DNA of 35,674 nt. It comes from a virus. The stretch spans positions 1 to 35,674 of IMG/VR virus record IMGVR_UViG_3300032087_001469; one strand, written 5' to 3'. Positions 1 to 35,674 of this stretch are shown in pieces. The stretch's first letter is position 1, and each line of letters starts with the position of its first letter. The notes under the pieces are model-generated. The model had not been told where the DNA came from and ran no database searches. It worked only from the letters and a program-made list of their open reading frames with translations. A program made the translations under genes and the position numbers.

Positions 1-2001
1 ATAAGTATTATTGTCTCCACTATGATATAAGTATTCTGTGATACCTACTGAACCGTCAACGTGTAGCTTGTAGTTAGGGGATGTCGTACCAATACCAACG
101 TTACCGTCAGAAGCAATACGTACTTTTTCAGTACCGCTTGGGCTGAAAGTTAAGAACGATGTACTAGCTGTTGAACCAAGGTCTATTTGATGTTCTGAAG
201 CTACATCGGTAGGTGATCCGTGTACTCTTAAATGACCGTTATTAGAAGCTGCCTGGAAGAAAATTTCAGCTGCCGCATCTGAATCGTCAGTTCCATTATT
301 GTCTAATGAATTTTCAATACGTATACCCGTTGCAGCATTACTATTTTGTTTTACGTGTAATTTGTGATATGGACTAGTAGTACCGATACCAACGCTAGTG
401 CCATCGTCATAAACAACAGAATCAGTAATCGTATCTATATCCGACCACTTCGCTAAGTAGTTAGCTGTACCTGTACCATCTACACCCTGAATCTCAGAAA
501 GGCTTACCCAATCTGTTCCTGTAGCCGTAGATGAAAGAATCTGTCCCGATAGACCTGGGGAGTTGCTAGAGTCATAGTATGCCCCTGTAACTCTTACGTT
601 ACCTGTTACGTGTAGCTTCTCAGAAGGTGCTGTATTGCCAATACCTAGATTACCAGCTCTTTCAAGAACCATCAACCCAGTACCGCTTACACCCGTACTG
701 TCTTCCCAAATCAAATATTCAGGAGTTGTACGATAGTACATAGACATACCATCTGTGGAGGTATATCCGAACTGAATACCGTGTGGACCACCTGCACTAC
801 CCAAAGAACCTAGTCTAATAATAGAATCTTCTCCAGATATATGTAAAGGCACATCAGGTGAAGTAGTATGTATACCTACTCTATTGTTTGTGGTATCTAC
901 GTATAACGTGTCTGTGTCTACAGTAAGACCTCCAACAGTAATAGCGTTAGTAGTAGTAGCACCACGATCTGTCACGCTGTCTAGCGTATCTTCAATGATA
1001 GATGTGTCAACAGTAATATTACCATTAGCATCTGACTTTAGATAACCTTCTGTGTACGCAGTAAGCTGTAAGTTACCGCTAGTGTCTAACACAAAGTAAC
1101 CCGAACTAAGACCTTCTTGATTACCAATGTAGAATTTATCGCTATCAGCACCTTTAATACCAACGGTCCAAGCTGATGTTGTATTTATAAATTGTGTACC
1201 TGCGTTGTTAGAACCTGTCTCTACAACCACCCAAGTGTTAGCAGATGCATCGTAAATCTCTAGGTTCTCTACAGGGTTTGATTGACCGATACCAACTGCT
1301 CCACTACCCTTGATACGCATAAGCTCTGTAGACGTAGTGCCTGGGTAAAATACGTGAGACTTAGTATCATCGTGTAGGACGTGCTGTAATGACCCACCTG
1401 CCGAACGGATAGATGAGGTACTTGAGTTGTCTGTATCTGTAAGCTTTAGCTGTGGGTATGAACTAGAAGACTTTAGGTTTAGCGTAGTAACTAAATCACC
1501 ACTAGCCTCATATACGTTAGAGTCTGTTAGCGTGTCTCCGTCTAACCATTTTGTAAGGTAATCAGCAGTACCAGTTCCATCAATACCTGCAGGATTAGCT
1601 TGAATAGTACTCTCAATAACATTACCACTAGAGTCAACAGCTAAGGCATAAGCTAAAGTTCCTGTATTTGTTCCTGATCCGTATGCGTTAAGTAATAATT
1701 TACCATTGTTTGCAATACGCATTCTTTGGACTGCATTTGTTCCAAAATACAAATGAGCGTCAGAGTAGTTCCAAAAATATCCGTCTTGATTGTTAGACTT
1801 GATAATAGCTATACCCTTATCAACAGCTTGTGTGGTTGATTCATCTGTAATTTGAATACGAGCGTCAGTAGTTGCCGTATCAGCGTGAATATGGAGCTGT
1901 CTCTTAGGACTAGTAGTTCCAATACCTACTCTATTATTATCAGCGTCTACGTACAGAACGCCAGAGTCTGCATTTACGCTATTGAGAAACTTTATTGCCA
2001 T
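1..2001 (-). CDS. Tail fiber protein with VGIGTTSP repeats, 3' end beyond left edge
   Basis: An open frame starts at the ATG at 2001 and runs without a stop to the left edge, giving at least 667 residues, so the C-terminus is missing. At least six copies of a VGIGTTSPxxxLHV-type motif occur (near 1920, 1285, 870, 635, 380 and 80). This motif is typical of long beta-structured phage fibers, which often end in an intramolecular chaperone (endosialidase type) that would lie off-window. The N-terminus MAIKFLNSVN resembles MAIKYLSSIN of the next fiber gene upstream, suggesting a shared docking peptide on the virion. A terminator-like hairpin and a TATCTTTG box lie directly upstream. The likely role is host-surface recognition. 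The fiber class is confident; its place on the virion is inferred. Confidence 0.85.
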   Translation of the reverse strand, partial: MAIKFLNSVNADSGVLYVDADNNRVGIGTTSPKRQLHIHADTATTDARIQITDESTTQAVDKGIAIIKSNNQDGYFWNYSDAHLYFGTNAVQRMRIANNGKLLLNAYGSGTNTGTLAYALAVDSSGNVIESTIQANPAGIDGTGTADYLTKWLDGDTLTDSNVYEASGDLVTTLNLKSSSSYPQLKLTDTDNSSTSSIRSAGGSLQHVLHDDTKSHVFYPGTTSTELMRIKGSGAVGIGQSNPVENLEIYDASANTWVVVETGSNNAGTQFINTTSAWTVGIKGADSDKFYIGNQEGLSSGYFVLDTSGNLQLTAYTEGYLKSDANGNITVDTSIIEDTLDSVTDRGATTTNAITVGGLTVDTDTLYVDTTNNRVGIHTTSPDVPLHISGEDSIIRLGSLGSAGGPHGIQFGYTSTDGMSMYYRTTPEYLIWEDSTGVSGTGLMVLERAGNLGIGNTAPSEKLHVTGNVRVTGAYYDSSNSPGLSGQILSSTATGTDWVSLSEIQGVDGTGTANYLAKWSDIDTITDSVVYDDGTSVGIGTTSPYHKLHVKQNSNAATGIRIENSLDNNGTDDSDAAAEIFFQAASNNGHLRVHGSPTDVASEHQIDLGSTASTSFLTFSPSGTEKVRIASDGNVGIGTTSPNYKLHVDGSVGITEYLYHSGDNNTY

Positions 2002-2018
2002 AATACTTACTTGTCTTG

Positions 2019-2026
2019 CAAAGATA
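2019..2026 (-). promoter_or_regulatory. Bacteroidota-type -7 box TATCTTTG before the long fiber gene
   Basis: The minus strand reads TATCTTTG, an exact match to the TAnnTTTG -7 element of the Bacteroidota primary sigma factor, 18 bases upstream of the fiber ATG. No TTG is present at the expected -33 spacing, so this is a half-site only. Confidence 0.4.
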
Positions 2027-2063
2027 AAAAATAAAGGGGTAGCGACATTCAGCCACCACCCCC
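2021..2063 (-). terminator. Terminator-like hairpin between two fiber genes
   Basis: On the minus strand a G-rich arm (2063-2052) pairs with GCTACCCC (2043-2036) around a loop of about 8 nt, with one bulge, and is followed by TTTATTTTTTATC. It would end leftward transcription of the 376-aa fiber gene just before the TATCTTTG box, allowing the long fiber to be expressed separately. Confidence 0.5.
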
Positions 2064-2086
2064 GTAATTAGTTGGTTCGTTTATGT

Positions 2087-3217
2087 TTACGCAAGGCTAG
2101 ATACTAATACTCGGTATGCATCTGTAGACGGTGCTGTAGCAAACGTCAAGGTAACAGTATCAGTGTCTGTACGTGTCACGTCAGTAAACACTGTGTCACC
2201 TGTGGACTTGTCAAAAATCTGTACAATTACATCCTTAGTGCCTAAGCTGTGTGTTACTGCAATAGCTGTTGTAGTACCATCACCTACATCAGCAGCAAAG
2301 TTTTTACCGTCATAGAAAGCTTTTAAACCTCTAGGCGTTACAGCTCGTGTAGTATCCGTACCTGCGGCAGATTCAGCATTCGTGGCTAATTCTACAATAC
2401 CCTTGTTAGAAGAAGTAGCATCCTCACCCGAAATAGTTATCTCAGCTCCCGTACCTGTAGTATTGATACCTTCTCCAGCTGAAATAGAAATAGTACCTGA
2501 ACTCGGATTAGCTGAACCACTTTCTGTATTGAAAGTTAAAATATCCAATAAATCCGTAGCTACAGCTTTCTTAACAACTCCGCTGTCTTGGAATAATACA
2601 GTGCTATCCTCGTCAATTGAAAGGTCTTCAATACTGCCAATGTGTAGTTTTTGGTCTACCGTACTCCAGTAATCAGAACCCTCGTTCCATATGAAGCTTA
2701 CATTAGTAGCAGTACCACGGTTAATTTCAATACCTGAGTTTTGAGACGGAGCAGCATCACCAGCAAGGTTACTGTTCAATAAGATGATGTTGTCAGCAAG
2801 GTTTATTTCCTCTGTGTTTACGGTGGTAGTAGTACCGCTTACAATAAGATCGCTAGAAATAGTTACCGTTGTGCCGTCATCACTAATGTTAGAGTTTACA
2901 AACTTAGCATTGGTATCATCCCACTTAGGAACAGAATCACCCGTTAAGTCTTCAGCACCTCTAAAAGATACCGTGATGTCACCAAAGTCTGGAGAAGCAT
3001 CGTCTCTAGTAATTGTGATACCTTCACCTTCCTCAACACCTGTAGTACCAACTGTAATCCAGTTCGTACCATTCCAATACTTAATCTCGTCATCTACGGT
3101 GTCGTAGTAGATTTGACCCTCAACAGGAGAACTAGGCGCTGAAGCAAGGTTCTGAATACGTGCATTCTGAAGCTCGTTCTTGCTGAGGTTTATACTTGAT
3201 AGATATTTTATAGCCAT
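2087..3217 (-). CDS. Phage tail fiber/appendage protein
   Basis: This 376-residue protein starts with MAIKYLSSINLSKNELQNAR, an N-terminal motif common in phage tail appendages. A segment reading GQIYYDT..IKYWNGTNW follows, then a beta-rich middle (about 60-190) with SGTTTTVNTEEINLADNI and GIEINRG, which recurs in fibers of marine tailed phages. The last 60 residues (VTHSLGTKDVIVQIFD to VTLTFATAP) form a compact C-terminal module of the same pattern as the neighbouring 108-aa protein. It lies 2 bases downstream of that gene, in one leftward operon. A role in receptor binding or fiber attachment is inferred; the structural nature is well supported. Confidence 0.8.
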   Translation of the reverse strand: MAIKYLSSINLSKNELQNARIQNLASAPSSPVEGQIYYDTVDDEIKYWNGTNWITVGTTGVEEGEGITITRDDASPDFGDITVSFRGAEDLTGDSVPKWDDTNAKFVNSNISDDGTTVTISSDLIVSGTTTTVNTEEINLADNIILLNSNLAGDAAPSQNSGIEINRGTATNVSFIWNEGSDYWSTVDQKLHIGSIEDLSIDEDSTVLFQDSGVVKKAVATDLLDILTFNTESGSANPSSGTISISAGEGINTTGTGAEITISGEDATSSNKGIVELATNAESAAGTDTTRAVTPRGLKAFYDGKNFAADVGDGTTTAIAVTHSLGTKDVIVQIFDKSTGDTVFTDVTRTDTDTVTLTFATAPSTDAYRVLVSSLA

Positions 3218-3219
3218 AA

Positions 3220-3546
3220 TTAGTTAAAGTATGCTTTGCCAGCAAAAGCACCTACAAAGGTTAATCTTACTGTGTTATCGTCTATGTGTCTAATTTCACC
3301 GTAAACAACGTCCTCCGCAGAGTCCACGACCACAACTGCTGGACGTTTACCCAAGTTATGAGAGGCTGTCCATACAGCTGATGGCTCTGACTGAACGTGT
3401 ACGTAGTTCTTGTCTCCACCGCCTTTTAAACCACGTACATCTACTTGGTTCTCTACAGGCTGCTTAATGACCGTACTCTTATTGTATCCACTCTGTTTAA
3501 TGGATACGCTAATGCTCTCTTTATTATTTACTTGTATGTTACTCAC
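3220..3546 (-). CDS. Small fiber-tip-like structural protein
   Basis: This 108-residue protein has about 45 N-terminal residues (IQVNNKESISVSIK) that look like a beta-strand adaptor. A C-terminal module follows: HVQSEPSAVWTASHNLGKRP, AVVVVDSAEDVVYGEI, then TVRLTFVGAFAGKAYFN. The pattern HNLGKRPxVxVVDS...GEI...LTFxxxFxGKAYxN recurs at the ends of many phage tail appendage proteins, where it forms a small beta-sandwich. Its start overlaps the preceding gene's stop by 8 bases, so the two are probably translationally coupled. It may be a fiber tip or baseplate-fiber connector. Confidence 0.65.
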   Translation of the reverse strand: MSNIQVNNKESISVSIKQSGYNKSTVIKQPVENQVDVRGLKGGGDKNYVHVQSEPSAVWTASHNLGKRPAVVVVDSAEDVVYGEIRHIDDNTVRLTFVGAFAGKAYFN

Positions 3547-3922
3547 TTACGTCCTCGTTAATCTTAAAGATTCCGTACATCCAAGTGGTTACAACAGCAC
3601 CCTGAGAGCTTTGTAAATCATAAACATAAAGACCGCCTTCAATTCCTGCCATCGTAGAAGCCGAGGCTGTAATGGTTAGCACACCGTTATTATCTCCCGT
3701 GAAACCAAAGTCATTTGCATTGTCATCATTAGAATCCCCATCTAATAAAGCCGAAGTTGAAGTGTCAGCTTCACGAACCTGCATCATCCACTCGTAACCA
3801 TCTGACAAGTCAATAGGATCGCCTTCCTCGTCATTAAAGGTGAGTTCAAGAGTAAATGTATCGCCACGTCTTGTAGTGATATCTACTCTGTTTGCTATGT
3901 CTAAGTTTATGCTAGTTGCCAT
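3539..3922 (-). CDS. Baseplate-type protein with BppU-like N-terminal fold (tentative)
   Basis: This 127-residue acidic, beta-rich protein begins ATSINLDIANRVDITTRRGDTF and carries FTLELTFNDEEGDPIDLSDGYEWMMQVR. The wording (RRGDTF, D.DG..IDLTG, W...MQVR) matches the Ig-like N-terminal domain of phage baseplate upper proteins (BppU) and similar proteins found between portal and fiber genes. It lies 27 bases downstream of the portal gene. A TACCTTTG box ends only 4 bases before the ATG, so its own transcript would be nearly leaderless. Family assignment is from pattern memory. Confidence 0.6.
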   Translation of the reverse strand: MATSINLDIANRVDITTRRGDTFTLELTFNDEEGDPIDLSDGYEWMMQVREADTSTSALLDGDSNDDNANDFGFTGDNNGVLTITASASTMAGIEGGLYVYDLQSSQGAVVTTWMYGIFKINEDVSE

Positions 3923-3926
3923 ATTG

Positions 3927-3953
3927 CAAAGGTACTAATTTACTGATTATCAA
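3927..3953 (-). promoter_or_regulatory. Promoter-like TTG-N16-TACCTTTG before the baseplate gene
   Basis: Minus-strand TTG (3953-3951) and TACCTTTG (3934-3927, exact TAnnTTTG) are separated by 16 bases, shorter than the usual 19-21. The box sits almost at the ATG (3922), so a transcript from it would have almost no leader. Confidence 0.4.
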
Positions 3954-6385
3954 GAGGTTAGCACATCGGCTAAGTCTGAGTCGTCTTCTAGCTCATCACG
4001 CTTACCTTGGCGTTGCGAAATCATCTTAGACTGCTCGACAGCTTGGTCTTTAACTCTCTTGTCTTTTCTATCTTCTTTAAACTCTTCAAGTTCCTTTCTA
4101 AAGTCTTTCTCTTCTTTTCTGACAAGAGCATTAGTATTTCCCTTTGTAGTCTCTAAGAATCCTTTAAGTTGATACTCTAGTTGTAATAGACTTGCATCTG
4201 CTTCAGCCTTAGCTTGAATCTCAGCGATTCTTGCCTGAGTCTGTACTTGTATCTCCTGCATCTTGCCTTGAGAAGCTGCCTGTGCAGTCTGCTGATTCAT
4301 CTGCGCTTGCATCTGAGAGTTCTGCTGAGCCATCAATTGCTGTGAACGCATACGCTTCTTACGTCTGATGATAAGCAAGCGTTCCGCCTGGTCTACATCT
4401 TTTAGCTGTCGTACAGCAATAGCGTCCTCTAGGTCTATCTCTTTCTGAGCGAGGGCAACCTGAATGTTTTGCTCGAGGTATGCCTTCTCTGTATCGTCCA
4501 TCTCAGTCTGAATCTTAACACCGAAGTTATACATCGGCAAGTCTCCGAACGAAGAAAGAACCTTCATATTTGACTTTCCAATGGCACGCTCATACGCTTT
4601 GAACAACACAGATTGCTTAGGAAGAATCTGCAAACACTTGATGATGTCCTCACACACTTTAGAGTATAGGTATACAGAAGCGTTTGTAATGTCGTAGATG
4701 GCGTTGTTTCCAGCTGCGATAGCCTGCTGACGTACGCCCACCAACTGCTCGCCCTTAGGAGACGTACCGTCCATTACTTCGTTTATACCTGTTGTATCAC
4801 GAATAAGACGCAGATTGTGATTGTAGATAGCAATAAGCTCGTTAATGTTGCGAATGCTATTATCCAGGCTCCTAACTGGAGGGTTCTGGAATCCACCTTC
4901 TGGATTCTTTGAACGATAGTAGAATACACCTGTTTGTTCATAAATGTCTTGTAGTTCTAAAGGTTGTAGACTTCCGCCACGACCTAGTTGTACATTCTCT
5001 AGACCCTCGATGTCTATAATAAGACCGTCAGGCTTAGCCTTAGCGATAGCCTGTTGTAGCTTGAGGTGTGACAGCTGTAGCTGATCAGCAAAGCCAATCA
5101 CAGAGCCTACCAAAGACTTAGGCATCATTCTGCGTAGGTTTGTAGCCACCACAGAGTAAGATAGTCTAGCTTTTGTAAGGTCTTGAGCATTCTTAGGAAC
5201 ATTGCGCTTCTGACCGTAGTCAAACATATAGTCGCAACCTACGATATAGCTTCCCCCAAAGACTGTTTGTACGCTCATAGACTTAGGCTTACGATCGTAT
5301 ACAGATTCTTTTGGTGGGGTGTACTCAAATCCTTTGTAGTAGAAACCAACGTTTCCGAATCGAGATTCCTTCTCTTCAAACATCATATCGTCTGTAGAAA
5401 GGAACTCAAAGTCCATAACCTCTACAATAAACTCATCGTAACCGTAGGTGGTCTTGTCTAGAGTTTCATCGTAGTATTTATAGCTTAGCTTGTCTGCACG
5501 GTTCTGGTATTTGTTCTTTACCTTCTGTGCTATCTTTGCATATTCATCTTCAGTAAACTCATCACGAGCGATACGCTTGAGTTCCGAGATACTAATCTTT
5601 TTGACGTGTCCTGCATAAATGAGGTCACTAAATGTAGGGTCTTCGGTGTAGCTATGGAAGAAATATGCTGGGTCGATGTATTCTTCGGTGATGCCATAGT
5701 TTGGGTCGTTGTTACGCTTTACAACACCCATACCACAGGTTACCAAATCGGTAACTGCTCTACGATACACACGTTGGTTAAAGTCGTTCCACTCTAGCGT
5801 GATGTTTGTACCGACCTGAGCAGCAATCTCTGCTGCGGTCTTCACGCTTGTGTCCATAAAGATTTCTGCTTCCTCAGACGTTTCAGGAACGCTGCTGAGG
5901 TCTACGCCTGTACTGACACCCTTTTGCTCTAGCTGCTCAAGAAGCTCACGGTTCTTAACCTCAAACATCTTCTCTGCACGTTTTCTATCTTTCTCAGATT
6001 GAGATAGAGGGTCTAACGCACGTACGTTTGGATAAGGCTTTCTTGAGAGAATATTGTTTACAACAATCTTAACGAACTTAGGAACGATAGGCACGGGAGA
6101 CCAGTCTAAGTTCAAAAGCGTTCCATCCCCATTGTTAGGGTCTAGAGAGTTTAGAATCTGTTTGTATATAGACGTGTCTTGAGTACCGTTTGCATAGTCA
6201 CGGTTCGTCTCAAAATCTTTTAATCTACGTCTGAATAGGCTGCGTTCATCGTCAGCTTGTCCCCACTGCTTTTCTATTGCCTTGGCATATTTCAAGCCGT
6301 AGGCTTTGGTTAGCTTAGATGAATAGTGTGAGAATGGATCAGGAAAGTTCCCGTACTTTCCCTTGTCGTTGTCATTATTGTACAT
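3950..6385 (-). CDS. Portal protein
   Basis: This 811-residue protein lies directly downstream of the large terminase, the usual place for a portal. It is long enough for a podovirus/P22-type portal, with a helical N-terminal region, a mixed body, and a C-terminal coiled coil (about 660-811) very rich in Gln, Glu and Lys (repeats such as QAQMNQQTAQ and ARIAEIQAKAEAD). Portals form the dodecameric ring through which DNA enters and leaves the capsid. The chosen start is ATG 6385 (MYNNDNDKGK); an upstream in-frame TTG at 6412 lies inside the promoter -7 box and is unlikely to be used. A full Bacteroidota promoter precedes it. Confidence 0.8.
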   Translation of the reverse strand: MYNNDNDKGKYGNFPDPFSHYSSKLTKAYGLKYAKAIEKQWGQADDERSLFRRRLKDFETNRDYANGTQDTSIYKQILNSLDPNNGDGTLLNLDWSPVPIVPKFVKIVVNNILSRKPYPNVRALDPLSQSEKDRKRAEKMFEVKNRELLEQLEQKGVSTGVDLSSVPETSEEAEIFMDTSVKTAAEIAAQVGTNITLEWNDFNQRVYRRAVTDLVTCGMGVVKRNNDPNYGITEEYIDPAYFFHSYTEDPTFSDLIYAGHVKKISISELKRIARDEFTEDEYAKIAQKVKNKYQNRADKLSYKYYDETLDKTTYGYDEFIVEVMDFEFLSTDDMMFEEKESRFGNVGFYYKGFEYTPPKESVYDRKPKSMSVQTVFGGSYIVGCDYMFDYGQKRNVPKNAQDLTKARLSYSVVATNLRRMMPKSLVGSVIGFADQLQLSHLKLQQAIAKAKPDGLIIDIEGLENVQLGRGGSLQPLELQDIYEQTGVFYYRSKNPEGGFQNPPVRSLDNSIRNINELIAIYNHNLRLIRDTTGINEVMDGTSPKGEQLVGVRQQAIAAGNNAIYDITNASVYLYSKVCEDIIKCLQILPKQSVLFKAYERAIGKSNMKVLSSFGDLPMYNFGVKIQTEMDDTEKAYLEQNIQVALAQKEIDLEDAIAVRQLKDVDQAERLLIIRRKKRMRSQQLMAQQNSQMQAQMNQQTAQAASQGKMQEIQVQTQARIAEIQAKAEADASLLQLEYQLKGFLETTKGNTNALVRKEEKDFRKELEEFKEDRKDKRVKDQAVEQSKMISQRQGKRDELEDDSDLADVLTS

Positions 6386-6409
6386 AGCGTTTCGCAGAAT
6401 ACTTCCTTG

Positions 6410-6441
6410 CAAATATACGAAATTAAAGCACTGCGAATCAA
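6410..6441 (-). promoter_or_regulatory. Bacteroidota promoter TTG-N21-TATATTTG before the portal
   Basis: On the minus strand TTG (6441-6439) is followed after 21 bases by TATATTTG (6417-6410), an exact -33/-7 pair for the Bacteroidota housekeeping sigma factor. The start site would fall near 6404, giving a leader of about 18 bases to the portal ATG at 6385. The -33 element overlaps the end of the terminase gene. Confidence 0.65.
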
Positions 6442-8567
6442 CGTCTTATCTCATTGGTGTATCTGCGGAAGAATCGCTTGTCATCAAAGGTGGATTCCTT
6501 CTTCTTAACTTTAGTTTTTTGTGCCGCAAGAAGTGCTAAACCCGAGCTAATTGTAAGGTCAAACTTGGTACGGTTGTCTATCTTGTAGCCAATCCAATCT
6601 TCTAGGGTACGTTCAAAGTACATTTTACCCATTTCACCCGTCTCAGAGTTTATTCCTACGTGTTCCTCTATGAAAGCCTCAATAGCGTGGGCGTGAGCCT
6701 GTATAACATCTTGTGAGTTGGACGGTATACCCCTAGTTTTTACGTTACCCGAGGCATTTGGTGACTTCAGGTGGTCAGGACGCTTCATTACGTACTCTTC
6801 ATAGCCTCTAGACTCAAAATAACGTACAATACCGTACTTGTTGTTCTCTATGAGCAGGGGATATCCGTAAAATACCGATGCAAGGAGTACATCTTCGTAG
6901 AATATACGTGCTAATGGAGGTCGAGAGGCGTATTCTGCCACAAACATATTGGCAGGAGCAGCCATATTGAACTTGTTGTACAGGTGACAGGCTCCCTTGG
7001 ACCCTCGGTTGTCCGTTGTAGAGTCCAAATCGTAGCTATCGACCCCTCCAACACCGATATGATCGTTGCCTGGGTGCTTCTTTCCGTACTTAATTACGTA
7101 CTTATTTCGGTTTTCAGGCTTAGGCATCCATCCTACACGCCATCTGCCCTGTTTGTCGGGACTGAAGATAACCTCGCCATCGCTCACACCGTCTTTCCAC
7201 ATAAAGTTGCCCTGAACAACAGGGTGAGGGTACAGCTCTTGGTTGTGTTCTATCTGTTCGTATATCTTCCCAATATTAAACGTAGACCCCTCGATACTGT
7301 CTCGCATTGCCTCCTCAACTGTGAATGGGAACTGTCGTATATACTCGTTGAGTTCTCGGGCATCATGCTTGAGGGCGTCTCTTTCGTTTTTGAGGTACGT
7401 TTTTGCACCAATGTCCACAAAGTCTCCATCAATCGTTTTGACAGGTTTCTCAGGGTCTTCCACGATGGGGTTTCCATACTCGTCAAAGAAACCCTCCAGG
7501 GCTTCGTAGGCTGGTATAAATAGTCTATATAAGCCAGTCTTTGTTCTTCCGTTGGCGTTTCTGTCGTTTGGATCGGAGTCTCGCCATAGTTCTTTGTATT
7601 GTTTTCCACCTTTATCCATTGGATTTACTGTAGAACCCATAAGACACTTGCCGATAATCTTACGACCTACAATTAAACAGGTTCTTTCTATCCGCCACGC
7701 TTCACGGATGTCCGTGGGCTTTTCCCACTTACCCGACTCGTCAAGATACATCATATGTAGCTTCTCACCATCGTATGCGTTGTTCGTGGTATTCTTCCAG
7801 TTGATGATGCTGTTTAGCGCCTCTCCACGGTTTGATGTCTTGTTGTTCTTGGTTATGCGCTTTGAAGGCTCACGGAACGCTAGCTCCATACGTGGGTTGG
7901 TAGTACCGTCCTGTATGGGCTTGAAGAAGAATGGATAGCTCTTAAACATAGGGACTACCTTCTTCATAAAGATGTTCTCCTGGGCATCCTTACCCGTCTT
8001 GGACTGTATTCCCAACAGCTTGTCTTTTACCTGCGTACCCTCGTCTACAAGGATGGCAGCCGACATATTCGTATATCCTGAACGTCTACACTTGGTGTAC
8101 ATCTGACCCATAGAACGTGGGTCTGCCTCGCACGCTGCGAAATGAAGAAACAGCCTTCTCTGAAACTCTAAGTAGTAGCCATAGCCAATATCTAGCTTAG
8201 ACCACTGCAGCATCATATAATGTCTGCCTGTAATGTAGATACGCTCGCCATTATTGAAAAACCAAACGCCTTCACGCCTACGCTTAAACTCCTGCTCGAT
8301 GTACGGAGAAAAGCGCTTCTTAAACTCCGAGGGCATCTCGTACCACTCATCCATACTGCGAATCCTACGCAGCTCTTCTGGCACAGGAAGTCTTTGCCAC
8401 ATTTGCAGATGAGGCTCCCTGTCATAGTTGAGGATTTCCTCGTCTTTTGGAGCTTTGGGAAGCTGAATGAGAATGTCACCGACTTCGATAATCTCACCAG
8501 ACGTATCATTGGGACATATGTTGACAACATATTCTTGATACTCTTTAACTTGCTTGAGACCCGCCAT
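6438..8567 (-). CDS. terL: Terminase large subunit (packaging ATPase-nuclease)
   Basis: At 709 residues this has the layout of a phage DNA-packaging motor. Near 158-168, YTKCRRSGYTN fits the deviant Walker A arginine-containing motif of terminases (K.R..G.T). MMYLDESGKW near 273-281 is the Walker B hhhhDE. SGVTGR-type coupling is suggested by CLMGSTVNP near 308-316. A C-terminal RNase H-like nuclease is suggested by GVGGVDSYDLDS and the late acidic residues. The N-terminal part contains GRHYMMLQWSKLD, common in large terminases of marine phages. The enzyme docks on the portal and cuts concatemeric DNA. It is followed by the portal gene after 52 bases. Strong assignment. Confidence 0.88.
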   Translation of the reverse strand: MAGLKQVKEYQEYVVNICPNDTSGEIIEVGDILIQLPKAPKDEEILNYDREPHLQMWQRLPVPEELRRIRSMDEWYEMPSEFKKRFSPYIEQEFKRRREGVWFFNNGERIYITGRHYMMLQWSKLDIGYGYYLEFQRRLFLHFAACEADPRSMGQMYTKCRRSGYTNMSAAILVDEGTQVKDKLLGIQSKTGKDAQENIFMKKVVPMFKSYPFFFKPIQDGTTNPRMELAFREPSKRITKNNKTSNRGEALNSIINWKNTTNNAYDGEKLHMMYLDESGKWEKPTDIREAWRIERTCLIVGRKIIGKCLMGSTVNPMDKGGKQYKELWRDSDPNDRNANGRTKTGLYRLFIPAYEALEGFFDEYGNPIVEDPEKPVKTIDGDFVDIGAKTYLKNERDALKHDARELNEYIRQFPFTVEEAMRDSIEGSTFNIGKIYEQIEHNQELYPHPVVQGNFMWKDGVSDGEVIFSPDKQGRWRVGWMPKPENRNKYVIKYGKKHPGNDHIGVGGVDSYDLDSTTDNRGSKGACHLYNKFNMAAPANMFVAEYASRPPLARIFYEDVLLASVFYGYPLLIENNKYGIVRYFESRGYEEYVMKRPDHLKSPNASGNVKTRGIPSNSQDVIQAHAHAIEAFIEEHVGINSETGEMGKMYFERTLEDWIGYKIDNRTKFDLTISSGLALLAAQKTKVKKKESTFDDKRFFRRYTNEIRR

Positions 8568-8581
8568 TTCATTTACTTTTG
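8550..8581 (+). promoter_or_regulatory. Bacteroidota promoter TTG-N21-TACTTTTG for the small lipoprotein
   Basis: Plus-strand TTG (8550-8552) and TACTTTTG (8574-8581, exact TAnnTTTG) are 21 bases apart and point away from the terminase gene. The predicted start lies about 25 bases upstream of the lipoprotein ATG at 8613. This is a host-type promoter running against the late operon. Confidence 0.6.
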
Positions 8582-8612
8582 TTATATTTACATTAAATTA
8601 ACATTCCAGCTT

Positions 8613-8747
8613 ATGAAACGTATATTACTTTTCGCTGGGTTTCTCTTGCTAGCAGCTTGCGCTAGTAGCGAAAGTGTGGCAGTTCAATCCTGTATTGTCG
8701 AACATTGTGATATCGCTGCCGTACACTCCCACGCTTACTGGTACTAA
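8613..8747 (+). CDS. Tiny lipoprotein, opposite to the late operon
   Basis: This 44-residue ORF starts at ATG 8613 with MKRILLFAGFLLLAAC, a textbook lipoprotein signal peptide (Lys-Arg n-region, Leu-rich core, LAAC lipobox at Cys16). The mature part is only about 29 residues, with two further Cys and two His (SCIVEHC..HSHAYWY). A host-type promoter stands directly upstream and no other rightward gene is near, so it looks like an independently expressed gene (moron). Phages use small lipoproteins for superinfection exclusion, as with T5 Llp; that role here is inference. A lysis-related peptide is the alternative. Confidence 0.6.
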   Translation: MKRILLFAGFLLLAACASSESVAVQSCIVEHCDIAAVHSHAYWY

Positions 8748-8771
8748 TAATCCCAGTAGATGAAGACTTGA

Positions 8772-9065
8772 CTACTTTGAGAATCGCTCTGCGAACCCCC
8801 CAGAGTAGTCTTTGTCTTCTTCAATTCCTCCTGTTTCCTTGAGTTCTCTAACCATTTGCTCGAGTCGTTGATACTCGATAAGGAGTTCTTTTGCATCCGT
8901 TGCTGTTTGTTTAATACTCTGAAGCTCAGCCTTACGCTGTGACCCTGAAAGCTCCGCATCTACAGGCTTTCTGATTTCATCAATCATATTGTTGATAGCT
9001 ATCTCCATAGATGCTAGCAAACGTGTTGACGCTTCTACTGTTGTAAATTTACGCTTCTTTGACAT
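8772..9065 (-). CDS. Helical protein upstream of terL, possible small terminase subunit
   Basis: This 97-residue, strongly charged helical protein (MSKKRKFTTVEASTRLLASM) has a coiled-coil-like centre (about 40-75). Its place one gene upstream of the large terminase suggests a small terminase (DNA recognition) subunit, and its size is at the low end for that role. No helix-turn-helix is obvious, so the call rests on position. Its start overlaps the co-chaperonin gene by 17 bases. The gap to terL contains the rightward lipoprotein gene. Confidence 0.45.
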   Translation of the reverse strand: MSKKRKFTTVEASTRLLASMEIAINNMIDEIRKPVDAELSGSQRKAELQSIKQTATDAKELLIEYQRLEQMVRELKETGGIEEDKDYSGGFAERFSK

Positions 9066-9630
9066 ACACTAATTCTGTTGTCCTCATACGGTAGACTTTG
9101 CTGCCATCTGTAAGCTCCATCTCGTATTCAGAATTTTTCGTGTAGCCCACCAAATCACCAGGCTTCGTTCCAATCCACTCTGAATCTGTGGGTAGGGTGA
9201 GTAGCTCTCCCTCCAACTTAGGCTCTTCTTTGAGCGTAAGAATAATACCAGAAGCACTTGTTTCCTCCTCCTGCTCAGGTGGGGGTGCAACAAAACACCA
9301 ATCGCCAAGCATATAAATATTACCATCTTTGTCTTCGATAGCGATACTATGGTTTCCATATCCTCCCTCTGGCTCATAGTTGACCAAAAATAAATCTTCT
9401 CCAAGGTCATAAATCTGTTCCATTACAACGTGGTGGTGGAAGTATAGAATAGCGCCTTCACAGCTTTCTATTGGACAGTCTACAGGACAGCCTACAATCT
9501 CACCGTAGTTTACTCTATGCTGAAACTCGTTAAACTTCGTAACAAGCTTTAGGGTTGTCTCTTCGGACAACTTTATCTCGTCTCTAAACTTTTGTGGTAG
9601 TCTTACTATGAAGTGATGTAGCGGCTTCAT
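9049..9630 (-). CDS. GroES-like co-chaperonin with two tandem Cpn10 repeats
   Basis: In this 193-residue protein the second half (about 108-193) aligns by eye along GroES. WCFVAPPPEQ matches the N-terminal strand, EEETSASGIILTLKEE the mobile loop that binds GroEL, GELLTLP equals GEVLAVG, KPGDLVGY equals KVGDIVIF, and TTELVYVKEA equals ESDILAIVEA. The first half repeats the plan more loosely: LHHFIVRLPQKF, then GEIVGCP (43-49) and EGAILYFHHHVV (58-69). The protein thus resembles two Cpn10 units in one chain. Phage co-chaperonins (T4 gp31, RB49 CocO) adapt host GroEL for capsid-protein folding, and its place among packaging genes fits that. The fold is confident; the capsid role is inferred. 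Confidence 0.78.
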   Translation of the reverse strand: MKPLHHFIVRLPQKFRDEIKLSEETTLKLVTKFNEFQHRVNYGEIVGCPVDCPIESCEGAILYFHHHVVMEQIYDLGEDLFLVNYEPEGGYGNHSIAIEDKDGNIYMLGDWCFVAPPPEQEEETSASGIILTLKEEPKLEGELLTLPTDSEWIGTKPGDLVGYTKNSEYEMELTDGSKVYRMRTTELVYVKEA

Positions 9631-9631
9631 A

Positions 9632-9862
9632 CTAGTCGAATTTAAGATCGTACTCTAGGATGCAAGGCATATCGTCTATAGCCTTCCATAGCATAGTGCC
9701 TTCTTCGTTCTCAATGTAGATGAGATACCGTTTTTTACCGTACTTGATTAAATGCGCCTCGTCTTCAGTGATTGCGACTACTTTTCCTGCGCCTGCTCGC
9801 ATACCCACATAGTATGCCATAGCATCCTTCGGGTCACGCCCGATAACTATCTTTCTTATCAT
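9632..9862 (-). CDS. Unknown small protein in the late operon
   Basis: This 76-residue protein (MIRKIVIGRDPKDAMAYYVG) has a predicted alpha/beta pattern and no recognised motif. It is encoded one base upstream of the co-chaperonin gene in the same direction, so the two are almost certainly co-expressed. GAGKVVAI resembles a loop but is not a Walker A motif (no Thr/Ser after the Lys). Confidence 0.6.
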   Translation of the reverse strand: MIRKIVIGRDPKDAMAYYVGMRAGAGKVVAITEDEAHLIKYGKKRYLIYIENEEGTMLWKAIDDMPCILEYDLKFD

Positions 9863-9892
9863 ATCAATTCAATTGTGTAAAGAAAACAGCGT

Positions 9893-10237
9893 TTAGTTTA
9901 CGCTATCGTCCCCGTTTGCTAATCTTATCCAGTATTCTATATCTGCTGTGTTGCCCTCAGGAGGCATATCTTCTTTTTTATCCTGACGGAATGCTTCCAC
10001 ACAATAGGAAAGAAGATCGTCTAGCTCCTCCTCATCCGTTACAGAGAATGAAGACAACAGGCTCATATTGGCACGCTCGTTACCGTCCTCATCCTTGAAC
10101 ATAGTTTCCATATCTAGGAATCCTACAGCTAGGCAAGCAATAAACTCTTCTTTTAAATCGTACTTGCTCACCGTCTCATTAATGGCGAGAAGAAGCTCCT
10201 GAATCTCTAGGATACAGTCTTTTTGTTTTTCAGTCAT
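9893..10237 (-). CDS. Unknown acidic helical protein
   Basis: This 114-residue, strongly acidic protein (DEDGNERANM, VTDEEELDDLL, DKKEDMPPEG) is mostly helical and has no motif I recognise. Its start abuts the stop of the virion fiber-like gene (shared base 10237), indicating translational coupling. The position in the head/packaging block suggests a scaffold-like or assembly role, but nothing in the sequence proves it. Confidence 0.6.
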   Translation of the reverse strand: MTEKQKDCILEIQELLLAINETVSKYDLKEEFIACLAVGFLDMETMFKDEDGNERANMSLLSSFSVTDEEELDDLLSYCVEAFRQDKKEDMPPEGNTADIEYWIRLANGDDSVN

Positions 10238-10998
10238 TATGATAATATATCACCAGTTTCTTTTACAACGAACTTGAACTGCGATTGCGCAGACAATGCA
10301 ATGTTCCCAGTAGTAGAAGACACCTCGATTCTAAATCTTTCGTCTGCACCCAACATATAAATACCCCAGAAGGAATCAATAAATGTTCCTGTAGTTGCTT
10401 TTGTTCTTGTGAATGCAGCTACATCATTCCAGGCAGTACCGTTCCACTTTTGTAGTGTATAGGTGATATTTGAATTGTTAGACGTTACCTCTGTAACCGC
10501 AGACATATCTATAAACACAGGGAAAGACTCACTAGTGATGTTTTCAATGTATTCACCATTAGTTGAATCTAGCTCCAATTGTGCTGGAGAGTTACCGAAG
10601 TGGAAGCTCGTAGAATCTACAGTATTGGTTGGAGAGCTGAAAGCTACAATATCTGTGTCGTTGGCATTTGCCAAGTTGTGGGCTGAGGTGTTTTTACCAA
10701 CAAATACTTCTTCAAACACACCTCCAGAGGCTGCTGAAAATGCACTAGAGTTTAGCTCACGCTTAACCACATTGTTACTGCCATCGATGAGAAGTGCTGT
10801 TAGCTCAGAAGAGCCAGTCTCAGGAGCCGAAGCAAATGATAGCGCAGCAACCTCTACCTTATCGGTAGCAAGCTTCAGAGCTGAGTCTACACCCGCACCG
10901 TCCTCAACAGTCTTTAGAGTAGTAGTTACTCCGTTAGATTCTAATTTTAATAGGGACTCGTAGGTGTCCTTGACCTTATTTCCTGAAAGAGTTGCCAT
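10237..10998 (-). CDS. Virion fiber-like structural protein
   Basis: This 253-residue protein is rich in Ser, Thr, Ala and Asn. The N-terminus MATLSGNKVKDTYESLLKLE followed by VTTTLKTVEDGAGVDSALKLATDKVEV recurs in fiber-type virion proteins of Bacteroidota phages. The C-terminal half contains LQKWNGTAWNDVAAFTR and long beta stretches, as in a small jelly-roll or head/tail fiber domain. An exact TAnnTTTG box (11028-11021) lies 22 bases upstream. It could be a head fiber or a tail appendage; the structural role is likely, the location unknown. Confidence 0.65.
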   Translation of the reverse strand: MATLSGNKVKDTYESLLKLESNGVTTTLKTVEDGAGVDSALKLATDKVEVAALSFASAPETGSSELTALLIDGSNNVVKRELNSSAFSAASGGVFEEVFVGKNTSAHNLANANDTDIVAFSSPTNTVDSTSFHFGNSPAQLELDSTNGEYIENITSESFPVFIDMSAVTEVTSNNSNITYTLQKWNGTAWNDVAAFTRTKATTGTFIDSFWGIYMLGADERFRIEVSSTTGNIALSAQSQFKFVVKETGDILS

Positions 10999-11003
10999 TT
11001 GAG

Positions 11004-11028
11004 TATCTTTGTATTCTATGCAAATTTA
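11004..11028. promoter_or_regulatory. Divergent pair of TAnnTTTG boxes between fiber-like and winged-helix genes
   Basis: The 36-base gap between a leftward gene (ATG 10998) and a rightward gene (ATG 11035) holds TATCTTTG on the plus strand (11004-11011) and TAAATTTG on the minus strand (11028-11021). Both match TAnnTTTG exactly. The -33 elements are weak (minus-strand TTG at 11046, spacing 15; none good on the plus strand). The two start sites would face each other, so the two transcripts should interfere. Confidence 0.5.
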
Positions 11029-11034
11029 ATAAAA

Positions 11035-11469
11035 ATGGCGAAGCAATCTAAGAAGTCTATGTTTCGGGACTTCAAATACCGCAATGCAGATACCCTAAAA
11101 AGAAGCTACCTGAAATATCTACGGCTAGTAGTCAGGGATATGTGCCACCACTACGATATGAAAGAGTCAGAGCTGAACTTTATGATGTTCGCCTACGACT
11201 ACGAGTTTTTTACACTTGATCATATGAGTGAAGCCTACTTTTACCGCAAGCAAAAGTTGGGCGAGCGACTCGTATACCCCCTGATGAAAAAAGGATACAT
11301 CTACAAATACTTTGATAAGCTGTCACCTCGCAACTATCAGGAGGCGATATTCAGAGAAAACAAGTATACCTACAGAGTGAGATACGCCCTAACACAAAAG
11401 GGTCGTATGCTAGTACAAAAATACTACCGTAAACTTGAGGGGGAGGAACAGATTAACGTACCTGCTTAA
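11035..11469 (+). CDS. Winged-helix protein inside the late block
   Basis: This is a 144-residue basic protein. The middle (about 45-125) fits a winged helix-turn-helix of MarR/PadR type: ELNFMMFAYDYEFFTLDHMS, helices around ERLVYPLMKKGYIYKYF, then a beta wing YRVRYALTQKGRMLVQKYY. The N-terminal 25 residues are Lys/Arg-rich. The chosen start is ATG 11035 (MAKQSKK) because an upstream in-frame start at 10999 would overlap the promoter box. It is transcribed against the late operon from its own TATCTTTG box and converges on the 53-aa gene with a 4-base overlap. It may act as a transcription regulator of the phage switch. Confidence 0.6.
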   Translation: MAKQSKKSMFRDFKYRNADTLKRSYLKYLRLVVRDMCHHYDMKESELNFMMFAYDYEFFTLDHMSEAYFYRKQKLGERLVYPLMKKGYIYKYFDKLSPRNYQEAIFRENKYTYRVRYALTQKGRMLVQKYYRKLEGEEQINVPA

Positions 11470-11627
11470 CCGTGCTTGGTCTTAACCTTGAATGGCATCT
11501 TTAACGATGCTCCTTTATGTGGGACAAACTTCCCTTTGTGCGGCATTAGATAGTATCGACCCCCTTCAGACATCCAGTGATATCCAGAGGGAGCTTCTAC
11601 CATTACCTTTTTACGTGATGCTTTCAT
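11466..11627 (-). CDS. Small basic virion-associated protein
   Basis: This 53-residue ORF starts at 11627 in a TAATG overlap with the preceding gene's stop. It reads MKASRKKVMVEAPSGYHWMS, then GGRYYLMPHKGKFVPHKGASLKM and ends in KTKHG. The pattern of a short Lys-rich protein with AP.GYHWM and PHKGAS recurs next to packaging genes in Bacteroidota phages. Its role is unknown. The tight coupling to the EF-hand protein supports it as a real gene. Confidence 0.6.
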   Translation of the reverse strand: MKASRKKVMVEAPSGYHWMSEGGRYYLMPHKGKFVPHKGASLKMPFKVKTKHG

Positions 11628-12052
11628 TACTTCTTGCGTAGCATTTTAAAGTCAGCACCAGTAATCTTACCATCCTTGTTAGCGTCCAACTTAACCTGTC
11701 CACCTTTCAAGTATTTCTTGAGTTTACCACCGTAGCCGTATTCCATCTTGCCACCCTTACCATACACAGGCTGATCCTTAGCAGGGAGTTTCGTACCTAC
11801 ATAACGGTAGTTAGGCTTCATATTAGAAGATACTTGCTTAGTCACTTTAGCCATATTAGCATACTCCTTACGCTTCTTAGCAGACAGTGGCATACCCTTA
11901 GGTCCAACACCCGTCTCCGCATACTTAGCAAACTTGTTAGCAAAGTTCGCAGCACCCTCAAACTTCTTCTTGAACTCCTTGTCCGCCATCTCCTTAGTGA
12001 CAGTCTTACCTCTGAGCTTGCCGCCCTCCTTATAAACCTTCTTCGCCTTCAT
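11627..12052 (-). CDS. Basic protein with a C-terminal EF-hand/dockerin-like loop
   Basis: This 141-residue protein is Lys/Gly-rich throughout (KEGGKLRGKTVTKEM, YGYGGKLKKYLKGG). Residues 123-134 read DANKDGKITGAD, which fits a canonical calcium-binding loop DxNxDGxIxxxD as found in EF-hands and dockerins, here as a single copy at the C-terminus. The start overlaps the upstream stop in a TAATG junction. Similar basic Gly-rich proteins are carried by Bacteroidota phages near packaging genes and are thought to be virion components. The calcium site is read from sequence; the role is inferred. Confidence 0.65.
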   Translation of the reverse strand: MKAKKVYKEGGKLRGKTVTKEMADKEFKKKFEGAANFANKFAKYAETGVGPKGMPLSAKKRKEYANMAKVTKQVSSNMKPNYRYVGTKLPAKDQPVYGKGGKMEYGYGGKLKKYLKGGQVKLDANKDGKITGADFKMLRKK

Positions 12053-12279
12053 TATTTCTTAGCTCTGTTTCTTTTTGCTGTTATAAATCTCTTCTCATCG
12101 TGGTCGTAATCCATACCATCACCATTGCCGTACCTTCCAGCCTTCCTACGCATCTTATTCAAGAAAGCACGATACTTCTTACGCTCCTGGGTAGAGTGGT
12201 AAGCTGTGTCGTACTCCTTCTTCTTGGCTCTCGCCTTAGGATTCTTTGCGTAATACTTAGCTGTCTTTCCTTTTGACAC
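12052..12279 (-). CDS. Basic protein with YHxT..R..YR / GNGDG..YDHD pattern
   Basis: This 75-residue protein uses GTG 12279 (MSKGKTAKYYAKNPKARAKK). The frame is open up to a TTG at 12363, but that extension overlaps a better small ORF in another frame and reads unlike a natural N-terminus. The body YDTAYHSTQERKKYRAFLNK and RRKAGRYGNGDGMDYDHDE matches a small family common in phages beside virion genes. The DYDHDE segment is reminiscent of a degenerate HNH/DxSH metal site. Very Lys/Arg-rich, so DNA binding is plausible. It is coupled to the EF-hand gene by a TAATG junction. Confidence 0.6.
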   Translation of the reverse strand: MSKGKTAKYYAKNPKARAKKKEYDTAYHSTQERKKYRAFLNKMRRKAGRYGNGDGMDYDHDEKRFITAKRNRAKK

Positions 12280-12412
12280 AATCTGTGGCTTTATCGCAGT
12301 AACACACCTCGTCAGATCCACACGCAAACTCGTGGGGAACGTAACTGTCTGAACTACTGCCAATTACAAAAGCAAAGATAACAATTAATAAGAGAACAAT
12401 TAATAAAGCCAT
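12257..12412 (-). CDS. Small single-span membrane protein, Cys-rich tail (overlapping frame)
   Basis: ATG 12412 opens a 51-codon frame: MALLIVLLLIVIFAFVIG (one membrane helix or uncleaved signal) followed by an exterior tail with four Cys (FACGSDEVCYCDKATDC) and a basic end VKRKDS. It is the first ORF after the strong leftward promoter at 12545-12515 and overlaps the start of the next gene by 23 bases. Its frame differs from the long TTG-started ORF over the same DNA. An ATG start, sensible hydrophobicity and the promoter favour this frame. Function unknown; a membrane-located late or regulatory peptide is possible. Confidence 0.5.
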   Translation of the reverse strand: MALLIVLLLIVIFAFVIGSSSDSYVPHEFACGSDEVCYCDKATDCVKRKDS

Positions 12413-12478
12413 AGCGGTTTCAACAAGACATAATACACCGCCCTTACAGCGTAAATAATAATATCGTCCAGAGTGCTT

Positions 12479-12502
12479 GGCGGTGTTCCTAAAAGAACCG
12501 CC
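12479..12502 (-). promoter_or_regulatory. Leader hairpin of the late transcript
   Basis: In the minus-strand RNA, GGCGGT (12502-12497) pairs with ACCGCC (12484-12479), with additional internal UUC/GAA pairing possible. It would form within about 10 bases of the predicted late start site. There is no U-tract, so it is not a terminator. It may stabilise the 5' end or act as an attenuator or binding site. Confidence 0.4.
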
Positions 12503-12514
12503 TTAAGGACTCAG

Positions 12515-12545
12515 CAAAGTTACAGCTTTTTTTTAATAAAGTCAA
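12515..12545 (-). promoter_or_regulatory. Leftward late promoter TTGAC-N18-TAACTTTG
   Basis: Minus-strand TTG (12545-12543) is followed after 20 bases, including an A8 tract, by TAACTTTG (12522-12515), an exact Bacteroidota -33/-7 pair. The start site would be near 12508, leaving a leader of about 95 bases before ATG 12412. It is the only full-match promoter upstream of the leftward late genes. Confidence 0.65.
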
Positions 12546-12812
12546 TAGGTATAAAATACTAGTGTAGCGCATTTAAGTAACAGATTTTAACAGAAATGTT
12601 TAGGGTGGGGATTATATATGTATATGCACGTGTACGCTTAGATTCCGAAACGGAATCTCAGACCCCACCCCCTCTAGTACTAAAGTACTAGTACAGAACT
12701 TTTAGGTATTTATACTCACTAACCGCCTCGTAAGCATATACACCTAGGCATAAGCGCCTAACACGAGACCTCAGCCTCTAGGTATAAATACTCAGACTAG
12801 GTATAAACACCT
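12546..12812. repeat. Five iteron-like repeats, consensus TAGGTATAAAnACyC
   Basis: Related 15-mers begin at 12546 (TAGGTATAAAATACT), 12703 (TAGGTATTTATACTC), 12745 (TAGGCATAAGCGCCT), 12779 (TAGGTATAAATACTC) and 12798 (TAGGTATAAACACCT). All are in the same orientation, with start-to-start spacings of 157, 42, 34 and 19. Several are near-palindromic (AGGTATTTATACT). They may bind a replication initiator or a repressor. Confidence 0.55.
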
Positions 12813-13035
12813 ACTGGATTCTTTGTCTCTCTAAAGAGACACGGGTCAATAACCCCCCACTAAACTACGTTTACCTTTGGCTTCACGTCCTCGGGTACAC
12901 ACCCCTCACGTCCAGGTTAAGCGCATACGTGCGATCTAATGGGCTTTCTTACCCTACGGGTAAACTTTTTATTAGGAAAAATAATTGCATTTGTAACCTC
13001 CCCTAAAGGGGAGAATAATCTACCCCTTCGGGGTA
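12641..13035. repeat. Cluster of six perfect hairpins in the intergenic region
   Basis: Stems (5' arm, loop): 12641 GATTCCG/AAA, 12674 CTAGTAC/TAAA, 12824 TGTCTCT/CTAA, 12949 TTACCC/TAC, 12998 CTCCCC/TAAA, 13021 TACCCC/TTC. The last forms an extra-stable C(UUCG)G tetraloop in RNA. None is followed by a T-tract, so they are not ordinary terminators. Two have a TAAA loop and a third contains it across the apex. Arms differ completely, so shape and not sequence seems to be conserved. Confidence 0.65.
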
Positions 13036-13040
13036 AAAAC

Positions 13041-13064
13041 TTGACAAGGGGTTTATTATATAAG
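13041..13064 (+). promoter_or_regulatory. Possible early promoter (TTGACA ... TATATAAG)
   Basis: AAAAACTTGACAA at 13036-13048 is nearly repeated before the gene at 15407. TATATAAG (13057-13064) follows, but only 13 bases separate it from the TTG, too short for a normal sigma factor. It directly precedes the first early gene; it could be a phage-specific promoter or a binding site. Confidence 0.3.
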
Positions 13065-13108
13065 GGCAGCTCGGCAATGAAGTCGGGTTGAACTAAATCC
13101 TACGTATT

Positions 13109-13579
13109 ATGGCTAAAGCCACAAAGAAGAACCCTACGGGGCTTACTAGCAAAGCTAGTGTAATCAGCAAAGTGTATAATGACGAAGTCATAGAGGCTGT
13201 CAAGTCTTTTCCTTTCAAGGCAAAGAGAAGCTATGGCACTTGTGCCATCAGTGGTAAGCAAATCTCCAAGGGAGATGGTTGTGTGATGTCCATTCTATCG
13301 AATGGTGAGAGAATGGTAACCTTACAGTCTACGACTGTAGCGAAGGGTCGTAAAGCCAACAAGGTTGGCACTACAAAGACAAAGTCTAAGCCTGTAGCTA
13401 AGGCTACAGCTAAGAAGGTTGTTAAGAAGCCTACGGCTAAGAAGGAGGCTACCTATAGCGAAGCTATTGTGAAGGCTGTGTTTGCTTTAGCAACTGCTAA
13501 GACTGACGCTGCTAAGTACAAGGTACTTATGTCGTTGAACATTGAGGAAGTTTCTCAAGTGCTAGCACTTACCAAATAA
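13109..13579 (+). CDS. Basic Ala/Lys-rich protein, first early gene
   Basis: This 156-residue protein has a compact N-terminal half (about 1-85) with YGTCAISGKQISKGDGCVMS, which carries two Cys and could be a small zinc or beta domain. A linker TKSKPVAKATAKKVVKKPTAKK (about 91-112) reads like histone H1 or HU tails, and a helical end follows. DNA or RNA binding is plausible but not proven. It is the first gene of the early unit. Its coding DNA holds at least seven perfect 6-7 bp stems with 2-4 nt loops (13145, 13233, 13323, 13355, 13392, 13513, 13557), about ten times the chance expectation. Confidence 0.65.
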   Translation: MAKATKKNPTGLTSKASVISKVYNDEVIEAVKSFPFKAKRSYGTCAISGKQISKGDGCVMSILSNGERMVTLQSTTVAKGRKANKVGTTKTKSKPVAKATAKKVVKKPTAKKEATYSEAIVKAVFALATAKTDAAKYKVLMSLNIEEVSQVLALTK

Positions 13580-13587
13580 TCTTGACT

Positions 13588-13767
13588 ATGAAATACTTTG
13601 TAGCTGTGATAGCTTTGCTTATCACAATTTACCTACCGATACACTTTGTGTATGCTCTGAATGGAGACACTCCTTTTGTCCTATTCCCATTACATTTTGT
13701 AATGACTGCTTTTTCAATTGTGTTTGCAATGGATTACATCTCGAGAAACAAAGAAGTAAAATCATAG
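13588..13767 (+). CDS. Small two-helix membrane protein
   Basis: This 59-residue protein reads MKYFVAVIALLITIYLPIHFVYALN, then a loop GDTPF, then a second hydrophobic stretch VLFPLHFVMTAFSIVFAMDY, and a charged cytoplasmic end ISRNKEVKS. ATG 13588 is preferred over an upstream in-frame TTG at 13582; it is preceded by GACT, the recurring start context of this block. Function unknown; an inner-membrane early protein. Confidence 0.6.
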   Translation: MKYFVAVIALLITIYLPIHFVYALNGDTPFVLFPLHFVMTAFSIVFAMDYISRNKEVKS

Positions 13768-13770
13768 ACT

Positions 13771-14175
13771 ATGACAATCAAAGACCAGGCGCTGACCCAG
13801 CTATCGCTGGGCAGTATGGCTCAGAGTGAGCTACAAGCATTTATCCTTTTTGCCCAAGGCAAGAAGGAGAGGAAACATAGAGGCTACTACTGCGATGCTT
13901 TTGCTTCTTGGGAGTCCGAAGGACTCGTAGAGAGAAGAGACCGTAAGATACATTTGACCAAGCTAGGTACTTTGTACCTACAAGACCCAATGCTGTTCAA
14001 GTGTATACGAAGGTACTACAAGAAACAAATCAGAGATTTGAGAGAGCAAAGAGCTGACTTGCATAGGACTTTGTACTATGCTAAGAAGGAAATTCAAGAC
14101 TTGTCTTGGGATTGGGATAGACTCAGTTCTTGTGGACAAGAAACACTAACCAAAATTACCAAAATTCTAGACTAA
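13771..14175 (+). CDS. Possible winged-helix early protein
   Basis: This 134-residue protein has an N-terminal half with helices and a wing-like segment, ASWESEGLVERRDRKIHLTKLGTLYL (about 47-72), which reads like a winged helix-turn-helix. The C-terminal half (about 80-134) is a charged helix or coiled coil (YYKKQIRDLREQRADLHRTL). The start ATG 13771 follows the previous stop by 3 bases with the GACTATG context. Perfect stems lie in its coding DNA at 13796, 13912 and 13964. A DNA-binding role is likely from the pattern but unproven. Confidence 0.5.
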   Translation: MTIKDQALTQLSLGSMAQSELQAFILFAQGKKERKHRGYYCDAFASWESEGLVERRDRKIHLTKLGTLYLQDPMLFKCIRRYYKKQIRDLREQRADLHRTLYYAKKEIQDLSWDWDRLSSCGQETLTKITKILD

Positions 14176-14177
14176 CT

Positions 14178-14363
14178 ATGAAGGAGTATATGTTCACCTT
14201 TGAAGAAGGTGGTTGGAATACTGTTTGGGCTAAAACCAAAAGTAGTGCAATTAAAATTGCAGTTGAGAAGTACAAAGATTCAAAGCATTTGAATCCACGT
14301 ATTGATTCGTTTCACGTAGCGACCAAGGAAGGTCTTGACGCTGCTATGTCTCTTTTTTACTAA
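14178..14363 (+). CDS. Unknown small protein
   Basis: This 61-residue protein, MKEYMFTFEEGGWNTVWAKTK then SAIKIAVEKYKDS, has a beta-beta-alpha start resembling small ferredoxin-like phage proteins that carry the pattern W.W.....EA...A....G. ATG 14178 lies 2 bases after the previous stop in the ACTATG context. No motif identifies a function. Confidence 0.55.
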   Translation: MKEYMFTFEEGGWNTVWAKTKSSAIKIAVEKYKDSKHLNPRIDSFHVATKEGLDAAMSLFY

Positions 14364-14384
14364 TCTAAATCTTAGACTAAAGCT

Positions 14385-14651
14385 ATGGGAGCTGAATTAA
14401 ACTACAGAATTGTAGAAGCCAACTCATCAAGAGAGGCTTATGACAAAGCATATCAAGATGCTGTGGAATGGAGTGGCAATGACCCTTACAATGGGGACTT
14501 CAACACTTGTGTTGAGTATTTTGATGCTAAAGCACTTAAGGGACTTGATACATTCAAGTCTTGGGTAGAGGAATATGGTGAAAAGAGAGTAGCCTACACT
14601 TATCCTCTGGATAAGGGTAAATATGCAATAATGGCTTGGTGTGCCTGTTAA
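14385..14651 (+). CDS. Unknown small protein
   Basis: This 88-residue protein has MGAELNYRIVEANSSREAYDKAYQDA, then an acidic middle, then EEYGEKRVAYTYPLDKGKYA and a C-terminal WCAC. The pattern (EA...AY..A....G....GD..) is seen in small phage proteins of unknown role. Its 267 bases contain three perfect 7-bp stems (14500, 14542, 14599) where about 0.1 is expected, a strong example of the hairpin bias of this region. Confidence 0.55.
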   Translation: MGAELNYRIVEANSSREAYDKAYQDAVEWSGNDPYNGDFNTCVEYFDAKALKGLDTFKSWVEEYGEKRVAYTYPLDKGKYAIMAWCAC

Positions 14652-14661
14652 AACAAAGACT

Positions 14662-14841
14662 ATGAAAAAGAGAACTGAAGTTGCTGAGTGGTACTTGATG
14701 AATGTGTACCCTTACATAACAAACAAAGACGCTGAAATAGAGTGGCTAGTATCACACTTGAAGGACAATGCTTTTCAAGCTATTGAAGGTATGTATGACG
14801 AACAAATGTCTAACCTAGAAGCTGAAGGCTTCTTTAAGTAA
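14662..14841 (+). CDS. Unknown small helical protein
   Basis: This 59-residue protein (MKKRTEVAEWYLMNVYPYIT, then DAEIEWLVSHLKDNAF) is acidic and helical with no recognised motif. ATG 14662 sits in an exact CAAAGACTATGAAA block that is repeated before the genes at 14850 and 16312. A perfect stem AGAAGC (14817-14833) lies near its 3' end. Confidence 0.55.
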   Translation: MKKRTEVAEWYLMNVYPYITNKDAEIEWLVSHLKDNAFQAIEGMYDEQMSNLEAEGFFK

Positions 14842-14849
14842 CAAAGACT

Positions 14850-15305
14850 ATGAAAAAGAAAGTATTTATCGGTGAGACGAAGCTCACCTATCACAAGGCT
14901 AAGAAAGTCGAGAAGAAACAAATCAGACAAAGTAGAACTGCGTTCAAGATCTTGAGAGAGCTGATGGGGGACTTAGTGTACCATCAAGAGGCTTATGCTG
15001 TCCTCTACCTCAACCAAGCTAACGAAGTTATGTGGGCTGAAATCCTTCACCTTGGAGGCTCAAAGTCTTGTATTCAAGACGTGAAAGCTATAGTCCGTAG
15101 GGCTTTGGTTGGTGGCTGTCAGAGTATGATTGTAGGACACAATCACCCTAGTGGTAACCTTACTCCTAGCGAAGCTGACAAGCGTGCGACAAAGTCTCTG
15201 AAGGAGGCACTGAACTTGTTTGAGATACCCTTGCACGACCATATCATAGTGGGGGACGAGGAGTTCTTCAGCTTCAGCGACCACGGTCTAAGCTGTATAT
15301 CATAA
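14850..15305 (+). CDS. radC: RadC-like JAB/MPN domain protein
   Basis: At 151 residues this covers only the C-terminal JAB1/MPN metalloprotease-like domain of the RadC (DUF2466) family and lacks the N-terminal helix-hairpin-helix. The metal motif is intact: Glu47 in HQEAYAVLYLN, HNHPSGNLTPSEAD (97-110, with His97, His99 and Asp110), and HDHIIVG near 129-135. RadC proteins occur on many phages and mobile elements; a DNA-repair or anti-defence role has been suggested but the biochemical activity is unsettled. ATG 14850 uses the repeated CAAAGACTATG context. Stems at 14871 and 15065. Strong family assignment. Confidence 0.85.
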   Translation: MKKKVFIGETKLTYHKAKKVEKKQIRQSRTAFKILRELMGDLVYHQEAYAVLYLNQANEVMWAEILHLGGSKSCIQDVKAIVRRALVGGCQSMIVGHNHPSGNLTPSEADKRATKSLKEALNLFEIPLHDHIIVGDEEFFSFSDHGLSCIS

Positions 15306-15352
15306 TAGGGAAACTTACTACTACGTAGTAAAAAAACCATTAGAAAAAAAAC

Positions 15353-15384
15353 TTGACAAACGGCTCTCCGATATGTTATATTGG
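15353..15384 (+). promoter_or_regulatory. Promoter TTGACA-N17-TTATAT / TTG-N21-TATATTGG
   Basis: TTGACA (15353-15358) and TTATAT (15376-15381) are 17 bases apart, a sigma-70-like layout. The same DNA also reads TTG-N21-TATATTGG, one base off the Bacteroidota -7 box. It lies about 23 bases before ATG 15407, after a 100-base gap, so it probably starts a new early transcript. A palindrome TTACTAC/TAC/GTAGTAA stands upstream near 15314-15330. Confidence 0.55.
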
Positions 15385-15406
15385 GTGGCAACCAATCTTC
15401 AATCCA

Positions 15407-16114
15407 ATGAAAAATCGAGTAGTATGGCTTGAGAACGACAATGTATTTGTTGTCAAGCTAGGAAAAACAAGTAACAAGAAAATCTCTGACGGCAAAGCTC
15501 TGGTCCAGACGTACACGTTTAGCCACGAGCAATGGCTGTTGGCGACCACAAGCAAAGGCTTTGGTATGAAAGCGTTCTTCGCTTTGGACGGCACGAACTG
15601 CCTTGACTGCCCCTTCAGTGGTAACCAAGGCAAGGGAGGCTGTTACACTCACAAGTTTAATCAGTATGTAGGATTTCTGTCTATGCTTCGTAGTATCAAA
15701 GCCTCAGACTTGACTCCTCTCGATAGGACAAAGGAGGCTGACGTAGTGGAGATGTCGTTTGGCAAGTATGTTCGCTTCGGCACTTATGGTGAGCCATCTC
15801 TGATGCCAAAGCATCTTGTCGAGACTATGGCTAATGTGTCAAAGTCTTGGACGGGGTATACCCACCAATGGCAGAAGGCTTGGGCTAGGGACTACGGCAA
15901 GTGGTTTATGGCTTCGGCACACAATCAGACCGAGGCTAATCAAGCCTCTGAGATTGCTTACCGTTCCTTCATTGCTTCACAGAGTGGTGATGAGAATGCT
16001 GTGGTATGCCCTGCTTCTAATGAAGCGGGCTTCAAGTCCAACTGTGCAAGCTGTGGCTTGTGTAGTGGTATGCTTGGCAAGGGCAAGAAAGATATCAAGA
16101 TACTTGAACACTGA
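15407..16114 (+). CDS. Conserved Cys-cluster phage protein (DUF7227-like), function unknown
   Basis: This 235-residue protein uses ATG 15407 (MKNRVVW); an upstream TTG at 15353 would put the promoter inside the gene. Cysteines cluster twice: CLDCPFSGNQGKGGCYTH near 83-100, and CASCGLCSG near the C-terminus. Between them, VRFGTYGEPSLMP and KSWTGYTHQWQ are hallmark strings of a phage-only family of unknown function seen in diverse tailed phages. The Cys pattern suggests zinc or an iron-sulfur cluster. Family recognition is from memory; no activity is assigned. A coding hairpin AAAGCG lies at 15569. Confidence 0.6.
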   Translation: MKNRVVWLENDNVFVVKLGKTSNKKISDGKALVQTYTFSHEQWLLATTSKGFGMKAFFALDGTNCLDCPFSGNQGKGGCYTHKFNQYVGFLSMLRSIKASDLTPLDRTKEADVVEMSFGKYVRFGTYGEPSLMPKHLVETMANVSKSWTGYTHQWQKAWARDYGKWFMASAHNQTEANQASEIAYRSFIASQSGDENAVVCPASNEAGFKSNCASCGLCSGMLGKGKKDIKILEH

Positions 16115-16118
16115 TGCT

Positions 16119-16301
16119 ATGTATAGATATATATTTTACACCCAGGAAAGCCTTGATGCGCCACGAATGATACGAGCCGTCAAGCATTGCAAAAGACCTA
16201 GAGCAACCAAGATATACAAGCACTTGGAACGAATGTTCCATAGCGGTGAGGTTGCTGTATTTGGCTATAGTATAGAAACGGATTTTCAAACATTCACTTA
16301 A
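16119..16301 (+). CDS. Unknown small basic protein
   Basis: This 60-residue protein reads MYRYIFYTQESLDAPRMIRA then KHCKRPRATKIYKHLERMFHSG and ends VFGYSIETDFQTFT. It has a basic helical centre and no known motif. ATG 16119 lies 4 bases after the stop of the upstream gene and has GCTATG before it. Confidence 0.5.
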   Translation: MYRYIFYTQESLDAPRMIRAVKHCKRPRATKIYKHLERMFHSGEVAVFGYSIETDFQTFT

Positions 16302-16311
16302 TTCAAAGACT

Positions 16312-16515
16312 ATGAAACAGCACGGTACTGTACACGTAGACTGTACGCTAACCTTCAGCGGTAAGGTTGATGTTGTGCTATGGGAAGATATGTCCATAGC
16401 TGAGATTGTCCACGATATCATTCATTGTGGAGACTACGACTACGAAGTCGTAAAAGGAAATATGAAAGTCGAGGACGTTGAGGACTATGACGATTGGGAA
16501 GATTACACAGAGTAA
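16312..16515 (+). CDS. Unknown small acidic protein
   Basis: In this 67-residue protein the first half (VHVDCTLTFSGKVDVVLWEDMS) is beta-rich and the end is very acidic (VEDVEDYDDWEDYTE). The charge pattern recalls DNA mimics but no family is recognised. The start has the third exact copy of CAAAGACTATGAAA, and a 7-bp stem TACGACT lies at 16435-16452. Confidence 0.5.
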   Translation: MKQHGTVHVDCTLTFSGKVDVVLWEDMSIAEIVHDIIHCGDYDYEVVKGNMKVEDVEDYDDWEDYTE

Positions 16516-16525
16516 AAACAAAGCT

Positions 16526-16780
16526 ATGACTTTAGAACAGATCAAAGACAAGCTACAAGATAGCGGTCAAATCTTCGGTGCTGAGTATGTAAAAGCATCG
16601 GGAGAAGCAACACGAATCAACGGAAGGTTCGGAGTAACGAAGTACCTAAAGGGTACAGGTAAGGCATCAGACAAAGTCTGGTGCGTATGGGACAACAATC
16701 GTAGACGCTATACAAGTCTTAGACCAGAGCGTATACAAAGTATCACACTGAGTGGTATCACTCACAAAGTTAGAAAGTAG
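16526..16780 (+). CDS. Unknown small basic protein
   Basis: This 84-residue protein reads MTLEQIKDKLQDSGQIFGAEYVKASG, then FGVTKYLKGTGKASDKVWCVWDNNRRRYTSLRP. It resembles a short nucleic-acid-binding alpha/beta domain in composition only. ATG 16526 is preceded by ACAAAGCT, a variant of the repeated start context. Confidence 0.5.
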   Translation: MTLEQIKDKLQDSGQIFGAEYVKASGEATRINGRFGVTKYLKGTGKASDKVWCVWDNNRRRYTSLRPERIQSITLSGITHKVRK

Positions 16781-16781
16781 T

Positions 16782-16925
16782 ATGAAAACCTTCTTGTGCA
16801 TTGAACACGGTGAGAAATTCACTATGAAAGCAAAGGATTTAGAGACTGCAGTCCACGAAGCTATGGAAGCTTGGGGTGCTGAAGTTATTTGTGAACTTAG
16901 AGATGGCGTGCCTTATGGACTATAA
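16782..16925 (+). CDS. Unknown short protein
   Basis: A 47-codon ORF from ATG 16782 (MKTFLCIEHGEKFTMKAKDL, then EAMEAWGAEVICEL) begins one base after the previous stop and overlaps the next start by 11 bases. The layout (beta, then helix with EAW.AEV) resembles other small proteins of this block. Confidence 0.5.
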   Translation: MKTFLCIEHGEKFTMKAKDLETAVHEAMEAWGAEVICELRDGVPYGL

Positions 16926-17157
16926 AGACTTTGATAAAGCTATATCGTTTGGGTTCAACTACCCTCATCTATTTTGGCTAGAGGTTTGGAAAGACCAACC
17001 ACTGTTGGCTGACCACTTGCATAGCAAGTTCCAAGAAATCTTCAAGAAGAAAGGTAACGCTAATGTTACATTCTTCTACTTTTGGAATGAGCTAGACAAT
17101 CAGAACCGCAAGGTTCTCGTTGATTGGATTAACGAAAACTTTGAGTGGAACCGATGA
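16915..17157 (+). CDS. Unknown small protein upstream of the first methyltransferase
   Basis: This 80-residue protein, rich in aromatic residues (FGFNYPHLFWLEVWKDQ, FFYFWNELDNQNRK), is probably all helical. ATG 16915 is used; its TGA stop overlaps the ATG of the methyltransferase gene (ATGA), so the two are translated in step. A coding hairpin AGAACC/GCAA is at 17102. Confidence 0.5.
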   Translation: MDYKDFDKAISFGFNYPHLFWLEVWKDQPLLADHLHSKFQEIFKKKGNANVTFFYFWNELDNQNRKVLVDWINENFEWNR

Positions 17158-17828
17158 AAGTATTAGTAGCCTGCGAAGAAAGCCAGGCGATTACCAAAGC
17201 TTTTCGTAAGCGTGGTGTTGAGGCTTATAGCTGTGATATTCTTCCCCCTTCGGGGGGACACCCCGAGTGGCATATACAAGGGGATGCTGTTGCTACTGCC
17301 TATAGTGGTGATTGGGATTTGATGATTGCCCACCCTCCGTGTACTTACTTGGCAGTAAGTGGTGCGAGGTGGTTGTATAACAAGGACGGCTCACGTAATG
17401 AGGAGCGGTGGAAAAACCAAGCAGAAGCGTTGGACTTTGTCAAGACATTGATGGATGCTCCGATAGAACACATAGCCATCGAGAATCCTGTCAGCGTGAT
17501 AAGTTCTAACATACGCAAACCAGATCAGATTGTGCATCCGTGGATGTTTGGGGACAAGGCTAGCAAGGCTACTTGTTTGTGGCTTAAAAACCTAGACCCA
17601 ATACAACCAACGGATGTTGTGGAGAAAGGCGAATACTTTGAATGGGTAGACAAGAATGGTAAGACCAAGCGACAACCTATGTGGTACTACCAAGCTTTGA
17701 GTAAAGCAAAGACACCCGAGCAAAGAAGAACCTTGAGAAGTAAAACCTTTGACGGTATGGCGAATGCCATAGCAGAACAATTCATTAACCAAGTAAAAAA
17801 TAAATACAATGCCGAATCACGTTTATAA
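17154..17828 (+). CDS. Dcm-like DNA cytosine-C5 methyltransferase homolog 1
   Basis: In this 224-residue protein MKVLVACEESQAITKAFRKRG (1-21) is an altered SAM-binding motif I. AHPPCTYLAVSGARW (59-73) holds motif IV with catalytic Cys63, and IENPVS (109-114) is motif VI. It is shorter than bacterial Dcm and has no clear target-recognition domain, as usual for the phage-borne family. It may methylate or otherwise modify phage DNA to avoid host restriction. The ATGA overlap with the upstream gene fixes the start; the 3' end overlaps the next gene by 20 bases. It carries a C(UUCG)G-type hairpin at 17244 and stem TATGGC at 17756. Confidence 0.75.
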   Translation: MKVLVACEESQAITKAFRKRGVEAYSCDILPPSGGHPEWHIQGDAVATAYSGDWDLMIAHPPCTYLAVSGARWLYNKDGSRNEERWKNQAEALDFVKTLMDAPIEHIAIENPVSVISSNIRKPDQIVHPWMFGDKASKATCLWLKNLDPIQPTDVVEKGEYFEWVDKNGKTKRQPMWYYQALSKAKTPEQRRTLRSKTFDGMANAIAEQFINQVKNKYNAESRL

Positions 17829-18417
17829 CAGATTGCAATTTGATGCAAAGCATTTCACGACCATAGAGTCTGTGATTGACACACACGGATGTTTCTGTGA
17901 GTGGTTGAACCCTACACCTTTAGAACTAAAGGAGAGACAACCTTTTACCGAAGGTGATGACAATACTGCTGAGCTTGTCGAGAAGTACGGCTTAGATAAT
18001 TGGTACGATTGGAACGTACACAATTGGGGAACCAAGTGGGGTATGTATCATGCCGAGGTGTATAACGATGGCAAGACTTGTGAGGTGAGGTATACCACTG
18101 CCTGGTCTCCACTATCGGTGGAGATTCTAGAGAAGCTTCACGAAATGTTCGGCATCACCTACTACGAGTGGGAAGAAGAGCAAGGCTATGGTCAAGCCTT
18201 CGATGTAACAGACAAGGGTGAGATTGTCTTGTCTTCTGAATGGGACATCCCCGAGTTCAGCGATACCGTTTGGGTAGACGAAGATGGTAGTTACGTATGC
18301 CGTCTTGAGGAAGACCACACCACCCCCTACATAGATTGTAAGGCAGGTGAGTTCTTCTATAACTACAACCTGCTAGAACCTTTTGATGGTGACATCAGCG
18401 AACTTAAAGAGCAGTAA
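17809..18417 (+). CDS. YubB/DUF1281-like ferredoxin-fold protein
   Basis: This 202-residue protein has an N-terminus MPNHVYNRLQFDA and the stretch CEWLNPTPLELKERQ, then DNWYDWNVHNWGTKWG, a signature of the DUF1281 (YubB) ferredoxin-like proteins of plasmids and phages, whose molecular role is unknown. The rest is acidic with WEEEQGYGQAFDVTDKGEI. ATG 17809 overlaps the methyltransferase end. Two perfect 7-bp stems (17917, 18106) lie in the coding DNA. Confidence 0.65.
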   Translation: MPNHVYNRLQFDAKHFTTIESVIDTHGCFCEWLNPTPLELKERQPFTEGDDNTAELVEKYGLDNWYDWNVHNWGTKWGMYHAEVYNDGKTCEVRYTTAWSPLSVEILEKLHEMFGITYYEWEEEQGYGQAFDVTDKGEIVLSSEWDIPEFSDTVWVDEDGSYVCRLEEDHTTPYIDCKAGEFFYNYNLLEPFDGDISELKEQ

Positions 18418-18418
18418 T

Positions 18419-18700
18419 ATGGACGGTATCGGTTTACACTTACAGTCAAAGACTGCCTACCCCTTTCAAGAGGGAGACACTTACTACACGCTGGAAAGTA
18501 TTAACCAGGCAGAGATCAGACTCTTGATAAAAAATGGAGAGAATCCATATGTGTTTGATGTAGTAGAATCTGTATGGGATGAAACTAGTGAAGAACTTCA
18601 CGATGAGAATCCTAATCGAAAATACTTCTCTACTAGAGAAGAGGCTGAGGAGAATAACATCTCTTATATTGAATATGTAGAAACATATTTACCATTTTAA
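18419..18700 (+). CDS. Unknown acidic protein
   Basis: This 93-residue protein reads MDGIGLHLQSKTAYPFQEGDTYYTLE, then VVESVWDETSEELHDENPNRKYFSTREEAEEN. The pattern of a short beta domain that starts after EGDxYYT, ending in S..EA, recurs in small phage proteins. It begins one base after the preceding stop. A perfect 7-bp stem CTTCTCT is at 18625-18641. Confidence 0.5.
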   Translation: MDGIGLHLQSKTAYPFQEGDTYYTLESINQAEIRLLIKNGENPYVFDVVESVWDETSEELHDENPNRKYFSTREEAEENNISYIEYVETYLPF

Positions 18701-18711
18701 AAAGTAATACA

Positions 18712-18882
18712 ATGAAAGAAAAGTTTGAAGCGTACCTAGCGGTACAAGAGATGGGTGCTTACAATATGTTAGACCCTAGAGCAAGAGGACTCGCTCAAGA
18801 GTTCTGTGACGAGCCGATCACCAGAGGTGATTGGATTAACATCATTCAAAATTACCAACAACTCAAAGAAAAGTATTCGTGA
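18712..18882 (+). CDS. Small phage protein (VQ.MG..NM type)
   Basis: A 56-residue ORF from ATG 18712 (MKEKFEAYLAVQEMGAYNML, then FCDEPITRGDWINIIQNY). Short proteins with Y...Q.SG.TNM occur widely in phage early regions, function unknown. Its stop TGA overlaps the GTG start of the second methyltransferase, so it is a coupled upstream ORF. Stem ATCACC/AGA is at 18817. Confidence 0.55.
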   Translation: MKEKFEAYLAVQEMGAYNMLDPRARGLAQEFCDEPITRGDWINIIQNYQQLKEKYS

Positions 18883-19523
18883 AAGTATTAGAACTATTTG
18901 CAGGTAGCCGTAGTATCGGCACTGCAGCAGAATCATTGGGACACACTGTGTTCTCATCAGACATCAACTCATTTGACGGTATCGACTACCCTGTAGATAT
19001 CCTTGACTTTGACGTGACGAAAGTTCCTTTCGTTCCAGATATGATATGGGCTTCACCGCCTTGTACTACCTACAGCATAGCTGCTATCAGCCATCACCGT
19101 GATGGTCAGAAGCCACGAACAAAGTTCGCTAAGAAGTCTGACGAGATGATTGCCAAGGTACACGAGATTATCAAATACTTCCAAGACAAGAATCCTAATC
19201 TTGTATACTACATCGAGAACCCTCGAGGTATGCTACGCAAGATGAACTTTATGTCTGTGCATCCTATCCGTCATACTGTAACGTACTGTCAGTACGGTGA
19301 TAGCCGTATGAAACCAACAGACATATGGACGAACAACGAAGTGTGGAGTCCTCGTCCTATGTGTAAGAACGGTAGCCCTTGCCATACTCCTGCGCCACGT
19401 GGATCACGCACGGGTACTCAAGGTCTTAAGGGCAACTACGAACGTAGTAAGATACCTACTGAGCTTTGTCTTGAAGTGATAGCTGATGCTGAGAACTATG
19501 TTAGTACCTCGATTTTTATTTAG
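18879..19523 (+). CDS. Dcm-like DNA cytosine-C5 methyltransferase 2
   Basis: In this 214-residue protein, MKVLELFAGSRSIGTAAESLG is a well-kept motif I (FAGxxSxG). ASPPCTTYSIAA (58-69) is motif IV with catalytic Cys62, YYIENPRGM (110-118) is motif VI, and YCQYGDSRMKPTDIWTN matches motif VIII (QyG..R.K.T). It belongs to the same phage family as the gene at 17154 but keeps motif I better. The start is GTG 18879, in a GTGA overlap with the upstream stop. It likely methylates cytosine in phage DNA as protection against restriction. A long hairpin covers its stop codon. CCATCA/CCG stem at 19091. Confidence 0.82.
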   Translation: MKVLELFAGSRSIGTAAESLGHTVFSSDINSFDGIDYPVDILDFDVTKVPFVPDMIWASPPCTTYSIAAISHHRDGQKPRTKFAKKSDEMIAKVHEIIKYFQDKNPNLVYYIENPRGMLRKMNFMSVHPIRHTVTYCQYGDSRMKPTDIWTNNEVWSPRPMCKNGSPCHTPAPRGSRTGTQGLKGNYERSKIPTELCLEVIADAENYVSTSIFI

Positions 19524-19589
19524 GTGGTTGGTTAGGTTGCCCTGGTTTTCTGTTGTCTATGTAGACCGCAGAACCAGGGTTCTCACCTA
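19521..19589 (+). promoter_or_regulatory. Long stem-loop over the stop of methyltransferase 2
   Basis: CCCTGGT (19540-19546) pairs with ACCAGGG (19573-19579), with further pairs TCTG/CAGA and GTCT/AGAC inside. TAGGTG (19521-19526) can close the base with CACCTA (19584-19589). There is no T-tract. It may protect the 3' end of the upstream message or control the gene at 19620. Confidence 0.5.
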
Positions 19590-19619
19590 CAAGAATGTTA
19601 AACTTTTAATTCGTAAACG

Positions 19620-19775
19620 ATGGAGTACAATACTGCTCTTATGGCTTTTGCAAGACACCTTTCATCTACTATGGGCTTAGAGCCTAGAGATGCCTACAGG
19701 CTTGCGATTAGGTATACAGAAATCTATGCCTCTAAGATTAAATACTCATACGAGGGTGAGCCTCCCCCTTATTGA
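19620..19775 (+). CDS. Unknown short protein
   Basis: A 51-codon ORF from ATG 19620 (MEYNTALMAFARHLSSTMGL, then EPRDAYRLAIRYTEIYASKI) is helical and ends YEGEPPPY. It lies between the stem-loop at 19521 and a hairpin TATCCC..GGGATA near 19794-19811. Amphipathic, good codon texture, no known family. Confidence 0.5.
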   Translation: MEYNTALMAFARHLSSTMGLEPRDAYRLAIRYTEIYASKIKYSYEGEPPPY

Positions 19776-19854
19776 TAATACTATATAAATCTTTATCCCC
19801 CTAAAGGGATAATGATTTATAATAGATAGATAATTATATAATAAACACAACTCT

Positions 19855-20271
19855 ATGACCTTGAAAAAACAACTGTTCAAAACTTATCAACAGATTCTAA
19901 AGAAGCTGTTTCCTAATTACATTACTCCTTCTGAACGTGTGTTCAGATTCTACAAGCAGCACGATGGTACTTGGTATGTTGATTTGCCCGAATGGAAACT
20001 GCCTCGTAGACATCTTCGTATGGTAGACGGTGCGGACGACTTCTTGGAGTCTTTCCGCCCCGCCAATGCTAATCAAGTATACCTCAAGGTATCTCTCAAA
20101 GAATTTCAAGATGCTTTGAGTATCCAAAAGCTTGAAGATGATCCGTATGGAGACGGTGCTACGTATTGGTACGAAACACCTCAAGGACCAGAAACGATGT
20201 GGCTTTGCCACGTTACCGATTGGTACTATGGCTATATGCCCGACAGATTTTTTGTCAAACAGCTTGTTTAA
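19855..20271 (+). CDS. DUF6717-like protein of unknown function
   Basis: This 138-residue protein has a centre reading FRFYKQHDGTWYVDLPEWKL then LRMVDGADDFLESF and later TYWYETPQGPETMWLCHVT. The string FYK..DG.WYVDLPEW...L.MV.GAD is typical of a small family (I recall DUF6717) in Bacteroidota genomes and phages with no known function. ATG 19855 in CTCTATG context. Coding stem TCTGAAC/GTGT at 19930. Confidence 0.6.
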   Translation: MTLKKQLFKTYQQILKKLFPNYITPSERVFRFYKQHDGTWYVDLPEWKLPRRHLRMVDGADDFLESFRPANANQVYLKVSLKEFQDALSIQKLEDDPYGDGATYWYETPQGPETMWLCHVTDWYYGYMPDRFFVKQLV

Positions 20272-20313
20272 TTGCTGTTGAATTCATACATTGCAAACAC
20301 TTAATTCAATTCT

Positions 20314-20880
20314 ATGACCAATTTAAACACAGCACTTATCAAAGTGCAGTCAGAACTCAAGGCTCCAAAAGGACAGTACAACAGCTTCGGTAAGTATTCT
20401 TACCGTAGTGCTGAAGATATATTAGAAGCTGTCAAGCCTTTGCTATCAAAGAACGGTTTATCTATGACTATCTCCGACCAGGTTATTGAGGTTGGTGGTC
20501 TAACATTTATCAATGCCTCAGTAAAGGTGAGCGATGGAACAGATAGCGTAACAGCTTCAGCTCAAGCAGGTATCGACCCTAATCGTAAGGGTATGGATAT
20601 AGCTCAGTCGTTCGGTAGTTCTAGCTCATATGCTAGAAAGTATGCGCTGAATGGTATGTTCTTGATTGACGATACCAAAGATGCTGATGCTACAAACACG
20701 CACGGTCACACTCAGACCTCAGCTCCTAAGCAGTCGTCTGGACCTAATGCTTTCCAAAAGTCTATAGACTATCTAAAGGCTTCAAAGAATAAGTCGCAGG
20801 CGTATGAGCAAATCCTTACGAAGTACGGTGAATCATTCTCTGATAAACAAAAAGAAGCACTAAAGAAATTTACTAAGTAA
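20314..20880 (+). CDS. erf: ERF-family single-strand annealing recombinase
   Basis: In this 188-residue protein, SELKAPKGQYNSFGKYSYRSAEDILEAVKPLL (about 14-45) is the classic ERF opening. It is followed by GLSMTI and the core GIDPNRKGMDIAQSFGSSSSYARKYALNGMFLIDD (about 89-123), where SYARKYAL..LF.I.D is the family hallmark. ERF proteins anneal complementary single strands during phage recombination and genome circularisation. The C-terminal third is a linker plus helical tail. A TAATG junction couples it to the exonuclease gene, forming a two-component recombination system. Coding stems at 20332 and 20388. Confidence 0.88.
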   Translation: MTNLNTALIKVQSELKAPKGQYNSFGKYSYRSAEDILEAVKPLLSKNGLSMTISDQVIEVGGLTFINASVKVSDGTDSVTASAQAGIDPNRKGMDIAQSFGSSSSYARKYALNGMFLIDDTKDADATNTHGHTQTSAPKQSSGPNAFQKSIDYLKASKNKSQAYEQILTKYGESFSDKQKEALKKFTK

Positions 20881-21707
20881 TGGACTTCGCAATCAAGCTA
20901 CAAGAGGTTACAGGTAAAGGATACTTGTCTTACTCGTCAATTAAATTTGCAGCCAACGGCTCAAAGAGTCAAGATATGAAGCTGTTTGAGCTTTATATGA
21001 AGGGGTTGCTGAAACGAGAAAGCGCTGCCTTTACCTTCGGTAGCTTGTATGATACGTTGCTCCTCGAGCCAGAGATGGTGACAGACAGGTTCTATGTGAT
21101 AGATGAAACAAACATCTTGCAGGATCTGAAGGGCAAGTATGCGAACCCTAGAAGTTCTAAGATTTACAAAGAGTGGAAATCTGCTGAGGCTATCAAAGCA
21201 GAGGAAAACAATCTGACCCTCGTGACTGAGGACGATATGGACAAGGCTGTTGCAATGATTAACAGACTTGACGCTTCCGAGGTCTACGATACTGAGCTTG
21301 AAATGACCAAGCCTGTCCGCTACTATTTAGATGGTGAACACCAATTTGAAATCAACGATTGGATTCAAGAGATTCCTGTTCGTGGTTTTCTTGATAACTT
21401 GAACAAAGATGTGCCATTCATATCTGACAGCAAGTCTACCAAGTCTATCCACGGATTTAGATACGATGTCAATAACTACTGTTATGACATCCAAGCGTAT
21501 ATCTACACGGAAGTCTTGGGCATCTCTGATTTCTATTGGGTAGTTCAAGAGAAGTCCAGTCCATATCTGTGTGCTGTCTTTAAAGCATCTGAATATACTA
21601 TCTCTCAAGGGAGAGATAAGTTTTGGTCTGCCATTGATAACATCAATCTGTGGCTAGACAACCCAGAGAATGAGACCGACTCATTCGCTTTGTTTAATTT
21701 AATCTAA
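20880..21707 (+). CDS. PD-(D/E)XK exonuclease, partner of ERF
   Basis: This 275-residue protein resembles the RecB/lambda-exo-like DUF3799 group. LSYSSIKFAANGSKSQ and FGSLYDTLLLEPE (53-65) are its signature, and the nuclease core follows: RGFLD (168-172, Asp172), ISDSKST (181-187, Asp183-x-Lys185) and YDIQAYIY (Gln205). It would resect double-strand ends to give the 3' tails used by ERF. The start shares a base with the ERF stop. An 8-bp perfect stem TATCTCTC/AAGG lies at 21599-21618, the longest found. Confidence 0.82.
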   Translation: MDFAIKLQEVTGKGYLSYSSIKFAANGSKSQDMKLFELYMKGLLKRESAAFTFGSLYDTLLLEPEMVTDRFYVIDETNILQDLKGKYANPRSSKIYKEWKSAEAIKAEENNLTLVTEDDMDKAVAMINRLDASEVYDTELEMTKPVRYYLDGEHQFEINDWIQEIPVRGFLDNLNKDVPFISDSKSTKSIHGFRYDVNNYCYDIQAYIYTEVLGISDFYWVVQEKSSPYLCAVFKASEYTISQGRDKFWSAIDNINLWLDNPENETDSFALFNLI

Positions 21708-21712
21708 GACAA

Positions 21713-21991
21713 ATGGCTCAAGAAAATCAAAGCCCACTTGTAGGTTACTGTGAGACTCCACGTTTGGAATCTCGCTTTTCATTATCGCAGTCTGAACTGC
21801 AAGAACTAACTCGTTACCTTACTGAAGGTAAGAACGGTAAAGAAGGAAGAGTATACCTTACTCTTGTTTCTGGTATGAGTAAAGCTGGCAAGGCTTACAA
21901 TATGGTTAAGGTGTACGACCCTAATGCTAATACTTCGGGCAACACACACAAACCTGCAGCTAAGAATGAGACAGCCGATCTCCCGTTCTAG
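21713..21991 (+). CDS. Small protein with SSB-like C-terminal tail
   Basis: This 92-residue protein has a beta-rich centre (GRVYLTLVSGMSKAGKAYNMVKVYDP), then a flexible Asn/Thr/Pro linker, then the C-terminal NETADLPF. The last residues mimic the acidic tip DDIPF with which single-strand binding proteins recruit partner enzymes. Following ERF and exonuclease directly, it may be a minimal SSB or a recombination accessory factor. The OB fold is not certain from sequence. Perfect 7-bp stem TTACCTT/ACTG at 21814. Confidence 0.55.
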   Translation: MAQENQSPLVGYCETPRLESRFSLSQSELQELTRYLTEGKNGKEGRVYLTLVSGMSKAGKAYNMVKVYDPNANTSGNTHKPAAKNETADLPF

Positions 21992-22001
21992 TGAATTTCA
22001 G

Positions 22002-22424
22002 ATGAGAATGTCTGAAAAATGGAGTAACGCTATTGCAGCGTATATGGCATTGGATTGGGGACTTCGTTTGGAGTCCCTCAATCCTCCATATTCTACGTTT
22101 ACTTCAACAAAGACCAATGGCAAGGTGACCTTTGAGGTTTACTTTACCAATATGTTTCAAGCCAACCAAGAATACAAAGTATCAACAGAGTACATTAACA
22201 CCAACAACCTGGGCTTATCAGACTATGTTGTGCTATGTATTTGGAATAAGACACAGGACAACTGTGTTGTTTTGAAAACAGAAGATGCTGTGGAGCTTAT
22301 GCAAAACAATAGTGACGCATTTGCTCTTGTGGATTTAGTACCCAAGATTAAACGCAAATTTGAGATAGGTGTCAACAAAATGGACAATGCCGATATACCT
22401 AATGAGGCTGTTGGTAGCCTATAA
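22002..22424 (+). CDS. Unknown protein
   Basis: This 140-residue protein reads SEKWSNAIAAYMALDWGLRLE, then FEVYFTNMFQANQEYKVSTEYI, NLGLSDYVVLCIWN and KTEDAVELMQNN. It is mixed alpha/beta with no motif I recognise. ATG 22002 or 22008 could be the start; both follow the previous stop closely. It overlaps the next gene by 23 bases. Confidence 0.5.
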   Translation: MRMSEKWSNAIAAYMALDWGLRLESLNPPYSTFTSTKTNGKVTFEVYFTNMFQANQEYKVSTEYINTNNLGLSDYVVLCIWNKTQDNCVVLKTEDAVELMQNNSDAFALVDLVPKIKRKFEIGVNKMDNADIPNEAVGSL

Positions 22425-22614
22425 GAAGGGTAAGAAATCGTACCAGAAAGAAGTCGAGGTGGTCTCCAAGGGAGAGACAGTCGCTCAAATCAATAAGCGA
22501 TCCACCACCATAGAAAGAATCAAGCAGGAGATATACGGCAAGAACAAACGCCAGGATATACTTGTGCTTAAAATCAAAGAGAAAAAACTAATTAGCTATG
22601 GCATCAAGGATTAA
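22402..22614 (+). CDS. Unknown small basic protein
   Basis: This 70-residue protein from ATG 22402 reads MRLLVAYKKGKKSYQKEVEVVS, then EIYGKNKRQDILVLKIKEK: two beta hairpins around a basic helix, with no family named. It overlaps its neighbours on both sides (23 and 17 bases), consistent with coupled translation. Confidence 0.5.
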   Translation: MRLLVAYKKGKKSYQKEVEVVSKGETVAQINKRSTTIERIKQEIYGKNKRQDILVLKIKEKKLISYGIKD

Positions 22615-22804
22615 AAACTACTTGAGAAAGAGAAAACACGTTTCATATACATCAAAGTATATATGCGATTTACGATGGGAGATTATCAATACGGTAACCT
22701 CATCAGCACATACAGGGTTTCATAATGGGGTGGACAAACACCTAGAGAATCTAGGTCTACTCATCCGAAAGTATGAACGCAGAAAAAGACTTTTAAAATT
22801 TTAA
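22598..22804 (+). CDS. Unknown small basic protein
   Basis: This 68-residue, strongly basic protein begins MASRIKNYLRKRKHVSYTSK and ends IRKYERRKRLLKF. It is the last gene before the structured RNA at 22805, so that RNA may be its processed 3' untranslated region. ATG has TTAGCT before it. Confidence 0.5.
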   Translation: MASRIKNYLRKRKHVSYTSKYICDLRWEIINTVTSSAHTGFHNGVDKHLENLGLLIRKYERRKRLLKF

Positions 22805-22990
22805 TCTAGTCATATAACCAGCTCTCGGATGTCTTCGGGATTGAAGAGCTACCTGCCATTTGAATTGAATAAAGGTTAAATCTGAGACTAGAGCCTCGCG
22901 GAGAGGGGCAATCATTGCGGACAAGGTAGTTAAAGACATTGGGGGAGGATTTCGGCAATACTTATTGACCTCCCCCTCTTATTTTTTTTT
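22805..22990 (+). ncRNA. Structured RNA with possible pseudoknot, ending in a terminator
   Basis: This 200-base gap holds nested complementary segments: TCTAGTC (22805-22811) with GACTAGA (22886-22892), AGCTCT (22820) with AGAGCT (22845-22850), CCTC (22894) with GAGG (22903), and GCAA (22908) with TTGC (22915). CTACCT (22849-22854), inside the first helix, pairs with AGGTAG (22924-22929) outside it, which would make a pseudoknot. A strong terminator follows. No ORF fits. It could be an independent sRNA or a processed 3' UTR; I do not recognise an Rfam family. Confidence 0.5.
22941..22990 (+). terminator. Strong intrinsic terminator after the structured RNA
   Basis: GGGGGAGG (22941-22948) pairs perfectly with CCTCCCCC (22969-22976), with a secondary CAATA/TATTG helix in the loop, and TCTTATTTTTTTTT follows. 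It ends rightward transcripts between the recombination and replication sub-blocks. Confidence 0.85.
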
Positions 22991-23004
22991 GAAAACATTT
23001 TATT

Positions 23005-23211
23005 ATGGCATATCACGACAACAAGAATCACAAAGAGATTATCGACTGCGTACTAGAGCAGAACGCAAAGCTGTTTCAGAACTTAGGTTTAGACAGTTCT
23101 AAATCTGACTATGCAAAGGCTAAGGTTGCGGAGCGTAAAAAGCTGCGTAAAATTATGCACCTTGATGAAGAAAAGATTGGAAGACTTATAAAGGATTCCC
23201 TCGATGATTAG
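23005..23211 (+). CDS. Unknown small helical protein
   Basis: This 68-residue protein (MAYHDNKNHKEIIDCVLEQN, then AKAKVAERKKLRKIMHLDEE) is charged and all-helical with no recognised family. It is the first gene after the terminator at 22990, only 14 bases downstream of its T-tract, so its promoter must lie in or before the structured RNA. Confidence 0.5.
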   Translation: MAYHDNKNHKEIIDCVLEQNAKLFQNLGLDSSKSDYAKAKVAERKKLRKIMHLDEEKIGRLIKDSLDD

Positions 23212-23368
23212 CGCATACTCTAAAGCCAAGCAAATGCTTACAAAGTATTCCGAGTCGGATGCTATATGTCAAGCGACACAATGTCTAGTGTTAGCACCAG
23301 ATCACAAGAAAGATTATTGGTGGGATGTCATAGAAAAAATAAAGTACAATGGATCAAGACCTGCTTAG
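23204..23368 (+). CDS. Unknown short protein
   Basis: A 54-codon ORF from ATG 23204 (MISAYSKAKQMLTKYSESDA, then HKKDYWWDVIEKIKYNG) overlaps the previous gene by 8 bases and the next by 20. It is a helical, Trp-containing protein of a type common beside DnaA-like phage genes; function unknown. Confidence 0.5.
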   Translation: MISAYSKAKQMLTKYSESDAICQATQCLVLAPDHKKDYWWDVIEKIKYNGSRPA

Positions 23369-23648
23369 ATTTAGGAAAGCTGTCAAGCTCGTTCTGCTTA
23401 TGCAAGCTACCCTAGAACAGATGGACGAACTCAAGGGGACTGCTGTCTACAAACAAGACATCAAGTCTCTGATGAATAACCTGGAGCGTAAGCTTGAGCG
23501 TTTTGTCAAGCCTCACATAGAACAAATCGGTATGACTGATGAGTTCTTGATGATGAGAATACAAAGGGGAGTGGACAGCATTGTGTCTGCCACTCTAGAA
23601 GAGATTCACAATTACAATTTAGATTCGGATGAAAAGACTGAAGATTGA
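23349..23648 (+). CDS. Unknown helical protein
   Basis: This 99-residue protein reads MDQDLLRFRKAVKLVLLMQA, then DIKSLMNNLERKLERFVKPHIEQ, predicted as a coiled coil, with an acidic end NLDSDEKTED. It overlaps the DnaA-like gene by 20 bases and is probably co-translated with it; a partner role is a guess. Confidence 0.5.
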   Translation: MDQDLLRFRKAVKLVLLMQATLEQMDELKGTAVYKQDIKSLMNNLERKLERFVKPHIEQIGMTDEFLMMRIQRGVDSIVSATLEEIHNYNLDSDEKTED

Positions 23649-24186
23649 TACCAGCATTAAGCTGATGAGTGAGCATTTAATACTAAAAAGATTTTGGGAA
23701 GAATACTCACGGAAGGTTGGATTTACAGACAACAGAAGACGTGAAAACATTGTGATAAAGCACGCCTTTATGGTTGCGGCTAGAAAACTAACAGACTGTA
23801 GTCTATCAGAGATAGGTAAGATTCTCAACAAGGATCACGCTACTGTGGTTCACGCTAATAAGAACCACGAAGGCAATATGAAGTTCCTGCCTAGCTACTC
23901 AACGGTCTACAGAGAGATTGACTACAACCTCAAGAAGATGCTCGATTATAAAGACCTAGAGAATGAATTGGTACAGATGGATGACGTGCTAGAACTAAGA
24001 GAACGGATTATGTCTGTAACGAAAAGATTACGCATCAAGACTATGGAGCTGAACAATGTCTACAGGACTATGGAAAACTCTAGTGTACTGAAGCAGCTTG
24101 AACACTTGAAGAAGTACAACACTGACTTGCTGTTAGAGAATCAAAGACTACATCAAAAACTAAATCGATTACACAATTTAATATGA
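23629..24186 (+). CDS. DnaA domain-IV-like DNA-binding protein with coiled coil
   Basis: This 185-residue protein matches the DnaA C-terminal DNA-binding domain at 38-80: REN then KHAFMVAARKLTDCSLSEIGKILNKDHATVVHANKNH. The DnaA signature (D.S...IG...G.DH.TV.HA) is nearly intact, including DHATVVHA. The AAA+ ATPase and domains I-II are absent; instead residues 105-185 form long Leu/Glu/Lys helices, probably a dimerising coiled coil. It may bind DnaA-box-like sites at the phage origin, compete with host DnaA, or act as a transcription factor. ATG 23629 overlaps the upstream gene. Confidence 0.75.
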   Translation: MKRLKIDTSIKLMSEHLILKRFWEEYSRKVGFTDNRRRENIVIKHAFMVAARKLTDCSLSEIGKILNKDHATVVHANKNHEGNMKFLPSYSTVYREIDYNLKKMLDYKDLENELVQMDDVLELRERIMSVTKRLRIKTMELNNVYRTMENSSVLKQLEHLKKYNTDLLLENQRLHQKLNRLHNLI

Positions 24187-24308
24187 ACCAGATGGAGCAG
24201 TTCCTACGCATTGCAAATGCTAGGCTAAGAAAGATTTACCCTTTCAAGAAACAAAGAGATGCTTGGGTAGCCAAGATGTATGTAAGATGGCTAAAGCGAC
24301 AAGAGTAA
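24183..24308 (+). CDS. Short basic protein
   Basis: A 41-codon ORF from ATG 24183 overlaps the previous stop by 4 bases: MNQMEQFLRIANARLRKIYP then KKQRDAWVAKMYVRWLKRQE. It is a single amphipathic basic helix pair, a possible nucleic-acid-binding peptide. No family known. Confidence 0.45.
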   Translation: MNQMEQFLRIANARLRKIYPFKKQRDAWVAKMYVRWLKRQE

Positions 24309-24352
24309 ATGTACCAAAGTGGTACACAAATCCTCCCAATGATGAGCCTTAA
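24287..24352 (+). CDS. Possible 21-residue peptide
   Basis: ATG 24287 inside the preceding ORF opens MAKATRVNVPKWYTNPPNDE with one more residue before the stop at 24352. It reads like protein (PKW, NPP) and not like random sequence, and bridges the gap to the next gene. It also spans a perfect palindrome GTACCA/AAG/TGGTAC at 24310-24324. Tentative. Confidence 0.3.
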   Translation: MAKATRVNVPKWYTNPPNDEP

Positions 24353-24377
24353 ATCTTCACAAAAAGAAACTAAAATT

Positions 24378-24563
24378 ATGACACAAAGAGAGATACTACT
24401 GGAGATGTACGAGAAGCTTTGGAACGCTGATAAGGATAAGTTTACTTGGAATGTGATACTGAAGGACACGCTTGAGAAAATAGAAAAGTGTAAGCACATC
24501 AAAAGAGAGGGTGAAAGTTGCAGACTAAACAACAACTGCACCTATCCAGATTGTACACCTTGA
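24378..24563 (+). CDS. Small protein with C-terminal Cys motif
   Basis: This 61-residue protein from ATG 24378 begins MTQREILLEMYEKLWNADKD and ends with four Cys (KCKH, SCRLNNNCTYPDC), a possible zinc-binding tail. In-frame ATGs further up (24309, 24339) are possible but have no conserved leader. Its stop lies within an inverted repeat TTGTACA/TGTACAA (24551-24570). Confidence 0.5.
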   Translation: MTQREILLEMYEKLWNADKDKFTWNVILKDTLEKIEKCKHIKREGESCRLNNNCTYPDCTP

Positions 24564-24599
24564 TGTACAAAGTAAGGGCAATATCGCATATTGCGATAT
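24551..24599. repeat. Two adjacent perfect palindromes upstream of the AT-rich nuclease gene
   Basis: TTGTACA (24551-24557) with TGTACAA (24564-24570), and ATATCGCA (24581-24588), TAT, TGCGATAT (24592-24599). The second is a perfect 19-base dyad suited to a dimeric regulator. It sits about 60 bases before the ATG at 24659 and could be an operator or a boundary of an inserted gene. Confidence 0.5.
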
Positions 24600-24658
24600 G
24601 CAATAATTTGCCAGTATAACAGATTATTGGCATTATTAACCTTTAAAACCAAAGAGAA

Positions 24659-25129
24659 ATGAAAGAGAATCACGACAAGTTTATAAGTCACCTTGAGGAA
24701 AGCAGCGCTGGTGTATTTACAGCTGCTTACTATTTGTATTCTAAAGGACTTGACGTGATGATAAGTGGTTTGAGGAAGAGGGGCTATAATCAAGACCCTA
24801 AAGACTTCCAGGATGACGGTGATTTATTTGTATTTAAGAATGACAAGAAATACAGAATAGAAGTTAAAAACTTATCCTGTGATTTTACTTCTTCTGAAGA
24901 TTGGCAGTTTAAAGAATTTATCGTTTGTGCTTCTCACTCTTATGATAATGCAGATTTAAAACCTTACGCCTATATGATTCTAAACAAGAACAGAACTCAT
25001 ATGGCAGTAGTAAAAGGAGACACACATAAACACTGGTCCACCATTGAAAGAAAAGACAGTAGATATTATAATTACTCTCAGAAGTTTTATATATGTGATT
25101 TAGATTTAATTAAATGGATTAAGCTATGA
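24659..25129 (+). CDS. Putative PD-(D/E)XK nuclease, AT-rich
   Basis: In this 156-residue protein, DDGDLFVFKNDKKYRIEVKNL (about 52-72) fits the nuclease core D(x)n-E-x-K: Asp in GDL and EVK fifteen residues later, with an earlier helix HLEESSAGVFTAAYYLYSKGLDV typical of the fold's N-terminal Glu helix. The gene is richer in A/T-ending codons than its neighbours and follows two palindromes, which suggests recent acquisition. It might be a homing-type or restriction-like endonuclease. Its TGA overlaps the next ATG. The fold is inferred from motifs only. Confidence 0.5.
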   Translation: MKENHDKFISHLEESSAGVFTAAYYLYSKGLDVMISGLRKRGYNQDPKDFQDDGDLFVFKNDKKYRIEVKNLSCDFTSSEDWQFKEFIVCASHSYDNADLKPYAYMILNKNRTHMAVVKGDTHKHWSTIERKDSRYYNYSQKFYICDLDLIKWIKL

Positions 25130-25299
25130 AAACAAACTATGAACACAAGAGAACGACTGAAGGTCGTGAAGCTATCGTAAGAATAGCACGTTACGCAACA
25201 AAGAATATGATGCGTACAACCAACAAGAGTAGTCATTACGCTCGTATCATAGATGCGTGTAAAAGAGACCTACAGCTGTATGGTTTTGAACAAGACTAA
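25126..25299 (+). CDS. Unknown short basic protein
   Basis: A 57-codon ORF from ATG 25126 (MKTNYEHKRTTEGREAIVRI, then YATKNMMRTTNKSSHYARII), with start context AAGCTATG and an ATGA overlap with the previous gene. It overlaps the next gene by 20 bases. Basic and helical; no known family. Confidence 0.45.
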   Translation: MKTNYEHKRTTEGREAIVRIARYATKNMMRTTNKSSHYARIIDACKRDLQLYGFEQD

Positions 25300-25786
25300 C
25301 TATACGGTTACGCTCAACAAAGAAGAGCAAAGGCTTGCACGTTATCTCGCACGTCAGAGATATGAAACAAGTCGCAAGAACGGAGTCTATGATGCCAAGA
25401 AAGGCGATCAGAGTAATGAGTTCGTTGACCTTGAAGGTATCTCGGGTGAGCTTGCCTTCTGTAAAATCTTCAATGTGTATCCAGATATAGACAGTAAACT
25501 CGTCAACCAAACAAATGATGTGGGGGACTGTGTGTACAAAGGATACAACGTAGATGTAAAAACAACAGCTCATAGAAACGGTAGGCTAATCTGTGCTAAG
25601 TGGAAGAACAACAAGGTAGACATCTACGCATTGATGGTAGGTGAATTCCCTACCTATGAGTTCAGAGGCTTTGCTATGGCTGACTATCTCAAGAAAGAAG
25701 AGAACCTCACCAACCTGGGCAACCCCGCAAAGGGAGAGGTGTATGCATTACAACAGAATCAATTAAAATTTCCTACAACAGAATGA
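25280..25786 (+). CDS. Restriction-endonuclease-like PD-(D/E)XK protein
   Basis: In this 168-residue protein GISGELAFCKIFNVYPD (helix with Glu), then NDVGDCVYKGYNVDVKTTAHRNG give the E...D...(D)xK arrangement of the restriction-endonuclease fold (Asp of GDC, DVK). RLICAKWK and YALMVGEFPTYEFRGFAMADYL continue the core. ATG 25280 (MVLNKTNYT) is chosen over 25253. It may be a DNA-processing nuclease of the replication block or act on host DNA. It overlaps the Nmad1 gene by 4 bases. Confidence 0.55.
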   Translation: MVLNKTNYTVTLNKEEQRLARYLARQRYETSRKNGVYDAKKGDQSNEFVDLEGISGELAFCKIFNVYPDIDSKLVNQTNDVGDCVYKGYNVDVKTTAHRNGRLICAKWKNNKVDIYALMVGEFPTYEFRGFAMADYLKKEENLTNLGNPAKGEVYALQQNQLKFPTTE

Positions 25787-26121
25787 CCACTCAAGAAAAA
25801 ATCAAGAAGGTAGGTCAAGAGGTAATAGACCTTTTGATATCAAAGAACAAGTCATACGGAGACTCAGCGCTACAGCCTGCAAATATCTTTGCTACAGGTG
25901 ATGCAATCCAGAATCTATCGTGTCGTATAGACGACAAACTTATGCGTATAAAGACTCAAGGTTTCCAGGGATATGGAGAAGATAACGTCAAAGACTTGAT
26001 TGGTTATCTGATTTTGCTTAAGATTGCAATAGAAGATGATTCTAAGATTGCTCTAAAGGATTGGCAAGAAAATATCCTAGACCAAGAAGGCTTTAACGAA
26101 TACCACCAAACTACCACGTAA
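25783..26121 (+). CDS. Nucleotide-modification-associated domain 1 (DUF1599) protein
   Basis: This 112-residue protein reads DLLISKNKSYGDSALQPANIF, then LSCRIDDKLMRI and GEDNVKDLIGYLILLKIAIED. KN.dYGdS...R.DDKL.R...GED...DL.GYL.L is the all-helical DUF1599/Nmad1 pattern, a MazG-like fold linked in phages to modified-nucleotide pathways. It may sense or hydrolyse nucleotides. It is coupled to the primase-helicase gene (TAATG junction at 26121). Confidence 0.7.
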   Translation: MTTQEKIKKVGQEVIDLLISKNKSYGDSALQPANIFATGDAIQNLSCRIDDKLMRIKTQGFQGYGEDNVKDLIGYLILLKIAIEDDSKIALKDWQENILDQEGFNEYHQTTT

Positions 26122-27938
26122 TGAATCCAAATGAAATTCAAGTCACCTGCTTTCAAAGTATCTTTGACAAAGACAACCCCGAGTACATATCGCTAGGCGA
26201 TGCACTCAAGAATATCAAGAGGGGTAACTCTATCGATCTAGTAACAAAGCTCAGAGAGACGGGGGACAAAGCATTAAAGAAACAGCTTCCTGTTGTACTC
26301 TTCTCGGGTACGTTCTCCTCTCGTGTCGATGAGGATATCTTTGACCACTCTGGTTTTATTGTCATTGACATAGATAATGTTGAGGTAGAATCAGTAAAGA
26401 AAGCTCTAGCTACAGACGAGTATATATTCTCCTGTTGGGTATCTCCAAGCGGAAACGGTGTGAAAGCCCTAGTGCGTATCAGCAATGCTGAACGTCACGA
26501 AGACCACTTCCGTGCATTGGAGAAATACTTTAGCAGTCAGTACGGATTAGAGATAGACAGTACAGGAAAGAATCTGTCTCGTGCTTGCTTTGAGTCTTAT
26601 GACCCAGAGCTAGTAGTCAATATGGACTCCTCTATATTCGGAGCGTTTACCACCGATCACGAGGCAACAAAGGTTGAGGTTAACCCAGACTATATCTTCA
26701 CAGACTATATGAAGCTGAACCTAGCAGCACGTATGGTACGTAGAGCTGTGGATGGTGAGCGTCACCCTGTACTCCTCAAGGCAGCTGTACTCTGTGGGGG
26801 GTATATCTCTGCAGGTAAGATGGAAGAAGAGGAAGTCAAGAGAGTCCTGCTCCGTGAGTTCTCAAAGAGACCTTACGATGACCACTACCACCCAGAGGCA
26901 ACAATCATCGATGGAATCGAGAAGGGCAAGACTATGCCTATACACGAAATCATAGATGAAGAGCAGAAGATAAAGAGAGACATCCTTATCAATGACGGTG
27001 ATATGTCTTTTGTTTCATCTGACGATGAAGACTTCAGATGGATTAACGACTATGCCGATGGTAAGATTATGCTTGGGCTTGACACAGGATCGGAACTCCT
27101 GGACCAACATTGGCGCTACAAGCACAATTTCACTATCATCAACGGTCACAGTAACGTAGGTAAGACTACATTCGCCTTGTATCTTGCTGTCAATGCTTCG
27201 ATACGACACGGTTGGAAGTGGATAATCTACAGCTCTGAGAACAGAACAGCAGCTATCAAGATGAAGATAATGACCTTCGCATGCGATATGCAAGCGAAGG
27301 ATATGACATACCATCAGCGTAAACTTGCTTACGAGTGGGTTAGCGAACACTTTACTTTGATTTCAAACAAGCAGGTCTACAGCTACTACGACCTAGTGAT
27401 ATTTGGAGAGAAGCTGATGAACAAGGGAAGGTGTGATGGCTACTTCATTGACCCTTACAACTCTCTGAGAATTGATATGAGCGAGCGTTCTGGTCTCTCT
27501 ACACACGAGTACCACTACGAAGCTGCTAGTGAGTTCTTGACCTTTACAAACAATCACGAGATTGCTGTTTGGTTGAATATGCACGCAGTAACAGAGGCAC
27601 AGCGTAGAAAGGGTCCAGACGGACTGCCTACAGCCCCTTATGCTGAGGACACTGAAGGCGGGGGTAAGTTCGTGAATAGGGCTGATGATTTTGCCACATT
27701 CCATAGGAAGGTCCAGTCACAAGACCCACTAGACCGTAGAACCGTAGAGTTCCACGTAAGAAAGATACGTGAGACGGAAACAGGGGGTAGCCCTACAGGT
27801 GTTGACGATCCAATACGGTTCAAGTTTAACCTGCAAAACACTGGGTTTGTGGACTTTAGGGGACAGTCTCTGTTCAGAAGTATTCTTGACAACCCTACAA
27901 AACAGATTGAAATCATTGACCCCAACACGGTTTTTTGA
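26121..27938 (+). CDS. Primase-helicase with BT4734/VirE-N-type primase domain
   Basis: In this 605-residue protein the N-terminal part (1-170) is a BT4734-like (VirE N-terminal) archaeo-eukaryotic-type primase module: SGFIVIDIDNVE (77-88) with the catalytic Asp pair, SPSGNGVKALVRI (108-120), and IDSTGKNLSRACFESYDP (145-162). A helical linker domain (200-290) is of the PriCT type. The C-terminal part is a RecA-like ATPase: Walker A GHSNVGKTT (342-350), Walker B YFIDPYNSL (441-449), then WLNMHAVT. It should prime and unwind the replication fork. Single-chain primase-helicases of this type are common in Bacteroidota phages. No DNA polymerase gene follows in the window. Confidence 0.82.
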   Translation: MNPNEIQVTCFQSIFDKDNPEYISLGDALKNIKRGNSIDLVTKLRETGDKALKKQLPVVLFSGTFSSRVDEDIFDHSGFIVIDIDNVEVESVKKALATDEYIFSCWVSPSGNGVKALVRISNAERHEDHFRALEKYFSSQYGLEIDSTGKNLSRACFESYDPELVVNMDSSIFGAFTTDHEATKVEVNPDYIFTDYMKLNLAARMVRRAVDGERHPVLLKAAVLCGGYISAGKMEEEEVKRVLLREFSKRPYDDHYHPEATIIDGIEKGKTMPIHEIIDEEQKIKRDILINDGDMSFVSSDDEDFRWINDYADGKIMLGLDTGSELLDQHWRYKHNFTIINGHSNVGKTTFALYLAVNASIRHGWKWIIYSSENRTAAIKMKIMTFACDMQAKDMTYHQRKLAYEWVSEHFTLISNKQVYSYYDLVIFGEKLMNKGRCDGYFIDPYNSLRIDMSERSGLSTHEYHYEAASEFLTFTNNHEIAVWLNMHAVTEAQRRKGPDGLPTAPYAEDTEGGGKFVNRADDFATFHRKVQSQDPLDRRTVEFHVRKIRETETGGSPTGVDDPIRFKFNLQNTGFVDFRGQSLFRSILDNPTKQIEIIDPNTVF

Positions 27939-27998
27939 TGTTAATAAGTCAATAATAATTGACTGAGCTTAGGCTTTTTTATTCCTTATCTTATTAGG

Positions 27999-28406
27999 GT
28001 GAAAAAGAAATCATACGGTAGATACAAAAATGGGCTAGAGAAGTATTGCGGAGATTCTCTACAAAAGGAAGGCTACACATTTGAGTATGAGGCACAGTTT
28101 ACTTTGGTAGAGGGGTTCACATATCCCTCTACCTACTTTAAATCTATGCCCAAGAAGAAAACTCTGATAGATGTGACAGGCAAGAAAATTTTGCCCATCA
28201 AGTATAGACCAGATTTCTACTTGCCAAAAGAAAAAGTATTCATAGAAACAAAAGGTTTCGTTAGAGCGAACGACTCGTTCCCTTTAAGATGGAAGCTGTT
28301 TATGATGTTTCTTATGAATTCTAATATGGCAGATCATTCTTTGTTTATACCAAAGAATAGAAAACAAGTAGATGAAATCATTAAATACCTAAGCAATGAA
28401 CCTTGA
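27999..28406 (+). CDS. Resolvase-like nuclease (DUF1064 / T7 endonuclease I-like)
   Basis: In this 135-residue protein, GRYKNGLEKYCGDSLQKEG (helix with Glu), LPIKYRPDFYLPKEKVFIETKG (about 64-85; Asp in PDF, E-x-K in IETKG) and a final F.LRWKLF give the compact PD-(D/E)XK layout of phage Holliday-junction resolvase-type nucleases. It would debranch replication and recombination products before packaging. The start is GTG 27999, after a 60-base gap with an AGTCAAT/ATTGACT dyad (27949-27966). Confidence 0.65.
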   Translation: MKKKSYGRYKNGLEKYCGDSLQKEGYTFEYEAQFTLVEGFTYPSTYFKSMPKKKTLIDVTGKKILPIKYRPDFYLPKEKVFIETKGFVRANDSFPLRWKLFMMFLMNSNMADHSLFIPKNRKQVDEIIKYLSNEP

Positions 28407-28611
28407 AAAATTGTCCTCTTTGTATAATCTGTCCTGCTTGAATGCACACAAGCTCCTGGACGAGCTGTATGAGTCTGTTCATACGAATGATGGAGACCCT
28501 CTGATAACACCAGAGGAAATCAAAGCTGTCAGACAAAGCTTCTTAGCTAAAATCCGACAAGAGCTAGATTTAATTCAAACAGCAGCAGATGAGTACGGAG
28601 AGATGCAGTAA
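28396..28611 (+). CDS. Unknown small helical protein
   Basis: This 71-residue protein (MNLEKLSSLYNLSCLNAHKL, then ITPEEIKAVRQSFLAKIRQEL) is acidic and helical. It overlaps both neighbours (11 and 23 bases) and so is probably translated in step with them. No family recognised. Confidence 0.5.
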   Translation: MNLEKLSSLYNLSCLNAHKLLDELYESVHTNDGDPLITPEEIKAVRQSFLAKIRQELDLIQTAADEYGEMQ

Positions 28612-28933
28612 GTGCAAACAGAATAAACCTGTCTCAGAGTTCCATAAGGACAGGAGTAGATCAAGCGGTGTACAGAGATACTGCAAGCAGTGTAAAAAAA
28701 GAGTTGATGTTCACGGTACAAGAGAAAACCAGGGGAAGTTCTTTGTGTACTATCTACCAAAAGAACGATACATTGGTATGACCAAGAACTTCAACAAAAG
28801 AATAAAGAAACACGAAGTTCGTGGCAAGAACATTAAGTATGCCTTTATTGTTCTAAGCACAAAACGTATGAAACTAGCACATCTAGTGGAAACAATGTTT
28901 CATATGCTTGGATTTAACGGATTTCGTTATTAG
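28589..28933 (+). CDS. Zinc-finger GIY-YIG nuclease
   Basis: This 114-residue protein has a four-Cys zinc knuckle at residues 6-35 (CSKC, YCKQC) of the type found in phage HNH and homing nucleases (CxxCKxxKPxSEFxKDxxxxxGxQxYCKxC). Residues 51-114 read FFVYYLPKERYIGMTKNFNKRIKKH with Arg71 and His75, then Glu101 in VETMFHML: a minimal GIY-YIG nuclease core (VYYL and YIG pair). It is the last gene of the early unit, with a terminator following. It may be a free-standing homing endonuclease or a repair nuclease. Confidence 0.65.
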   Translation: MSTERCSKCKQNKPVSEFHKDRSRSSGVQRYCKQCKKRVDVHGTRENQGKFFVYYLPKERYIGMTKNFNKRIKKHEVRGKNIKYAFIVLSTKRMKLAHLVETMFHMLGFNGFRY

Positions 28934-28950
28934 ATTTGAAAAGGTTTTAG

Positions 28951-29048
28951 ATATTGACGGCTCGGAAAGACGAGCATCTTCTTCAAGTGGTGCTTGAATT
29001 GGATTGGTTTGGTCGGAAAGGGGGTTATTTACCCCCTTTCTTTTTTTT
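28951..29048 (+). terminator. Early-unit end: two hairpins and a strong terminator
   Basis: Hairpins GCTCG/CGAGC (28960-28975) and TTCAAG/CTTGAA (28982-28998) precede the terminator GAAAGGGGGT (29016-29025) with ACCCCCTTTC (29031-29040), a perfect 10-bp stem and 5-nt loop followed by eight T. It separates the rightward early unit from the convergent late unit. The tandem hairpins suggest a structured 3' UTR. Confidence 0.88.
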
Positions 29049-29135
29049 AGCATAACAGCAGTTGCCGTCACACTCCTTTGGTTCAACCTCACAGTATTCT
29101 ATCTTACGAGGCTGTTGCTTTTTTCTTTTAGCCAT
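29025..29135 (-). CDS. Tiny Lys- and Cys-rich ORF after the spanin
   Basis: A 36-codon ORF from the ATG at 29135 overlaps the spanin 3' end by 8 bases. It reads MAKRKKQQPRKIEYCEVEPK, then ECDGNCCYAKKKKGGK, with four Cys. Its last codons lie in the early terminator stem, so late transcripts and the terminator share DNA. Coupling and amino acid order make it plausible; function unknown. Confidence 0.45.
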   Translation of the reverse strand: MAKRKKQQPRKIEYCEVEPKECDGNCCYAKKKKGGK

Positions 29136-29559
29136 TGAATAGATACTTATCGATTAGTCTTCTTATAAATGCCAATGCTAGTAGAACTAGCGCAAAATAA
29201 AAAGCTAACGTCTGTATCCGTTCAAACAAGGTTTTCTCTTTAACATATACAATTTTTTCATAGGGTACTTCAATCGTTCTTACTATCGTATCCGAGGCGC
29301 ATTCTGCGTTTATAATAACCGTGTCGTTCACCTTTAGTAATTGTACCTTGAGACGATCCTTCTGAATCGTTATAGTGTCGTGTTGCCTCAAAGTCACAGT
29401 ATCCGTGGTAACCACAGGTGGGACGACAACCGTGTCCTTCACAACCAGGGTGTCTTTTTCCAGAATTGTAGGGTCTTTTTGCACCGCTTTCTTCAAGTGC
29501 CAAGTGGCGCTGCAATTCGTTAATAACAGCAGCAGAGTTAATTTTACCAGCCATTTCAT
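29128..29559 (-). CDS. Unimolecular spanin (u-spanin)
   Basis: In this 143-residue protein the N-terminal KWLVKLTLLLLLTNC is a lipoprotein signal with modified Cys16 (Asn at -1 is unusual but tolerated). Residues 20-108 form a Thr/Val-rich periplasmic part with repeated DTVVV/TDTVT strands. Residues 115-132 (IQTLAFYFALVLLALAFI) form a C-terminal membrane helix followed by a basic tail. A lipid anchor in the outer membrane plus an inner-membrane anchor in one chain is the u-spanin plan (as in T1 gp11), fusing the two membranes at lysis. It is last in the holin-lysin-spanin cassette and overlaps the lysin gene by 4 bases. Confidence 0.75.
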   Translation of the reverse strand: MKWLVKLTLLLLLTNCSATWHLKKAVQKDPTILEKDTLVVKDTVVVPPVVTTDTVTLRQHDTITIQKDRLKVQLLKVNDTVIINAECASDTIVRTIEVPYEKIVYVKEKTLFERIQTLAFYFALVLLALAFIRRLIDKYLFNG

Positions 29560-30029
29560 ACAGTATCAAAATCTGTGTAAGTAATCGTCACTTTCTCCCC
29601 ACTTTCAATAGCCGCAGCAATTGGAGGATAAATTCTTTTATATGCATTAACTGACGACCCCACCATACCATTACTGGAGCCAAAGTTCGCTTGTTGAGTA
29701 TCACCAACAAGGAGACACCCAGCAGTGTGTTCATCAGTATTACCAGTGTGAATAAGGATATACTCAAAGCCAGGCACGTCCCATACCCATAACATTCCTT
29801 TGTGCATCTCCCCATACTTCTTTACATATCTACTATGGAATCCTCCAACTGTTCTGAGGACGATGTCGTACGTTCCTGCAGGGATTCTAGTCTCGCCAGA
29901 GACTTTCTCCTCCCGATACTCGTCTTCAAGCGTGTAGCATAGGAACTTTCTCTCTCCTCCCGTAACATCGAATAATATCCCATTAGTGCTGTCCTCTTGG
30001 CTGCTGAAGCGCAATACCTCTAACTTCAT
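29556..30029 (-). CDS. DUF5675-type lysin
   Basis: This 157-residue protein shows the DUF5675 pattern: STNGILFDVTGGERKFLCYTLED, IPAGTYDIVLRT, FEYILIHTGNTDEHTAGCLLVG (89-109) and a Ser/Ala-rich end. The motif IHTGN....GC.LVG places His and Cys as possible catalytic residues, reminiscent of L,D-transpeptidase folds. DUF5675 genes sit beside holins in many Bacteroidota phages and are thought to be endolysins, though the bond cut is not known to me. No signal peptide, so release needs the holin upstream. It shares base 30029 with the holin stop. Confidence 0.68.
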   Translation of the reverse strand: MKLEVLRFSSQEDSTNGILFDVTGGERKFLCYTLEDEYREEKVSGETRIPAGTYDIVLRTVGGFHSRYVKKYGEMHKGMLWVWDVPGFEYILIHTGNTDEHTAGCLLVGDTQQANFGSSNGMVGSSVNAYKRIYPPIAAAIESGEKVTITYTDFDTV

Positions 30030-30259
30030 TACTCACCTTTTTTAGCAAACTTCTCTAAGCCTGCGATTCCAAATGATCCTAGAGTGACTATAACAAAGCT
30101 GTTATATGTGAACTCGTTGATAGGCAAGTCCTTGCCCCAAAATCCGCTGAACACATCTGCTAGCATTACAATCACCATTACAGCGAAAGAAAAGAATCCA
30201 ATAATAGTCTTCTCATTCCAATCGTTGTCGTCTTTAAAAATCTGAACAAACTTTTTCAT
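30029..30259 (-). CDS. Holin, two membrane helices
   Basis: This 76-residue protein has a hydrophilic N-terminus MKKFVQIFKDDNDWNEK, membrane helix 1 (about 18-38, TIIGFFSFAVMVIVMLADVF), a short loop and membrane helix 2 (about 52-68, NSFVIVTLGSFGIAGLE), and a charged tail KFAKKGE. Size and topology fit a class II holin. The gene order holin, lysin, spanin is a standard lysis cassette, placed after the giant virion gene in late transcription. Confidence 0.72.
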   Translation of the reverse strand: MKKFVQIFKDDNDWNEKTIIGFFSFAVMVIVMLADVFSGFWGKDLPINEFTYNSFVIVTLGSFGIAGLEKFAKKGE

Positions 30260-30274
30260 ATATAGGTTTTTTGT

Positions 30275-33200
30275 TTACTTGAGTGCAGCGTAGAATTCTG
30301 GTGTTGGCTTATATCCTGCCTTGCCCAATCCTACTGATATTTCACGCTTCATATCTTCTGGTAGTTCATCCCAACTGTTGAACCTGTATCTCAACTTCAA
30401 CTTAGCAGCCGCTGCTGAAGGAGTAGAAGAGTATCTTACGTCAATGAATATCGGGTCAGTATCTAAACCTGTCATCAACCCTTTAGCGTATCCTGCTGCG
30501 AATCTCTTGTCAAGGTCTTTGAGTTCACTGATGTAATCCAACATTTCTTGAGGTACAGCAGCACCGTACTCGTAATCCTTGATTAGAATCTGAAGGTCTC
30601 TCTTTATCTTAAGTCTGTTGCTACGCTCTGTTTGATCGATAGCCTTCATAACATCCTTGAGATTGAAGCTGTACTTTTTATCTGGTATAGTGTAGATGAA
30701 TCCCTTCTCTATCCCTAGCAGGTCTTTAAGCTTCTTAGCCTGCTTTTCTGGTTGAATTGGACCCTTCTCCTCTGACGTTGTAATAATAGCGTCTAAGAGG
30801 CTGTATGAAAGTGCTACAACCATATTTGATTCATTGGTTACAAACTTCTCAGCAGCTGCCTGCATACGAGGAGCAGAAACAGTCTTAGATTCTGGCAACA
30901 CTTTGGACGAAGCTTCAGCGATGAACTTGTATATATCTCTAGTTCTGCCGTCCTTGTATCCTTCAATGTATGGATTTACACCTCTGTCACCATAATCGTA
31001 AGTAACCTTGCTGTTTCTGAATCTGTCAATGTTGTTGAAGTATGTATCCAAAGCACCTACTGTCGGTACTGTTGAGGCAATCTCCATAGCAAAGTTTCCT
31101 AGGCTCAATGTGTTAGGCACGAAATCACCCGCAGGTAAAGAGCTTACTATACTCTCAAAGAGCAGGCTGCCCTCTTCAGTAAAGTAGTACCCATAGTAAT
31201 CGTCCTTCTCAAGCATCTTTAGGTCAAACTCCTTATCATTAACGGTGGAGTAAATCCACTCTCCTGTAAGCTCACCAATGTGATCGAAGAACATAAATTG
31301 GTGTGCCTTTGGCAACCTCAACAGCTGAGTCTTTCCATCCTTGTCTTTACCGATTGGGATTAGGAAGTATCTAGTCTTAATGTATGGACTGATTTTATCC
31401 TCCTCATCATCATCCAATAGCAACTGACGTATATACGTGATAGCAGCTCCTAAAAGAGTAGCTTGGATAACCTTTGCTGTAAACATCCCTGGATTCTTTC
31501 TAGCATAGCTCACAGTACCTCTAGTACCCTGAACACCTGCATTCAGGTACGGCTTCAAAGCATCTAGGTCTTTTGTGAGCCAACCACCTTGGGAGAAGTC
31601 AGCAATCAATCTTGCCTCTTCAACAGCTAGTGTTTTTCTTTGGTCTTCAGTAAGTTCTGGTCTGCTCTTTTCTAGATTCTTGAGAGTACGGCTATAAATA
31701 CCAAGTCTCAATGCAAGCTCTGATTTCTCACCTGCATAAGCCAATACATTCACAGCTTTCTTTACAGGACTGTACTTACCCATAAGTCTAGTAGCTCTAG
31801 AATTCTTACGCTTGTATAGTTGGTCGGGCTTACCCTGTAGCGTTAGGAAGCTCATACCTCCACCGTACTTGTAGTATTCCTCTACCAAGTCAGTATCCAT
31901 AACAGCATTGTTTAGACCCTTGAAGAAGTCAGCCATAGCAACTACCCCCATAACAGGCAAAGCATAGAACTGATCGTAAACTCCCCGACCTACTGTAACC
32001 TCAATCATACCACGCAAGAAACCTGTGATGGCAAAGCGTGTGTTAATACCTGTAGCAAACAGCTTCACATACTTAGTACCAGAATACTTAGATATAGCAG
32101 CTCTAGTTGCAGGGCTAAACAGACTTGGAGAGCGACCTATGATTGGGTCGTATAAATCCTTAACGATTTGGAATGCTCTCAACGAACCTCCATCACGATA
32201 GAATACATTCTTAAATCCTTCGTCTGCATCCTGGACCGAACGGTTACCAAACGCATCTTCTATAAGATTTTCTTCCTCGTCTTTTTTGTAGTTAGCTTCC
32301 TTAACCCAATCCAAATCTTTTCCTGGAATCTCGTCAGCTAGCTTCTTCAAGAACAGGTTGTTTGCCTGCTTGCTTCTCAAGCTTCTAATACTCAAGCTCA
32401 ACATATACTGAGCATCCGTGAGTATCTCTGTGTCATCACCACTCTTGATTGCCTTAATCTGATCATCACGAAGGTTCGTTTGTTCCCAAAGTCTGTCGTC
32501 AGCATCGCCAAACATCTTGTTCAAGAACATACGTGGTGAGTAGTTATTCGTTATGAATCTGTCTCTTGTTTCTCTATTGATAATGCCTGCCTTGTATGAC
32601 TCGTCAAGAATCATACGGTACGCATCAAAGTATTTTTTCTCTCTTGTTTTAAGCTTGTCGTAAACCTCATCTCCTACAGTTTTCTTGTAGTGTGCTAGTG
32701 CAGCTTCTGCATTCTCACGGTTCATAACAATATCTCCAGAGGTAGGGTGCTTAGGACGAACAGAGTATTTATCTACATCTCTTTGAATCATATTCTTGAT
32801 TCTCTCCTTAGACTCAATCAAGTCGCTAAGCTCTTTGGTAGGCTTTTGCTCCTTGAGCATCTCTAGTTCAGACTCTATTACAGCAAGTCTTCTCTTACTG
32901 TCTCTCAGTCTGTTGTCCCAATTCGTGTCAATCTGAATTACACGCTGCAAGAAAATCATCTTGTCAAGCAATACTTCCTCAGAAGAGGACAAACCATCAA
33001 AGATATCTTTCTTTAGTCTTGCAAATTCACGATCAGCGTATGCCGTAGCACCTGCTTTGTTTGTGATGAGTGCCTTGATGTAATCTCCAAAGCCATTGAG
33101 TACAGCCTTCTTAATCTTAGACTCTTTGTCTATGTATACCTCTCTAGCTCCCTTCTTAAACGGATTAATCTTAGAGAAGAATGTTTTTCTAGGTACATTT

Positions 33201-35674
33201 TTAAGACGTTCCTCACTGTTCTCAAACATACCATCGGTGGCATCTGCAGCTTCACGACCCTCTTCTTCTAGACCGATTAGCGATTCGCGAATTGCAGTAG
33301 GGGCTATTCTGATTCTGTTTGACTCTAGACGTGTAGACATAAGGTCTACGTTCATCATTTCTTCCGCATCAACAAAAACGCTCGAGTTCTCATTTACTGA
33401 ACGAATAGCATTCTCTAGGTTTATTTCCCACATTGGGTTTTCCTTGTCAATCGGAACAGCCTCTGTTCTGCTAACCTTTGATTTAAGGTCTTCTCTAAGA
33501 ATCGTTTCAAAGTCAAAATCAAAGCTTCTTGCAATACCTTCTTCTAACAAGCTCTTGTCGCCTACTGCGATTCTGTTGAAAGACTCTAATAGATAGCTTG
33601 AAGCCTCTCCTAAAACTATAGACGACTGTGTTATGTAGTAGTTGTCTTCGTCAATCTTAGGATCGTAGAATGCAATTTTTCTTGAAGGCTTAGCAATAAG
33701 CCCTCCGTTTATACCCTGGGCATTGTATATAGACCTTCTGTACCATCTTGTATCTCTACCTTTCGCTTTGTATACCAAACTTGCAGGATAGTCTTGTGGG
33801 TTTCCTAAGATGTCAAACTTGTTCATTGAAGCAGCATCAAACGAAATGCTTGACACCCCTAATATTTCAGCTACATCTTTTGTATACGTAAACACCTCAC
33901 TCAATGTAGTTCTTGATAGAGCTGCATCGTTTATCTTGTTGTCTACGTATTCTTCTTTATTTACTGTGTTGTCAAAATCTACACGCAAAGAAGGTCTGCC
34001 GTCATTAGGATTAACTCTGTACAACACACCTATCTTTATGTACTCTGTTGTTGTCTTGCCCTCTTTGTTCGTGTATTGGAAAGGAATTCTTTTCTCTAAA
34101 TCACCTTCATTGATGATACGCATTACATCGTCCTTGAATCCTTTTCTATCAAAGGCATCTATTACCTCTCCGATAGTATTTGCAGCCAACAGCTTTTCAG
34201 ATGTAACCTCCATAACAGCCTCTTTCTTGAGTACCGTTTCTTGGATTATATCTTCTACCTCTAACTGATAGATTGTCTTAGGATCAATACCAGACATCAG
34301 AAGGTTGAAACCAGACTCACCCTGTACCACAGATTGTTTCATCTGCTCGTAAGGCATATTTACGATTTCAGCAATAGACCTCAAGTCTAGATTGTAAGCG
34401 CCAAGGACAAGCTCCTTACCATAGATGTCAGCTTCAAATGCTGTAGCATCAATCTTACCCGCAAAAGTATTTACTAGATAATCAGCTTGACTTTTAGGGA
34501 AGGTATCGTAGTATTTCTTCACAACGTCCAACACATCTTTTCTCTCCGAAGAGAAATCTTCTGGGAAACCCTGGGCTGCAAAGTCTGTAAACTCAGAATA
34601 AATTTCTTGATAGTTGTTGTTAATGAAGTCTACGTTTTTCACGTAGGAAGCAACAAACTCTTTTATGTCTTTAACGATTTGAAGGTCCTCTACCTCGTCC
34701 AAGTTCAAGAACTTCTCGTATCTTTCTTTTGAGATGATTTGGTTGAATACCTTGATGACATCTTCGTCTTTAAGTTTTAACGTCTTGTCCTCAGAGATAT
34801 CTTGAAGTATGTTTAGAAGAGAAATACCATTTGCAGATTCTAACTCTAGAGCATCTTGAGATACTCTTCTAATCTTAGCAAAGTCTCTCTTAGATATACT
34901 CAAGTATTCTTTTAGTTTGTCTAAAACATTTTTGGTAATCACTTCCTGATCCTCAGATAGAACGTAATCAGCCTTTACAGTTTTACTTACAAACACAGCA
35001 TCGAGCAAATCAACGAAGTCGTTAGTAAGACCTATCTTTTTAAATACACCTTTGCCATCCGTCTGCTCCATTATTTCTTCATTGAGAACCTCAGCAAACT
35101 GCTCTTGAATGTTCTGCAAGAAGTTGATAGCTCCGTCTTGGAAGCTTACGTGTACTGCTTTGTTTATGACTCTGTCTATAGTTTCTTGAATAGACATTGA
35201 CAGGGCATAGAACTGAACCTCTGACTCATCTAAGTCTCTCCACTCTTTAGCTGCCTCCTTGTAAGACAAGTATGTTGCAGCAACGTCTGAAGATACGTTC
35301 ATCACGTTCTGTATACCTTCCAACGATTTGATGAAATCACCAATAACCTTTGGATTCTGCTTACGCACAGCGTCTACTATAGCAAAAGAGAATGGTGAAG
35401 CACCTGTTCTAGCATTAGCATAGTGTAGGTTCACAACCATTGTAGTCTCCTTCAAGTCGTTTCTACTATCGGGATATGTTAGTGCCGCATTGAAGTTAAG
35501 GTCAGGTCTATTGACAAAAGCGATAGGTAAGTCCATCTTTCCTGCTAGCGCATTCAAAGTCTTGGCTACAGCCTTTTGCTTCTTGTCTTGAATATCTTCT
35601 TCCTTGACAAACGATTTAGAGTGTACGCTGAAGATACCGTCTATCTCAGGCTTCTCGTATACCGTTGGGGCAGA
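30275..35674 (-). CDS. Giant virion/polyvalent protein, LPD38-like region (5' end beyond right edge)
   Basis: The frame is open at the right edge and ends at 30275, so at least 1799 residues are encoded and the N-terminus is missing. An in-frame TTG at 35557 is not a real start because coding continues upstream (SAPTVYEKPEIDGIFSVHS). Long helical segments and coiled coils (about 840-960 counted from that TTG) dominate. A region with TGINTRFAITGFLRG, AGEKSELALRLGIYSRTLKN and ARLIADFSQGGWLTKDLDALKPYLNAGVQG resembles the LPD38 domain of large phage polyvalent proteins, which are packaged and delivered with the genome. It is followed at once by the lysis cassette. An ejected internal protein of a podovirus-like phage is the best guess. 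Confidence 0.6.
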   Translation of the reverse strand, partial: SAPTVYEKPEIDGIFSVHSKSFVKEEDIQDKKQKAVAKTLNALAGKMDLPIAFVNRPDLNFNAALTYPDSRNDLKETTMVVNLHYANARTGASPFSFAIVDAVRKQNPKVIGDFIKSLEGIQNVMNVSSDVAATYLSYKEAAKEWRDLDESEVQFYALSMSIQETIDRVINKAVHVSFQDGAINFLQNIQEQFAEVLNEEIMEQTDGKGVFKKIGLTNDFVDLLDAVFVSKTVKADYVLSEDQEVITKNVLDKLKEYLSISKRDFAKIRRVSQDALELESANGISLLNILQDISEDKTLKLKDEDVIKVFNQIISKERYEKFLNLDEVEDLQIVKDIKEFVASYVKNVDFINNNYQEIYSEFTDFAAQGFPEDFSSERKDVLDVVKKYYDTFPKSQADYLVNTFAGKIDATAFEADIYGKELVLGAYNLDLRSIAEIVNMPYEQMKQSVVQGESGFNLLMSGIDPKTIYQLEVEDIIQETVLKKEAVMEVTSEKLLAANTIGEVIDAFDRKGFKDDVMRIINEGDLEKRIPFQYTNKEGKTTTEYIKIGVLYRVNPNDGRPSLRVDFDNTVNKEEYVDNKINDAALSRTTLSEVFTYTKDVAEILGVSSISFDAASMNKFDILGNPQDYPASLVYKAKGRDTRWYRRSIYNAQGINGGLIAKPSRKIAFYDPKIDEDNYYITQSSIVLGEASSYLLESFNRIAVGDKSLLEEGIARSFDFDFETILREDLKSKVSRTEAVPIDKENPMWEINLENAIRSVNENSSVFVDAEEMMNVDLMSTRLESNRIRIAPTAIRESLIGLEEEGREAADATDGMFENSEERLKNVPRKTFFSKINPFKKGAREVYIDKESKIKKAVLNGFGDYIKALITNKAGATAYADREFARLKKDIFDGLSSSEEVLLDKMIFLQRVIQIDTNWDNRLRDSKRRLAVIESELEMLKEQKPTKELSDLIESKERIKNMIQRDVDKYSVRPKHPTSGDIVMNRENAEAALAHYKKTVGDEVYDKLKTREKKYFDAYRMILDESYKAGIINRETRDRFITNNYSPRMFLNKMFGDADDRLWEQTNLRDDQIKAIKSGDDTEILTDAQYMLSLSIRSLRSKQANNLFLKKLADEIPGKDLDWVKEANYKKDEEENLIEDAFGNRSVQDADEGFKNVFYRDGGSLRAFQIVKDLYDPIIGRSPSLFSPATRAAISKYSGTKYVKLFATGINTRFAITGFLRGMIEVTVGRGVYDQFYALPVMGVVAMADFFKGLNNAVMDTDLVEEYYKYGGGMSFLTLQGKPDQLYKRKNSRATRLMGKYSPVKKAVNVLAYAGEKSELALRLGIYSRTLKNLEKSRPELTEDQRKTLAVEEARLIADFSQGGWLTKDLDALKPYLNAGVQGTRGTVSYARKNPGMFTAKVIQATLLGAAITYIRQLLLDDDEEDKISPYIKTRYFLIPIGKDKDGKTQLLRLPKAHQFMFFDHIGELTGEWIYSTVNDKEFDLKMLEKDDYYGYYFTEEGSLLFESIVSSLPAGDFVPNTLSLGNFAMEIASTVPTVGALDTYFNNIDRFRNSKVTYDYGDRGVNPYIEGYKDGRTRDIYKFIAEASSKVLPESKTVSAPRMQAAAEKFVTNESNMVVALSYSLLDAIITTSEEKGPIQPEKQAKKLKDLLGIEKGFIYTIPDKKYSFNLKDVMKAIDQTERSNRLKIKRDLQILIKDYEYGAAVPQEMLDYISELKDLDKRFAAGYAKGLMTGLDTDPIFIDVRYSSTPSAAAAKLKLRYRFNSWDELPEDMKREISVGLGKAGYKPTPEFYAALK

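Follow-up and report, generated by a model that had tools for sequence, protein, structure and literature searches.

Short perfect hairpins with strictly Watson–Crick pairing crowd the early genes of a tailed phage downstream of a conserved element

The early genes of this phage are crowded with short inverted repeats whose two arms are perfectly complementary, which raises the question of whether these hairpins reflect chance, the folding of messenger RNA or a property of the DNA itself. We analysed the window, that is, the whole stretch of 35,674 nt, for perfect stems of at least 6 bp with loops of 2–6 nt. Between positions 12641 and 21831 there are 68 such stems (7.4 per kb, against approximately 1.2 per kb expected from dinucleotide shuffling), and the same scan found 11 in positions 1–12641 (0.87 per kb). 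Under a codon-shuffle null that preserves each protein and its codon use, the genes from 13109 to 21991 would carry 12.3 stems (sd 3.0), with a maximum of 20 in 100 shuffles; they carry 59, including 27 of at least 7 bp where 3.8 are expected. The excess is limited to stems of 6–7 bp with loops of 2–5 nt, mainly 3–4 nt. The richness in perfect stems that an earlier note had reported is therefore confirmed, at approximately five times the codon null, and is stronger than first described. In the gene at 13109 the note had counted seven stems, four of them of 7 bp; the four stand, within a total of ten stems of at least 6 bp, and the three 7-bp stems that it gave for the gene at 14385 were counted again.

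By the same codon shuffles, neither the distal early genes (22000–28933; 10 versus 8.2 expected) nor the late genes (23 versus 19) show an excess. The hairpins are thus specific to the early side, as had been claimed, with the late genes at background rather than free of hairpins, as the late stretches sampled in the note had seemed. The possibility that the array stems from chance, an assembly artefact, ordinary terminators or a mobile repeat is refuted, and we consider its probability negligible: both shuffling nulls are exceeded, the array recurs in independent contigs, the arms are unrelated in sequence, and most hairpins lie inside ORFs without a T-tract, as first observed. Nothing of weight speaks for it, as the hairpins themselves give rise to the 17 terminator-like sites found (7.6 expected).

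The array does not form the uniform early-half block first described, but begins just past position 12607 and then decays, with 17, 11, 5, 4, 7, 5, 7, 4 and 5 stems in the successive kilobases from 13 to 21 kb, a gradient that falls over approximately 9 kb. Its start is abrupt: around GGGGATTATATA, which occurs once in the window, there are no hairpins in the preceding 3 kb and 6 and 8 in the two following 500-base bins, the first of them directly after the first block of a conserved element. Hairpins are as frequent in coding DNA (6.06 per kb) as outside it (6.18 per kb), and the codon phase of the hairpins matches the null, so that their placement is blind to frame. The features of the region are as follows.

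12607–12672, plus strand: conserved element, GGGGATTATATA ... ACCGAAACGG-like core ... ACCCCACCCCC, aligned across relatives
12640–12658, 12674–12691 and 12824–12841, unstranded: non-coding leader hairpins from the stem scan
12949–12963, 12998–13013 and 13021–13035, unstranded: further non-coding leader hairpins from the stem scan
13041–13064, plus strand: promoter-like TTGACA-N12-TATAAG, conserved in the window, L009, L190, L191 and L193
13109–13579, plus strand: first early gene, 156 aa, with ten stems of at least 6 bp
13145–13159, unstranded: hairpin ACTAGC-AAA-GCTAGT in the first early gene
13262–13276, unstranded: hairpin ATCTCC-AAG-GGAGAT in the first early gene
13580–15305, plus strand: second dense part by stem counts, from small early genes to a RadC-like gene
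14850–15305: the RadC-like gene that closes the second dense part
15306–21991, plus strand: thinning part of the array, 3–7 stems per kb, spanning methyltransferase-like, Erf and exonuclease genes
20332–20405, unstranded: two hairpins in the Erf gene, GCACTT-ATCA-AAGTGC and CGGTAAG-TATT-CTTACCG

The element at 12607 may serve as an origin, an entry site or a promoter of the early genes. The cumulative GC skew of the window reaches its minimum at 12–13 kb, where gene orientation also switches; no DnaA-box match was found near the element, and a search for iterons gave weak CTAGGTATAAA repeats only.

Comparison with relatives bears out the claim that the fold, rather than the sequence of the arms, is conserved. 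When the hairpins of the first early gene are compared with those of homologues, 120 of 190 comparisons retain a perfect stem, against 2.4 when synonymous codons are resampled, a null that ignores shared ancestry. Retention is bimodal, with all six pairs kept in 133 cases and five of six in 23. Thirteen pairs in this gene are altered on both sides, compared with 5.3 after shuffling; none of 500 shuffles reached 13, and slid alignments gave at most 5. The codon null, late-gene density and conservation of pairing have all been checked, and none overturns the observation. By hand reading, transversions account for roughly half of the different compensatory replacements, and the covariation extends to paired amino-acid changes: AAAAGT-TTC-ACTTTT (encoding KSFTF) corresponds to AAAGTC-TTT-GACTTT (KVFDF), with three pairs exchanged, and the hairpin at 13145 reads AGTAGC-AAG-GCTACT in L191, where SSKAT replaces TSKAS. 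The stem at 13262 is the same in five of five genomes, the loop being AAA outside the window genome, and both Erf-gene hairpins are preserved in L009, GCACTT-ATCA-AAGTGC with a different loop. Four-fold sites are conserved at 0.87 in arms, 0.92 in loops and 0.61 in spacers when the labels carry some ascertainment bias, and at 0.75–0.85 in arms versus 0.61–0.68 in spacers when they are taken from a genome outside the comparison; the relation reverses if the window serves as reference, the arm sites then being the less conserved ones among the other genomes (0.52 versus 0.76).

Intragenic covariation is usually taken as a sign of RNA structure, and the earlier note had suggested that early mRNAs are selected for local structure. 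Such structure might stabilize the mRNA, control its translation or shield it from RNases or RNA-targeting defence. In favour of this reading, the array sits on the transcribed, early side and thins out with distance from where it begins. However, genuine RNA stems tolerate G-U pairs, and the pairing here is strictly Watson–Crick and nearly all-or-none. In the dense parts of nine genomes, with overlaps excluded (an earlier two-genome version was ambiguous), perfect hairpins number 192 against 14.8 expected, a 13-fold excess, whereas hairpins with one G-T (23 versus 22.8) are at chance; those with one A-C number 30 against 26.2, and all one-mismatch classes together show no excess (136 versus 147). 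Among 343 inner-six pairs in homologues, 335 are Watson–Crick, one is G-U, none is A-C and seven are other; the single mismatches within conserved hairpins comprise 6 G-U, 1 A-C and 16 other, and those few G-U pairs are what an RNA stem can claim. Because G-U is not tolerated, what is maintained is complementarity at the level of DNA, not the folding of RNA. Measured against codon shuffles, RNA folding z-scores run from -0.6 to -5.0 in the early genes, a range that includes the late-gene values (terminase -2.0, portal -3.5). Rfam gave no match, and 6-bp stems are as readily AT-rich as GC-rich. Selected mRNA structure in the coding sequences of RNA viruses and structured ORFs likewise shows conserved intra-ORF pairing and compensatory changes, but G-U is tolerated there and stands at chance level in the phage array. 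Selection on mRNA structure is therefore strongly disfavoured after the G-U test, and we regard it as unlikely.

Of the three meanings proposed in the earlier note, DNA hairpins and quasi-palindrome template switching both remain viable. Our data are best explained by a model, to which we assign slightly less than an even chance, where short DNA-strand hairpins are preserved because their segment is exposed as a single strand beside an origin- or entry-like element. The 12607 element would act as an origin, nick site or DNA-entry site, and the genome on one side of it would turn single-stranded, most frequently in its vicinity; 6-bp hairpins could fold stably on the exposed strand, and their folding might be selected weakly and additively, hairpin by hairpin. 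Possible benefits include protection of the strand, less strand exchange, or structures shown to a replication or recombination protein, and templated arm-to-arm correction may help to hold the arms identical. In a more far-reaching version, which we hold slightly less likely, the early genes of a tailed phage clade would carry a DNA-level layer of dozens of sequence-independent mini-hairpins, all Watson–Crick and with pyrimidine–purine closing pairs, in a segment that is handled as single-stranded from the conserved element during infection, and selection on them would be strong enough to bias codon choice and even amino acids. The all-or-none pairing could also be obtained from functionless templated conversion. 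Such conversion, in which a polymerase folds back near the element, perhaps triggered by replication or a transcription–replication conflict, and copies one arm from the other while concerted evolution perfects and keeps the stems, is the main rival and a serious possibility, although we would not expect it to be the answer. It would account for the lack of decayed hairpins above chance, the bimodal retention, the frame-blind and equal densities, a stem GC content (0.43) near that of the genome (0.41) and unlike chance stems (0.32), the multi-pair, amino-acid-changing exchanges such as KSFTF to KVFDF, and the patchiness of the array among relatives. There are also precedents (PMC6649704, PMC8794818). 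Nematomorph mitochondrial genes contain many perfect inverted repeats, up to 284 bp, of unknown mechanism, for which hairpin-templated conversion with concerted evolution has been proposed (PMC6649704). As here, they lie in functional genes, with coding repeats in the phage exceeding the codon-preserving null; their identity is binary, perfect or absent, with gains and losses between species (PMC6649704), and imperfect repeats are not in excess in the phage either. The nematomorph arms are long and are spread over the mitochondrial genes with no anchoring site, whereas the phage array is anchored at 12607 and has arms of 6–8 bp, loops of 3–4 nt, positional conservation and covariation. Quasi-palindrome correction likewise yields perfect stems, multi-base compensatory changes in one event, of the kind seen here with perfect complementarity preserved, and Watson–Crick pairs only (PMC8794818, PMC7202029, PMC3820800); in yeast, such mutations depend on the direction of transcription and replication (PMC3820800). 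Template-switch mutations are, however, known as sporadic events or hotspots, and in the literature we found no described case of one genome segment saturated with dozens of conserved template-switch hairpins. Against conversion alone stand the constancy of hairpin positions across deep divergence, stems that halt at 6–8 bp, and the higher conservation of silent sites in arms and loops than in spacers, which conversion alone does not predict but which is subject to the ascertainment bias and to the reversal with the window as reference.

The remaining proposal, extruded hairpins serving a phage (virion) polymerase or primase as in N4, is very improbable, despite a resemblance in geometry and closing pair. 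At its early end, N4 has three vRNAP promoters, which are hairpins with conserved bases, a 5–7 bp stem, a 3-nt loop and a 5′C..G3′ closing pair (PMC4496689). The array falls in the same size class: 79% of stems combine a loop of 3–4 nt with a pyrimidine–purine closing pair, approximately 95% of triloops in the dense parts are closed in this way, mostly by C-G, and 46 of 127 triloops are GNA or the complementary TNC. Our scan also picks out N4-like 7-bp triloop hairpins at the left end of N4, and a relative (G001) encodes a late protein of 2958 aa, nearly 3000 aa. In contrast to the few N4 sites with conserved loop and stem bases, the array comprises tens of hairpins with unrelated arms, on both strands, inside genes and in non-coding DNA. 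A polymerase was sought by sequence in the giant late proteins: searches of Pfam, PHROGs, PDB sequences and simple motifs recognized no polymerase family or motif in the G001 protein or at 30275–35557 of the window.

The strictly Watson–Crick nature of this intragenic covariation points to DNA rather than RNA. Either phage replication or entry makes use of DNA folding in a new way, or the coding sequence is subject to hairpin-templated conversion. The latter would, to our knowledge, be the densest case of such conversion shaping coding sequence. Either reading makes it testable how perfect stems arise and persist, and the tolerance of G-U versus A-C is a simple control for other covariation studies in phages.

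The tailed phages that carry the array form a small marine clade, and their relatives point to Bacteroidota hosts. Four of them (L009, L190, L191 and L193) have the first early gene in common with the window and peak at the same element, with an identical boundary and no hairpins in the 500 bases upstream. The protein encoded by this gene has a Cys-containing N-terminal part and a Lys-rich tail; it matched no family, and no homologue was found in the genome contigs or phage collection searched. The gene was considered as an obligatory partner of the array and rejected, as L226, L259, L239 and L223 peak at the element with a different first gene. The array is not essential, because L206, L243, L244 and L248 have the element or a close variant and no array in the sequence available. 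There is no hairpin peak in other relatives with similar terminases, in the cultured relatives elemovirus and Cellulophaga phi18:3 or in the uncultured Manatee Spring podovirus, and T7 is at background density. An apparent peak in L096/L099 was rejected as an AT dinucleotide run. A comparison of gene content between array-bearing and array-free relatives is uninformative, because the contigs are fragments.

In the leader, alignment shows that four relatives carry homologous hairpins with exchanged stems. For the hairpins at 12998–13035, 60 of 60 cells are paired across genomes, a value equalled by 16 of 500 shuffles. The TTGACA-N12-TATAAG motif at 13041 is a putative promoter, judged from its sequence, and two conserved hairpins precede it.

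The window, a single IMG/VR virus record 35,674 bases long, is a tailed phage with terminase and portal genes, and its principal features are as follows.

3950-6412, minus strand: portal
6438-8567, minus strand: terminase large subunit
from 13109, plus strand: rightward early operon with RadC-like, methyltransferase-like, Erf, exonuclease and primase-helicase genes

The host is likely a member of the Bacteroidota, because cultured relatives grow on Flavobacterium, Cellulophaga and Maribacter, and both of the GTDB contigs that carry a related terminase come from Bacteroidota MAGs. The 185-aa protein encoded at 23629-24186 has a DnaA C-terminal DNA-binding domain and may be a phage initiator; near 12607, no canonical DnaA box was found. 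The giant late protein (30275-35557, truncated; 2958 aa in a relative, L279:76-8949) gave only a weak match, to LPD38.

The earlier note's proposal that the early genes are saturated with perfect hairpins, and the late genes are not, held up under codon shuffles that kept each protein: genes 13109-21991 contain 59 stems against 12.3 expected, whereas stem number in the distal early and late genes equals the null. The 13-14 kb bin alone contains 17 stems of 6 bp or more, where dinucleotide shuffles predict 1.6. Stem density is 6.06 per kb in coding and 6.18 per kb in non-coding sequence, and the codon phase of the hairpins is as in the null. Pooled over the window and the four relatives sharing its first early gene (L009 and three further genomes found by searching with that gene), the excess lies mostly in 6-7 bp stems whose loops are 3-4 nt long (85 against 9.8, 63 against 9.6, 35 against 2.6 and 30 against 2.3 expected); loops of 9-10 nt show none. 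About 95% of triloops have C-G or T-A as their closing pair, and the remaining stem pairs have no orientation bias and a GC content close to the genome value.

The best kilobase holds 15-22 hairpins in all five carriers, against a maximum of 9 at loci lacking the first gene (184 loci, 2.36 Mb). The relatives compared are all metagenome contigs, most of them fragments. Among further related genomes gathered by terminase search, L226, L259, L239/L240 and L223 peak at 9-14 per kb in the same place with a different first gene, and L206, L215, L243 and L245 have no peak though their terminases are comparable. The array is therefore tied to its place rather than to gene 13109, and has been gained or lost within the clade. 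It is anchored at the conserved GGGGATTATATA element: the five carriers have no hairpins in the 500 bases upstream and 6-8 in the 500 bases downstream, declining over several kb thereafter. In L226, L259, L239 and L223, three hairpins lie in the upstream 500 bases and the peak is again downstream. The element, whose role is inferred, is followed by a ACCGAAACGG-like core and a C-rich block, with TTGACA-N12-TATAAG some 430 bases downstream. The intervening leader is non-coding and hairpin-rich, and its stems are swapped among genomes (at one place TTACCC/GGGTAA, TTACTAC/GTAGTAA and TAACCC/GGGTTA).

In RNA, G-U would be the easiest step between pairs, and by a simple argument we estimate that, at the frequencies usual for RNA, G-U hairpins would exceed chance by tens or more. 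Across the dense parts of nine genomes there are 192 perfect 6-bp hairpins against 14.8 expected, but 23 with one internal G-T against 22.8, and 30 with one A-C against 26.2. RNA folding energies likewise do not separate early from late genes. The pairing signal is thus DNA-like, and the suggestion of selected early mRNA structure was not sustained.

Conservation of pairing in relatives, also anticipated, was confirmed. In the first-gene codon alignment, where window pairs share 49-53% protein identity, about fourteen hairpins occupy a matching place in at least three genomes. Hairpins stayed perfect in 120 of 190 comparisons, against 2.4 with synonymous codons resampled, a null that ignores shared ancestry. 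A formal count found 13 pairs altered on both sides, where shuffling predicts 5.3 and no shuffle out of 500 reached 13; sliding the partners gave 5 at most. Some exchanges carry paired amino-acid changes (TSKAS to SSKAT; KSFTF to KVFDF).

Such pairing could be kept by selection on DNA hairpins, a reading we hold tentatively and rank slightly ahead of its rival. In its favour, arms and loops conserve their silent sites better than spacers do, although the assignment of sites to arms carries some ascertainment bias, and with the window as reference arm sites are the less conserved. The rival, template-switch conversion that makes and keeps perfect stems, has a smaller but appreciable chance of being correct: it accords with the multi-base exchanges, the absence of decayed hairpins, the equal density of coding and non-coding DNA and the patchiness of the array among relatives; by itself it does not predict the silent-site pattern. 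It was put forward for nematomorph mitochondria (PMC6649704) and for RNA stems generally (PMC8794818). In yeast, template-switch events vary with transcription and replication direction (PMC3820800), so a one-sided gradient could result. Selection and conversion may also act together.

Several individual loci deserve mention. In L191 (10255-10330), extra Ala/Lys codons of the first gene build new hairpins (TACTGC-TAAA-GCAGTA, AACTAC-TAAA-GTAGTT). The closely related L239 and L240 differ in all three loop bases of one first-gene hairpin with the same stem (CTCAGC-CCT-GCTGAG, CTCAGC-GAA-GCTGAG). More distant relatives by exonuclease, L018 (8197-8850) and L020 (8205-8855), have a milder early-region excess, with compensatory exchanges (TCCAAG-AGTA-CTTGGA for TTCCAGG-AGTA-CCTGGAA; GCAATT-GG-AATTGC for GCAACT-AG-AGTTGC). 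Outside the main array, the window carries overlapping nested palindromes, GCAATATCGCATATTGCGATATGCAATA (24578-24605), and, between convergent operons, a 10-bp hairpin, GAAAGGGGGT-TATTT-ACCCCCTTTC (29016-29040), probably a two-way terminator. At the left end of phage N4 (L195, 1-6000), 7-bp triloop stems are in small excess (6 against 0.3 expected), including AAGAAGC-TCC-GCTTCTT (557) and AAGCTGC-TCC-GCAGCTT (4546), the size class of its known virion polymerase promoters.
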